Assembly (NCBI GenBank): GCA_001803045.1
Contig: MHAR01000085.1
Location: 1-55,225 of the forward strand
DNA from: Ignavibacteria bacterium RIFOXYB12_FULL_35_14
GTDB lineage: Bacteria > Bacteroidota > Ignavibacteria > Ignavibacteriales > Ignavibacteriaceae
Length of the DNA stretch: 55,225 bases
Reading direction: 5' to 3'
Positions 1-55,225 of the stretch are shown here, one piece after another. Each line of letters begins with the position of its first letter. Within the stretch, counting starts at the first letter, position 1. The notes under the pieces are model-generated. The model was not told where the DNA came from. It searched no databases and saw only the letters and a program-made list of their open reading frames with translations. The translations under genes and the position numbers were made by a program.

Positions 1-89
1 TCGTGACAAATCACCTATTAAAAACACAGAAATATTTTCTTTTCACCTCTCTATATCGGATTTAAGGATTAAAACTAAAGAGGAATAAA

Positions 90-428
90 ATGAAACAGTT
101 AATTATAAGTTCTATTTTCTTTGTAATTTCTTTTGTACTTTTTTCTACATGCACTAAGGAAAGTAATCCAGTTTTAACGCCGGCTGAAAAAAATGAAAAT
201 GCATCCTTAGAAAAAAAGAAGAAAAAATGGCCTGCTGTAATTTACGACTCTACATATGGAGAGATTGTTATGGATTACAGTGTTATTATACCGATGGCGG
301 GACCTTGTGGAGAAAAAGTAACATACGGCTATACATTACACCACTTCGAACCCAAGCAAGGTAAAATAGTCGGCGTATGGCCATATGAATTTACATTATC
401 GAATCTAACAAACCTGAGAACTAAATGA
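90..428 (+). CDS. Lipoprotein, N-terminal part of a gene cut by an in-frame TGA
   Basis: I do not recognise the family. Residues 1-21 form a signal peptide ending in FSTC, a lipobox-like Cys, followed by a low-complexity Lys/Glu stretch (EKKKKK), so the product is probably an exported lipoprotein. AAAGAGGA lies just upstream of the ATG. The stop at 426-428 is in the same frame as the following open frame, and the six codons between (GYSGIF) continue sensibly, so this and the next entry look like one ~388-codon gene with a nonsense mutation, or a sequencing error. As a free 112-residue protein it would be a truncated lipoprotein. Confidence 0.6.
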   Translation: MKQLIISSIFFVISFVLFSTCTKESNPVLTPAEKNENASLEKKKKKWPAVIYDSTYGEIVMDYSVIIPMAGPCGEKVTYGYTLHHFEPKQGKIVGVWPYEFTLSNLTNLRTK

Positions 429-446
429 GGTTATAGTGGAATTTTT

Positions 447-1256
447 GTGCAACCTGATCAAACACAATACAATATCGCATTAAATGCAGGTTTTTCAGCA
501 TCAAATATGATGCTAAGCGTTGGTTTTATTACAAATTATGAACAATATATTGGTGCAGTGAATAATTACAATGCTAAGTATTACTATGTGGGAGAAGCTG
601 TTGAACATAGTTGTCTTGGTAATGCAAATTTAAAGCATCGACTTTACCACCCCAACGAACTTTATGAGATAGGAACATATATACACGCAACGAGACCGGG
701 ATCATATTTTGTTAGTGACGGATATAAAAGATGTTACCATCTTGATGTATTATCTTATTATGTTGATATCTTAATGTATTCTTCCTATATAAACTGGTAT
801 CAACCATTTATAGCCATTCCCTGTAACCCCAATATGAACTGGGGACCGCCGATGGAAAACGCCTTTGTAGAGGGTAGCTCAGATCAGCGTTCAAGCTGGT
901 CCGTAATGAAATCAAGATATGGAAACAAATTTAGACAATCCTGGATAAATACTTCTGAACTTACAGAATTCGGTAGTTTGTTTGGTCATGCCACAAATTT
1001 AGGATTAAGTGAAGTCTGGATTTACGGTTTTAAGCAGGAGAATGGCCAACCCACACCTCACTATAATACTCAATGGGAAAATATCAGCAATAGTGGCTGG
1101 TTTTATGGTTGGTTAAGAAAATTCGTTCAAGATGTTAAAATAACTTGGAGATGCACTTACTCAAATCCCTGTGCTTGTGATCCCTCTGATCCTGATGATG
1201 GATGGTATATCTATAACATTCAACCAACTGGAAGCATTCGAGAAATATTTCCATAA
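447..1256 (+). CDS. C-terminal part of the interrupted lipoprotein gene
   Basis: This 269-codon frame starts with GTG and lacks a signal peptide and a clear ribosome site. It lies in phase with the upstream lipoprotein fragment, so it is best read as its C-terminal part. It is rich in Trp and Tyr and ends in a Cys/Asp-rich module (WRC..SNPCACDPSDPDDGWYIY..PTGSIRE). Two degraded copies of that same module occur at 1883-2027 and 2692-2838. The paired Cys residues suggest a disulphide-bonded or metal-binding extracellular tail. Function unknown. Residual expression by internal initiation at GTG 447 is possible but unsupported. Confidence 0.5.
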   Translation: MQPDQTQYNIALNAGFSASNMMLSVGFITNYEQYIGAVNNYNAKYYYVGEAVEHSCLGNANLKHRLYHPNELYEIGTYIHATRPGSYFVSDGYKRCYHLDVLSYYVDILMYSSYINWYQPFIAIPCNPNMNWGPPMENAFVEGSSDQRSSWSVMKSRYGNKFRQSWINTSELTEFGSLFGHATNLGLSEVWIYGFKQENGQPTPHYNTQWENISNSGWFYGWLRKFVQDVKITWRCTYSNPCACDPSDPDDGWYIYNIQPTGSIREIFP

Positions 1257-1323
1257 AGTTATATTACGTTGAAAACTAAAAAATCAAAAGAAGAGTTTAA
1301 ATAACAAAGGAATTTTGATATCA

Positions 1324-1860
1324 ATGAATAAAATTATTCTGGTTTCATTGTTTTGGTACCCAATAGCACTTGGTCAAAATCTCAAGTTGGGCTTTGATTT
1401 AGAAGCACACCAAATTAGGGTAAGCACACCTAATAATGAAATTATTATGGGAGGAAATGGTGCTCCGTTATCTTACCATCTAAATTTCAGTATTGAAGTG
1501 CTTGACCCCCTTATTGTACAATTTAAAGTTGGAAGAACACTACATGTCGAATTCAGAGGATGGGAATTTGGAACTAATGTTACCTATAAATTATTTGAAC
1601 CCATATTTTTAAAATTCGGAGCCTTACAACATTCAAACGAAGGTGGCGGAGGTTCAAATACCTTCACTGAAACGTATGCTTCAATATTTATGTTTCATTT
1701 CGGTTTTGGATTAGAAGTAACAGAATTTTTATCAATTGGACTGGATTATTACATCCCAACATCAAAAAAGGTAATTGTTTGGCAAGGATTGTTCGATAAG
1801 GAACCACAAACGTTTAAGAAGATGATACGGTTAGGTTTTAATTTTGGCTGGGATATTTAG
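1324..1860 (+). CDS. Small outer-membrane beta-barrel-type protein, paralogue 1
   Basis: A 179-residue exported protein of unknown function. A signal peptide (MNKIILVSLFWYPIALGQ) is followed by alternating hydrophobic/polar strands and a C-terminal aromatic strand (RLGFNFGWDI), as in outer-membrane barrels. I chose ATG 1324 rather than an in-frame TTG at 1315 because it gives a clean signal peptide; AAAGG lies at 1306-1310. The last ~45 residues (SIGLDYY.PTSKKVIVW) are nearly identical to paralogue 2, while the middle differs. It lies directly after the interrupted lipoprotein gene, suggesting a lipoprotein plus barrel pair. Confidence 0.7.
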   Translation: MNKIILVSLFWYPIALGQNLKLGFDLEAHQIRVSTPNNEIIMGGNGAPLSYHLNFSIEVLDPLIVQFKVGRTLHVEFRGWEFGTNVTYKLFEPIFLKFGALQHSNEGGGGSNTFTETYASIFMFHFGFGLEVTEFLSIGLDYYIPTSKKVIVWQGLFDKEPQTFKKMIRLGFNFGWDI

Positions 1861-1882
1861 CGATAGAATAAGCAGAATCGAC

Positions 1883-2027
1883 TGGTTAAAAACTTTTTCA
1901 ATACTTTCGTATAGAATGGCGGTGTACATTACAGGATCCATGTGACTGTGATCCTTCTGATCCCGATGCTGGATGGTATATTTATAGTATAATCCCAACA
2001 GGTTCAATTAGAGAGATTCTGATATAA
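1883..2027 (+). pseudogene. Degraded 3' end of a second lipoprotein-gene copy
   Basis: The reading WRCTLQDPCDCDPSDPDAG followed by WYIY..PTGSIREILI and a stop at 2025-2027 matches the C-terminus of the protein encoded at 447-1256. Upstream, the matching WL(K/R) codons at 1883 are out of phase and an in-frame TAA lies at 1887-1889. There is no start codon or ribosome site. I read it as the leftover of a duplicated lipoprotein gene whose body was deleted, leaving ~145 bp between two barrel genes. Confidence 0.7.
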
Positions 2028-2094
2028 AAAGATGTAGAAGGCCTATATCTAAGTCAATAATTTACATTGGTATAAATACCAAGGAGTTGTTCAT

Positions 2095-2631
2095 ATGGAA
2101 AAAATTACTTTACTGATACTTTACTTCTGTATAGCAGTTTCTGCTCAGAATTTAAAGTTAGGATTTGATTTTGAAATAGGAACGATAAGAATTAGTTACC
2201 CGGGTGGAAAGGGAATTCTGAGTGTGTCTCAATTACCTTTATCTGGTCATTTGAACCTATGTTACAACGTAATTGAATACTTTTCAATCCAAGGAAAAAT
2301 TGGAAGATCGATAGTCACTGAATTCCTAGGCTGCGAATACGGAATAAATGGAAAATATAAATTTTATAAACCGCTGTATATTGGATGCGGTTATTTGATA
2401 CATTCAAACAAAGGTGATTATTATTCAAATCAACTGGTAGTTGCTACCACAACTATTAATATAATACAGTTAGGAATTGGAGTTGACATCTTCGATTTTT
2501 TATCAATAGGATTGGATTATTACGTCCCAACCTCAAAAAAGGTAATTGTTTGGCGAGGTTTGTTCGAGAAACAACCTCAAACATTTGAAAGCATGATAAG
2601 ATTAGGTTTTAATTTTGGCTGGGATTTATAA
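2095..2631 (+). CDS. Small outer-membrane beta-barrel-type protein, paralogue 2
   Basis: A 178-residue exported protein paralogous to the gene at 1324-1860. Both have a signal peptide, then QNLKLGFD just after the cleavage region, and a shared tail (FLSIGLDYY.PTSKKVIVW.GLF) ending RLGFNFGWD. The central region has diverged. AAGGAG (2080-2085) lies nine bases before the ATG. A hairpin terminator follows the stop. Function unknown; the final aromatic strand suggests outer-membrane insertion. Confidence 0.72.
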   Translation: MEKITLLILYFCIAVSAQNLKLGFDFEIGTIRISYPGGKGILSVSQLPLSGHLNLCYNVIEYFSIQGKIGRSIVTEFLGCEYGINGKYKFYKPLYIGCGYLIHSNKGDYYSNQLVVATTTINIIQLGIGVDIFDFLSIGLDYYVPTSKKVIVWRGLFEKQPQTFESMIRLGFNFGWDL

Positions 2632-2637
2632 AATAGG

Positions 2638-2683
2638 AAACCCAATTTCTCTCAGCATTTTTCACTTCGGAGAAATTGGGTTT
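2638..2683 (+). terminator. Hairpin terminator after barrel paralogue 2
   Basis: A 14-bp perfect inverted repeat (AAACCCAATTTCTC / GAGAAATTGGGTTT) lies 7 bp after the stop codon. An almost identical hairpin follows paralogue 3 at 3448-3494, so the terminator was probably duplicated with the gene. Confidence 0.75.
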
Positions 2684-2691
2684 GCTAATCA

Positions 2692-2838
2692 TGGTTAAGG
2701 AAATTTGAACAATACTTACGTATAGAGTGGAGATGCACATTACAAGATTCATGCGACTGTGACCCTGATGATTCTGATGCTGGTTGGTATGTTTACCAAA
2801 TATGGCCAACGGGAGCTTACAGAGAAGTATTCCCTTAG
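2692..2838 (+). pseudogene. Degraded 3' end of a third lipoprotein-gene copy
   Basis: The open reading from WLRKFEQYLRIEWRC through CDCDPDDSDAGWYVY to REVFP and a TAG at 2836-2838 aligns along its full length with the C-terminus of the interrupted lipoprotein. It has no start codon: a TAA lies two codons upstream at 2686-2688, right after the terminator. It is a 3' remnant sitting between barrel paralogues 2 and 3, matching the remnant at 1883-2027. Confidence 0.72.
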
Positions 2839-2898
2839 AGGATATGAAATAGTTCTATACTTAACCATAACGTAACTTAATTCTTAATCGAGGAAATC

Positions 2899-3441
2899 AT
2901 GAGAAAATTATTTTTATTTTTTGTTTTATATAGTCTTTTCTTTGACACTTCTGCTCAATCAAAAACTTTTCATCTCGGCTTAAAGACAGAATTCTATGCT
3001 TATACTTCACAGGAGATTAGCAGTTATAAAACATATTCAAAGGTACTCAATCTTTCTCCACTCCCAGCAATGTACGTAGTTATCTCAAAGGATTTATCGG
3101 AAGAATTTTCCCTAACTCTAAAACCGGGCTTATCCTTTCGGCCTGTTACTGCAAACTTTGAATTGGGGTTTGCGTTGAACTATAAAATCTGTGCATACCA
3201 ATATTTCTTAATGGGCGGAATAAATGCTTATTTCAGTAAGTATGGAGAAACTAATCCTATTATTTATTTTGCTTTCATCGGTTCGGGGTATCAATTAACA
3301 AACAGATTAGCTGTAGATCTTAGTTTTCATCAGGCTTTAAACACAGAATTTGCCTTCGATAATTATAGTGGGCACACATATTATGAAGGACCTTCAAAAC
3401 TGTTGAATATGATAAAGCTCGGTTTAGCAGCAACGCTTTAA
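2899..3441 (+). CDS. Small outer-membrane beta-barrel-type protein, paralogue 3 (divergent)
   Basis: A 180-residue exported protein with a signal peptide ending near TSAQ and a barrel-like strand pattern. It has the same length and position after a lipoprotein remnant as paralogues 1 and 2, but much lower similarity; the C-terminus (NMIKLGLAATL) loosely echoes their MIRLGFNFGWD. CGAGGAA (2889-2895) lies a few bases before the ATG. Function unknown. It could be a distant paralogue or a separate barrel family that occupies the same slot. Confidence 0.65.
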   Translation: MRKLFLFFVLYSLFFDTSAQSKTFHLGLKTEFYAYTSQEISSYKTYSKVLNLSPLPAMYVVISKDLSEEFSLTLKPGLSFRPVTANFELGFALNYKICAYQYFLMGGINAYFSKYGETNPIIYFAFIGSGYQLTNRLAVDLSFHQALNTEFAFDNYSGHTYYEGPSKLLNMIKLGLAATL

Positions 3442-3447
3442 ATTCAC

Positions 3448-3494
3448 AAACCCAATTTCTCTTAGTTGTTTTTCACTCGGGAGAAATTGGGTTT
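3448..3494. terminator. Bidirectional hairpin terminator
   Basis: Inverted repeat AAACCCAATTTCTC / GAGAAATTGGGTTT, with T-rich sequence on the plus side (GTTTGTTTTG), between convergent genes ending at 3441 and 3508. It is nearly the same hairpin as at 2638-2683. Confidence 0.75.
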
Positions 3495-3507
3495 GTTTTG
3501 TAACTAC

Positions 3508-4431
3508 CTAGAAATTAAATGTCATCCCTACTTTAAACTGATCATAAGAGAGCGGAGCAGCACTGTTAAATGGCCAGTTCATTTTTTCCTGTTTAAGTTC
3601 ATAAATACCGTAAGATAAAGCGCTTTTCAAAACAAAGCTTACAATTGGTAATGCTGAGGGAGTTGACTGCCCAATTTTCTTAATAAAATGATCAAGCATT
3701 CCTTGAGCCGCTGCTTCAATTATACCGCTGCCAGCCCACTTCCAAAATAAATGCCTTTCAAAAATTATTGATCTCTCATAGCTGACATCAAGACTAACAA
3801 GCGGAATGATTTTGAATCTTACCCCTGCTTCAGCTCCGGTTCCAAATCGGAATGCTTCATCAAATCGCTCAGCAAATGCTGCATCACCTGGATTTTGAAG
3901 CGCATCTTTGAACTTTACTCGCGACCAAGCCATAGAAGTAGAATGATATGGAATAATCGAAGATTTCCCTAAATCATATCCATATCCCGAAGCCCAGCCA
4001 AAACCAAACCGCCACATATCTGTGCGAATATCTTTGCTTGCTGAGTTGTTGCCGTTCGTCTTGGTGAATGAATTTCCAAGGAAAATATAATTGAATCTAT
4101 AACGCAAAACATCATCTGAATATTTTGACTCATGAATTGAAGTGTATCCTAACTTAAGCTCGGGGTAATTGGTGTTTGAAAAATCACCGCTGAAGTTTTC
4201 AAGATTGATCCGCGATTGACCATAGTTAAATGAAATAGTGGGTGATCCCTTCAATCCGAAATCCATTGTCTCTTTTCCCCAGTCAAAATCAAAATCAAAT
4301 GAATCCGTTGAATCGGAATCACATTCTTCTTCGATGGCAGTTAAGAGGGTATCATTTTCATTCTGTGGGAATGAGTGAAAACCTAAACCGGAAATTAAGA
4401 GAAGCGCAAAAAGTAACTTTAGTGTTTGCAT
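3508..4431 (-). CDS. Exported outer-membrane-type protein of unknown function
   Basis: A 307-residue protein with a signal peptide (MQTLKLLFALLLISGLGFHS), an acidic Asp/Ser-rich linker (DSDSTDSFDFDFDW), then strands typical of a beta-barrel and a C-terminal ...FKVGMTFNF ending in Phe. AGGAG lies six bases before the ATG. I do not recognise a family. It shares no obvious sequence with the three small barrels on the other strand. Probably an outer-membrane protein. Confidence 0.65.
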   Translation of the reverse strand: MQTLKLLFALLLISGLGFHSFPQNENDTLLTAIEEECDSDSTDSFDFDFDWGKETMDFGLKGSPTISFNYGQSRINLENFSGDFSNTNYPELKLGYTSIHESKYSDDVLRYRFNYIFLGNSFTKTNGNNSASKDIRTDMWRFGFGWASGYGYDLGKSSIIPYHSTSMAWSRVKFKDALQNPGDAAFAERFDEAFRFGTGAEAGVRFKIIPLVSLDVSYERSIIFERHLFWKWAGSGIIEAAAQGMLDHFIKKIGQSTPSALPIVSFVLKSALSYGIYELKQEKMNWPFNSAAPLSYDQFKVGMTFNF

Positions 4432-4762
4432 GGTGAACTCCTATATTTATTAGTTGATGCATTTGAAACTAACACTGCCGTATCAAGCATAATGCCGAAA
4501 AGTAAAATCGTTATTGTTAAGAAATGTAATTCCATCTTTGTTAATTGTATCTTTTATTAAAATAGTAAGTTCAATTAATTATACAAGCTTAAACTACAAC
4601 TTATTCACTATCCTTGCGAGGATTCATTTTACATCACTCATTCGCAATACAATTTTATTTAATTGTGGTAGGCCGCATAATTAAATTTATTTAGAAAGTT
4701 TAATTAAGTGAAAAGCGGTTTATAGGAATGATGAGTGCTACATATTTGCAATAGCTTAGTAT
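4432..4762. other. Intergenic region, 331 bp, no gene seen
   Basis: AT-rich spacer between two minus-strand genes. It should hold the promoter of the exported protein at 3508-4431, but I could not pick a -33/-7 or a sigma-54 (GG-N10-GC) site with confidence, and no short coding frame with a ribosome site stands out. Confidence 0.5.
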
Positions 4763-7219
4763 TTATTTCAGGTAGTGTCTAATTACCTCATCCAGATAAG
4801 AATGGAATTTTTGAGGCAGGTTTTTATACTTTGATGATAATTTTTTTCTTACGCTATCGTAATCGTCTCCTTTAAGTTCGCTGACCGGCTCTATAATGTT
4901 ATTTAAGAACGTCTGCATTTTTGTTTGGAGTCTATCGAATACTTCCGAATCATCGGTACAGGCAATATCTGCTAAAGTTTTATCGAAGTTAAAGTTATTC
5001 TCAACAAGAATTTTAAACACTAATCCTCTGAAATTTTCAGAAATTGTAGTTCGATTTACATCACCAAGCTCTTTTGCCGTTTCCACAATAGATGAATGCG
5101 AAAATTTTTTTTGTCGTAAAGAATCAAGCACAAGATCCTCAAAATTCAATTTTAAGCCCTTAACAATTTCATCCGGCAAGTCATTAAGCTGAAGCATATT
5201 TCTTCCAGCAGATTTAGCAAAGATCACAGCGCGTTTTATCACCGATTCTAACTCGCGAACATTTCCATTCCATTTATAACTCATTAAAACATCAAGGACT
5301 GCTTTCGAGATTTTAAATTCCATCGATTCAATGCTTAAAAAATGTCTTACCAAAGATTCAATATCTTCCTTTCTGTCTCGTAAAGGCGGAAGGTCAATAC
5401 GGATGACATTTAAACGATAATATAAATCTTCTCTGAACTTCTTTTCTTTAACAGTAAATTCTAATTTTTTATTTGTCGCAGCAACAACTCTAATGTTTAC
5501 TTTAGTAGTTTTTGATGAGCCAACTTTTTCAAACTCGCCGGACTGTAAAACCCTCAAAAGCTTGACTTGAAAATTTTCCGAAGTTTCAGCTATTTCATCA
5601 AGAAATATAGTTCCATTGTCAGCAGCTTCAAATCGGCCGATTTTATCCGTAACAGCTCCTGTAAACGATCCTTTTACATGTCCAAATAGTTCTGATTCAA
5701 GAAGAGTTTCCGAGATCGCACCACAGTTTACAGCCACAAAATTATTTCGATTTCTTTTACTTAATTTATGAATAGCTTGTGCTACAAGTTCTTTCCCTGT
5801 TCCGCTTTCACCGGTAATTAAAACATTAGCTTCTTCCGGTGCTGTCTTCTGAATAAGCTCGACAACATTTTGCATCGCTTTAGATTTATAAACAATGCTA
5901 TGAAAGTTTTTAATTTCAACAGGGGGGATTACTTCCGATTCGGTGTCATCTTCAGCAACTTTTTTCATCCTTGATATTTCCGATTCAAGTGATGCAATCT
6001 TTTTGGTTAATTCAACTGCTTTTTCTTTTCCGGATAACTCAAGTTCTTTCTGAAAAGTTAACAATTCACTCTCTTTGCTTGAGAGAAGAGATTTTAATAT
6101 CTGGGCTTCATCAATAGCTCCAGCCAGCTCAAGTTTCTTCTCGGTCAGCTCGGAAAGCAATTGATACAACAATAGCAAGATGGCAGGAAGTAATATTGCC
6201 CAGTAATCCAACCTAAGGTAGAAGAATACATGAAGTGTGAATGCAAAAAGAATTACGAGCATGAATAATGCACTTAGCAGAGAAGTTACTTTCACATTAA
6301 ATTTTTTCTGAAGCCAGATCACTAATATGAAAATAAAAGAAAAGAAGATTGTTGATGCGAACTTATAATCATCACGGAAATATCTTTGATGGATCAGATT
6401 ATCCAGAGCAAAAGCATGAAGCGTAAATGCTGGAGCATCCTCATCGAAGTTCGTAGAAAGTCCTTGGGTGATTTGCGGATCGCTTACCCCAATTATCACA
6501 ACTTTATCTTTTAAATTATTAAGCTCATCACTTTCGGATTGAATTAAGTCGTGAAAATCGAGCAACGAATAATTTTTAAGACTTTTCCACGATGAAATAA
6601 AATTCACATCAATTGATTTTGGATAGCTGCGAGTGCCTACGTTTTCAATAAGTTGGTAAGAAAAAGCTTTTTCAGTTACGCCATCTGCTTTAAGCTCCAA
6701 AGGTACTTTGATAGTGGGATCTTCTACATAATTGATATGTCCGGTTTTAATTTTCTCATCAAGCAGTTTGGAACTTGGATAGCTTAGCGAATCTGATAGA
6801 AAATATTCATCACTTTGAATAATATTTCCGGCAACTGAACTTAGAGTAACTCGATTTGATTTGATTATCTCGTTGGTAAGTAAATTATCATAGACTGTCT
6901 GCGAAATGAATTTTGCACTTAGAAAAACTTCAAGTCCAATTGCTTTAACTTCTTTAATAGTCAATTTGTTAATCAGCAATGCATAATAGCTTCTCTTTAT
7001 TGGCCAAGGACCAATGTTTTCAAGATCGGAAGCTGAGATGTGAATTAAGACAATGTTTGAATCTGGTGCCGCTTCGCCCTTTATTTTAGAAAAGATTTTT
7101 TCGGTGAACAAATTCAGCGGAACAAATGAATCTTTAAACAGAGATAATATTAAAAAGGATAGAACAACAATTGCTGTTCTTACCAATGTTTTATTTTTTA
7201 TCAAAGCCGCTAAATTCAT
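4763..7219 (-). CDS. CHASE2-domain membrane sensor fused to a sigma-54 AAA+ activator
   Basis: An 818-residue sensor-activator. Residues ~12-28 form a first membrane segment; ~50-285 are an extracytoplasmic CHASE2-like domain ([17 protein letters not shown]); three membrane helices follow at ~287-355, then a coiled coil at ~357-425. The AAA+ sigma-54 activator domain has Walker A GESGTGKE (470-477), a GSFTGA loop (517-522) in place of GAFTGA, and Walker B FLDE (539-542). The C-terminal region has a helix-turn-helix-like stretch ([20 protein letters not shown]) and an extra helical tail. It should read an external signal and open sigma-54 promoters directly, without a separate kinase. Sigma-54 itself is encoded at 12054-13502. 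The target promoters are not visible. Confidence 0.88.
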
Positions 7220-7346
7220 AGTTCAATATTCTGGTTACGGCAAAGATAATTATTTTATTTCTATCTTTAATTAAGTTTCAAACATTATAAAATGTAAATT
7301 TAATCGAATGGAAAAAAGCAACACAAAGTTTTACAAGATCTGAAAT

Positions 7347-7524
7347 ATGACTGAAGATCATCCCATTGATGATGAGATAATGTCAAGGCATGCTAAAGCG
7401 TTGGAAAAGGATAAGTTTTTATTTAAATCCCATAACCGATTTTACAGTTTTTATAGCTAAACATTTATCTAAACGCGGTTACTGCTGCGGGAGTGGTTGC
7501 AGGCATTGCCCGTATGACGCGTAA
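7347..7524 (+). pseudogene. DUF5522-like Cys-rich small protein gene with a frameshift
   Basis: The frame from ATG 7347 reads MTEDHPIDDEIMSRHAKALE and then stops at 7458-7460. In the +1 frame the sequence continues as FYLNPITDFTVFIAKHLSKR followed by GYCCGSGCRHCPYD and a stop at 7522-7524. Removing one T from the T5 run at 7416-7420 joins both parts into a ~58-residue protein with the GYCCGSGCRHCPY signature I associate with DUF5522. It is either a young pseudogene or a homopolymer sequencing error. It ends 6 bp from the convergent hslU gene. Confidence 0.7.
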
Positions 7525-7530
7525 AAATCT

Positions 7531-8943
7531 CTACAATATAAACTTGCTCAAGTCTCTGTTCTTCACAATCGAATCTAATTTACCTTTCACAAATTCAGAA
7601 GTGATTTTTACTGTTTCTGATGGAAGCTTATCGGGAACATCAAACAAAATATCCTCAAGCAAGGTTGTAAGGATTGTATGCAATCTTCTTGCACCAATGT
7701 TTTCCACCTGTTCGTTCACTTCGGTTGCAATCTTCGCAATCTCCCGAATACCATCATCTGTAAAATCAAGCTGAACACCTTCTGTTTCAAGCAATGCATT
7801 GTATTGTTTAAGCAATGCGTTCTCTGTGGTTGTAAGAATTTTTATAAAATCATCTTCAGTCAAGCTTTTTAGTTCAACCCTAATTGGGAATCTTCCCTGA
7901 AGTTCCGGAATTAAATCTGATGGCTTAGAAATATGAAAAGCACCTGATGCAATAAAAAGAACATGATCGGTTTTTACAACTCCATATTTAGTATTTACGT
8001 TTGAACCTTCAACGATCGGCAGCAAATCTCTTTGAACTCCTTCACGCGAAACGTCAGGACCCTGAGCTTTTCCTCCGCTTCCGACTATCTTATCAATTTC
8101 ATCAAGAAACACTATGCCTGAATTTTCTGCACGCTGAATTGCTTCTTTCTGAACTGCTTCCATATCGATTAGCTTTTGAGCTTCTTCCTGGGTCATAACA
8201 ACACGAGCTTCTTTTATAGGAGTTTTTCTTTTCTTCTTTTTTTTAGGCATTATGTTGCCCATAATTTCCTGAATGTTAATTCCCATATCATCCATTCCAA
8301 ACGGGCCCAGCACTTGCATTCCGATTGCAGTTTGAGCTGCCGCATCAAACTCTATCATCTTATCATCCATTTCACCTTTTTTTAATTTCTCACGCATCCA
8401 TTCTCGGGTTTTTTGATTTTGATATGCTTCTGAATTAGGATCGGCGTCGGCTCCGGAAGGTCCAACTTTCTTAACAGGCGGAATTAAAATATCTAATATT
8501 CTTTCTTCAGCAAGCTGTTCGGCTTTAGCCTGAACTTCACCGGTTTTTTCAGACTTAACCATGTTCACAGATATATCAGTCAAATCTCTTATCATGGATT
8601 CAACATCTCTCCCAACGTAACCCACTTCCGTAAATTTTGATGCCTCAATTTTTAGGAAGGGTGCATTTGATAATTTAGCTAATCGTCTTGCAATTTCGGT
8701 TTTGCCAACACCTGTCGGTCCAATTAAAATTATATTGTTGGGAAGAATTTCTTCTCTCATTGTATCTTTTATTTGCTGCCGTCTCCAGCGGTTTCTAAGA
8801 GCAATTGCAACGGCTCGCTTAGCTTCGTTTTGTCCGATGATATATTTGTTCAGGCTCTCAACTATTTGAGAAGGTGTGAGTTCGTGATTCAAATTATTAC
8901 CTTTTGTTTTACTTGGTGATTTCTTCGACATTGATTTTATCAT
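7531..8943 (-). CDS. hslU: HslU, ATPase subunit of the HslUV protease
   Basis: AAA+ unfoldase that feeds substrates to the HslV peptidase in the cytosol. The 470-residue length fits the family. An N-terminal IIGQ sensor region is followed by Walker A GPTGVGKT (75-82), the conserved [17 protein letters not shown] pore-loop segment, an intermediate (I) domain rich in charged residues ([12 protein letters not shown]), Walker B FLDEIDK, and the C-terminal ...FIL tail that docks into and activates HslV. The start overlaps hslV by 35 bp, so translation is probably coupled; an alternative ATG lies at 8931. Confidence 0.96.
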
Positions 8944-9451
8944 TTGTATATATGCAAATATCTGAAGCTGTTTTTAATGCTTCGTGTACTATTTCTTTTA
9001 CGGAGAGACTGCTGTACTTTTTCAGCATTCTTGCTGCAGAAAGCGCATACATTCCTCCCGAACCGATTGCAACTATTTGATCATCAGGTTCAATCACATC
9101 TCCATTACCGGAAATTACCAATGCTTTGTCTTCCGAAATAACAGCGAGCATTGCTTCAAGTCGCCGCAGATATTTATCGGTTCTCCAATCTTTAGCAAGT
9201 TCAACTGCAGAACGGTGAACATTTCCGCGGTATTGTTCGAGCTTATCTTCAAATCTTTCCATTAAAGTGAAAGCATCTGCAGAAGCACCCGCAAATCCGC
9301 AAAGAACTTTTCCATCGGAAATTTTTCTTATCTTCATTGCATTGTGCTTCATAACAGTGTTGCCGAGAGAGACTTGCCCATCTCCCCCTAAAGCACATTG
9401 CCCATTATGTATCATTCCCAAGATTGTTGTAGCTCTTATTTTTTTTGACAT
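8909..9451 (-). CDS. hslV: HslV, proteolytic subunit of the HslUV protease
   Basis: Threonine peptidase of the proteasome beta-type family, forming a dodecamer capped by HslU. The family motif TTIL...[17 protein letters not shown] is present. The catalytic Thr is not next to the initiator Met but at position 8, after MSKKIRA, so a short propeptide must be removed. [13 protein letters not shown] and [11 protein letters not shown] are conserved. 180 residues is normal. A GAGGG ribosome site lies about nine bases upstream. The next minus-strand gene upstream is 125 bp away. Confidence 0.96.
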
Positions 9452-9576
9452 GTTATTGAACCCTCATGTTATTCATTTTCGAATTACTCTCCGTGCTGCT
9501 CCGTTAATTTCCTGTGAATATTCGTGTAATAATTAACCAATGTCACTAAATGGTTCGTGACATCCAGGCCACATCA

Positions 9577-11403
9577 TTACGGCGCTAATTTCTTGCTTTC
9601 CTTCCACGGTAAAAACCACTCTGTAAATGGAAGTGCCATTGGAACTGCATTTATCCGCCCGCCAAAACCCATGTATCGATAAACAAGCATATTTAGATCC
9701 GAAACCAAAATTGTATTCAAAAGCTTTTCGTCGATTGACACACCATATTTATTAGCAAGCTTTACTGTGTAATCTATAAAAAATTTGCTTAACTTTTTAT
9801 AAGCTAAATTCTTCCTAATATCTTCCTTAGATTCTTCAAAAGGCAAGGATGTATCAATGCCGGTTTCTCTTTTACCAATTAGCTTAAAAACAGAATAACC
9901 TTCGGACAGCGTAGTTGGTCCGTAAACTTCACCAATGTTCATTTGTGCAGCTATTCTTCCAATATCGCCGTACATTGTTACGGGAAAGAATCCGAATTCT
10001 CCTCCATTATTTCTTGTCCAAGTTCTTTTAGTGTGAAGAGAAGCAAGTATACGAAACTCAGCACCACGCTCTAGGTCAGATAAGACAGATTCAATTACTT
10101 CAAGACTATCGGTAAGAATTTCCAAAATGTTCACTTCCATTAGCGAACTATTTCCGATAGAATTTCTATTAGAATAATAATCGTAAATTTCTGTGTCGCT
10201 GATTTTAACAGAATCAAGAAGCATGTTTTTAAGAATCTTTGCCAGGTAATTATTCTTCCACATTGAGGTTGACCTTTTAACTTCGTGTAAATTTTGAAGT
10301 CCTCGTCTGTAGCCTTCACGGGCTAATAATTCCTGCTCAATAAATGTTTTAACTCTATCACTTAGCTTTGCAGCAAGAACTTTAGGATTAACATTTGCAG
10401 AATAGAAACCATCAAAAATAAATTCGCGTAAGAATTGCTTAACCGAAATTGGATCTTCATCAAATTTTATGAATGACATTTTGAGAGTATCGTATCCCAA
10501 ATCCCTTTCTATTTTCAACAAATCATTAACATCGATATAAATATTTTCACTATCCGGGATTGAATTTGAAATTTTTTTTTCGTTAAGTGATGCCGTAACC
10601 TTATCTGCAATACTCCAAAATATTACTGCATCTGTTTTTACTTCTCTACCACTAAAAATTTGACCGTAAAACTCATTATAATATTTATCTGTTTTTCTTT
10701 GCTTAATTATTTCCTCAACATTCATTAAAGCCTGATCGCGTTTCTCAAATACTGCCGGTTCTTTTTTCAAAAGTTTAAAGATCAGCCAGCCCGAACTTGA
10801 TTTGACTGGAAATGTAAAATCACCATCGTTAAAATTATAAACAATATCCTCAACTTGTTCCTTTAACTCGCCATATTTTACTTGGATTGGAGGTAAACTA
10901 GAATGTGTAATGCTTTTCGCCGAATCAAAAGTAATTCCATTTTTTAAGAGATAAAAGATTTCTGCTGCCGATGCAGAATCCGTAAAGTGAAGTACATCCA
11001 AATCGAGAACAAAGTATATCCTTTTCAGCCCTTCTAGCTTTTCTTCCCCGGATAGTTTTATCTTATCGCTAATTTCAATTTTGTAAAGAGCATCCCGCAC
11101 AAACATTTTTTCAATCGCCTTAAAAGTAATCTGCATAATGTCTGAAGTATCGAATTTCAGTTCTTCCGCTTCAATAGCCCAAAGTTTTTCGGCAATCAGA
11201 GAATAAAGCAAATCGCTCTTTTTTTGTTCAAGATCTTTTTTAGCTCCAGCACTTACCTGCGGAATCAGCTCAAATCTCTGCTGAAACTCATCGGTAGTTA
11301 TTCCGGATGAACCTATTTTCACCAAAAGACTATCGCCAGAAGCTAAGATTCTTGCAGACGTTAGAGTGAATAAGATGAAAAAATTGAAATGATGAAACTT
11401 CAT
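9577..11403 (-). CDS. Periplasmic SurA/PpiD-like peptidyl-prolyl isomerase
   Basis: A 608-residue foldase-type protein. It has a signal peptide (to about residue 22), a chaperone-like helical N-domain, and a PpiC-type rotamase domain around residues 430-530 (LMEVNILEI, GGEFGFFPV, GEVYGPTTLSEGYSVFKLIG). An earlier region (~130-220; YGELKEQV, FPVKSSSGWLIFKLL) looks like a second, degenerate parvulin domain, as in SurA. It probably helps fold outer-membrane proteins. It lies 27 bp downstream of the membrane methyltransferase-like gene in the rpoN operon. Confidence 0.8.
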   Translation of the reverse strand: MKFHHFNFFILFTLTSARILASGDSLLVKIGSSGITTDEFQQRFELIPQVSAGAKKDLEQKKSDLLYSLIAEKLWAIEAEELKFDTSDIMQITFKAIEKMFVRDALYKIEISDKIKLSGEEKLEGLKRIYFVLDLDVLHFTDSASAAEIFYLLKNGITFDSAKSITHSSLPPIQVKYGELKEQVEDIVYNFNDGDFTFPVKSSSGWLIFKLLKKEPAVFEKRDQALMNVEEIIKQRKTDKYYNEFYGQIFSGREVKTDAVIFWSIADKVTASLNEKKISNSIPDSENIYIDVNDLLKIERDLGYDTLKMSFIKFDEDPISVKQFLREFIFDGFYSANVNPKVLAAKLSDRVKTFIEQELLAREGYRRGLQNLHEVKRSTSMWKNNYLAKILKNMLLDSVKISDTEIYDYYSNRNSIGNSSLMEVNILEILTDSLEVIESVLSDLERGAEFRILASLHTKRTWTRNNGGEFGFFPVTMYGDIGRIAAQMNIGEVYGPTTLSEGYSVFKLIGKRETGIDTSLPFEESKEDIRKNLAYKKLSKFFIDYTVKLANKYGVSIDEKLLNTILVSDLNMLVYRYMGFGGRINAVPMALPFTEWFLPWKESKKLAP

Positions 11404-11430
11404 TAATAGATAACGAACATGAGAAATATT

Positions 11431-12057
11431 TTAAGCCCTAAAAATTTTAATTGGAATTATTCTCGGAACAAATTTTTGATACCTGGTATATGCTTCACCA
11501 TATTTTTCTATAAGCCTTTTTTCCTCGAAAACAGATCCGATATAAAAGTACACGACAAAAATAACAACAATTATGAAGTAAGTTAGAGTCATTACCGGTC
11601 GCATCACCAAAAACATTATCGAGAAAAAGTAAACCGGGTGTCTGGAATATTCGTATGGGCCTTCGATTCTAAGTGTTGAACTTTCATCTAAATCATTAGA
11701 ATCGTAATTCCCAGCTCTAAATCTTTTTATTTGCGACCAACCAATAAATTCTCCCAGACTAAAATATCTGGCACTCCAAATAAACCCGATCAAACTCAAC
11801 AACCGGAAGAAAAGAATAATTAAGTCGTAGGGATTTGACAAGTTATATAGAGTAATATCGATGCGGGGAAGTGAAATATAAATTATAGCAAATGAAATCA
11901 CAGAAATAATATTGTAACCGATCCGGTAAAGGGCGATTAGATTTCCAAATCTATTTTTGAATAGCTTCTTTACTTTATTGGAAGCAAGAATTGAGTGTGA
12001 AATGCAAAATACCGATATTAGGATAATCGTAACTGCTACATCGACAGCAAGACTCAT
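11431..12057 (-). CDS. NnrU / isoprenylcysteine methyltransferase-type integral membrane protein
   Basis: A 208-residue protein with about five membrane helices. The C-terminal signature GPYEYSRHPVY...EEKRLIEKYGEAYTRY...VPRIIP is the SAM-binding and C-terminal motif of the ICMT/phospholipid N-methyltransferase/NnrU superfamily. The substrate cannot be told from sequence: lipid or prenyl-Cys methylation are both possible. Its ATG overlaps the rpoN stop (ATGA), so it is translationally coupled to sigma-54. Confidence 0.75.
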   Translation of the reverse strand: MSLAVDVAVTIILISVFCISHSILASNKVKKLFKNRFGNLIALYRIGYNIISVISFAIIYISLPRIDITLYNLSNPYDLIILFFRLLSLIGFIWSARYFSLGEFIGWSQIKRFRAGNYDSNDLDESSTLRIEGPYEYSRHPVYFFSIMFLVMRPVMTLTYFIIVVIFVVYFYIGSVFEEKRLIEKYGEAYTRYQKFVPRIIPIKIFRA

Positions 12058-13502
12058 GCTAATTGCTTGCGCAGCCTTGCAATCGGAAGCCTTAACTGTT
12101 CTCTATACTTTGCAACAGTTCTGCGTGCAATGTGAATTCCCTCTTCGTTTAAAATTTCCGCAAGCCTATCATCGCTGTATGGAGCAGATTTGTCTTCGGA
12201 TTCCATAAGCTCTTTCAAACGTTCTTTAATATGCTTGTTCGATACTTCTTCACCTGAATCCGTTATTAGACCTTCGCTAAAAAAATATTTTAATTCATGA
12301 ATTCCCATCGGGCTTTGAACATATTTTCCGTTCACTACTCGGCTTATGGTTGAAATATCCATCTGAATTTCTTCAGCGATATCTTTGTATATCATTGGTT
12401 TAAGAAGTTTAGGGCCGCTGTCAAAAAATTCATACTGCTTTTCAACTATTGCCTGCATAATTCGCATTAGTGTATCACGTCTCTGTTGAATACATGCAAT
12501 AAACCATTTTGCTGATTCAAACTTTTCACGCAAAAACTTGTATGTGTTTTTTTCCCGTGGATTTTTTTTATTTTTTTTATTGTTCTTAAACATTTCAAGA
12601 TAAGTTCGGCTAATTGTAACCGAAGGCAAGCTTTTATCATTCAACGTTATCACAAAACTGTCATCAAGTTTCTCGATGATAAAATCGGGAGAAATTTGAT
12701 TCATCTGAACTGAATCTATGTTGCCTTCACCGGGCTTCGGATTAAGCCTGTGAATGAGGTTGAATGTTTCCTTTAAACTTTCATCTGTCAGGTTCATCTT
12801 TTGTTTGATTATCTCGAATCGTCTTTTGGTAAAATCATCAAAGTGATTTACAAGCAGTTCATCTGCCAAGTATTTATAGTAAGGATCAAAATCCAAATTA
12901 CGAAGCTGAACTAATAAACATTCCTGTAAATTTCTTGAGGCAACCCCAACCGGGTCGAATTTTTGCATTTTTTTCAAAAGCTTTTCAGCTTCATTTAAGG
13001 AAATATCAATATGCTCGAACATAGACAGTTCTTTTAGAATTTCATTTAAATCTCTCTTTAGATAGCCGTCTTCATCGAGGTTTCCAATGACTTCCTCTCC
13101 GAGTCTGTAAAGATCCTCATCAAGATTAAGCATTTGCAGTTGCTGTGTGAGGTGTTCGCTAAGGGATTCTCTCTGCTCTGCAATTGGATGAAACACTTCC
13201 TCATCATTACTTCTATTGACTCGATCAGCATCCCGATCGTAGTCATTCATAAAATCTTCAAGTTCAAATTCCTCTTTATCGTTGTCGGAATATTCATCAG
13301 CAGCTTCATCAGAGTTGTCTTTTTCCTGTTCCTGTACTTCTGAATCGCCATCAGTGAGTTCTTCAAGAATTGGATTAATCTCAAGCTCGGTTTTAATTCT
13401 TTGTTCAAGAGCAAGGGTATTTAACTGTAACAGCTTTTGATACTGAATTTGCTGTGGTGACAGCTTCTGCTGCTGCGAGAGCCTTTGACTTAGTGATAGC
13501 AT
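12054..13502 (-). CDS. rpoN: RNA polymerase sigma-54 factor
   Basis: Sigma-54 directs polymerase to -24/-12 promoters and needs AAA+ activators such as the CHASE2 protein at 4763-7219. The Gln/Leu-rich region I (QRLSQQQKLSPQQIQYQKLL) binds activators. An acidic region II, the core-binding domain and a helix-turn-helix (DISTISRVVNGKYVQSPMG) follow, with the RpoN box ARRTVAKYRE at residues 459-468. The 482 residues match the family. It starts 1 bp after the DUF3109 gene and overlaps the next gene by 4 bp. Confidence 0.97.
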   Translation of the reverse strand: MLSLSQRLSQQQKLSPQQIQYQKLLQLNTLALEQRIKTELEINPILEELTDGDSEVQEQEKDNSDEAADEYSDNDKEEFELEDFMNDYDRDADRVNRSNDEEVFHPIAEQRESLSEHLTQQLQMLNLDEDLYRLGEEVIGNLDEDGYLKRDLNEILKELSMFEHIDISLNEAEKLLKKMQKFDPVGVASRNLQECLLVQLRNLDFDPYYKYLADELLVNHFDDFTKRRFEIIKQKMNLTDESLKETFNLIHRLNPKPGEGNIDSVQMNQISPDFIIEKLDDSFVITLNDKSLPSVTISRTYLEMFKNNKKNKKNPREKNTYKFLREKFESAKWFIACIQQRRDTLMRIMQAIVEKQYEFFDSGPKLLKPMIYKDIAEEIQMDISTISRVVNGKYVQSPMGIHELKYFFSEGLITDSGEEVSNKHIKERLKELMESEDKSAPYSDDRLAEILNEEGIHIARRTVAKYREQLRLPIARLRKQLA

Positions 13503-13503
13503 T

Positions 13504-14073
13504 CTACTTTCCGATCATTTCCTTTAATTTTGAATACCAGTTTTTACTATAACGCCTTGTTAAAGCATCCTTACAAAAATCAATTAGATTTATATTTTCT
13601 TTGATTCCTTTTTCAAGTGCGGACGAACATTCCGAGAACTCTTCATATCGTAAAACATCTCCGCCAAACTTTGATACCCTGATCGGGAATAAGTGACAAG
13701 ATATGGGTTTGGGAAAATTTGTTTTACCTTCAACATAAGCTTTCTCCAAAGAACATTTCGCTACACCATTTTCAAAAAAAGCAAATATACATTCTTTATT
13801 ATTTATGCTGCTGACTAATAACTCGCCGTTTTTATTCTCAAAAAATCCATCTTTCTCTAACTTGTTAAGATGACTTTCCGTTAAATAGATTTTTACGGCC
13901 GTAAGCGAATCCTGAATTTGACCTATCTCATCATCTAAGAGAGGTGCGCCATATTCACTCTCTAAAGTACAGCAAGCGCCCTTACACTTTCCTAAATCAC
14001 AAGCAAATTTCGTGTCAATTAATTTCTGCCTCAAAATTACGTCTTTTACAACAATATTGTAATTTCTATACAT
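13504..14073 (-). CDS. DUF3109 family Cys-rich protein
   Basis: About 189 residues from ATG 14073; a longer frame reaching 14118 (MISYRFCYF...) is less likely to be the start. The Cys pattern CDLGKCKGACC, then ECIFAF, AKCSLEKAY, ISCHLFP and FSECSSA is typical of the DUF3109 (YkgJ-like) family, thought to bind a metal or Fe-S centre. The biochemical role is unknown. It is the first gene of the rpoN operon. Confidence 0.85.
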   Translation of the reverse strand: MYRNYNIVVKDVILRQKLIDTKFACDLGKCKGACCTLESEYGAPLLDDEIGQIQDSLTAVKIYLTESHLNKLEKDGFFENKNGELLVSSINNKECIFAFFENGVAKCSLEKAYVEGKTNFPKPISCHLFPIRVSKFGGDVLRYEEFSECSSALEKGIKENINLIDFCKDALTRRYSKNWYSKLKEMIGK

Positions 14074-14329
14074 TGGAATAATTTTTGTGGAAAAATAACA
14101 AAATCGGTATGAAATCAAAAGAAATTCTGTTCTTCCTTAAAAAAAGTGAATGAAATCCATTGAAAATGATGTTACTCCGGAATCGCTTTCACTTTCATAA
14201 TTGATAGAACTTTAACAAATTTACCTGCGCAAAATTCAATTTTTTCAATTTTAGGCAAATTGCAGTATAAATGTACCCTCGACTATCTCCCAAAAACTGG
14301 TTTTTTATCTATGAAGGTAAGATTAGAAA

Positions 14330-15271
14330 ATGAAAAGGATCACAGTCGTTGCATTGGGAGGAAATGCACTTCTTCGTGGAAGCGAGACCGGCACAATTCA
14401 GCAGCAAGAAAAAAATACATACGATACTTGTAAAAATCTAATTAACATAATAAATAAAGATTACGGTTTAGTGATCACTCACGGCAATGGTCCGCAGATA
14501 GGAAATATTCTTCTAAGGAATGAAGCAGGCTATGAAAGTTATAAAATTCCGAAAATGCCGATAGATATTTGTGTTGCTGATTCGCAGGGTGGAATTGGCT
14601 ATATGATTGAACGACAGATGAAAAATATTTTAAGAGAAAATAAAATTAGGAAGAATGTAATTACGATTGTAACTGAAGTGCTTGTTGATATAAATGATCA
14701 GGCATTTAAGGAACCAACAAAACCTGTCGGAAAATATTATCTGAAAGAAGAAGCTGATCTTTTGGCAAGAGCTAATAATTGGATGTTCACGGAGGATTCT
14801 AGAAAAAGAGGCTGGAGAAGAATAGTTGCTTCACCAAAACCCATTGATATTCTTGGTAAAAAAATCATTAAAGATTTAGTAAGCAAAGGAAACATAGTAA
14901 TTGCTGTAGGCGGCGGTGGTGTTCCCGTTTACTTAGATCAAAATAAAAATTTACAGGGGATTGAAGCCGTAATTGACAAGGATTTAGCATCATCACTTTT
15001 AGCCACTGAAATCGGCGCAGAGTGCTTGTATATTCTAACAGATGTTCCAAAAGTTTATATAAATTTCCATAAGCCAAATCAAATGGCGCTTGATAAATTA
15101 AATGTTGATGATGCAAAAAAATATTACGATGAAGAGCAGTTCTCCGCCGGAAGTATGGGTCCAAAAATATTGTCTGCCATCAGTTTTTTAATCAATGGCG
15201 GAAAAGAATGCATTATAACAGAAGCATCAGAATTAAATAACCCGAAAAGCGGAACGGTGATTACGAAATGA
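14330..15271 (+). CDS. arcC: Carbamate kinase
   Basis: Converts carbamoyl phosphate and ADP to ATP, CO2 and ammonia, or the reverse. The 313 residues carry the amino-acid-kinase fold: ALGGNALL at the N-terminus, THGNGPQIGN, GGGGVPVY, and the ending FSAGSMGPKILSA that marks carbamate kinases. It pairs with the ornithine carbamoyltransferase at 15422-16354, together forming the ATP-yielding lower half of the arginine deiminase pathway. No arginine deiminase is in the window, so citrulline or carbamoyl compounds may come from elsewhere. Confidence 0.95.
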   Translation: MKRITVVALGGNALLRGSETGTIQQQEKNTYDTCKNLINIINKDYGLVITHGNGPQIGNILLRNEAGYESYKIPKMPIDICVADSQGGIGYMIERQMKNILRENKIRKNVITIVTEVLVDINDQAFKEPTKPVGKYYLKEEADLLARANNWMFTEDSRKRGWRRIVASPKPIDILGKKIIKDLVSKGNIVIAVGGGGVPVYLDQNKNLQGIEAVIDKDLASSLLATEIGAECLYILTDVPKVYINFHKPNQMALDKLNVDDAKKYYDEEQFSAGSMGPKILSAISFLINGGKECIITEASELNNPKSGTVITK

Positions 15272-15273
15272 AA

Positions 15274-15365
15274 TCAATAGCACACTGAAGACACAGATAC
15301 GACTGATTTGCGCTGATTTAAATATGTACTAATCTGCTGAATCAGTGTCATCTACGTGCCATTGA
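15274..15365. repeat. Short palindromic repeat, copy A (inverted relative to 22012-22104)
   Basis: About 92 bp with terminal inverted repeats TCAATAG / CCATTGA. The reverse complement of the copy at 22012-22104 matches along the whole length (CACAGATRCGACTGATTT, AATCAGTGTCATCT, GTGCCATTGA). It begins 3 bp after the arcC stop and is non-coding. Similar AATCAGCG/GTGTCATC repeats are scattered through many bacterial genomes, and I read it as a MITE-like element. Confidence 0.8.
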
Positions 15366-15421
15366 CTAATTCTGTAATCCTTAAAAAACAATAATAGTAT
15401 TCATTTTTTGGAGATATTAAA

Positions 15422-16354
15422 ATGGCAGTTAACATGCAGAGCAAAGATCTAATTTCAATCCATGATCTCACTCTCGAGGAAGTCAATCAAATATTTGAAG
15501 TGAGCAAAACTTTAAAACAAAAACAATTGATAGGTGAACCACATCGAGTGCTTGAAGGCAAAACTCTCGGAATGATCTTCACAAAACCTTCTACCAGAAC
15601 AAGAATTTCTTTTGAAACGGGAATCTATCAGCTTGGTGGAATTGGTATGTACTTTGGTCCGAACGATCTTCAATTGGGCAGAAGCGAGTCAATTTCTGAT
15701 ACAGCAAAAGTTTTATCCCGTTACTTAGACGGAATCATGATCCGCACTTTTGCCCATCAAGATGTAGTTGATTTGGCAGACGGTGCTTCAATTCCAGTAA
15801 TTAACGGACTCACCGATCTGCTTCATCCGTGTCAAGTTCTTGCCGATCTTTTTACAATCCTTGAGAAAAAAGGAAAGCTGAAAGGACTAAAGCTTGCATA
15901 CATCGGCGATGGTAACAACATGGCTCATAGCTTACTAAATGGCTGTTCAAAAGTTGGAATGCATATTTCGATCGCTTCACCTTCGGGTTACAAACCCAAT
16001 ACAGAAATTGTGAACAATGCAAAAAAGAATGCAAAGTACATGGGAAGTAAAGTCGAGATATTTGATGACCCAGTTAAAGCTGTTAGAAACGCTGACATAG
16101 TTTATACAGATGTTTGGGCAAGCATGGGACAAGAAGCCGAAGCTGCTGAAAGAAGAAAAAAATTCATGAAATACCAAGTTAATCCGAAGTTGGTCAAGAA
16201 TGCAAAGGATGATTATCTGTTCATGCATTGTCTGCCTGCTCATCGCGGAGATGAAGTTGTAAACGAAGTTGCAGACTCTCCCAACTCAGTTATATTTGAT
16301 GAAGCGGAGAATCGTTTGCATGTTCAAAAAGCAATCATGGCGTTGGTGATGTAG
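15422..16354 (+). CDS. argF: Ornithine carbamoyltransferase
   Basis: Joins carbamoyl phosphate and ornithine to citrulline, or runs in reverse in catabolism. Carbamoyl-phosphate motif STRTR at 57-61; HPCQ at 135-138; FMHCLPAHRG with the ornithine-side Cys toward the C-terminus; 310 residues as expected. GGAG lies eight bases before the ATG. It shares strand and neighbourhood with carbamate kinase, so a catabolic or citrulline-handling role is plausible; no other arginine genes are present to settle this. Confidence 0.95.
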   Translation: MAVNMQSKDLISIHDLTLEEVNQIFEVSKTLKQKQLIGEPHRVLEGKTLGMIFTKPSTRTRISFETGIYQLGGIGMYFGPNDLQLGRSESISDTAKVLSRYLDGIMIRTFAHQDVVDLADGASIPVINGLTDLLHPCQVLADLFTILEKKGKLKGLKLAYIGDGNNMAHSLLNGCSKVGMHISIASPSGYKPNTEIVNNAKKNAKYMGSKVEIFDDPVKAVRNADIVYTDVWASMGQEAEAAERRKKFMKYQVNPKLVKNAKDDYLFMHCLPAHRGDEVVNEVADSPNSVIFDEAENRLHVQKAIMALVM

Positions 16355-16438
16355 TTCATGCATACAAGTTTAGAAATGAAGATTTTTTTTGCTAAATCAA
16401 TTTTGAATTTCTTTATGATTCTGAAAATTTGATAGGGT

Positions 16439-16560
16439 AATAAGGTTGCGTTTCTTGGACTTTTATAATTACTAAGGTTAAACAAAATGTAAATATGGTT
16501 TTGTAATGACTAACCTTAGTAACTAATTGAATGCCAGTTTATTAAACCTTATCATCTTAT
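16439..16560. repeat. Nested inverted repeat, copy 1
   Basis: An inner palindrome (TTACTAAGGTTA at 16469-16480 against TAACCTTAGTAA at 16511-16522) sits inside an outer one (AATAAGGTT at 16439-16447 against AACCTTAT at 16545-16552). The same words, in the same nesting, occur at 37949-38095. It fills most of the 236-bp space between argF and the SDR gene; no coding frame is evident. Confidence 0.65.
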
Positions 16561-16590
16561 ATTTATCCGTTAATCTTACTTAATAAATCA

Positions 16591-17358
16591 ATGAATCTAT
16601 TAAACAAAACTATCCTCATCACCGGTGCATCGAGCGGTATTGGCTATGAACTTGCCAGACAGCTTGCCGCAGAAAAATGTAAACTCATTCTACTTGCAAG
16701 GAGAAAAGAAATTCTGGATTCGTTTACAGAAAAAATAAAATCTAGCAACACCATACTCACCTACCAATGCGATGTTCGAAATAAATGTGAGGTTGAAAAT
16801 GTATTTGACGATATCCGGAAAAAGATGGATCACATAGATATTGCGATTCTAAATTCCGGTGTGGGTCTTAAAGCATCTGTAGAAAATTTTGATTCAAAAC
16901 TTGCCGATGAATCGTTTGAAGTTAATGTATTAGGGCTGATTTATTGTGTTGAGGAGCTTCTCAAGGATTTTATACCAAGAAAAAGCGGAATCATTGCCGG
17001 GGTATCCAGCATTGCCGATGTGAGAGGATTTCCCATGAATGGATTTTATTGTGCAAGCAAAGCCGCAGCCTCTGTTTTTCTGGAAAGCATTCGAGTAGAA
17101 TTAAAAAGACATAATGTTAAGATCATAACCGTTCGCCCGGGATTTGTGACAACTCCAATGATAGCAAAGAATAAATTTAAGATGCCGTTTTTAATGAAAG
17201 CTGACAAAGCTGCCGGCATTATCGTCCGGGGAATAAAAAAAGAGAGGAAAATAATTCAATTTCCAATCGGTACAGTTATATGGGGAAAATTGATAAAAGT
17301 ATTGCCTAATTTTATTTTTGATTTTATATTTTCGAAGCAAATACCGTATGAAAAATAA
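16591..17358 (+). CDS. Short-chain dehydrogenase/reductase
   Basis: A classical NAD(P)-dependent SDR of 255 residues. Cofactor motif TGASSGIG (11-18), ARRK after the second strand suggesting NADP preference, and catalytic Ser139/140, Tyr153 and Lys157 (YCASK). The NAG motif is NSG (88-90). Substrate unknown. A hydrophobic C-terminus (IFDFIFSKQIPYEK) may bring it to the membrane, as in related DltE-like enzymes. It is closely followed by a TPR lipoprotein gene. Confidence 0.88.
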   Translation: MNLLNKTILITGASSGIGYELARQLAAEKCKLILLARRKEILDSFTEKIKSSNTILTYQCDVRNKCEVENVFDDIRKKMDHIDIAILNSGVGLKASVENFDSKLADESFEVNVLGLIYCVEELLKDFIPRKSGIIAGVSSIADVRGFPMNGFYCASKAAASVFLESIRVELKRHNVKIITVRPGFVTTPMIAKNKFKMPFLMKADKAAGIIVRGIKKERKIIQFPIGTVIWGKLIKVLPNFIFDFIFSKQIPYEK

Positions 17359-17377
17359 AAATGAAAGGAATGCCGTT

Positions 17378-18538
17378 ATGAAAAATTTCTTTCTGCCTAT
17401 CAAAAACATAGTGTCAATATCTCTTTATCCTGTGCTGTTTCTTAATCTTTATCTTAATCTTCATCTTTTAACCGGCTGCTCCCTTTCCAGCCAATACATT
17501 TCGGAGGGTCTTGAGCTATACGATTCCACTTATTACAAAGAAGCTGAGCAGAAATTTCTTGAAGCAATCGCAGAAGACTCATCTTCAGCCGAAGCATTTT
17601 TTCATCTTGGTAGAACCAGAAGTCAGCTTCAATCATATCGTTCAGCAGTTGAAGACTTTTCAAAAACGATAGAACTCGATCCCGAAAACTCTGAAGCATA
17701 TCTTAACCGGGCAATTATCTACATAGAGTTAGAAGAGAGGCGAAAAGCTTTAGATGATTTAAATTCTTCAATTGAACTGAACAATCAAAGTTACACTGCA
17801 TTTTTCAACAGGGCATATCTTAAAGCTGAAATGGGAGATTATGAGGGTTCGCTTCTCGATTACGATGAAGCAATTAGCCTGAATCCGGATGATCCAAAAG
17901 CATATGTGAATAGAGGAAATGTTAAGGGACTTCTTAAAGATCATCAAGGCGCGATAGAGGATTTTACAAAATCGTTGGAATTTGATTCAACCAATGTTCA
18001 AGCTTATTTGAACAGAGCGAACGATCGTGTGCTTGCAGAGGATTATGAAGGAGCTATCGCAGATTTTACAGAAGTGATAAAACAAAATCTACAGAACATC
18101 GATGCAATTATTCGAAGAGGTGATCTATACTTCAGGCTGGAAAAATATGATGATGCAAATACGGATTTATCCGCAGTTTTGAAAGCAAATCCGAAGAATA
18201 CCGATGCGCTGATGCTCAGGGGCGATATTAAAGCAAAGCAGCAAAAAAATAAGGAAGCAATCGAGGACTACGCAAAAGTAATTAAACTTGATTCCAAATC
18301 GAGCGAAGCGTATTTCAAGCGCGGTAAAATTTTATTGGACACGAAAAAGTATGACTCTGCGATAAAAGATTTTTCAGAGATGATAAAGCTGAATCCCAAA
18401 GACGGAAGGGCTTACCACTCACGAGGACTTGCAAAGCTAAAGCTTAAAAAGAAAAAAGATGCCTGTAAAGATTTGAAGAAAGCCGGTGAGCTTGGCTACT
18501 TTGATGCTTATGCAGATATAAAGAAGTATTGCAAGTAA
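17378..18538 (+). CDS. TPR-repeat lipoprotein
   Basis: About 386 residues from ATG 17378, chosen because AAAGGA lies eight bases upstream; longer in-frame starts (for example 17348) would overlap the SDR gene. A long hydrophobic leader ends in LTGC, a lipobox, so the protein is probably lipid-anchored. The rest is nine to ten tandem tetratricopeptide repeats (A...LDP.NSEAYLNRA...). TPR arrays bind protein partners; none is indicated here. The DNA is itself repetitive in consequence. Confidence 0.85.
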   Translation: MKNFFLPIKNIVSISLYPVLFLNLYLNLHLLTGCSLSSQYISEGLELYDSTYYKEAEQKFLEAIAEDSSSAEAFFHLGRTRSQLQSYRSAVEDFSKTIELDPENSEAYLNRAIIYIELEERRKALDDLNSSIELNNQSYTAFFNRAYLKAEMGDYEGSLLDYDEAISLNPDDPKAYVNRGNVKGLLKDHQGAIEDFTKSLEFDSTNVQAYLNRANDRVLAEDYEGAIADFTEVIKQNLQNIDAIIRRGDLYFRLEKYDDANTDLSAVLKANPKNTDALMLRGDIKAKQQKNKEAIEDYAKVIKLDSKSSEAYFKRGKILLDTKKYDSAIKDFSEMIKLNPKDGRAYHSRGLAKLKLKKKKDACKDLKKAGELGYFDAYADIKKYCK

Positions 18539-18554
18539 AAACTAATTGAATAGA

Positions 18555-18608
18555 CCCGACTTTCAAGTCAGGGTATATAATACCGAAAGAAACGTGGGCT
18601 TTAGCCCA
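18555..18608. terminator. Two hairpins between the TPR gene and the WYL gene
   Basis: CCCGACTT-TC-AAGTCAGGG at 18555-18573 and TGGGCTTTAGCCCA at 18595-18608. They could stop transcription from the TPR gene, insulating the downstream WYL operon, but neither is followed by a strong T-run. They may be scattered genomic repeats instead. Confidence 0.45.
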
Positions 18609-18627
18609 AACTTCACAATAGAAATAC

Positions 18628-19446
18628 ATGACTAAAACGTACAATAATGAATCGCTTCGCAGATTTGAGCTTCTAGCACGAATCTTAAATGGGGAAGCAA
18701 TTACCAAAAATCAAGCTGCCGATGATTACAACGTTGAGGAGATAACCATAAGTCGTGATTTACAATTTTTCAGATCTCTTGGAATTGAAGCACTCAGCAG
18801 AAAAAATGGGATAGAAATTTTCAATAAAGTTAAAAATGAGCATTTAATCAGCTTTGCGTCCGAGTATTTCGCTCTAAAAATGAATTCCGATTATTTTACT
18901 AAATCAGTAAAAGTATTCTCAAAAGTTGATAAGTGCTTTTACCAGCAAATTGTGCTGCTAACAAAAGCAATTCAAGAGTCTCAAGTAGTTAAAATAACTT
19001 ATCAACGTCTTTCTGATGATGAAATAAAAAGCTACACCCTTCAACCTCTTCGCTTAGTTGAAAGTAATAACAATTGGATACTTCATGCGATTAAGAAAGA
19101 CGAGATAATACTTCAATTATTTTATCTAAGCCGTATTATCAACTTTCAATTAATAAATAAAAAGTTTGTCATCCCAACTGAGGTTGATGAAAATAAAGAA
19201 AAATATGAGATAGTGCTAAGATTTAGTCCTGAAGTTGAGAATGAAATATATTACAAAATCTGGTTTGATGAATTTGAAATAATCAAAGACAGTGAAGGGT
19301 ATATCATTTTGAAGACAGAGCAACCAATTACAAATAGATTAGCTGCTTGGTGTGTAAGTTGGTGGGATAAAATTCGAATAACTAGTCCGATTGAGTTGGA
19401 AGCACAAATTAATCAAATGATCAAAGCCTATAAAAAGCAAAGATGA
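18628..19446 (+). CDS. WYL-domain transcriptional regulator
   Basis: A 272-residue regulator. The N-terminus is a helix-turn-helix (residues ~10-60; KNQAADDYNVEEITISRDLQ). A WYL domain follows from ~110 (VVKITYQRL...LQPLRLVESNNNWILHAI), with W150-I-L in place of W-Y-L, and a C-terminal extension. WYL proteins of this layout (BrxR/CapW type) commonly repress phage-defence operons and respond to nucleic acid or nucleotide ligands. It starts the three-gene set with the nuclease and ATPase. No clear ribosome site; the ATG is the first good start. Confidence 0.85.
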   Translation: MTKTYNNESLRRFELLARILNGEAITKNQAADDYNVEEITISRDLQFFRSLGIEALSRKNGIEIFNKVKNEHLISFASEYFALKMNSDYFTKSVKVFSKVDKCFYQQIVLLTKAIQESQVVKITYQRLSDDEIKSYTLQPLRLVESNNNWILHAIKKDEIILQLFYLSRIINFQLINKKFVIPTEVDENKEKYEIVLRFSPEVENEIYYKIWFDEFEIIKDSEGYIILKTEQPITNRLAAWCVSWWDKIRITSPIELEAQINQMIKAYKKQR

Positions 19447-19479
19447 TTTATCAATAAATTATTTCTTAATAAGAAGCTT

Positions 19480-20631
19480 ATGAATAAGGAAATATTAGAA
19501 AAAATCAACATAGAAATTAATTCTATAACGCAATCTTCCGAATTCATTAAATTAAATGACCTGACAAATGAAGAAGACTTATTCTCAATCTTGAAAATCC
19601 AGAGAAAGGAATTGGTTCATTCTGATTTTTTAGCCAAACTTTTAGACCCTAATTGTTTCGATGACTTAAGGGATAAATTCTTAATCAGGTTTTTATCTTT
19701 TATTCAGAAAGACAGACCAATTCTAAATAGACTCTTTAAAAATGGAGGGCTGATTTCATCACCAATAATTTATCGCGAATACTACAGTATAGATTTAGTG
19801 TTGATTTTTATTAATGAAAAAATAATTCTTTCACTTGAAAACAAAATAGATGACGATGAAATGCTGGGTCAAATTGGGCGTTACCAACATTTTTTATTCA
19901 AAAAACTCCCTGATTTCGAGAGGGTATACTTATTTTTGACTATTGATAAACGGCCATCTTATTCATGCGATCCTAATCGTGAACCTGTATTGTCAATTTC
20001 ATATTCTGATATTGATAAATTACTAGAAGATGTTGTTCCAGAAATACAAAATCGTAACACAAAATATATAGTTGAGCAATTTATGAAACACTTGAAAGTC
20101 GAATTCTCTAGTGAAATTAAAGAGTTATGTATCTCCTTTTATAAAAGATACCCCATGTTCTATAAAACTTTGATTAAAAACTCTCTTCCTTACTTGGAAA
20201 ATTTTAGCGATTTAATTTATGAAATAGGAGAAGAATTTGGTTTCGATCCCCTAAAAAAAGAAACTTGGGATTATCCTAATTCGAATAGCTTAAAGACACA
20301 AATATGCTTCACTAAAGCTGAATATAAATTTGGAATGGGAGTTTTATTTTTCATTTCTCAAAACAAAGATCAACTATATGAAATGTACGTGATTCCAGCT
20401 ATTGATAAAACAAAAAAATGTGAACTTAAAAAAATATTACCTGATATTAGAATAGAACCTGTTCCCCAATATGAAAATGGGTGGTCATGGTTTTCCATTG
20501 AAAAAGAAGCCATCCTAATTTCAGAAGATCCAGTTATAGACGATAATTTGGAACAAAATATTCGAAAGGGATTTAAAGAGGCTCATTCGATAATACTAAA
20601 AATTAATGAACAAGTTAAAGAGAGGATGTAA
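19480..20631 (+). CDS. PD-(D/E)XK nuclease superfamily protein (PDDEXK_4-like)
   Basis: A 383-residue putative nuclease. The N-terminal motif HSDFLAKLLDP (47-57) and the core ID(105)LVLIF...LSLENK (Glu120, Lys122), followed by Q131xxxY135, fit the PD-(D/E)XK_4 family. The C-terminal half is unassigned. It lies 33 bp after the WYL regulator and 70 bp before the AAA+ ATPase, so a regulated nuclease-ATPase defence system is the likely context. Target (DNA or RNA) cannot be told from sequence. Confidence 0.82.
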   Translation: MNKEILEKINIEINSITQSSEFIKLNDLTNEEDLFSILKIQRKELVHSDFLAKLLDPNCFDDLRDKFLIRFLSFIQKDRPILNRLFKNGGLISSPIIYREYYSIDLVLIFINEKIILSLENKIDDDEMLGQIGRYQHFLFKKLPDFERVYLFLTIDKRPSYSCDPNREPVLSISYSDIDKLLEDVVPEIQNRNTKYIVEQFMKHLKVEFSSEIKELCISFYKRYPMFYKTLIKNSLPYLENFSDLIYEIGEEFGFDPLKKETWDYPNSNSLKTQICFTKAEYKFGMGVLFFISQNKDQLYEMYVIPAIDKTKKCELKKILPDIRIEPVPQYENGWSWFSIEKEAILISEDPVIDDNLEQNIRKGFKEAHSIILKINEQVKERM

Positions 20632-20701
20632 TTTTTTATCACCCCATGATAAGAATTTGAGCACTCCTTCTCTCATATTTACTACTAAAAAAGGAGGAGT
20701 T

Positions 20702-21961
20702 ATGTCAAAAGAAAAATCTTATATAACAATACCTGAAGAACTTATAAGCAAGGCGTTGTACAAGGTATATCTAACAGATACACATACAGAAATAATTAAG
20801 GATTTTCTCTACAAACTCTATCTTGGCAAATTGAATGACGAGAACATTTTTGTGCAAAAAGTCCTTGGCATAAAAAACAATTTTGATCCCGCTCTAACGC
20901 TTCCGAATATAAATTTTAACGAGAAAAACGGAATGTATTCTTTTACTGATTTTTATACTTTTTTCTCAGTTAAATATAAAGATGAGTCTTATGAATTAAA
21001 CTTCCAAACAGCATTTCAATTTGAATTTAATTGCGAGGATATATTCAGAAAAACTTTCTTATTTACCGGTGGTACAAGTAAAAAAGCAGACCGTTCAGAA
21101 GAACTTACTAAAGCTATTATTAGTTCAGCCATAGCAAATTGCTCAATACATAATAAAGTCGTTCGATTTGATAGAGAAGCATACAAAGGCGAAATGGTTA
21201 GAGCCGTAGAATTTGTTAATACTCCCCCAACAAAAACTTCCGATCTTTTTATTTCAGCCGATAAGAAAGATCAGATTATCAGATTCATCAACTCAATAAC
21301 TGATTTTGATAAGAATAAAATTTCATTGAGATATTTGTTTAATGGAAAACCAGGCACAGGTAAAACTCAAATAATAAACTCAATTATTACAGAGACATGT
21401 GGTAAATGTACGGTTGTGTTGTGCAACGGTGGATCACTGCCTGTTAAAAAGCTTTTCGAGTTTTGCAGTTACTTCAATCCATGCTTGCTCGTAATTGATG
21501 ATCTTGATTTCCTTGCAAATGATAGAGAAAATAATATACATCAAACTGAATTGGGAGATTTCCTTCAAGCACTGGATGGATTATTGCCGAACTTTGTATT
21601 TCTGTTGTCAGCAACTAATGATAAAGGCTTGGTTGATAAAGCTGCATCCCGGCCTGGAAGATTTGATATGATACTCGATATTGCAGAGATTGAGCCAAAG
21701 AACTATTTATCTTTAGTTAAAAGAGAAACCTGTGATGAAAGGATAATATCCCTTTTTGATGAAGATACTCTACTTTATTTAAAAGATAGAAGAGTTACGG
21801 GAGCTTTTATTGTTAGTTTATTAAAACAAATCAAAAGCTCCATTATGTTGAATGGTGAAATATCTTGTGAGGAATTTTCCGAATATTTAAATCTATGCTA
21901 TCGAGGTTTCTATTCAATAAATGATGATAATTTTAATAATGTTGTTGGGTTTGGAACATGA
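20702..21961 (+). CDS. AAA+ ATPase of the putative defence operon
   Basis: 419 residues from ATG 20702, set by a strong AAAGGAGG ribosome site; an upstream in-frame ATG at 20606 would overlap the nuclease gene. Residues 1-~205 are an unrecognised N-domain. The AAA module has Walker A GKPGTGKT (215-222), Walker B LLVIDDLD (262-269), sensor-1 Asn306 (SATN) and Arg-finger region SRPGRFD (316-322), like CDC48/Bcs1-type ATPases. It probably remodels or loads a partner, the obvious candidate being the nuclease upstream. Confidence 0.85.
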   Translation: MSKEKSYITIPEELISKALYKVYLTDTHTEIIKDFLYKLYLGKLNDENIFVQKVLGIKNNFDPALTLPNINFNEKNGMYSFTDFYTFFSVKYKDESYELNFQTAFQFEFNCEDIFRKTFLFTGGTSKKADRSEELTKAIISSAIANCSIHNKVVRFDREAYKGEMVRAVEFVNTPPTKTSDLFISADKKDQIIRFINSITDFDKNKISLRYLFNGKPGTGKTQIINSIITETCGKCTVVLCNGGSLPVKKLFEFCSYFNPCLLVIDDLDFLANDRENNIHQTELGDFLQALDGLLPNFVFLLSATNDKGLVDKAASRPGRFDMILDIAEIEPKNYLSLVKRETCDERIISLFDEDTLLYLKDRRVTGAFIVSLLKQIKSSIMLNGEISCEEFSEYLNLCYRGFYSINDDNFNNVVGFGT

Positions 21962-22011
21962 ATTAATGTTTGTAGCTTTAAATAGAGTTATTATACTTAA
22001 GTAAAATTCAG

Positions 22012-22104
22012 TCAATGGCACACAGATGACACTGATTAAACAGATAACTGCAGATTTAAAATCAGCGTAAATCAGTCGCATCTGTGTCATCAGCGTTCTA
22101 TTGA
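22012..22104. repeat. Short palindromic repeat, copy B
   Basis: A 93-bp element starting TCAATGGCACACAGATGACA and ending TCTATTGA, the inverted copy of 15274-15365. It lies 51 bp after the ATPase stop codon. The two copies face each other across 6.6 kb containing argF through the AAA+ gene. Confidence 0.8.
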
Positions 22105-22184
22105 TTTTTTTCAACTGGCTTCTTGCCGATAAACCAAATTAAAATTAACTTTCCTCTGAAATTCCTCTCAATAAGAGTGTTATT

Positions 22185-25100
22185 GTGAAAATATTTTTGA
22201 TCACCTTATTAATCTTTTTCATTGCTGCTACAATCTTTGCTCAATCGGATACGGCGTTAGTTTTATCCGAAATAATGTTCAATCCGCAATCGGGAAATAA
22301 TGAGTTCATCGAAATCTACAACCGCAGCGAAACACAAAGCTTTGACTTGGCTAACCACAAAATAATTTATTACACATCGAACGCTGATCTAATTACCTCA
22401 GCAGGATTTGGAACTGTACTTCCGCCAAAATCTTATGCTGTTATCTTCGAAGGTGATTATGATTTTGCAGCGGGAATTTATAATTCAATAATTCCTGCCA
22501 ATACACTTAAGCTTAAAATTTCCGATAACTCATTCGGTGCTTCCGGAATGGCAAATACAACTGATAGACCTGTGTTATTTGTAAATGCAGCAGATGATAC
22601 ACTCGACCGTCACACTTATTCGGCTAACAATTCTACTGGTTTTTCTGAAGAAAAGATAATTATAAATCGTGACAGCCTTTCAATTAACTGGGCAAATTCG
22701 CAGGTGTTTAATGGAACACCTGGATTCAGAAATTCCGTTACTCCGCTAAACTATGATTTAAAGATTAAGAGTCTGACAATCTCCCCGCAAATTCCAATTC
22801 AAGGACAGGACGTGCAAATCTTCACTTCAGTGATAAATGACGGATATTTTTCTGCTGCTTCATACACCATCGAAATTTTTAACGATGCAAATTTTGATTC
22901 CCTAGGAAACGTGTCAGAAATCATATATTCTCAAACATTTTCTAATTTATCTCCCCGTGATTCAATATCGGTTAGCACAACTATGCCTTCAATAACTCCA
23001 GGAAATTATCAAATAATTTCAACAGTAACTTTTAATTTTGATGAGGATACAACAAACGACAAAAAGATTTTAAGATTCACAGTTCATCCTCCGGGAAATA
23101 ATTATAATGATTTGGTAATTAATGAAATTATGTACGCACCATCAACCGGCGAACCGGAATGGGTGGAGTTATACAATAGAAGCGGCGAACCGATAAATCT
23201 CAAGAAATGGAAGCTTGGTGATAATACAACTTTAACAACTATCACCAACAACGATGCATTTATTCAACCGTTTTCTTTCTTTGTGTTAAGCAGGGATTCT
23301 TCGATAACATTTTTTTTCCCCAACATTATAAATTTTATTGTATTCAATTTACCTGCTTTAAATAACACCGGCGATGCGGTTGTGTTGAAAGATTCTCTCT
23401 CGGTTTTAATAGACAGCGTAACTTATGCACCTGATTGGGGAGGAAGTTTAGGAGGCAAATCGCTCGAAAGAATTTCTACAAACACATCAAGCACGGTGAA
23501 AGAAAATTGGGGAACTTCGCAAAGCATATTTAATGCTACCCCGGGATATATTAATTCACTTACACCGAAAGCTAATGACCTAAAGATTTTTTCATTCAGC
23601 AGCATTAAGGATTTTTTCATTATTGGTGAACAAGCTGAATTTAAAATTGAAATTCAGAATAAAGGATTGAATTCATCATCAAACTATCTCGTAAATATTT
23701 TTAACGATGTTAATAAAGATTCCGTTTCTCAGATCAGCGAGCTTATTGGACAAGTAAACCGAACTTCTCTTGCTTCAGGTGACAGTTATCAACTAACTTT
23801 TTCAACAACAAATTTTATTCAAGGGAAAAATTATTTTATCGCAAAGCTTGAAGTCACGCCTGACGATGATACAACTAATAATATTTCATTTACAGACTTT
23901 ACAGGTGTTTCCGTCAACGAGATCAGAAATGATATCGTGATAAATGAATTCATGTATGCCCCAACTTCTCCTGAACCTGAATGGATAGAAATCTATAACC
24001 GCAGCAGCAAGATAATTGATCTTAAGAATTATAAAATTGCCGACAACTCGGATTCAATTCTTGTCGTTAAGAACTCGACAATTCTTAATCCCGGAGAATA
24101 TCTCGTTATCGCTTCCGACACTACCTTGAGGAGATACTACAATGTTCTATCTCCAATCGTCTCTACAATTATTCCTTCTTTAAATAATACTAGTGATAAA
24201 TTAATTTTACTCGATTCGCTAAGTAGAACAATTGATTCTCTTCAGTATTTTTCTTCGTGGGGAGGAAGCAGCGGCAAGTCGCTTGAAAGAATTAGTACAG
24301 AACAATCTTTATCGGATTCATCTAATTGGAAAACCACTCAATCAAAGTACAAAGCAACCCCAGGATACATTAACTCTATTTCCCAAAAAGATTTTGATAT
24401 TCAAGTCACTGATATCGTTTTCATTCCAGAGTTTCCATTCTTTGGTGATAACGTTTCTGTTTTTGCTAAAGTTAAAAACATAGGAACAAGCACCGCTAAT
24501 TTCAACTTAAAACTTTGGGAAGATACCGATCTCGATTCGCTGCCAAATACTCTTATTTCATCGCTTGATGGACTCAATCTTCTTCCGGGTGATTCTGTGA
24601 ATGCCCAATTCGGTCTTTTAATTAGCAATCTGCAAAGCGAAAAAGGATTTTTTATAATTGCTGATTTCACTCAAGACCAGGACACAAGTAACAACTACTT
24701 TTATAAAAGGATTTCTCCCGGTTATCCTCCGAACACAGTTCTGGTAAATGAGATTATGTATACACCAATTAACAGTGAACCGGAATGGATTGAAATATTC
24801 AATAACTCAACTGATACGATTAATCTTAAGAATTGGAGTGTGACTGATATACTTACAACTCCAGCATCTGCCAAAGTTGCTGGGGATATTTTTATTTCTC
24901 CAAAATCATTTTTGGTTTTAGCAAAAGACACAACGCTTCACTTTTTTCATCGGCTAATTCCATCTAAGGTCATTAAACTAAATCTTCCCAATCTTAATAA
25001 TGATATTGATGGTGTTGTGCTCAAAGATAATCGTGGAATGACAATTGATTCCGTAAAATACTTTAGCGATTGGGGCGGAACAGGCGGCAAATCACTTGAA

Positions 25101-26861
25101 AGAATTTCGCTTACATCACCGTCTAATTTATCAGGAAATTGGAGCTCATCAACAGATATTGAATTAAGCACACCGGGAAGAATAAATAGTATTACTCCCA
25201 AACAATTTGATTTATACGTTGCGGAGATTTCTTTCAGTCCGAGATTTCCTGTCAATGGAGATAACGTTTTAATTAATGTAAAGGTTAAGAACAACGGCTC
25301 ATCGGCTGCAAATAACTTTTCGATTGAATTTTGGATTGATACAGATTCAAATCTTATTGTTGATCTGCTTTTATCAAAGACTGATGGATTAAATTTGGGT
25401 TCGGCTGATTCTTCCATTTTTACTTCTGCAGCTTCAATTAATAATCTCAATTCAAAAATTTTGACTGCTGTTAGAATTATTTTCACTCCTGACGAAGACA
25501 CACTGAATAACTATGCCGAAAAATTTGTTGAGCCAGGATTTCCGGAACAATCAATCATCGTCAATGAAGTAATGTACGCCCCAGCCAATAGCGAACCGGA
25601 GTGGATTGAGCTTGTAAATATTTCAAACAAAACAATTGATATTAATAATTGGTCTGTTAGTGATATGCTTACCACTCCGACAAAAGCTTTTATTACCAGC
25701 TCAAGTTTAGAAATTCAGCCAGGTGAATATTTCGTTTTGACCCGTGACACTTCATTTTACAATTTTCATTCGCCGATTGATTACAAAGTGAAAATTGTGA
25801 ACTTCGGAACCCTTGGCAACACTGAAGATGGAATAATGATTTACGATTTTCGCAACGGAATTATTGACAGCTTTTTCTATAAATCGTCTTTTGGTGGAAA
25901 CAACGGATATTCACTTGAAAGAATTTCGCTTTCACAAGCGACAAACGATAGCAGCAATTGGATTACTTCTTTGAGTTATAATCGAAGCACACCCGGTCAA
26001 CAGAACTCAATTTTTAACATTCCATTTTATACGAAGAATGATTTGGTAATTAACGAAATCATGTTCGATCCCGACATTGACAACAGCGAGTTCATAGAAT
26101 TTCTGAATTTGTCTTCTGATTCCATAAATATTGGCGGCTGGCATATAAAGGATGAAAATGAAAATGCAAGCATGCTTTCTGAAACGAGCTTAACTCTTCC
26201 GCCAAATCAATACTTTCTTTTTATTGCTGATTCAATAACGGTAAGAAAATACAATCTGCAAACTTATCCTTACAAATCTGTACTAGATAAATCGAGTCTT
26301 GGTTTAGTAAATACAGGAGAACTAATTCTACTCAAAGATGCAAGGGGAAATACAATCGATTCGGTTTGGTATTCCGATAAATGGCACAATAAAAATTTTG
26401 TTACTACAAAAAACATTTCGGTTGAAAGAATCAATCCACAATTAAATGGAAATGATTCAAAAAACTGGAGCAGCAGCGTAAATTCGAATGGTGCAACACC
26501 GGCTAATCAAAACAGCATTTTTACCGATAACCAAAATCGTTCAAATAACATTTCTGTTTCTCCAAATCCTTTTTCACCGGATAACGATGGATTCGAAGAT
26601 TTTACAATCATAAATTACACTCTCGGTCAACAGACCTCGCAGGTAAGAATTAAAATTTATGACAGCAAAGGGAGATTGGTAAGAACAGTAAGCAACAACC
26701 AGCCAAGCGGTTTATCCGGTTCAGTCGTGTTCGATGGAATTGGTGACGATGGTGCAGCTTTACGAATTGGTATCTACATAGTTTTCCTCGAAACGTTGAA
26801 TGAAACTGAAGGAGTGGTGGAAACTCTAAAAACAACTGTCGTGGTAGCGAGGAAGTTATAA
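22185..26861 (+). CDS. Giant secreted lamin-tail/CARDB repeat protein
   Basis: 1558 residues; GTG start with a signal peptide (MKIFLITLLIFFIAATIFAQ). Six lamin-tail domains begin near residues 24, 309, 584, 853, 1124 and 1286, each opening with (V/L)xNEIMYxPxxxEPEWIEIYN-type sequence. Four CARDB-like beta-sandwich domains sit between the first five, giving a ~270-residue period; the last spacing is only ~162. The C-terminus (SVSPNPFSPDNDG...KIYDSKGRLVRTV) is a FlgD-like/type IX-type tail. Likely cell-surface adhesive or scaffold protein. The internal repeats make the DNA prone to recombination. Confidence 0.85.
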   Translation: MKIFLITLLIFFIAATIFAQSDTALVLSEIMFNPQSGNNEFIEIYNRSETQSFDLANHKIIYYTSNADLITSAGFGTVLPPKSYAVIFEGDYDFAAGIYNSIIPANTLKLKISDNSFGASGMANTTDRPVLFVNAADDTLDRHTYSANNSTGFSEEKIIINRDSLSINWANSQVFNGTPGFRNSVTPLNYDLKIKSLTISPQIPIQGQDVQIFTSVINDGYFSAASYTIEIFNDANFDSLGNVSEIIYSQTFSNLSPRDSISVSTTMPSITPGNYQIISTVTFNFDEDTTNDKKILRFTVHPPGNNYNDLVINEIMYAPSTGEPEWVELYNRSGEPINLKKWKLGDNTTLTTITNNDAFIQPFSFFVLSRDSSITFFFPNIINFIVFNLPALNNTGDAVVLKDSLSVLIDSVTYAPDWGGSLGGKSLERISTNTSSTVKENWGTSQSIFNATPGYINSLTPKANDLKIFSFSSIKDFFIIGEQAEFKIEIQNKGLNSSSNYLVNIFNDVNKDSVSQISELIGQVNRTSLASGDSYQLTFSTTNFIQGKNYFIAKLEVTPDDDTTNNISFTDFTGVSVNEIRNDIVINEFMYAPTSPEPEWIEIYNRSSKIIDLKNYKIADNSDSILVVKNSTILNPGEYLVIASDTTLRRYYNVLSPIVSTIIPSLNNTSDKLILLDSLSRTIDSLQYFSSWGGSSGKSLERISTEQSLSDSSNWKTTQSKYKATPGYINSISQKDFDIQVTDIVFIPEFPFFGDNVSVFAKVKNIGTSTANFNLKLWEDTDLDSLPNTLISSLDGLNLLPGDSVNAQFGLLISNLQSEKGFFIIADFTQDQDTSNNYFYKRISPGYPPNTVLVNEIMYTPINSEPEWIEIFNNSTDTINLKNWSVTDILTTPASAKVAGDIFISPKSFLVLAKDTTLHFFHRLIPSKVIKLNLPNLNNDIDGVVLKDNRGMTIDSVKYFSDWGGTGGKSLERISLTSPSNLSGNWSSSTDIELSTPGRINSITPKQFDLYVAEISFSPRFPVNGDNVLINVKVKNNGSSAANNFSIEFWIDTDSNLIVDLLLSKTDGLNLGSADSSIFTSAASINNLNSKILTAVRIIFTPDEDTLNNYAEKFVEPGFPEQSIIVNEVMYAPANSEPEWIELVNISNKTIDINNWSVSDMLTTPTKAFITSSSLEIQPGEYFVLTRDTSFYNFHSPIDYKVKIVNFGTLGNTEDGIMIYDFRNGIIDSFFYKSSFGGNNGYSLERISLSQATNDSSNWITSLSYNRSTPGQQNSIFNIPFYTKNDLVINEIMFDPDIDNSEFIEFLNLSSDSINIGGWHIKDENENASMLSETSLTLPPNQYFLFIADSITVRKYNLQTYPYKSVLDKSSLGLVNTGELILLKDARGNTIDSVWYSDKWHNKNFVTTKNISVERINPQLNGNDSKNWSSSVNSNGATPANQNSIFTDNQNRSNNISVSPNPFSPDNDGFEDFTIINYTLGQQTSQVRIKIYDSKGRLVRTVSNNQPSGLSGSVVFDGIGDDGAALRIGIYIVFLETLNETEGVVETLKTTVVVARKL

Positions 26862-26877
26862 AATCAAGAGTAAAACA

Positions 26878-27513
26878 ATGATTTCTAAATCAAATTCCCA
26901 GTTAACTCCCAATTTCGGAAATAAAAAATTCCAGCAAATACTGTTAACTATCTTTGTGTTATTCTGGGCAGTATTTGCAATCTCTCCGCTCTACAGACCG
27001 GAATGGTGGCTTGAGAATTATCTCGTATTTGCATTCATTTTGTTTCTTGTTTTATCTTACAAAAAACTGCAGCTATCAGATTTATCATATTTACTAATCA
27101 CAATATTTCTACTGCTTCACACAATTGGAGCGCACTATGGTTATTCAAGTGTGTCGATAGGTTTTACAATTAGAGATGTATTTGGATTGATAAGAAATCC
27201 TTATGACAGAATTGTTCACTTTCTTTTCGGTTTTCTCTTTGCTTATCCCATTTACGAATCATTAAAGAGATACAGCAATCTGAAAGGTGTTTGGCTATAC
27301 ATACTTCCGATTAATTTTATAATCAGCTTAAGTGCAATTTATGAGATAATAGAAGCTGCTGTTGCATGGACATTTCCGCCTGAGCAATACAATCCTTTCG
27401 TAGGACTGCAAGGCGATATTTGGGACGGTTATAAGGACATGCTGCTTGTGTCAACCGGCGGAATAATACACATATTAATAATTTGGCTTACTGATAAACT
27501 GAGAAAAAATTAA
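26878..27513 (+). CDS. DUF2238 (YjdF-like) integral membrane protein
   Basis: 211 residues with about six membrane helices. NPYDRIVHFLFGFLFAYPIYE and GLQGDIWDGYKDM are the signature segments of the DUF2238/YjdF family. Role unknown. It starts 16 bp after the giant surface protein and ends 2 bp before the acetyltransferase. Confidence 0.82.
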   Translation: MISKSNSQLTPNFGNKKFQQILLTIFVLFWAVFAISPLYRPEWWLENYLVFAFILFLVLSYKKLQLSDLSYLLITIFLLLHTIGAHYGYSSVSIGFTIRDVFGLIRNPYDRIVHFLFGFLFAYPIYESLKRYSNLKGVWLYILPINFIISLSAIYEIIEAAVAWTFPPEQYNPFVGLQGDIWDGYKDMLLVSTGGIIHILIIWLTDKLRKN

Positions 27514-27515
27514 TC

Positions 27516-28049
27516 ATGCCTTACATTAAAGTAGATAGCAGCATTTTCCTTTCTCAGATGCGAACAAAGGATATTAAGCAGCTTGTAAAATATTTGAATG
27601 ATAAGGCAATCTTTAACAACACACTAACTATTCCATTCCCTTTTACTGCGAAAGACGGAGAATTTTTTATAAATCTTTGTGAGAAGAAAAGAAAGAAATA
27701 CGGCAGGCTTACCAATTGGGCAATTCGTGATAAAAATAAAAGATTGATCGGCGGATGCGGATTTCAAATGAAGTACAGGCGCAATTCAAAGAAAGATGAA
27801 ATCGGATATTGGATTGCAAGACCATTCTGGAATAAAGGGATAATAACAAAAGTAGTAAATAAACTTTCCGAAATTGGTTTTAAAAAATTTGGTTTGAAGA
27901 GAATTGAAGCAACAATTTTTATTCACAACGATGCATCATGCAGAGTTCTTGAAAAAGCGGGTTTTAAGCTTGAGGGAGTATTTCGTAAAGCAGTTAAAAA
28001 AGGGAATAGATTAATTGATGTTAAGTTATACCATAAGGAAATTTTGTGA
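27516..28049 (+). CDS. GNAT-family N-acetyltransferase (RimJ/RimL-like)
   Basis: 177 residues. The GNAT core is visible: IGGCGFQMKYRRNSKKDEIG, YWIARPFWNKGIITKVVNKL for acetyl-CoA binding, and HNDASCRVLEKAGFKLEGVF at the C-terminus. The pattern is that of the RimJ/RimL subgroup that acetylates protein N-termini or amino acids; substrate unknown. It follows the DUF2238 gene by 2 bp, so the two are probably co-translated. Confidence 0.87.
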   Translation: MPYIKVDSSIFLSQMRTKDIKQLVKYLNDKAIFNNTLTIPFPFTAKDGEFFINLCEKKRKKYGRLTNWAIRDKNKRLIGGCGFQMKYRRNSKKDEIGYWIARPFWNKGIITKVVNKLSEIGFKKFGLKRIEATIFIHNDASCRVLEKAGFKLEGVFRKAVKKGNRLIDVKLYHKEIL

Positions 28050-28206
28050 AAATATGTTTTTTCCCTATAGAATTTTAATTGTATCAATTTTCTTTATTCT
28101 GTAAGGTGACTGGTAAATGTTTTTAATTTTTGGACTAAAACAATCAAAAATATTTAACGGATTTTTTAGGTATTTTTAATTTATAAAAGGTAATCATTCT
28201 AAAATT

Positions 28207-28938
28207 ATGATTGAAATTTACAATCTTCACAAGAGTTTTGGCGGTAATAAAGTATTAGACGGAATAAATCTTAAGATTCATACCGGCGAAACGATTGTGA
28301 TCATCGGAAGAAGCGGTTCCGGCAAAAGTGTTTTGATAAAACACATAGTCGGACTTCTTAATCCTGATGATGGTTATGTTAAAGTTGAAAACCAACGAGT
28401 CGATGAACTAAATGAAAAAGATTTATACAGCCTGCGACGAAAATTCGGTTTTCTTTTCCAGGGTTCTGCTTTATTTGATTCTATGACAGTTGAAGAAAAT
28501 GTTTCACTACCGCTTGTTGAAGCTTCAAACGGATATTCAAAAGATCAAATTAAAAAAATAGTTTTAGAAAAGCTTGAGCTTGTTGAGTTACCAAATATTC
28601 AGCATTTAAAACCAGCCGAGCTTTCAGGTGGAATGAAAAAACGCGTCGGGCTTGCGAGAGCATTAGTCACAAACCCTTCTTACATTCTTTACGATGAACC
28701 GACAACAGGACTCGATCCGATTATGTCAGATTCTATTGATAATATGATTAAAGATCTCGGCACAAAATTAAATGTAACATCCGTTGTTGTTACTCATGAT
28801 ATGTACAGCGTTAAAAATGTTGCTGACAAAGTTGCTATGATTCATGAAGGAAAAATTTATTTTGTTGGTAAGCAACAAGAACTTCTCACTTCGGATGATC
28901 CTGTAATTATTGATTTTATTAAAAGGACAGGAGTTTAA
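28207..28938 (+). CDS. ABC transporter ATP-binding protein, MlaF-like
   Basis: 243 residues. Walker A GRSGSGKS, Q-loop FLFQGSALFDSMTVEENV, signature LSGGMKKR, Walker B YILYDEPTTGLDP, and the H-loop VTHD. The sequence GSALFDSMTVEENVSLPL is typical of MlaF ATPases that move phospholipids between the membranes. No MlaE permease or MlaD gene lies beside it, so its partners must be elsewhere. The DUF2721 gene follows 5 bp later. Confidence 0.9.
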   Translation: MIEIYNLHKSFGGNKVLDGINLKIHTGETIVIIGRSGSGKSVLIKHIVGLLNPDDGYVKVENQRVDELNEKDLYSLRRKFGFLFQGSALFDSMTVEENVSLPLVEASNGYSKDQIKKIVLEKLELVELPNIQHLKPAELSGGMKKRVGLARALVTNPSYILYDEPTTGLDPIMSDSIDNMIKDLGTKLNVTSVVVTHDMYSVKNVADKVAMIHEGKIYFVGKQQELLTSDDPVIIDFIKRTGV

Positions 28939-28943
28939 TTGCC

Positions 28944-29420
28944 ATGATGGATAAAATTTCTATTGTCGAAGTCATTCAATTGATGCTTGCTCCGGGCTTG
29001 ATGATTTCGGCTTGCGGGTTGCTTTTGCTTGCAATGAACAATAAATACTCGCTTGTTGTAAATAGAATACGATTACTCAACGAGGAAAAAAGAAGATTTA
29101 TAAGTAAAGTTTCGGGAAAAGATTTTAACTACGAGGAAACAATCCGTCTTGAGAGTATCTCACTTCAAATAAAAAAATTGGCTTTCCGTGCACGTCTCGT
29201 TAGAAATGCCGTATTATCTTACACAATTGGCGTTGCTCTTTTTGTAATTACTTCTCTTTTAATCGGATTCAAATTCATCTTCGATCTTGAAAGATTAGGA
29301 TCAATTATTACAACTCTTTTTTTAATTGGAATGTTGTCCGTATTAGCCGGGGTAATTTTTGCAGCTTACGAAACTATTAAGGGATACGAAATCATTCAGC
29401 TTGAAGTTAAAGTAGACTAA
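28944..29420 (+). CDS. DUF2721 family membrane protein
   Basis: 158 residues with an N-terminal membrane helix (VIQLMLAPGLMISACGLLLLAM) and two more at ~90-145. The segment NNKYSLVVNRIRLLNEEKR is characteristic of DUF2721. Function unknown. Five bases separate it from the MlaF-like ATPase, indicating co-transcription. Confidence 0.8.
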   Translation: MMDKISIVEVIQLMLAPGLMISACGLLLLAMNNKYSLVVNRIRLLNEEKRRFISKVSGKDFNYEETIRLESISLQIKKLAFRARLVRNAVLSYTIGVALFVITSLLIGFKFIFDLERLGSIITTLFLIGMLSVLAGVIFAAYETIKGYEIIQLEVKVD

Positions 29421-29456
29421 AGGACGACGTTTTTTATCCACTTAAAAGATTTTATC

Positions 29457-30059
29457 ATGTCCTCTAAGAAGGAGTTTTCATATAAAGAATATCTAGAACC
29501 GGAAATGATGCTTCAACTTTACTCTCAAGGAGCTTTTCCTATGGCAGATGAAAAAACCGGAATTATCAATTGGTACCTGCCTGAGAAACGAACAATCATT
29601 CCACTTAATAATTACAACTATCCCCGCTCACTTAAAAAAGCTATTTCAGATTTCAACTTTGAATTTAAATTTGATACGGATTTCATTTCAGTTGTAGATA
29701 TTTGTGCAAACAGAAAACCAACCTGGATTTCTGAAGAATTAATAGAAGCTTATTTGCGGCTCGATAAATTAGGCTTTATTCACACGGTTGAAACATGGCA
29801 AAAAGAAAAGCTTGTCGGCGGGCTTTATGGTGTTACAATACGCGGCGCATTTTTCGGTGAATCGATGTTCTCAAAAGTATCGCAGGCATCAAAAGCCGCA
29901 TTAATTAAATTGATAGAACATCTTAACAAAAGGAAATTTGTTTTGCTCGATGTTCAGTACATTACTCCTCATCTTAAAATGTTTGGAGCAATCGAGATTA
30001 GCTTTGAACAGTATGAGGCGCTTCTTGCAAAAGCCTATAAAGCCGATTGTAGGTTTTAA
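29457..30059 (+). CDS. aat: Leucyl/phenylalanyl-tRNA-protein transferase
   Basis: Adds Leu or Phe from tRNA to proteins with N-terminal Arg/Lys, tagging them for ClpS/ClpAP. 200 residues. Motifs: YSQGAFPMAD, INWYLPEKRTIIPL, TWISEELIEAYLRLDKLGF, HTVETW, LVGGLYGVTIRGAFFGESMFS, and LLDVQYITPHLKMFGA. These cover the family well. It sits 36 bp after DUF2721. Confidence 0.95.
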   Translation: MSSKKEFSYKEYLEPEMMLQLYSQGAFPMADEKTGIINWYLPEKRTIIPLNNYNYPRSLKKAISDFNFEFKFDTDFISVVDICANRKPTWISEELIEAYLRLDKLGFIHTVETWQKEKLVGGLYGVTIRGAFFGESMFSKVSQASKAALIKLIEHLNKRKFVLLDVQYITPHLKMFGAIEISFEQYEALLAKAYKADCRF

Positions 30060-30127
30060 TAGCAATCAGATATAAATTAATCCTGCAAAAAATAAAATAA
30101 ATAAATATTAAAGTAATTTGGTGCGAT

Positions 30128-30457
30128 ATGAAAATTATTAATTTTCCCTTCACACAAATTGATTGGGCAAAGATTGAAGCAGAGGAACATTGCGGAACAA
30201 CCGGTTTTGCCTCATGGAAAACAGTTTTACTCGACGATATTAGAATCAGACTAGTGGAGTATTCAATGGATTATTTTGCCGATCATTGGTGCCACAAAGG
30301 CCATATTATTTATTGCATCGACGGGGAAATGACAACCGAATTAAAAGACGGCCGAAAAATTACTTTTAGAAAAGGTATGTCATATCTTGTTGGCGATGAC
30401 TCTCAGAGCCATAGAACATTCACCGACAAAGGTGCCAGATTATTTATAGTGGATTGA
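30128..30457 (+). CDS. Small cupin-fold protein (DHCW-motif type)
   Basis: 109 residues: a single cupin. DHWCHKGHIIYCIDGEMTTEL gives the first metal-binding motif (His, His, Glu), and QSHRTFTDKGARLFIVD the second. The DHWCHKGH segment resembles what databases call DHCW-motif cupin-fold proteins. Ligand unknown. It is 10 bp before the methyltransferase. Confidence 0.8.
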   Translation: MKIINFPFTQIDWAKIEAEEHCGTTGFASWKTVLLDDIRIRLVEYSMDYFADHWCHKGHIIYCIDGEMTTELKDGRKITFRKGMSYLVGDDSQSHRTFTDKGARLFIVD

Positions 30458-30466
30458 TTAAATAAG

Positions 30467-31303
30467 ATGACCAAATTCAGAAAGTCCAATTTTAATTTAA
30501 ATGATAGAGACACTGTTTCTATTATTGATGAACTTCCGCTTTGGTCTGCCCCTTTCGGTTTAAAGCTGCTTGATACGATAAGGCTTAGACAACACATTAC
30601 CGCATTGGATATTGGCTTTGGATTAGGATTTCCTCTTCTCGAAATTGCTCAGCGATTGGGAAACTCATCAAAAGTATATGGGATTGATCCATGGAAAGCT
30701 GCTATTGAAAGAACTCAAACTAAAATTAATATTCTCGGTTTAACTAACGTAGAGCTGATTGAAGGAGTTGCAGAGAATATTCCTTTGCCCGATAATTCCG
30801 TTGACTTGATTGTATCTAACAACGGAATTAATAATGTTCAAAACCTTGAAAAGGTGATGAGCGAATGTAAAAGAATCGCAAAAAAGTCCGCGCAGTTTGT
30901 GGCGACAGTAAATTTGAATAAGACGATGATAGAATTTTATGATGAACTTGAGAAAGGATTAATTGAGGAAGGATTGAATGAAAATGTATCACAGTTAAAA
31001 AAACATATCTATCACAAACGTCGACCGCTCGATGAACTGAAAAAACTGTTTCAAAGTAATGGATTCAAAATAGAAAAGTTGATACATGATTCTTTTAAAC
31101 TCAGATTTTTAAATGCGACTACCATGTTTAATCATTATTTAATAAGATTAGCATTTCTGGATAGCTGGCTTGATCTTGTTCCGGAAGTGCTGATTCAAGA
31201 AATATTTACCCGAGTTGAAAATCGCCTAAACCACAAAGCACAAGATGATGAGGAAATCGTTCTAACCGTTCCGTTTGTTGTAATTGAAGCTGAAAAATCC
31301 TAA
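30467..31303 (+). CDS. Class I SAM-dependent methyltransferase
   Basis: 278 residues. SAM-binding motif I is LDIGFGLGFPLLEIA, followed by VYGIDPWKAAIERTQ, NVELIEGVAENIPLPDNSVD and LIVSNNGINNVQN in place of the acidic motif II. UbiE-like overall. Its substrate is not evident. Probably co-transcribed with the cupin gene. Confidence 0.85.
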   Translation: MTKFRKSNFNLNDRDTVSIIDELPLWSAPFGLKLLDTIRLRQHITALDIGFGLGFPLLEIAQRLGNSSKVYGIDPWKAAIERTQTKINILGLTNVELIEGVAENIPLPDNSVDLIVSNNGINNVQNLEKVMSECKRIAKKSAQFVATVNLNKTMIEFYDELEKGLIEEGLNENVSQLKKHIYHKRRPLDELKKLFQSNGFKIEKLIHDSFKLRFLNATTMFNHYLIRLAFLDSWLDLVPEVLIQEIFTRVENRLNHKAQDDEEIVLTVPFVVIEAEKS

Positions 31304-31439
31304 GTGAAAATTTCTTCCCAGTGTTTTAGGTATCGCATTAATGCAAAATCTACAAAAACAAATTCAATTATTGGATTGAAAATGTTTAATAATAATCGTA
31401 AACAGTATCACTAATTTTTAAGATATTATCATTTGAAGG

Positions 31440-33416
31440 ATGAATTTGAAAAGCTTATTTATTTCTTTATTCTTACTCATTGCTGGAATTAGTTTAGCCC
31501 AAAGTGGAAAAGATGAGTGTATTCGTGGAAAGATTGAACGATTCAATCGCCTGCAAAAATTTAAAAATATTAATTATCCGGGTGACTCCAAGTACGATGT
31601 TAAGTATTACAAACTTGATTTGAATGTTAATCATATTGCTCAGACAATTTCAGGTAATGTAACTTGTAAGGGTGAAATTGTTGAACCTAATGTTACTGAG
31701 ATTTATTATGATCTCACAAATTCTTTAATTGTTGACTCTGTTTTAATTAATGGAAATGCCGCAACATTTTCTAGGGGATCAAATAAATTAAACATTTCAC
31801 TAAACACTGCACTTAATCAGGGTTATAATTTCACAACAGTTGTCTACTATCATGGTACACCAGGTTCAAGCGGATTCGGTAGTTTTGAATTCAGTTCTCA
31901 CTCAGGAATTCCGGCAATATGGACTTTGAGTGAGCCTTACGGTGCAATGGATTGGTGGCCTGTTAAGGATACTCCCGCAGATAAAGCTGATTCTGCGGAT
32001 GTTTGGATAACTGTAAGCACTAGTTTAACTCCAGTCTCAAATGGTAAGTTAATGGAAATTGTAAATAACGGAAACGACACACATACTTACAAATGGAAAA
32101 ACAGCTATCCGATTGCACAATATCTTTTATCGATGGCAATAACTAACTATGCACAGTACACCAATTATTATCATTACAGCCCTACAGATTCAATGCCTAT
32201 AGATCATTTTCTTTATCCAGAAAGTTTAAACTCCAATATCTCACAGTTAAATAAAACCCCGGGAATGATTGAAATTTATTCACAGCAGTTTGGTCAATAT
32301 CCGTTCATTAATGAGAAGTATGGACACGCACAATTTGGCTGGGGAGGTGGAATGGAGCATCAAACAATTAGTTCAATGGGAGGATTTAGCGATGGTTTAA
32401 TATCACATGAACTTGCACATATGTGGTTTGGTGACAAAATTACCTGTGAAGATTGGCATCACATCTGGCTTAATGAAGGCTTTGCAACTTATGCTGAAGC
32501 AGTTATTATTGAAAATTGGTTTGGTAAAGCAGGATACGCTAATCAAATTGAAAGCGAAATGAATTCCGCAAAATCAGCACAAGGAAGTATTTGGGTGCAA
32601 AATATTTCCTCAATCGGGCAAATTTTTAATGGCGCAAGATCTTACGCAAAGGGAGCTGTAGTATTGCATATGTTAAGAGGCATAGTTGGCGATTCAACCT
32701 TCTTTAATATTTTAAGAAGTTATGTTAATTATCCAAAAGTTGCTTACGGCGTGGCAGTCACTGAAGATTTTCAGACTATCGCCGAGAGCGTTTCGGGTAT
32801 GGATTTAGATTATTTCTTCCAGGAATGGATTTACGGTGAGAATTACCCAAAGTATTCAGTCGTTTGGAGCACACAAAGCATTGGCAGTAATCTAAATGAT
32901 TTAGCCATACAGATAACACAAAATATTAACTCATATCCTTCCTATTTTACTATGCCAATTAAAATAAGGGTGAATTTTACAGGTAGCGATACTCTGATCA
33001 CTATTTTTAATAATGCCCAGGTTCAGAATTTTAATGTAACTGTCCGAGGGAAGCCAACCTCAATTTCATTTGATCCGGAAAACTGGATATTAAAAACTAT
33101 TAACTCTGTTGCAACCGGGGTAGGTGATAAAATAGAGTTGAATTCATTTTCACTTGAGCAGAATTACCCGAATCCTTTTAATCCTTCAACAAATATTAAG
33201 TTCAGTTTACCGCAAACGAGCATGGTTAATCTTTCGGTTTACAATTCACTTGGTGAGCTGGTAAATGTTGTTGCCCACGGTGAATATGATGCGGGAGTGT
33301 ATGAAAGAGTTTTCAATGCATCCGCCTCAGGCAGAGGTTTAGCCAGCGGAATTTATATCTACATTTTAAGAGCTGATAATGTTGTATTACAGAAAAAAAT
33401 GATCCTCCTTCGCTAA
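31440..33416 (+). CDS. Secreted M1-family aminopeptidase with type IX sorting domain
   Basis: 658 residues. Signal peptide to ~20, then the M1 N-terminal beta-domain, exopeptidase motif GGMEH (303-307, for GAMEN), zinc site HELAH (323-327) with Glu346 18 residues on, and a C-terminal ~80-residue type IX sorting domain (LEQNYPNPFNPSTNIKFSLP...). The helical C-domain of large M1 enzymes is missing. It should be exported across the outer membrane. GAAGG abuts the ATG; an in-frame TTG at 31446 (giving MKSLFISLF) has better spacing. Confidence 0.92.
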   Translation: MNLKSLFISLFLLIAGISLAQSGKDECIRGKIERFNRLQKFKNINYPGDSKYDVKYYKLDLNVNHIAQTISGNVTCKGEIVEPNVTEIYYDLTNSLIVDSVLINGNAATFSRGSNKLNISLNTALNQGYNFTTVVYYHGTPGSSGFGSFEFSSHSGIPAIWTLSEPYGAMDWWPVKDTPADKADSADVWITVSTSLTPVSNGKLMEIVNNGNDTHTYKWKNSYPIAQYLLSMAITNYAQYTNYYHYSPTDSMPIDHFLYPESLNSNISQLNKTPGMIEIYSQQFGQYPFINEKYGHAQFGWGGGMEHQTISSMGGFSDGLISHELAHMWFGDKITCEDWHHIWLNEGFATYAEAVIIENWFGKAGYANQIESEMNSAKSAQGSIWVQNISSIGQIFNGARSYAKGAVVLHMLRGIVGDSTFFNILRSYVNYPKVAYGVAVTEDFQTIAESVSGMDLDYFFQEWIYGENYPKYSVVWSTQSIGSNLNDLAIQITQNINSYPSYFTMPIKIRVNFTGSDTLITIFNNAQVQNFNVTVRGKPTSISFDPENWILKTINSVATGVGDKIELNSFSLEQNYPNPFNPSTNIKFSLPQTSMVNLSVYNSLGELVNVVAHGEYDAGVYERVFNASASGRGLASGIYIYILRADNVVLQKKMILLR

Positions 33417-33420
33417 GCCT

Positions 33421-33437
33421 GCCCTCTTTTGGAGGGC
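33421..33437 (+). terminator. Hairpin after the M1 peptidase gene
   Basis: GCCCTC-TTTT-GGAGGGC, 5 bp after the stop. No T-run follows directly, so it may be a dispersed repeat or a weak terminator. Confidence 0.45.
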
Positions 33438-33567
33438 TTCGGCGGATAAGTTTTGATGAAGTAAGTATTGAGATGAAATAATGAAACATCAATTTTTGGT
33501 TTAAATAATAGCTTGAATGAAGAACAACGAAAACTATATTTCGCTCTAGCTCTATTGAATAACACTT

Positions 33568-35196
33568 ATGCTCAAAAAATTTCTCCTTACCTGTATATCG
33601 TTTTTTTCATCAATAATTTTCATCTCTGCACAAGATTGGAAAACTTATCCTTATCACCCGATAGGGAGTAGCATCCATTTTCCGACTGATGAAGGCCGGC
33701 ATCCTACTGAGCCAACAGAATGGTGGTACACAAACGCCCAGGTTAAAGGAAACATCACTGGAAATAAATACAGTATAATGCTAGCCTATTTTTATTATCC
33801 CACATTTTTAATTGATGGCTTTCGAGTTTTTAACATTGCTAATGAAACGCTCAATCAATTTTATACCCAGACTTTGTATTGCAATTACAGTAACCTTGCA
33901 AATGATCACTTACATATCAAAGCACAGCCCGTTGGAAGCATCGAAGAAGAATGGACCACAGTTCTGGATAGCTCTGGGAAATTAGAGCCTTTTGAGTATT
34001 ACATTTTTGCTGTATCTCATTTCGGCGAAATAAAAGCAAGGATTAATGCCGTAAAACGTCCATTAATAATGGGCGGAAACGACTTTGTTTACCAAGGTAC
34101 ATCAGGATATTCCAATTATTACTCTCAAACGATGTTAAATCTAACAGGAACTTTGACGCTTAATGGTATTACTGAATCTATTACCGGAACTGCTTGGGTA
34201 GATCATCAGTATGGAAAAATGAAATCCGTGATTGATGAAAAATACGAATGGTTTTCCATTCAACTTTCAAATGGCATGGATTTAAATATTTGGACTATTT
34301 TCTATGGCCAGAATCAATTGCCAAATACATCAAATTATAAAATTTGCGGCATTCATATAAGTGAATTGAAAGATACTACCATCTCTAATTTTAACCTTAC
34401 TCGATTAAAATATTCATTTATGCCCAACAGTGCATTTTGTTATTCTCAACAGTGGCATTTTGTTTGGGAGGGAATTGATCTTATTATCACAACTAATCAA
34501 AATAATTGTGAGGTGCTTTCACCTGTTAGATTCTATGAGGGCAGCACAACAATCCAGGGAATGGTTGATGGAGTGCCTGTCACAGGTATTGGTTTTGCCG
34601 AGCTGCTTCATCCATATGAGAATCCAAAAATAAAATTTATTAAAACGACTGGTAATAGAATTTCTAATGATTCAATTAAAATAGTCTGGGAATTATTAAA
34701 TCCGGATGAAGGACGACCTATATTTTACGATTTAGAATTTAGTAATGATAATGAGATCACTTTTATACCTATAGTTCAAAGATTGACAAATACATCATTT
34801 GATTGGGATAGTACTGGATCTGAAGCCGGAAGCTCCAGCTTGCTTCGGGTTACAGGTTATTCAATCGATGGCACGCTTAGAGGAAATGATACTATTACAA
34901 TTGGCACTGAAAAAAATGAGACGGTTATTCAACCTGATTTTTATTTAATGCAGAACTACCCCAATCCGTTTAATTATACAACATTTATTAAATTCAATTT
35001 ACCGCAAGCAAGTAAGGTGAATCTTTCGATTTACAATTCACTTGGTGAGCTTATAATTGTTATTGCTGATGGTGAATATGAAGTCGGAGTTTATGAAAGA
35101 GTATTCAATGCTAGCGAGCTTGCAAGCGGAATATACGTCTATGTTTTAAAGGCAGCTAAATTAGTATTAAGACAAAAAATGGTCTTAATGAAATAA
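33568..35196 (+). CDS. Secreted AttH/CrtC-like lipocalin-domain protein with type IX sorting domain
   Basis: 542 residues: signal peptide, then a two-lobed lipocalin-like domain of the AttH / carotenoid 1,2-hydratase family (HPTEPTEWWYTNAQVKG, GTAWVDHQYGKM, EYEWFSIQLSNG in part), a linker, and a type IX sorting domain (LMQNYPNPFNYTTFIKFNLP). CrtC enzymes hydrate carotenoids in the cell; here the sorting domain points to secretion, so the substrate is unknown and could be any lipophilic molecule. The tail is close to that of the M1 peptidase upstream. Confidence 0.85.
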   Translation: MLKKFLLTCISFFSSIIFISAQDWKTYPYHPIGSSIHFPTDEGRHPTEPTEWWYTNAQVKGNITGNKYSIMLAYFYYPTFLIDGFRVFNIANETLNQFYTQTLYCNYSNLANDHLHIKAQPVGSIEEEWTTVLDSSGKLEPFEYYIFAVSHFGEIKARINAVKRPLIMGGNDFVYQGTSGYSNYYSQTMLNLTGTLTLNGITESITGTAWVDHQYGKMKSVIDEKYEWFSIQLSNGMDLNIWTIFYGQNQLPNTSNYKICGIHISELKDTTISNFNLTRLKYSFMPNSAFCYSQQWHFVWEGIDLIITTNQNNCEVLSPVRFYEGSTTIQGMVDGVPVTGIGFAELLHPYENPKIKFIKTTGNRISNDSIKIVWELLNPDEGRPIFYDLEFSNDNEITFIPIVQRLTNTSFDWDSTGSEAGSSSLLRVTGYSIDGTLRGNDTITIGTEKNETVIQPDFYLMQNYPNPFNYTTFIKFNLPQASKVNLSIYNSLGELIIVIADGEYEVGVYERVFNASELASGIYVYVLKAAKLVLRQKMVLMK

Positions 35197-35224
35197 TTTT
35201 TCGCACATAAAATTATTTTTAATA

Positions 35225-35253
35225 AAAAACGGCAGTTTTAAACTGCCGTTTTT
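35225..35253. terminator. Bidirectional terminator between the AttH-like gene and the short peptide gene
   Basis: AAAAACGGCAGTTT-T-AAACTGCCGTTTTT: a 14-bp perfect stem with T-runs on both strands. It closes the AttH-like gene (ends 35196, plus) and the short peptide gene (ends 35278, minus). Confidence 0.92.
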
Positions 35254-35277
35254 AACACTATGAAACTGATGACCCGT

Positions 35278-35415
35278 TTAGCAATACCACCATGTGTGTA
35301 AACGATTAGGATCAACCAAACGAAATTGAAATTTGCCGGATGATGGATTTTGCTTTGAATTCAAGCTCTTGTTTATAGCTTGAATTAAATTCTTTAGTCC
35401 TTTTAATCCCTTCAT
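35278..35415 (-). CDS. 45-residue peptide with WWYC tail, candidate prenylated peptide precursor
   Basis: A short gene starting ATG 35415 with AAGGAG four bases upstream and a good terminator after the stop. The N-terminus is Lys/Leu rich (MKGLKGLKNLIQAI), the middle is polar, and the tail is RLVDPNRLHTWWYC. Trp42 and Trp43 are fourth and third from the end; the last residue is Cys. The gene upstream encodes an isoprenoid-synthase-fold protein. In Bacillus, ComX is a ~55-residue precursor whose Trp, three or four from the C-terminus, is prenylated by ComQ, a protein of that same fold. I infer a prenylated peptide signal or toxin here. Cys prenylation is an alternative. Not proven; no homologue search was possible. 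Confidence 0.7.
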   Translation of the reverse strand: MKGLKGLKNLIQAINKSLNSKQNPSSGKFQFRLVDPNRLHTWWYC

Positions 35416-35556
35416 AAAACTCCTTTCGATTAGTTAATTAAATAGGTCACTTATTTAAATCATTGTAAACTTACAAGTGAATAATAAATAATTACTTCAA
35501 TAGATTCAAGTTAAGATTGGGGATTAGAAATGAATTGTGCCCTAAAACACAGTTCC

Positions 35557-36549
35557 TTATTGTGCTTCAATTAAACTATTGATGTTGTAAAATTGTATTT
35601 CATGTGTAAGGAGAATTATATATTCATCATGTTTTTCGAATAATGCTCTGGCTTTATCAAAAAGTTCGTGAACAATTGTATAAATTGTTTTTAATCTCTC
35701 CTGATCTAAAATGGTAGTGATTTTTTCATCAGTTATTTCATCCTGAAATCCATATATTTCATAATAGCCTGTCATAACAAGAGTTTCATATCCATTTGAC
35801 AAATCTTCCTTAGCATCCAAAAGATCGTCCACAATTTGTAATGCGGCAGCAGTATAATTAAATGCCTTCATTAGATCACTAATTTTTTGCTCATCATAAT
35901 TTGCAAATCTAAAAAGAGTTTCGTAAACCATATATATTGGAGCTGCTTTGTTTCCTAATCTTTCTGGTTCATCCCACTTAAATGGAGTAACCTTCCAACG
36001 ATTTTTCTTTTCGAAACATTCTACGTCAGCATATATTTTAAAATATTTTAATATTGGTGTGCTCGTATTCTCAGTCCCCAACGCCTCGCTTAAAAGCTTT
36101 TCGGCAATCTTAATTGCATAGAAACCAACAAATATCATTTCAGCATTCGGATTTTTGTTGTCACTAAATACATCTATCATTTTATAGCCGAATGTTCCAA
36201 TATAAAATGACTCAATAAACTTGTCTAGTTTTTCATCAGCTATTTCCAACTTCTTATCCCAAATCCAAAACAAATAAAATGCCGTTCTTAAAGGCATATG
36301 ATTTTCATAATATGCTATCTCTTCGCTTTTAAGAAATTTATTAAGTACATCATTATAAAACGATAAATGTTTCTCTAATAATGAACTGGTACCTTGTTTG
36401 TAGGAGGATATTAGTTCATTAATTCTAAACTTATCCCACATAAGTGTTCTGAACTCATCATAATTGTTTCCTCTACCTTTTAACAAATTTCTAAAATCAG
36501 TTCCCTGGAGCATTTCATAAATTCCCTTTGCAACTTCAATGTAACTCAT
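35557..36549 (-). CDS. Class I isoprenoid-synthase-fold protein, ComQ-like candidate peptide prenyltransferase
   Basis: 330 residues, all-helical, of the polyprenyl synthetase superfamily. One canonical Asp-rich motif, DDLLD (241-245; ALQIVDDLLDAKED), binds Mg-diphosphate; the first motif is degenerate (MIDVFSDN, Asp126/Asp130). Its length and single clear DDxxD suggest a specialised prenyl transferase rather than FPP or GGPP synthase. AAGGAG is five bases before the ATG. It lies 42 bp after the M24 peptidase and 141 bp before the short WWYC peptide gene, same strand and order as comQ-comX. The 141-bp gap could hold a separate peptide promoter. Alternative: a terpene cyclase or an orphan isoprenoid enzyme. 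Confidence 0.75.
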   Translation of the reverse strand: MSYIEVAKGIYEMLQGTDFRNLLKGRGNNYDEFRTLMWDKFRINELISSYKQGTSSLLEKHLSFYNDVLNKFLKSEEIAYYENHMPLRTAFYLFWIWDKKLEIADEKLDKFIESFYIGTFGYKMIDVFSDNKNPNAEMIFVGFYAIKIAEKLLSEALGTENTSTPILKYFKIYADVECFEKKNRWKVTPFKWDEPERLGNKAAPIYMVYETLFRFANYDEQKISDLMKAFNYTAAALQIVDDLLDAKEDLSNGYETLVMTGYYEIYGFQDEITDEKITTILDQERLKTIYTIVHELFDKARALFEKHDEYIILLTHEIQFYNINSLIEAQ

Positions 36550-36591
36550 ATAAACTCCTTAATTATTTTCAGCGAGGTGTGGTTCATTTTC

Positions 36592-37779
36592 TTATATAAG
36601 CATCAATTTTTTCTGCGGCTTAGCGAGGAACTTACAACCATCTTTTGTAAGGACAACTTCCTCTTCAAGAGTTGATGTACCAAAACCTTTCACAGTAAGC
36701 CGCGGTTCAATTGTGAATACCTGAGATTCTTCAAGCTGCATGAAAGGCGTGTTTCCATAACGTTCCCAGCGAGGAAATAATCCGGCCCCGCCATCATGTA
36801 CTTGCATTCCCACTTGATGTCCGAGTCCGTGTGGATATTCTTCATATCCCTGAGATAAAATATAATTTCTTGCAATGTCATCCATATCGCACCCTTTAAC
36901 TCCAGGTCTTAGCTTATCTGCAACCATCTGGATTGAATCACGGATCACGTTAAATCCTTTTTCAACTTCGGGAGGAGCTTGCTTCTCGCCTTTTTTCAGA
37001 ATATACCATGTCCTTTGAAGATCAGAGCAATACCCTTTATAAGTTATTCCAAAATCAATATTGACTAAATGACCGGGTTTAACTTTGCGATTTGTTGGGC
37101 CGGAATGAGCGCCTTGAGTATCGGGACCTGTAAACACCGCAGGACAATGATCTTCCTCCCACGCTAAACCGAATCCTTTTTTAACAACAATCTTTTTAAT
37201 GAAATCAGCAATCTGAATTTCACTTACTGCCGGTTTAATATACTTAGTAACCGAATCAAATATTTTTAAAGTTTCTTTAATTGCTTCCTTCATGATAGAG
37301 ATCTCTGTTGCAGATTTTCTGCCGCGAAGAGCAGAAATAATTTCTTCGGAACTAACCAGCCTGTTCACATAATCTGTGCCTTGTAAATGATCAAGAAAAA
37401 TTTGATACATGCCGTATGTAAGCCCGTCTGCCAGCACTGAATCTTTTGAATAATTAACTGCAATACTTTTAGGATCTTTCAATTTGATATAATCAACTAA
37501 AGGCTCTCTGATAGATTTAAGATAACCGATTACATTTTTGTAAAGACCATTCTTCTCGTACTTGTCCTTTTCCAATGAGCCGACAATTGCTGTTGTATCT
37601 CCGTCTTTGCAAATTATGAATGCAGTTTGCCAGGTGCAATGCTCTCCAACTATCATCTCCATAACCGGATCGGAAGAAATTGCACTTTCTCTTACAAAGG
37701 TCAGCCACATGTCAACACTCTTTTCATTTAATATTCCAATGGCTTGCTGAATTTTTTCTTTTAAAATTTTATTTGACAT
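36592..37779 (-). CDS. M24-family metallopeptidase (Xaa-Pro aminopeptidase-like)
   Basis: 395 residues. An N-terminal creatinase-like domain (~1-170) is followed by the pita-bread catalytic domain with metal ligands in NIDFGITYKGYCSDLQ (two Asp), HGLGHQVG (His), TIEPRL (Glu) and LEEEVV (Glu). These are complete, so it should be active, cutting dipeptides or N-terminal residues before Pro. Cytoplasmic, no signal peptide. It precedes the isoprenoid-fold gene by 42 bp, so it may be co-transcribed with the candidate peptide system, or be a plain housekeeping gene. Confidence 0.88.
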   Translation of the reverse strand: MSNKILKEKIQQAIGILNEKSVDMWLTFVRESAISSDPVMEMIVGEHCTWQTAFIICKDGDTTAIVGSLEKDKYEKNGLYKNVIGYLKSIREPLVDYIKLKDPKSIAVNYSKDSVLADGLTYGMYQIFLDHLQGTDYVNRLVSSEEIISALRGRKSATEISIMKEAIKETLKIFDSVTKYIKPAVSEIQIADFIKKIVVKKGFGLAWEEDHCPAVFTGPDTQGAHSGPTNRKVKPGHLVNIDFGITYKGYCSDLQRTWYILKKGEKQAPPEVEKGFNVIRDSIQMVADKLRPGVKGCDMDDIARNYILSQGYEEYPHGLGHQVGMQVHDGGAGLFPRWERYGNTPFMQLEESQVFTIEPRLTVKGFGTSTLEEEVVLTKDGCKFLAKPQKKLMLI

Positions 37780-37948
37780 AATATTTTCCTAATAAAATAA
37801 ATTGGTTGTTGTTTCAAATTTATGAACACATGACTGCCTTTGCAAGCACTTAAAGGAATTTAACATTGCAGAACACTGCTGCCCAAAATATTTCGGTGGT
37901 TTGGATGGGACTTTCAACACATGATTACATCTAGTTTCTTATTTTTTT

Positions 37949-38095
37949 AATAAGCTGATAAGGTTAATGAGATTATTTATCTTAGTCTGTTACTAAGGTT
38001 TGCTCCTTCAGATATTTAATACACCAGTGTATACGATTTTTTTCAACCTTAGTAACCACAAATACCTTAGTGAAACAAAACCTTATCAGCTTATT
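37949..38095. repeat. Nested inverted repeat, copy 2
   Basis: A perfect outer 17-bp arm (AATAAGCTGATAAGGTT at 37949-37965, complement at 38079-38095) encloses an inner 12-bp arm (GTTACTAAGGTT at 37989-38000, complement at 38045-38056). Copy 1 is at 16439-16560. It lies in the 445-bp space between the M24 peptidase and phosphoesterase genes; nothing else was recognised in that space. Confidence 0.75.
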
Positions 38096-38224
38096 TCTCA
38101 TAATTGTACCATGATGTATAAAATAATAATGTAAAAACTTAGATTTATTTTGTACAAATATGTGGCGGAAAAATAAAAATGGAATTCTGGAAATATTCTA
38201 TTCTAAGAAAAACAATTTAGAATA

Positions 38225-39130
38225 TTATTCCACCTGCCAGCCGTAATCCACATACTTCCAATCGAATCCATCGCCTTTAACGGTTATAAACATAAACCCC
38301 TCTTCGAAGCCCATGTTTGGTCCTGTCCACCAAGCTGCTGAGACAGCACCGCCAGTTATAAAATGAATACCATCAACAAATATATCTTCGACTGTATGGA
38401 GATGACCTTGTAGAACGAGTTTTAAATTAAATCCTTTGAATAAATCTAGAACTTCCTTTGAGTTCACAACTACTAACGCAGAATCACTCGCTAAAGTAGA
38501 GCCATAATATTTTTGATTGAATATTGTAATGAAAGGAATATGTGTGCTGATAACAATTGGAGTTTTGGGATCTGTTTTTGCTAACTCTTCTTTTATCCAA
38601 TCAATCTGTTTGTCGTCAATCAGTCCGATGTATTCGCTTTTCTTTGTGTCTTCTATCGAATTCAGAATCATAAACTTCCAACCATCATAGTCGAACGAGT
38701 AATAGGATTTGCCTAATCTTTTCTCAAACATTTTTTCACCAAACTCGGGATGATAAGGATCTGCGCCGCTTTTTGTATAAATACCATAAATCTCATGATT
38801 GCCCATTGTGTTATGAACAGGCATTTGAATTTTTTTTGTTACTTCCTGGTATAAATTGTAAAGTGAATCCGCTCTTCCATAAGTTTGCCCAAGCGCATCC
38901 ATAATTAAGTCACCGCCAGTTATTACAAATGCAGGTTGCAGCTTGTTAATTGTATCTATTGCTTGGGTGAATCCTTGAACAGCATTTCTCTCAGGTTGAA
39001 CATGAATGTCGGTACAAAAAACGAAAGCAAAAGAATTCTGTTTTTCGTCTTGTGGGGTTTGAGAGAAGAGGTTGAATGTTATTATAACTGTCAGAATGAT
39101 TGACATTATGGAATTTTTTGCTTTTTTCAT
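38225..39130 (-). CDS. Secreted calcineurin-like metallophosphoesterase
   Basis: 301 residues with a signal peptide (to about residue 23). The dimetal motifs are in order: FCTDIH (DxH), GGDLIMD (GD), GNHE, THIPF (H) and GHLH. Family members hydrolyse phosphate mono- or diesters in the periplasm; the substrate is not apparent. No lipobox is obvious. Confidence 0.9.
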   Translation of the reverse strand: MKKAKNSIMSIILTVIITFNLFSQTPQDEKQNSFAFVFCTDIHVQPERNAVQGFTQAIDTINKLQPAFVITGGDLIMDALGQTYGRADSLYNLYQEVTKKIQMPVHNTMGNHEIYGIYTKSGADPYHPEFGEKMFEKRLGKSYYSFDYDGWKFMILNSIEDTKKSEYIGLIDDKQIDWIKEELAKTDPKTPIVISTHIPFITIFNQKYYGSTLASDSALVVVNSKEVLDLFKGFNLKLVLQGHLHTVEDIFVDGIHFITGGAVSAAWWTGPNMGFEEGFMFITVKGDGFDWKYVDYGWQVE

Positions 39131-39189
39131 GTGCTAAGTTTTACAGTATTAATTTGAAAATGTTTTTTAATAAGCTTTGTTTTATGAAA

Positions 39190-39753
39190 TCAAAAGTCGC
39201 CAATTTTGAATTGCTGAACATCTTTCTGAAAACGTACAGATTTTATTATGGGAACAGTTAACCTATTTGGATTATCCAGTTCTGGATAAAATATAACTAT
39301 ACAAGAAGGAAAGGGTGCAGATTGTTTTTCATTACCAAAATTTAATCGGCCCGAAATAAATCTTATTTCGGATGATTTCATCACATAATCATGCCACCAT
39401 TTTGTATCTGTCCGTGCAGGAATTAGACAGACTACCAAAGCACCTATTTGGCTTTCATGATATGCTTTCCTCATCCAGTGAACAATATTCTTTCCATAAG
39501 GAGGATTCATCCAACACCGAAATGGACTCCACTCCTGTTTGAGTCCATCAATTTTCTTATAGTAATACACTTCACATTTTGTATTGTCTGAAGTAGCACA
39601 AACATCTAATTGAAAATCAAATTCTTGATGGAGGATATCAAATACATATTTTGGCGTTTCCCATTCATCAGAACGGCTTGAGAATAAACCCGTTGTTAAT
39701 CTTGATTTCTCAACTTCAGCATTTTTCGATTGAGTTGTTAACTTTTTACTCAT
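39190..39753 (-). CDS. Phage-type DNA N6-adenine methyltransferase
   Basis: 187 residues. DEWETPKYVFDILHQEFDF starts the phage Dam-like (DNA_N6-adenine MTase) family; LDVCAT is part of the SAM site and NPPY at 83-86 is the catalytic motif of adenine methylases. It follows the endonuclease-like gene by 10 bp, indicating an R-M pair in which this enzyme protects the host DNA. Such genes are frequent on prophages, but no phage genes surround it. Confidence 0.88.
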   Translation of the reverse strand: MSKKLTTQSKNAEVEKSRLTTGLFSSRSDEWETPKYVFDILHQEFDFQLDVCATSDNTKCEVYYYKKIDGLKQEWSPFRCWMNPPYGKNIVHWMRKAYHESQIGALVVCLIPARTDTKWWHDYVMKSSEIRFISGRLNFGNEKQSAPFPSCIVIFYPELDNPNRLTVPIIKSVRFQKDVQQFKIGDF

Positions 39754-39763
39754 TTTCTACAAA

Positions 39764-40489
39764 TTAGATCTTGTTCTCGATTAAGTTTAGCTCAACTGTT
39801 TTTGTGTGAAGTTCCGAAAGTATGTCATATGAAATCAACTTTACACGGTTTGCGATGCAGTTGAACGCACTCATTGATAAGACAGAGCTGTAATATTTCC
39901 CATTTTTTTTGTCTGCCACAATTCTAAAATCAACATTGAAATCTTGTAATTCAACAAACTTTAATAAAGAATTTTTAAAGTCAGTCGAATGTTCAACTTC
40001 AAAAAAGGAATTGGGAAGTTTTCTTTCGTTAAACCAGGTGACGTCGATATTCTTTGCTCTATCAACTATGTGATCATATGTAAAATTATAGAATTTATCC
40101 ATAGTGGCAATTTCGCTTAATGGCTTTTCAAGAAATTTTTTGTTCTTATCCTGCGCCGGAACATAAGTCTGCATTTTTTTTAACTTGCCAATCTCTAACA
40201 ATAATCCCTGGTAGTATGCATGTGTAAAGTTAAAGTCTTCTTTATTCCTTTTCTCAACGATCTCAAAACGTTCTAACACTTCTGCTTTTTTTGATTTCAA
40301 TGCCCAGAGCCCCGGCCTGATTTTGAAAAAAAATCTTTCATCCTGAACAATTCTTCGGATTGATGCAAATGGGGTTTGTGTTCCCCATTTTACATTTTCA
40401 ATCTTAAAAACATCTTTATACAATTCTCCCAAAGTAGCATAACCACCTCTTTCCATCATGACTTCTATAACAGCTTCGTATTGTTTCAT
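39764..40489 (-). CDS. Candidate restriction endonuclease with HARE-type HTH
   Basis: 241 residues from ATG 40489, chosen because GGAGG lies seven bases upstream; an extended frame reaches 40561. Residues 1-~68 form a HARE/winged-helix domain (AVIEVMMERGGYATLGELYK ... PGLWAL). The C-terminal part (~85-240) has ID149 and FFEVEH (Glu164, Glu166) followed by STDFKNSLLKFVEL, a nuclease-like core seen in some type II enzymes; the usual Lys is replaced by Glu or lies elsewhere. It is the first gene of the pair with the adenine methyltransferase. Nuclease activity is inferred. Confidence 0.7.
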   Translation of the reverse strand: MKQYEAVIEVMMERGGYATLGELYKDVFKIENVKWGTQTPFASIRRIVQDERFFFKIRPGLWALKSKKAEVLERFEIVEKRNKEDFNFTHAYYQGLLLEIGKLKKMQTYVPAQDKNKKFLEKPLSEIATMDKFYNFTYDHIVDRAKNIDVTWFNERKLPNSFFEVEHSTDFKNSLLKFVELQDFNVDFRIVADKKNGKYYSSVLSMSAFNCIANRVKLISYDILSELHTKTVELNLIENKI

Positions 40490-40902
40490 TGTATTACCTC
40501 CAAGTAAAACCGGAAACATTTTGATTTTTTTCACTTCTTTCTTTTCTTCAAATATAACCAATATATAACTATAGCTAAAGCAACTATTTGTTCATTTAAC
40601 AGTGATAAACTTAAAATAATCCTCCAACTTCCTTAAGTTTTTCAGCCAACAAATTGCTAATTTTGGAGCGACAAAAAAGAGTTTTGCGGGGAGAATTATT
40701 CACATCTTTATTGTCTTGAAAATTAAGAGCCGGCACGGGCAATTAAAGGATTTGTTAATCATAAAATCTTATTGATGACAACTTCAATCGAAAATATTAA
40801 TTTCTGCAAAAAGTGTTTATCCGATTACAATAATAAAATTAAAATAACAAAAATTCCTAATTCAATAACTTTAATACACATTTTCAAAATACAGAGGTTT
40901 AT
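40490..40902. other. Intergenic region upstream of the first gdhA
   Basis: A 413-bp divergent region between the restriction gene and gdhA. It must hold promoters for both. No sigma-54 site (GG-N10-GC), riboswitch or short gene was recognised; the sequence is AT-rich with a GC spot near 40729-40741 (AGCCGGCACGGGC). Confidence 0.5.
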
Positions 40903-42243
40903 ATGTCAGAGTACGTAAATAATTTATTGTCAAAAGTTAAAGCTCAAAATCAAAATGAACCCGAGTTTCATCAAGCTGTTCAAGAGGTTTTGGAATCATT
41001 GGAAGGAGTAATTGCACAGCACCCCGAATACCGTTCGGCAAAGATTCTTGAGAGGATGGTTGAGCCGGAAAGAGTGATAATGTTTAGAGTTCCGTGGATG
41101 GATGATCAGGGCGAAATTCATGTCAATCGCGGTTACCGCATCGAGATGAACAGCGCTATTGGCCCTTACAAGGGCGGTTTACGATTTCACCCTTCGGTTA
41201 CACTTGGCATTTTAAAATTTTTAGCTTTCGAACAAGTTTTTAAAAACAGTTTAACGACATTACCAATGGGCGGCGGCAAAGGCGGTTCAGATTTCGACCC
41301 AAAAGGTAAAAGCGATCACGAGGTGATGCGTTTCTGTCAAAGTTTTATGACTGAACTTTTCAGACATATTGGTCCAAATACAGATGTACCTGCAGGAGAT
41401 ATTGGTGTTGGTGGAAGAGAAATAGGTTTCTTATTCGGTCAATATAAAAGATTACGTAATGAATTTACGGGTGTTCTGACTGGTAAAGGAATTAATTGGG
41501 GTGGCTCGCTAATCCGTCCCGAGGCAACCGGTTATGGTACAGTTTACTTTGCACAGGAAATGCTTAAGACAAGAGGACAGGACTTTGAAGGGAAAGTTTG
41601 TGCTGTTTCCGGTTTTGGGAATGTTGCTTGGGGTGCAGTCCAAAAAATAAATCAGCTTGGTGGAAAAGTTGTAACACTATCGGGACCCGATGGTTTTATT
41701 TACGATAAATCCGGAGTTAAAGGAGAAAAAGTTGATTACATGCTTAAGCTTCGTGCAAGTGCTAACGACCGCGTTAAAGATTACGCAGATGAATTTAAAG
41801 TTGAATTTTATCCTGGAAAAAGACCCTGGGGAGTTAAAGTTGATGTGGCACTTCCGTGTGCAACTCAAAACGAAATTTATGAGGAAGATGCAAAGGAGTT
41901 AGTTAAAAATGGCTGCAATTGCGTTTGCGAAGGTGCAAACATGCCGACGACCATAGAAGGTTACAAAATATTTACAGATGCTAAAATTCTTTATGCTCCT
42001 GGTAAAGCATCAAACGCAGGGGGTGTTGCTACTTCGGGCTTAGAAATGTCGCAGAACAGCATGCGTTTACCATGGTCCTCCGATGAAGTTGATAAACGTT
42101 TACACGAAATTATGACCAGAATTCATGATACCTGCGTTTCAACAGCTCAACGTTATGGTCAGCCGGGTAATTATGTTATTGGTGCAAATATTGCCGGGTT
42201 CTTAAAAGTTGCAGATGCGATGCTCGATCAGGGTTTGGTGTAA
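40903..42243 (+). CDS. gdhA: NADP-type glutamate dehydrogenase, copy 1
   Basis: Interconverts glutamate with 2-oxoglutarate and ammonia, mainly for ammonium assimilation. 446 residues, hexameric family. Substrate motif IGPYKGGLRFHPS; catalytic Lys126 (PMGGGKGGSDFDPKG) and Asp166 (VPAGDIGVGGREIG); Rossmann motif SGFGNVAWGA. Copy 2 has SGSGNVAQYT, so the two may differ in cofactor preference. AGAGG lies five bases before the ATG. The PEP/pyruvate-binding fusion follows after a 442-bp repeat-filled gap. Confidence 0.97.
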   Translation: MSEYVNNLLSKVKAQNQNEPEFHQAVQEVLESLEGVIAQHPEYRSAKILERMVEPERVIMFRVPWMDDQGEIHVNRGYRIEMNSAIGPYKGGLRFHPSVTLGILKFLAFEQVFKNSLTTLPMGGGKGGSDFDPKGKSDHEVMRFCQSFMTELFRHIGPNTDVPAGDIGVGGREIGFLFGQYKRLRNEFTGVLTGKGINWGGSLIRPEATGYGTVYFAQEMLKTRGQDFEGKVCAVSGFGNVAWGAVQKINQLGGKVVTLSGPDGFIYDKSGVKGEKVDYMLKLRASANDRVKDYADEFKVEFYPGKRPWGVKVDVALPCATQNEIYEEDAKELVKNGCNCVCEGANMPTTIEGYKIFTDAKILYAPGKASNAGGVATSGLEMSQNSMRLPWSSDEVDKRLHEIMTRIHDTCVSTAQRYGQPGNYVIGANIAGFLKVADAMLDQGLV

Positions 42244-42685
42244 TATTCGAAAATATTAATTTACTTAAGGTCGAAGTTTCAAGTTTGCGATGACTTCCTC
42301 ATCCCGAACTTGTTTCGGGATCTATGCAGAATGCTGAAAAATTTATGTGACTAAACAAAAATTTATTGTTTATTAAACTGTGGAACTCATCCCCCGTCCG
42401 AGGGTGACCCAAAAGTAATATTAAAATAGGCTTGTCAGATTGAGTGGCATTGCCATCGAAATCTAACAGTTTGGAGATATGTATCACTCTTCGACAGGCT
42501 CAGAGTGACATTAATCTTGACTTTTTGGTCACCCTCGGCGAGTTCATCACGCGTTGAAAGTCTTTCTCTTTTTAAGAGAGGGATTTAGGGTGAGTTGATT
42601 AGCTCGTAATGACACTTTAACACGACTCCTAAAAGTCGTGGTTAAGGAATCAAAAATTTATATTTTTTAAGTTGATAATTAAAAT
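42244..42685. repeat. Mosaic of short palindromic repeats between gdhA copy 1 and the PEP-binding gene
   Basis: No gene seen. It holds ATCCCGAA-CTTG-TTTCGGGAT (42301-42321), an inverted pair CCGAGGGTGACCCAAAA (42398-42414) and TTTTGGTCACCCTCGG (42523-42538), CACTCT...AGAGTG around TCGACAGGCTC (42486-42508), TCTCTTTTTAAGAGA (42565-42579), and CACGACT-CCTAAA-AGTCGTG (42621-42640). These are types of dispersed intergenic repeat common in such genomes. Some may act as terminators for gdhA. Confidence 0.7.
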
Positions 42686-45600
42686 ATGCCTTATACATTA
42701 GAACAAAATATTCAAATAAACGCTGAAGATGTTTTTAGGAACCGGATAAGATTGTTCCAGAAATTGATGCAGAAGAAGGTGCGGGAAATTCTTCTAGTAT
42801 CGAGCTTGTATGACTTTTATTTATTTGAAGAAGATGGACGACTATACGAATTAATTAGAGAGGAATATCAATCGCTAAACCTTAGTTGGGCACCGGAAAT
42901 TACGCATGTTACGACAGGAGAAGAAGCGCTAAACCTCATCAAGTATCAAAATAATTTTGAGATAATTATTACCACGCTGCATATCGAGGATATGCATGTT
43001 ATGCATCTTGCCCAGAAAATCCGTGAAATAACAAAAGATACGCCGCTTATACTTCTCGCCTATGATAACCGTGAAAGAAAAGAATTAACATCCCAGTACG
43101 ACACATCTATATTCGATAGGTTATTCATTTGGTCGGGCGATTACCGGCTCATGATGGGGATAGTAAAATACGTTGAAGACCGTTTAAACTTAGAAAATGA
43201 TACTCAAACCGTTGGGGTACAATCAATTATTTTAGTCGAAGACAATATTAAATTTTATTCTTCTTACCTGCCATTAATTTATACCGAGGTATTCAAGCAA
43301 TCACAAAGATTAATTTCTGAAGGAATTAATATCACTCACAAATTTCTTCGAATGCGCGCCAGACCGAAAATTCTCCTTTGCACTACTTATGAAGAGGCTT
43401 GGGATTACTTCGATAAGTACGAAGAATTTATACTCGGCATAATTACAGATAATAATTTTAGATATAATGGGGTCAGGGATCCTGAAGCTGGAATTAAGTT
43501 TGCGAAGAATGTTAAAGAACGTCAAAGCGATATACCAATTCTTCTGCAGTCAAGTAATGCTGAATATGCAGAAGTTGCAAGATCAATCGGTGTTTCCTTT
43601 CTGCAAAAAGGATCACCAAGGTTGCTCCATAACCTTCGACAGTTTATGCTTGATAATTTCGGATTCGGAGATTTTATTTTCAGAATGCCTGACGGGCACG
43701 AAGTGGGTCGTGCCAGTAATCTTATAGAATTGGAAGAGCAGCTAAGAACTGTGCCGGCGGAGAGTATTGTTTATCACGCAGAACGTAATCATTTTTCTAA
43801 ATGGTTTAAGGCACGAACAGAATTCTGGTTGGCTCATAATCTCAGGCCTAAAAAAGTTTCAGAGTTTAAAACTCCAGATCATCTTCGCCAGGAGATCTTA
43901 GGTTCAATCAGATCCTATACTGAAGAGCGAACACGCGGAACAATTACCGAATTTACGAAAGAGCTTTTTGATCCGATAAACAGCTTCGCAAGAATTGGAA
44001 AGGGTTCGCTTGGCGGTAAAGCCCGCGGTTTGGGCTTTATCAACACCATGATAAACAGTCAGAAAATAAGATATAAATTTGAAGATGTTGAGATTTCCGT
44101 TCCTTCTGCCGTAGTAATTGCAACCGATGTATTCGATCAGTTCCTTGAAGAAAATCATCTTGAATCATTTGCTTATCAGGAAGTAGCAGATAAAGAGCTG
44201 CTTAATAAATTCATTGATACTAAAAAATTTCCATTCGAAATAATAAAAAAATTAAATGAGTTTCTTGAGATCATTCATGAACCGCTGGCAATAAGATCGT
44301 CAAGCTTATTGGAAGATTCGCAATTTCAGCCGTTTGCCGGTGTTTATCATACTTATATGGTACCAAATAATCACCCCGATCCTGCCGTTCGTTTGAATCA
44401 ATTGCTTGAATGTATTAAATCTGTTTATGCTTCTACCTTTTTCAAGAGGGCAAAAGACTACATGAAAGCAACCGATTACAGGATGGAAGAAGAAAAGATG
44501 GCTGTAATTGTACAAAGGTTGGTTGGCGCTCAGAGGGAAAATCGATTCTATCCCGATTTTGCCGGTGTGGCTAAATCATACAATTTTTATCCTGTTCCTC
44601 CTCAAAAGTCTTCGGATGGAATTGCACAGGTTGCATTGGGACTGGGCAAAACAGTAGTTGACGGCGGTAATACAGTACGATTTTGTCCGAAATATCCAAA
44701 ACATCTTCTCCAATTTTTTTCTACTAAAGAAACTATACGCAATGCCCAGCAAGAATTTTATGCTTTGACAATAGATGATGTTCCTGAAAGTCCGATGGAG
44801 CATACACCGGATAGATTTGTTAAAAGATACGAACTTACCATTGCCGAAAAAGATCAAACGCTGTTCTATGTTGGTTCAACATATTCACCCGAAAATGATG
44901 CGGTGTATGATGGTATATCGCGCTCCGGAAAACGAGTTGTTACTTTTGCCCCGGTTCTAAAGCATAAAGCTTTTCCGCTTGCAGAAATCCTCGACGTACT
45001 TTTAGATTTGGGAACATGGGGTATGGGGGTTCCGATTGAACTTGAGTTTGCCGTGAATCTCAAGGTACCAGAAAATTCTCCAAAACAATTTGAACTTCTT
45101 CAAATGCGGCCATTGGTCATAAGTCACGAACGAGAGGAATTAGATGTTGAGAACATTTCTCAGGAAGACTTGCTATGTCAAAGCGAGCAGGTTTTAGGCA
45201 ATGGAGCAATCACCAATGTTTTTGATATTGTAGCTGTTGATATTGAAAAATTTGATCGCGGTAAAAGCCGCGCAGTAGCAAGTGAGGTCAGCGCAATAAA
45301 TTCGAAATTATTAGATCAAAAAAAACCTTATCTTTTAATTGGTGTTGGAAGATGGGGCAGCCTCGACCCGTGGCTTGGAATTCCGGTTACCTGGGATCAA
45401 ATATCAGGGGCAAGCGTTATAGTTGAAGCGGGATTTAAAGATTTGAATGTAACACCTTCACAAGGCTCACACTTCTTTCAAAATATAACATCGTTCAGAA
45501 TTGGTTATTTTACCGTTAACTCATTTGAACATTTTGGATTTATTGATTGGGATTGGTTATCATCGATTCCGGCCGTAGAAGAGCTTAAATACACCAAACA

Positions 45601-45688
45601 TTTTAGGTTTGATCAACCGGTAATAGTTAAAATAAGCGGGCATAAAAACAAAGGCATTATTATTAAACCAGGTGCAATTAAAACATAA
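42686..45688 (+). CDS. Double-receiver / PEP-pyruvate-binding-domain fusion protein, copy 1
   Basis: 1000 residues. Residues ~30-170 form a receiver-like domain whose phospho-Asp site is Thr (IIITTLHIEDM); ~180-335 are a second receiver with Asp255 (IITDNN), acidic VEDN and Lys (LQKGSP) intact. From ~435 follows a pyruvate-phosphate-dikinase N-terminal, ATP-grasp-type domain (GSLGGKARGLGF; AIRSSSLLEDSQFQPFAG) and a conserved C-domain (IGVGRWGSLDPWLGIP). The phospho-His swivel and PEP-binding barrel of true PEP synthase are absent, so it cannot run the full reaction alone. It may be a phosphorylation-controlled ATP-dependent regulator linked to the adjacent dehydrogenase. Copy 2 is at 50281-53301. 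Confidence 0.82.
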   Translation: MPYTLEQNIQINAEDVFRNRIRLFQKLMQKKVREILLVSSLYDFYLFEEDGRLYELIREEYQSLNLSWAPEITHVTTGEEALNLIKYQNNFEIIITTLHIEDMHVMHLAQKIREITKDTPLILLAYDNRERKELTSQYDTSIFDRLFIWSGDYRLMMGIVKYVEDRLNLENDTQTVGVQSIILVEDNIKFYSSYLPLIYTEVFKQSQRLISEGINITHKFLRMRARPKILLCTTYEEAWDYFDKYEEFILGIITDNNFRYNGVRDPEAGIKFAKNVKERQSDIPILLQSSNAEYAEVARSIGVSFLQKGSPRLLHNLRQFMLDNFGFGDFIFRMPDGHEVGRASNLIELEEQLRTVPAESIVYHAERNHFSKWFKARTEFWLAHNLRPKKVSEFKTPDHLRQEILGSIRSYTEERTRGTITEFTKELFDPINSFARIGKGSLGGKARGLGFINTMINSQKIRYKFEDVEISVPSAVVIATDVFDQFLEENHLESFAYQEVADKELLNKFIDTKKFPFEIIKKLNEFLEIIHEPLAIRSSSLLEDSQFQPFAGVYHTYMVPNNHPDPAVRLNQLLECIKSVYASTFFKRAKDYMKATDYRMEEEKMAVIVQRLVGAQRENRFYPDFAGVAKSYNFYPVPPQKSSDGIAQVALGLGKTVVDGGNTVRFCPKYPKHLLQFFSTKETIRNAQQEFYALTIDDVPESPMEHTPDRFVKRYELTIAEKDQTLFYVGSTYSPENDAVYDGISRSGKRVVTFAPVLKHKAFPLAEILDVLLDLGTWGMGVPIELEFAVNLKVPENSPKQFELLQMRPLVISHEREELDVENISQEDLLCQSEQVLGNGAITNVFDIVAVDIEKFDRGKSRAVASEVSAINSKLLDQKKPYLLIGVGRWGSLDPWLGIPVTWDQISGASVIVEAGFKDLNVTPSQGSHFFQNITSFRIGYFTVNSFEHFGFIDWDWLSSIPAVEELKYTKHFRFDQPVIVKISGHKNKGIIIKPGAIKT

Positions 45689-47114
45689 CCCATACCAAAA
45701 TTTCGATATTCAATTATCAGAAATATTTAACGACTTCACCGATGCATTGTGCCTAATTGATGATAAAGGAATAGTACATCTATCAAATAAAGCGTACATA
45801 AATTTATTCGGTGACAATCCATTCCCGCCTAAAAACTTCATTTCAAATTTTTCTGAGGATCATCAAAAGGAAATCATTGGCTTAATTCAGCATTTGTTTT
45901 CAAAAAATAATAAAGAACATAGATTTGAAAATGAATTTATTCTAAAAGATAGAAGAAAAATTTGGTTAGAGTTTACGACCGCATTCTTAGAAAATCACAG
46001 AAATCAAAATTTGTTATTTCTTATTATTCGTGACATTACCGAAAAAAAACAGATCGAGCTTAAGCTTTTAAAGAGTGAGGAACGCTACCGAAGTGTTTTT
46101 AACCAGGCAAATGATGCAATGTTCGTTTGCTATCTAAATTATGGAAGAACACTCAGTAATTTTGTAGAAGTCAATGAGGTTGCCTGTCGAACACTTGATT
46201 ACACAAAAGATAATTTGCAGAACCAAAATCCTTACTCAGTGATCTTTAACAACTTTGAAGGTGAAGTAGTAAAAATAATAGATATGATTTGGCTTGAGGG
46301 TCATGCAATCTTCGATACTGTTCAGGTGACAAAAACAGGAAACAAAATTCCGGCTGAAATAAGCGCACATTTAATTGAATTTAATAACAAACCTGCTGTG
46401 TTATTCATTTCAAGAGATGTCAGCCAGCGTGAAGAAGCAGAAAGAAAAATTAAAGACACCGGTGAACGATTGAGAAATCTTGCACTTCATCTGCAAAACA
46501 TTCGGGAAGAAGAAAGAACCCTAATAGTCCGTGAAATACATGATGAATTGGGACAAATGCTTACATTCTTAAAAATTCAAATTGCGCTCGTTGGTAAAAA
46601 GCTTAATGATGATCAGCAAATTCTCAAGGATAAAATTGATTCCTCGCTTAAGTTGATTGATGATTCAATTAATTCAATCCAAAGAATTTCTGAGAAGCTC
46701 CGTCCAAATGTTTTAGATGAACTTGGAATAGGTCCGGCAATTGATTGGCAGGCAAAAGATTTTTCGGATCGTACCGGCATTGAATGTGTTTGCGATTTAC
46801 CAAAAGAAGAACCGTTTTTGGATAAAGAAAAGTCAACTGCTGTGTTTAGAATTTTTCAGGAAGCACTTACAAATATTGCTAGACATGCAAATGCAGATAA
46901 AGTATTTATTAGTTTAAAGGAATATAAGAATAATCTTATCCTAGAAATAAAAGATAATGGAAAAGGAATAACGGTAAATCAGATCAATGATTCAAGATCG
47001 CTGGGAATACTTGGGATGAAGGAACGCGCAATGCTTTTCAGCGGAAGAGTTAAAATAAAAAGTTCAATGAATAGTGGAACATCAGTGCTTGTTGAAATAC
47101 CTTTTAATAATTAA
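45672..47114 (+). CDS. Two-PAS, HisKA_3-type sensor histidine kinase
   Basis: 480 residues, no membrane segment, so a cytosolic sensor. PAS domains at ~10-125 and ~135-255; dimerisation/phosphoacceptor domain with His290 (REIHDELGQ), typical of HisKA_3/NarX-DegS-ComP kinases; HATPase with N-box RIFQEALTNIARHA, G1 DNGKGI and G2 GILGMKERA. GTG 45672 is the only good start and overlaps the preceding gene by 17 bp. The NarL-type regulator at 47792-48424 is the obvious partner. Confidence 0.92.
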   Translation: MQLKHNPYQNFDIQLSEIFNDFTDALCLIDDKGIVHLSNKAYINLFGDNPFPPKNFISNFSEDHQKEIIGLIQHLFSKNNKEHRFENEFILKDRRKIWLEFTTAFLENHRNQNLLFLIIRDITEKKQIELKLLKSEERYRSVFNQANDAMFVCYLNYGRTLSNFVEVNEVACRTLDYTKDNLQNQNPYSVIFNNFEGEVVKIIDMIWLEGHAIFDTVQVTKTGNKIPAEISAHLIEFNNKPAVLFISRDVSQREEAERKIKDTGERLRNLALHLQNIREEERTLIVREIHDELGQMLTFLKIQIALVGKKLNDDQQILKDKIDSSLKLIDDSINSIQRISEKLRPNVLDELGIGPAIDWQAKDFSDRTGIECVCDLPKEEPFLDKEKSTAVFRIFQEALTNIARHANADKVFISLKEYKNNLILEIKDNGKGITVNQINDSRSLGILGMKERAMLFSGRVKIKSSMNSGTSVLVEIPFNN

Positions 47115-47161
47115 AGTTTGGATAAAATTTTATTACATAAATTTTCAGGGCCAATAAAACC

Positions 47162-47743
47162 TTGAGAAAAATATTATCATTATGGTTCCGCTTCTCTGCT
47201 TTGACAATGCTTCTCAGCGGAATATTGCTTGCACAATTGGATTCACTAACCCAAACGCCTTCTGAAAATACTTTTTCAAGAAATAGGATTATCCTGGGGT
47301 ATGTTGAGCTTCTTTCTCACTATCCTGAAGATGAAAATAAAGCATTTTTTCTTAATTGCAGTTACAGATCGAGTTCCTTAAATAAAGCTTCTAAACTATT
47401 TAAAATGGATTTTGCTCTTGAGACCGGTTTGAATTTTGCTTTTCAATCTCAGTTCGACAGGAAATGGAAGTCGACTAATATTATTATTCCTTACGGTAAG
47501 TTCGGCCCAGAAATATATTTGGGTAAGAATATATTATTTGCCGGAAGCGCAGGATTAGCTGCCATTTTAGCTGAGGGACCTTTCTATGCTTATCCAGTTC
47601 CCTTTGCTGGATTAAATAGTTTTTATTTAATAGACTTATCTAGGAATTTTTCCATAGAACTTGAATGCGGCTTTCATACATTTCTTGGACCGGATAACCC
47701 ACCTTTTTGGGGTTATCTTAATGTTGGTATTTCATTCAATTGA
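47162..47743 (+). CDS. Small exported barrel-like protein between kinase and regulator genes
   Basis: 193 residues from a TTG start (47162). Signal peptide to about residue 24, then repeated amphipathic strands and a C-terminal ...YLNVGISFN, resembling a small outer-membrane barrel. No family recognised. It lies within the two-component gene set (47 bp after the kinase, 48 bp before the regulator), so it may be regulated with it or report envelope state. Confidence 0.6.
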   Translation: MRKILSLWFRFSALTMLLSGILLAQLDSLTQTPSENTFSRNRIILGYVELLSHYPEDENKAFFLNCSYRSSSLNKASKLFKMDFALETGLNFAFQSQFDRKWKSTNIIIPYGKFGPEIYLGKNILFAGSAGLAAILAEGPFYAYPVPFAGLNSFYLIDLSRNFSIELECGFHTFLGPDNPPFWGYLNVGISFN

Positions 47744-47791
47744 TAAAGAAATCGATATAATCATTTTGAGTTAAAGACTAAATGTAAGATT

Positions 47792-48424
47792 ATGATAAAG
47801 ATCCTCATCGCCGATGACCATGCAATTGTTAGAGAAGGATTAAAGCAAATTGTTGCTGAAGAATCCGATATGAAAGTTACCGGTGAAGCAGCAAACGCAG
47901 ATGAAGTGTTTGAAATTCTAAGAACAAATCATTTCGACATTGCAATAATAGACATTAACATGCCCGGCAAATCCGGGCTCGACTTGTTGAAAGATCTAAA
48001 AATTCAGAATCCTAAATTGCCTGTGCTAATTCTCAGCATGTATGGAGAAGAACAATATGGAATTAGAGCGCTGAAAGCTGGTGCGTTAGGTTATTTAAGA
48101 AAGGTTAGCGCACCGAATGAGCTTGTTACGGCAATAAGAAAAATTGTATCAGGCGGGAGATATATAAGTCAACCATTAGCTGAAAAGTTAGCTGACACTG
48201 TCGACGATTCATATAACAAATTACCTCACGAAATTCTTTCCGACAGAGAATATGAAGTTATGTGCAAAATTGCTTCGGGTGAATCTGCTGAAAAAATATC
48301 TGGCGATTTATCAATAAGCATTCACACATTTTACACCTACCGAAACCGTATATTCGAAAAAATGAATATGAAATCGAATGTTGAGCTGACGCAGTACGTG
48401 ATTAATAATAAGCTCAACGAATAG
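47792..48424 (+). CDS. NarL/FixJ-family response regulator
   Basis: 210 residues. Receiver with Asp8/Asp9 (ADDH), phospho-Asp54 (IIDINMPG), Ser82 and Lys104 (YLRK); a LuxR-type helix-turn-helix follows (LSDREYEVMCKIASGESAEKI...STH-like SIHTFYTYRNRIFEKM). It is the likely partner of the HisKA_3 kinase at 45672-47114. Possible targets are the flanking glutamate dehydrogenase modules. Confidence 0.94.
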   Translation: MIKILIADDHAIVREGLKQIVAEESDMKVTGEAANADEVFEILRTNHFDIAIIDINMPGKSGLDLLKDLKIQNPKLPVLILSMYGEEQYGIRALKAGALGYLRKVSAPNELVTAIRKIVSGGRYISQPLAEKLADTVDDSYNKLPHEILSDREYEVMCKIASGESAEKISGDLSISIHTFYTYRNRIFEKMNMKSNVELTQYVINNKLNE

Positions 48425-48429
48425 CTGAA

Positions 48430-48548
48430 AAATTCCAATTAACAAAAAGCAAATCACAAATAAATTCCAAATACAAAAAATCAAATCCAAAATTTGGAGA
48501 ATTGAAGATTGATCATTATTTGTTATTTGGGCTTGTAATTTGGAATTT
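48430..48548. repeat. Imperfect inverted repeat in the space before gdhA copy 2
   Basis: AAATTCCAATTAACAAAAAG at the left pairs with CTTGTAATTTGGAATTT at the right, with CAAATCACAAATAA opposite TTATTTGTTATTTG. The ~120-bp element resembles AT-rich hairpin repeats scattered in many bacterial genomes. The rest of the 281-bp gap shows no gene. Confidence 0.6.
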
Positions 48549-48705
48549 CCGAAAAACCTGTCATAATTTCTATTACACAACATTCATACTAATTCTTATT
48601 TTTAGCTATTAATTCAAATCCTAAATTCCTCCAACAAATATCACTTTAGATGACAGCAAGCTATATCATCAAATAAAACTCATCAAAAAAATACTGGAGG
48701 TACAA

Positions 48706-50067
48706 ATGTCCCAATACGTAAAAGATCTAATGGCAGAAGTAAAAGCTAAAAATCCTGCCGAACCTGAATTTCATCAGGCAGTGCAGGAAGTAGCTGACTC
48801 TCTCGCTTTGGTTTTAGACCGGCACCCTGAATATCGTGCTGCAAAAGTTCTAGAAAGAATTATAGAACCGGAAAGAATAATTACATTCCGTGTGCCCTGG
48901 GTTGATGATCAAGGTGAAGTTCATGTCAATCGTGGTTTCCGCATTGAAATGAACAGCGCAATTGGCCCTTACAAAGGCGGATTGAGATTTCACCCATCTG
49001 TTAACCAGGGTATATTAAAATTTTTAGCATTCGAACAAGTCTTCAAAAACAGTTTGACAACGTTACCAATGGGAGGCGGAAAAGGCGGTTCTGACTTCGA
49101 TCCAAAAGGAAAAAGCGATCTTAAGATTATGCGCTTCTGCCAGGCATTTATGAGTGAACTTTTTAGGCATATTGGCCCTGATACAGATGTTCCTGCCGGA
49201 GACATTGGAGTTGGCGGACGAGAAATCGGTTATTTGTTCGGTCAATACAAAAAATTGAAAAATGAATTTACCGGAGTGTTAACAGGGAAAGGATTGAATT
49301 GGGGCGGTTCACTCATTCGTCCTGAAGCAACAGGTTACGGTGCGGTCTATTTTGCCGCTGAAATGTTAAGCACTAAAAAACAAACACTTGAAGGAAAAGT
49401 TTGTCTTGTATCCGGCAGCGGAAACGTTGCACAGTATACCGTTGAAAAAATTAATCAGCTTGGAGGTAAAGCTGTTACGTTATCTGATTCGAACGGATAT
49501 ATTTATGATGAAGCCGGCATTGATAAAGATAAATTAGCTTTCGTTATGGAATTGAAGAATGTTCGACGCGGAAGAATGAAAGAGTATGCTGATAAATATA
49601 AGAGCGCAGTTTATACTGAATTGAACCAGAACGCAGATTTCAATCCGTTGTGGAATCATAAAGCACATTGCGCATTTCCGAGTGCGACACAAAACGAAAT
49701 CAATGGTAAAGATGCACAGAACTTGATTAAGAATGGTGTTTATGTTGTAAGTGAAGGCGCCAACATGCCAACAAATCTTGACGGTGTTAAAGTTTTCTTA
49801 GACAGCAAAATACTATACGGACCGGGAAAAGCAGCTAATGCCGGAGGTGTTGCTACCTCAGGTCTTGAGATGACACAAAACAGTATGCGTATGCCGTGGA
49901 CAAGAGAGGAAGTTGATAATCGCTTACGCATGATCATGAAAAGTATACATCAAACGTGTGTTGACGTCTCCGAGAGATTTGGAGTTCCAGGTAATTACGT
50001 TATTGGGGCAAATATTGGCGGATTCTTAAAGGTTGCCGATGCAATGATTGATCAGGGTGTTGTGTAA
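48706..50067 (+). CDS. gdhA: NADP-type glutamate dehydrogenase, copy 2
   Basis: 453 residues, closely related to copy 1 (40903-42243) with long identical runs such as FLAFEQVFKNSLTTLPMGGG. Catalytic Lys/Asp motifs are intact. The Rossmann loop is SGSGNVAQYT, the form usual in NADP enzymes like E. coli GdhA, unlike SGFGNVAWGA in copy 1. A strong GGAGG lies five bases before the ATG. It precedes the second PEP-binding fusion, repeating the order of the first module. Confidence 0.97.
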   Translation: MSQYVKDLMAEVKAKNPAEPEFHQAVQEVADSLALVLDRHPEYRAAKVLERIIEPERIITFRVPWVDDQGEVHVNRGFRIEMNSAIGPYKGGLRFHPSVNQGILKFLAFEQVFKNSLTTLPMGGGKGGSDFDPKGKSDLKIMRFCQAFMSELFRHIGPDTDVPAGDIGVGGREIGYLFGQYKKLKNEFTGVLTGKGLNWGGSLIRPEATGYGAVYFAAEMLSTKKQTLEGKVCLVSGSGNVAQYTVEKINQLGGKAVTLSDSNGYIYDEAGIDKDKLAFVMELKNVRRGRMKEYADKYKSAVYTELNQNADFNPLWNHKAHCAFPSATQNEINGKDAQNLIKNGVYVVSEGANMPTNLDGVKVFLDSKILYGPGKAANAGGVATSGLEMTQNSMRMPWTREEVDNRLRMIMKSIHQTCVDVSERFGVPGNYVIGANIGGFLKVADAMIDQGVV

Positions 50068-50081
50068 AGCCCTCACCCTTA

Positions 50082-50102
50082 CCCTCTCCTAAAGGGAGAG
50101 GG
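50082..50102 (+). terminator. Hairpin after gdhA copy 2
   Basis: CCCTCTCC-TAAA-GGGAGAGGG, 14 bp past the stop and followed by an AATTTTT stretch. Other small hairpins follow (AAACCTTCAAGGTTTT at 50155-50170). The first could end transcription; it also resembles a dispersed repeat. Confidence 0.5.
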
Positions 50103-50280
50103 AATTTTTAAAGCGAAGGATTTCAAAAGATCTTTCGTTTTTTATTTTTTACCCAAACCTTCAAGGTTTTAATTGTTCAACCGCAGCCGCAAACATTGAG
50201 GGTTTATGCCCGATAAATTACTCTAATTTTCAAATCCTAAATTGATTAAATTACTTGTGTAATAATTCAAATTTTCTAAC

Positions 50281-53200
50281 ATGAAAAACCAAACAACCTT
50301 AACTCGCTTCGATGAGATAAGATCTAACTTCGATGATCTTTTAGTTGAACATGGTTATGGAAACCGTTTTCAAGGTTTTCAGAATTTAATGCGTCTGCGT
50401 ATTCGTGATGTTCTGTTAGTTTCAAGCCTATACGATCTTTACCTTTTCGAAGAAGATGGTAGGCTGTACGAGTTAATCAGAAACGAATATCAAGGATTAA
50501 ATCTTAGCCACTCTCCTGAATTAACCAGAGTTTCAAGCGGTTATGATGCAATAAATCTTGCTAAAGATGAAAAGCGCTTCGACCTCATCATAACAACTCT
50601 TCACATAGAAGATATGCAAGCGCTTCAATTTGCCAAACTTGTAAAAGAATCAGGGCTAAACATTCCGGTTGTTCTTCTTGCACATGACAACAAAGAGCTT
50701 AATAATCTTCTTTTTAATTATGACACTTCTGTCTTCGATAAAATATTCGTCTGGCAAGGTGATTTTAGAATTATCATCGCAATAATAAAATTTCTTGAAG
50801 ACCGATTAAATGTTGATCATGATACACGGATGGTAGGTGTTCAAAGCATAATTGTTATAGAAGATAACGTACGCTACTACTCGTCATTCATGCCTATTAT
50901 TTATACAGAAATTTTAAAGCAGTCACAGAGATTAATTTCCGAGGGAATAAACCTCACTCACAAATTTTTAAGAATGCGGGCTCGACCAAAAATTCTTCTC
51001 TGCTCAAATTATGAAGAAGCCTGGGAGTATTATCAGAAATATAAGGAATTCCTTCTCGGTGTTATCTCAGATATAGACTTTCCCCGCAATGGTGTGCAGG
51101 ATCCGCAAGCCGGAATTAGATTTGCTGAAGAAGTGAAGAAAGATCATTCGGATGTTCCAATCTTATTGCTTTCAAATAATTCTAATAACGAAGATTTAGC
51201 TCTAAGTGTCAACTCATCATTCATAATGAAGGATTCACCTCTTCTTCTTAACGAGTTAAGACAGTTTATGAATCAGTTTTTCAGCTTCGGTGATTTTATT
51301 TTTCGCGCGAATGAAGGAGTTGAAGTTGGGCGCGCGAATGATTTAAGATCTCTTGAAGATCAATTAAAAATTGTTCCCGAGGAAAGTATTGTTTATCATG
51401 CTTCAAGAAATCATTTTTCCAATTGGCTGAAAGCACGAACTGAATTTTGGCTTGCACATCGTTTGCGCCCAAGAAAAGTTTCCGATTATATTTCAATTGA
51501 AGAATTAAGAAAAGATTTAATTTTTTCTCTGCGTAATTACCGCCACATGAGGCAAAGAGGCATAATAACAGATTTCACAAAAGAAACATTCGATCCTAAA
51601 AGCAGTTTTGCAAGAATCGGCGGTGGTTCACTTGGTGGTAAAGCACGAGGATTGGGATTTGTAAATACGCTAATAAACAATTATGATGTGCGCAATCAAT
51701 TCCCGGATGTAAAAATATTTGTCCCACCGGCTGTTGTTCTTGGTACCGATATCTTTGATCAATTTATAGATGAGAATAATCTCAGAAAATTTGCTCTTAA
51801 TTGTAACGATGACGAGGAAATAACAAAAAAATTTTTAGAAGCGGTTAAATTTCCCGAAGATATTCTTGGTGAGCTTGCTGCTTTTCTTGATATTATTCGC
51901 GAACCGCTTGCCGTCAGGTCTTCGAGCTTACTTGAAGATTCACAATATCATCCCTTTGCCGGTGTTTATGAAACATACATGCTTCCCAACAATCAGGCTA
52001 ATCCGCTTATCAGATTGAACGATCTATTAAATACAATAAAGAGAGTTTATGCATCGACATTTTATCAGGGGGCAAAAGATTATATCAGGATAACTTCATA
52101 TCGCCTTGAAGAAGAAAAGATGGCTGTGATCATTCAAAAAATGATTGGTAATTCACATAATGAGAGATTTTATCCCGACATATCAGGCGTTGCAAGATCA
52201 TATAATTTCTACCCGCTTCCACCTCAAAAACCAATTGATGGAGTTGTATCGGCAGCATTAGGACTTGGCAAAACTGTTGTTGATGGCGGCAATACCGTAA
52301 GGTTCTGCCCAAAGTACCCAACAGATTTAATTCAATTTTACACGGCGGAAGAATCAATGAACAGCACACAGCACGAATTTTATGCTCTCGATCTTACCGG
52401 CAAATCGGATTTTGGATATGCTACTCATGATCTGCTTCAAAAGCAATATAGTTTAAATATGTCCGAAAAAGACGGAACGCTGCATTACGTTGGTTCAGTT
52501 TATTCTCACGATAATGATAGAATAACAGACGGCTTATCAAGACCCGGTGCAAGAATTGTAACCTTTGGCCCTATCTTAAGAGGAAAGTTATTTCCTCTTC
52601 CTGAAATTTTGGATCTTCTTTTAGATATGGGAACATGGGGAATGGGAACTCCGGTAGAAATTGAATTTGCGGTTACAATGTCTGTTAAGATGGGAATGCC
52701 CAAAGAATTTGGTTTGCTGCAGATGAGACCATTAGTTATTAGCCGGGAATCTGAAGAGCTGGATGTTGAAAATATCGATCCTAAAAAATTAATTTGCCTA
52801 AGCAATCAAGTTTTAGGCAATGGAGTGCTTACAGGAATTTACGATGTTGTGCTCGTCGATTACCACCTGTTTGATAGATCTAAAAGCAGAGATGTTGCAA
52901 AGGAAGTAAGTACATTTAATAATCTGCTGATGAATGAAAAGCGACCGTATTTGTTAATCGGGGTAGGAAGATGGGGTTCCTTAGATCCATGGCTTGGTAT
53001 ACCGGTTAACTGGGAGCAAATTGCCGGTGCAAAAGCAATTATAGAAACAGGTTTTAAGGAGATGTCCGTTGAACCATCGCAGGGTTCTCACTTCTTTCAA
53101 AATATAACATCATTTATGATTGGTTACTTCAGCGTGAACGAACATAAGCATCAAGGATTCTTAGATTGGAAATGGCTGCTTAATCAAACACCAGTTGAAT

Positions 53201-53301
53201 CAAAAACATTTACAAAATTATTGAGATTTGAAAAACCAATTCAGATAAAGATGAATGGTCATCAAACAAAAGGGATAATTTTTAAACCGGGAGAATCTTA
53301 A
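50281..53301 (+). CDS. Double-receiver / PEP-pyruvate-binding-domain fusion protein, copy 2
   Basis: 1006 residues with the same domain order as 42686-45688 and high similarity throughout. The first receiver again has Thr for Asp (LIITTLHIEDM); the second keeps Asp264 (VISDIDF) and Lys (IMKDSP). The ATP-grasp-type motifs AVRSSSLLEDSQYHPFAG and IGVGRWGSLDPWLGIPVNW are conserved. The shared loss of one phospho-site and retention of the other indicates a selected design. Partner role with gdhA copy 2 is inferred from repeated adjacency. Confidence 0.82.
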   Translation: MKNQTTLTRFDEIRSNFDDLLVEHGYGNRFQGFQNLMRLRIRDVLLVSSLYDLYLFEEDGRLYELIRNEYQGLNLSHSPELTRVSSGYDAINLAKDEKRFDLIITTLHIEDMQALQFAKLVKESGLNIPVVLLAHDNKELNNLLFNYDTSVFDKIFVWQGDFRIIIAIIKFLEDRLNVDHDTRMVGVQSIIVIEDNVRYYSSFMPIIYTEILKQSQRLISEGINLTHKFLRMRARPKILLCSNYEEAWEYYQKYKEFLLGVISDIDFPRNGVQDPQAGIRFAEEVKKDHSDVPILLLSNNSNNEDLALSVNSSFIMKDSPLLLNELRQFMNQFFSFGDFIFRANEGVEVGRANDLRSLEDQLKIVPEESIVYHASRNHFSNWLKARTEFWLAHRLRPRKVSDYISIEELRKDLIFSLRNYRHMRQRGIITDFTKETFDPKSSFARIGGGSLGGKARGLGFVNTLINNYDVRNQFPDVKIFVPPAVVLGTDIFDQFIDENNLRKFALNCNDDEEITKKFLEAVKFPEDILGELAAFLDIIREPLAVRSSSLLEDSQYHPFAGVYETYMLPNNQANPLIRLNDLLNTIKRVYASTFYQGAKDYIRITSYRLEEEKMAVIIQKMIGNSHNERFYPDISGVARSYNFYPLPPQKPIDGVVSAALGLGKTVVDGGNTVRFCPKYPTDLIQFYTAEESMNSTQHEFYALDLTGKSDFGYATHDLLQKQYSLNMSEKDGTLHYVGSVYSHDNDRITDGLSRPGARIVTFGPILRGKLFPLPEILDLLLDMGTWGMGTPVEIEFAVTMSVKMGMPKEFGLLQMRPLVISRESEELDVENIDPKKLICLSNQVLGNGVLTGIYDVVLVDYHLFDRSKSRDVAKEVSTFNNLLMNEKRPYLLIGVGRWGSLDPWLGIPVNWEQIAGAKAIIETGFKEMSVEPSQGSHFFQNITSFMIGYFSVNEHKHQGFLDWKWLLNQTPVESKTFTKLLRFEKPIQIKMNGHQTKGIIFKPGES

Positions 53302-53352
53302 TTATTATTTATTTAGATTTCATCATTAGCATTAAGCTAGTAATTAATTATA

Positions 53353-53556
53353 ATGGCTAAAGAACCCAAGAAGTCCGAAATATTTGATTCATGCCCGCAT
53401 TGCGGACACAAGCTAAGTCCATGGCAACAAGTTTTGCTTAGTGTCGATCGAGCATTAACTTGTAAAAACTGTTGGTACAGGATAATCCTCGATCCGCCAA
53501 TAAAAAACCAAGACGAGGATAAACCCAAACCAGATAAATCAAAATTTGAGGAATAA
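53353..53556 (+). CDS. Small zinc-ribbon protein
   Basis: 67 residues. CPHCGH and CKNC are two CxxC knuckles, 26 residues apart, forming a likely zinc ribbon, followed by an acidic/Lys-rich tail (PPIKNQDEDKPKPDKSKFEE). Function unknown. It ends 2 bp before the third glutamate dehydrogenase ATG, so the two genes are co-translated; its tail supplies the GAGG ribosome site for that gene. Confidence 0.75.
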   Translation: MAKEPKKSEIFDSCPHCGHKLSPWQQVLLSVDRALTCKNCWYRIILDPPIKNQDEDKPKPDKSKFEE

Positions 53557-53558
53557 AG

Positions 53559-54806
53559 ATGCAATCATATAATTCTTTCAGGGTTGCACAACAGCAAATT
53601 TTTGAGGCAGCAAAACTTTTAAATTTAGATGAAGCAACCATAAAACTGCTAACCTCACCTCAAAAAGAATTCAACTTTACTCTGCATGTAAAAATGGATA
53701 GCGGAAAAACTGAAATCTTTCAAGGTTATAGAATTCAATACAATTATGCACGAGGTCCGGCAAAAGGGGGAATAAGATTCCACCCAGATGAGACAGTTGA
53801 TACAATTCGTGCATTAGCATGCTGGATGACCTGGAAAACTGCTGTAGTCGATTTGCCGCTCGGCGGTGCAAAAGGCGGCGTTTGCTGCAATCCTAAAAAA
53901 ATGTCTGAACGTGAATTAGAAAATATCTCGCGTGAATATGTTCGTGCGATTGCTTCCTCTATCGGAGTCGATAAAGATATTCCCGCACCCGATGTTTATA
54001 CTAATCCTCAAACAATGGCATGGATGATGGACGAGTATGAAACAATTATTAATCAGCATCATCCGGGCGCTTTCACTGATAAGCCAACTCAAATAGGCGG
54101 AACAGAAGGACGAAGAGATGCTACCGCAAGAGGCGGCGTAATTACTGTAAGAGAAGCATGTAAAAAGCTTGGCGTAAACCCAACGGGAAAATATGCAATC
54201 CAGGGTTTTGGAAATGCAGGGCAGCGTGCAGCTTTACTTCACCAGGAAATATTGGGCGGCGGAAAGTTAATCGCTGCAAGCGACTCACGTGGCGCAATTT
54301 TCAATTCCGAAGGATTTGACACCAAAGAACTAGTTCAATATAAATTAAAAAATGGTACAATTGCTGACTTCCCTAATGCTAAGAAAATTCCACATGAATC
54401 TTTGCTTGAGCTCGATGTTGATATACTTTACCCTGCAGCTTTAGAAAACGCAATCCATGACGGAAATGCTGAAAACATAAAAGCAAAAATAGTTTGTGAA
54501 TTAGCCAATGGTCCAACAACTCCCGAAGCTGATATTATTCTTAGCAACAGAGGAATCCAAGTCATTCCTGATATTCTTGCAAGTGCAGGCGGTGTCACAG
54601 TTTCTTACCTCGAAATGGTCCAAGACAGATATTCCTTCTTCTGGGATGAGCAGTCGATTCATAAAATTGTTGATGAAAAGCTTACAAAAGCTTATCACAG
54701 AGTGGATGAAGCTGTAAGAGATAAGAAAGTTCATCCTCGCTTAGGTGCTATGGTTGTAGGTGTTGCGCGAGTAGCCGAGGCATGTAAGCTAAGAGGTTGG
54801 GTGTAA
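53559..54806 (+). CDS. Glu/Leu/Phe/Val-type dehydrogenase, third glutamate dehydrogenase
   Basis: 415 residues of the catabolic NAD-type GDH branch, distinct from the two ~450-residue copies. Substrate motif ARGPAKGGIRFHPD; catalytic Lys105 (LPLGGAKGGV); KDIPAPDVYT; dinucleotide motif GFGNAGQRAA. NAD specificity and glutamate as substrate are likely but not certain, as leucine/valine enzymes share these motifs. GAGG lies seven bases before the ATG. A strong terminator follows. Confidence 0.92.
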   Translation: MQSYNSFRVAQQQIFEAAKLLNLDEATIKLLTSPQKEFNFTLHVKMDSGKTEIFQGYRIQYNYARGPAKGGIRFHPDETVDTIRALACWMTWKTAVVDLPLGGAKGGVCCNPKKMSERELENISREYVRAIASSIGVDKDIPAPDVYTNPQTMAWMMDEYETIINQHHPGAFTDKPTQIGGTEGRRDATARGGVITVREACKKLGVNPTGKYAIQGFGNAGQRAALLHQEILGGGKLIAASDSRGAIFNSEGFDTKELVQYKLKNGTIADFPNAKKIPHESLLELDVDILYPAALENAIHDGNAENIKAKIVCELANGPTTPEADIILSNRGIQVIPDILASAGGVTVSYLEMVQDRYSFFWDEQSIHKIVDEKLTKAYHRVDEAVRDKKVHPRLGAMVVGVARVAEACKLRGWV

Positions 54807-54843
54807 GATAATTCGCTTCAAAGTTTTTAATTTATTTTTCTTA

Positions 54844-54875
54844 TCCGGTCAGTATTTTACCCGACCGGTTTTTTA
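54844..54875 (+). terminator. Rho-independent terminator after the third dehydrogenase
   Basis: ATCCGGTC ... GACCGG then TTTTTT: a GC-rich stem with a T-run, 37 bp past the stop. The following ~160 bp to 55033 show no feature. Confidence 0.88.
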
Positions 54876-55033
54876 TATTAAGCAAAACAATAACAATCCA
54901 GTTCTATGCAAGATTTCATAATCATAAAATATATCGCGATCATTCTTTTCGACTAAATTCTTACTATTCATAACTAATATTGTTTTAACATGCCTTATTA
55001 AATTCCAGTGATCTTCATTTGCATTTAGTTTGA

Positions 55034-55171
55034 TCAGCTAAGTAAATTTTTTACTTCTCCAATCATTTTTTTATTTGTTAGAACGAGTAATATATCTCCC
55101 TGTTCAATTATTGTTCCCCCTGCTGGGATAATATACTGTTCATTTCTATTTATTACCTAAATTTCTAAAAC
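55034..55171 (-). pseudogene. Decayed C-terminus of a TrkA-C domain transporter
   Basis: On the minus strand, the reading VINRNEQYIIPAGGTIIEQG then DILLVLTNKKMIGEVKNLLS and a stop at 55034-55036 matches the end of RCK/TrkA-C domains as found in CvrA/NhaP2-type potassium-proton antiporters. A TAG at 55157-55159 interrupts the frame just upstream, after VLEI. The rest lies past the window edge or is lost. Either a pseudogene or an error; only the edge is visible. Confidence 0.6.
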
Positions 55172-55225
55172 GAATATGGAGCAAAAAAAATATTTGATTC
55201 ACACATTATTTTACGAACATTTTTT

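Follow-up and report, generated by a model that had tools for sequence, protein, structure and literature searches.

A WYL regulator and an AAA+ ATPase of an unnamed family beside a PDC-S26 nuclease: a candidate phage-defence cassette in Ignavibacteria

In the window, by which we mean the whole stretch of 55,225 nucleotides that was analysed, three plus-strand genes encoding in order a WYL regulator, a nuclease and an AAA+ ATPase form a block of about 3.5 kb in the source chromosome, and the original prediction regarded them as a candidate defence system. Our results support the description as a candidate defence cassette, while that of a conserved trio system is not supported because the nuclease adjoins the ATPase only here. 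As far as gene neighbourhoods in the class tell, the WYL gene and the ATPase appear to be what is co-conserved, namely the recurrent core, and the nuclease appears to be the variable part. The ATPase belongs, judging from its sequence, to an unnamed AAA family, and this family together with its WYL partner is a more interesting object than the trio.

The description of three compact genes on one strand agrees with our calls in both coordinates and gaps. The first gene (18628-19446, +) encodes P0001, a regulator of 272 aa with WYL and WCX domains; after a gap of 33 bp it is followed by the gene of P0002 (19480-20631, +), a PD-(D/E)XK nuclease of 383 aa of the PDDEXK_4 / PDC-S26 type, and after a further 70 bp by the gene of P0003 (20702-21961, +), the AAA+ ATPase of 419 aa. 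The block appears to be a clean insertion that was horizontally acquired. Another genome of the genus, G001, has the genes of both flanks together on one contig (L234), where by blastn the window positions 15197-18554 correspond to 2-3385 and the positions 22041-23557 to 3392-4905, both with 72% identity, and the window positions 18555-22040 have no counterpart between these collinear flanks. The insert delimited in this way by blastn (18555-22040) holds only the three genes and contains no transposase or integrase gene, and its G+C content is 31.0% against 36.6 and 35.8% in the flanks. A loss of the block in G001 would be the less favoured alternative, since the composition of the insert speaks for gain, as does the fact that few relatives have the ATPase. 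At the right junction there is a palindromic intergenic repeat (22020-22096) with 18-nt arms of 89%, a relative of which is found by blastn as a reverse match at 77-167 of L234. Downstream of the insert, the gene at 22185-26861 encodes a long repeat protein, the relatives of which are very variable in length, with the larger open frames from about 1260 to 1840 aa.

P0001, the regulator, matches WYL (PF13280, 7.6e-10) and WCX (PF25583, 1.2e-6), both over the Pfam cut-off, and its residues 3-55 give weak HTH matches below threshold. To call it BrxR/CapW-like is appropriate for this domain architecture but not for direct similarity, as phmmer with P0001 against all PDB chains, BrxR and CapW included, gave no match at E <= 0.01. 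By the BrxR homology criterion applied here, a direct search at E < 1e-5 with BrxR (PMC9122601), P0001 falls outside; a WYL profile of four sequences reaches BrxR (7qfz, 7t8k) and CapW (7tb5), the matches covering the WYL region. WYL regulators have been described as defence-island repressors (PMC9122601; PMC4012209). Immediately 5' of the WYL gene (18555-18608), two short dyads can be read from the sequence, CCCGACTT-TC-AAGTCAGGG and TGGGCT-TT-AGCCCA, which flank a TATAAT-like hexamer and might possibly, as a weak candidate, serve as an operator. Promoter-like matches upstream of the WYL gene are no better than those in shuffles. The positions 18555-18574 are single copy genome-wide with up to 2 mismatches allowed, and a dispersed repeat as the origin of the upstream dyad was ruled out, the genome having no second copy.

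For the nuclease, the assignment made in the original prediction is confirmed. P0002 matches PDDEXK_4 (PF14281) at 3.5e-17 with 63.4 bits against a cut-off of 22.3, and the PADLOC profile PDLC04972 of PDC-S26 at E 1.7e-36 over residues 16-381 of 383, by which it belongs to PDDEXK_4 and to the PADLOC candidate defence family PDC-S26. When P0002 is aligned with 10 PDC-S26/PDDEXK_4 homologues, D105, E120, K122 and Q131 are kept in the 11 sequences, the first three being the residues Asp105, Glu120 and Lys122 that had been proposed, and most of the 10 relatives have an E-x-x-H-S-type motif upstream of the catalytic residues. A direct PDB search with the nuclease sequence gave no match, no relative was confirmed in viral contigs, and a literature search found no reports of PDC-S26 or PDDEXK_4. 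A single-sequence structure model was discarded at pLDDT 35.

The start of the ATPase at 20702 is supported because the Shine-Dalgarno-like sequence AGGAGGAGT (20692-20700, +) precedes it and relatives align from about there; a further ATG of the same frame is present upstream at 20606. P0003 consists of an N-domain (about 1-165), an AAA domain (about 170-390), which matches Pfam AAA (PF00004) at 1.4e-14, and a conserved C-terminal tail. Residues 1-170 have no Pfam match above cut-off, in agreement with the earlier remark that the N-domain is unrecognised. The remark that the AAA+ motifs are complete holds only in part: the AAA assignment stands, but the Walker B is IDD (Asp266-Asp267) and not hhhhDE. 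This IDD is invariant in 26 of 26 family members, and across the same 26-member alignment lysine 221 and Arg317/Arg320 are invariant as well. The family has no FtsH-type aromatic pore loop, the FVEMFVG stretch being missing in the alignment, and it is shorter than FtsH between the post-Walker A strand and the next helix. Bcs1 likewise is not known to have an aromatic pore loop. Most proteins of the family end in ...GFY...GF, which resembles the docking tails of AAA rings. An AlphaFold (AF2) model of P0003 was built from four sequences (pLDDT 73.6, pTM 0.71), and in a full-length search its best full-length PDB match is B. subtilis YjoB (7w42; Foldseek E 1.4e-13, TM 0.51), followed by Bcs1. The comparison with YjoB gives a VIA Z of 19.4 over 324 residues with an rmsd of 7.2, and because this rmsd is large, the YjoB/Bcs1 match should be taken as a lead for the N-domain, short of proof.

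The family is patchily distributed. By profile search, 19 of the 391 genomes searched in the class carry it, with 27 copies together and up to four in one genome. Relatives with ~40% identity are found in 6 of 60 other sampled genomes of the taxonomic family, and another family of the same order has a relative with 33% identity. Contig MNYQ01000032 of Ignavibacteria bacterium CG2_30_36_16, which belongs to the same family as the source genome, also carries an ATPase of this kind. A phylum-wide profile search of 395 sampled genomes revealed no members beyond the class, and the lightly sampled phage and plasmid sequences gave distant AAA domains only and no copies of the ATPase; the rhizobial plasmid matches were rejected as relatives, being lone AAA genes. 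Wider genome contigs yielded no relatives when searched with the single ATPase sequence, and three full-length relatives, besides others covering mainly the AAA domain, with the ATPase alignment as query. Among the multicopy genomes, G208 has four copies (L164, L167, L171) and G367 three (L166, L170, L172), and their contexts differ.

A survey of the neighbourhoods of 28 ATPase loci rejects a conserved WYL-nuclease-ATPase system. The nuclease is adjacent to the ATPase at one of the 28 loci, that of the source window, and lies within three genes at two (the second is L166, with the nuclease on the other strand at a distance of three genes), and the trio was absent from the other PDC-S26 contigs that were examined within the class. 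The original prediction had regarded two outcomes as speaking against it. Over these 28 loci, nuclease and ATPase are essentially not co-conserved, which is the first of them; as for the second, no profile assigned the genes to a non-defence pathway. The reading as a candidate defence system draws on the PDC-S26 nuclease, the apparently acquired three-gene block and an ATPase that occurs amid WYL, restriction and conflict genes, and not on a conserved three-gene system.

The linkage of the ATPase with WYL genes is of a different kind. At 10 of the 28 loci a WYL gene lies at most two genes from the ATPase; 4 more have, at that distance, a small WYL-like protein of a kind that aligns to the WYL profile at 70% probability, which makes 14 of 28 together. 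The background is one WYL gene in 874 genes on unrelated contigs (P 5e-10) and one in 116 genes farther off on the same contigs (P 0.003), a contrast which is inflated at the 28 loci because the profile was trained partly on ATPase neighbours. The first WYL profile, which was built on four proteins and is less biased, found seven further ATPase loci. Moreover, in a class-wide search with the same four-protein alignment, 7 of 27 ATPases had a WYL gene at a distance of at most 3 kb, where even placement would give about 0.01; 5 of the 7 pairs are outside the training set, and the bias is smaller here. Relatives of P0001 itself adjoin the ATPase in L020 (47% identity) and L017 (40%), both in genomes without this nuclease. 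In about half of the loci the ATPase has no WYL gene in its vicinity, and close relatives of P0001 are also present in genomes without the ATPase, for example in L271 and L272, where a UDG-like protein adjoins them or lies close by. This UDG-like family, with the motif NNFIGYGNPxAxxxFIGIEE and a Pfam UDG match below threshold only, adjoins the ATPase in L161 and is near it in L174 and L165, and possibly provides an alternative effector. The class-wide search also found more distant WYL genes adjoining cas6 (L278, L279).

Other neighbours of the ATPase are varied. Restriction genes are found in several loci, namely HsdR (type I) and GmrSD in L020, HsdM in L167, and GmrSD in L171 and L173, and a DEDDh exonuclease is found in L170. 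In L014, L018, L175 and L176 the ATPase has cREC (PF20274) at a distance of one to three genes, and the first three of these loci also have the small WYL-like protein; HAD_SAK_2 is present in L168 and an ADP-ribosylglycohydrolase in L168 and L171. cREC has been tied to NAD/ADP-ribose processing systems and to cyclic-nucleotide-recognising WYL domains in phage-host conflict (PMC7824862). As neighbours, cREC, ADP-ribosylglycohydrolase and HAD_SAK_2 are equally consistent with RNA or NAD repair.

Considering all this, we tentatively read the locus as a mobile phage-defence-type cassette, with a WYL repressor and an unnamed AAA+ ring as the putative core and the PDC-S26 nuclease as a local effector, an explanation that we place a little under even chances. 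All three genes would form one operon, the expression of which would be held low by the WYL protein until a nucleotide-like ligand appearing on infection releases the repressor. The nuclease would then cut DNA as the effector, and the pore-loop-less ATPase would remodel folded proteins, as is thought for rings of the Bcs1/YjoB type, by which it might either activate or restrain the nuclease. Defence against phage is throughout what we infer from family and neighbourhood; the ligand of the WYL protein, the repression and a physical link between ATPase and nuclease are likewise proposals. The functional link of these two is the weak part of the explanation, since they are almost never neighbours elsewhere.

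The nuclease could also be an independent single-gene defence unit of PDC-S26 that slipped in between the WYL gene and the ATPase, shares their promoter and acts alone, while WYL and ATPase make a separate module. We consider this quite possible, if on the doubtful side. PADLOC treats PDC-S26 as a single-gene family, and of the copies in the class, which occur in 12 of 391 genomes, most stand alone, having no WYL gene and no ATPase of this family in the vicinity; a related PDDEXK_4 nuclease in L021 is accompanied by a divergent WYL gene of its own and by no ATPase, and the best plasmid relative of the nuclease has unrelated single genes around it, in a cassette-array-like stretch from Vibrio. 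However, the three genes come and go as one clean block with its gaps of 33 and 70 bp, and nuclease and ATPase share a genome more often than chance predicts (4 observed against 0.58 expected, P 0.0016). It is unlikely, in our estimation, that the ATPase acts in a toxin-antitoxin-like manner, as an antitoxin or chaperone which keeps the nuclease inactive until infection, as in modules of the IetA/IetS type. Such gatekeeping is supported by precedents, since in mycoplasmas an AAA-ATPase and a subtilisin-like protein together make a functional toxin-antitoxin module, and in Agrobacterium the subtilase IetS, which has an AAA partner, is reported to be a toxin (PMC8562856), and also by the PADLOC IetA profile, which is matched in 26 of 26 family members by the AAA domain. 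The match is nevertheless confined to this domain, with 62 bits against the NCBIfam cut-off of 510, the insert has no subtilase, and nearly all other ATPase loci are without this nuclease. The sequence evidence does not separate the favoured cassette from its independent-nuclease and gatekeeper forms.

Still less probable is a module for stress or repair rather than for defence, in which a WYL-controlled AAA ATPase would be tied to the processing of RNA ends or ADP-ribose and the nuclease would be a bystander. In favour of it, cREC occurs at four loci, ADP-ribosylglycohydrolase at two and HAD_SAK_2 at one, and cREC has been described with NAD/ADP-ribose systems and WYL domains, but the window contains none of the three and restriction genes recur too; it also overlaps defence, since the authors of PMC7824862 place such systems in phage-host conflict. 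That the three genes are chance neighbours with no shared function is very improbable, for although the trio is seen only once, the block is present or absent as a unit on one strand with short gaps, and the WYL-ATPase linkage is found across many genomes.

A broader form of the favoured cassette would be a modular defence core in Ignavibacteria, made of a WYL sensor-regulator and a Bcs1-like pore-loop-less AAA+ ring with interchangeable effectors or accessory enzymes, the partners being PDC-S26 here and the DEDDh exonuclease, UDG-like protein, cREC, HAD_SAK_2 or ADP-ribosylglycohydrolase elsewhere; this is speculative and in our view rather unlikely. If the cassette reading is right, an unnamed ATPase family in ~5% of the genomes of one class joins the candidate defence modules, a ring ATPase without threading loop beside a DNA-cutting effector becomes a testable case, and the locus gives an example of a single-gene nuclease candidate recruited into a regulated operon.

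Compared with known systems, the locus has partial likenesses. As with BrxR and CapW, a gene with WYL and WCX domains heads a putative defence operon, but its cargo is neither BREX nor CBASS and phmmer finds no match. P0002 resembles PDC-S26 over almost all of its own length with the catalytic residues present; its gene shares an operon with those of a WYL regulator and an ATPase, whereas PADLOC scores PDC-S26 as stand-alone, and the defence role of PDC-S26 itself is only a candidate one. Among PADLOC profiles, IetA comes closest to the AAA domain of the family, while the N-domain of P0003 is unmatched and the insert has a nuclease instead of a subtilase; membership in IetAS was rejected at 62.4 bits for NF042959 against the cut-off of 510, with no adjacent subtilisin-like protease in the insert. 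DUF4297-HerA (PMC11291478) shares the two-part idea of a nuclease beside a ring ATPase, but its nuclease is of another family, HerA is not a classic AAA, and its ATPase and nuclease form one complex, whereas the families of P0002 and P0003 are rarely linked. Bcs1 and YjoB are the best full-length folds for the model of P0003, in which an N-domain is likewise predicted to be followed by AAA; they differ from it in their low identity (15-17%), in the large rmsd, which arises because the domains are placed differently, and in that the P0003 family is linked to WYL genes and defence islands.
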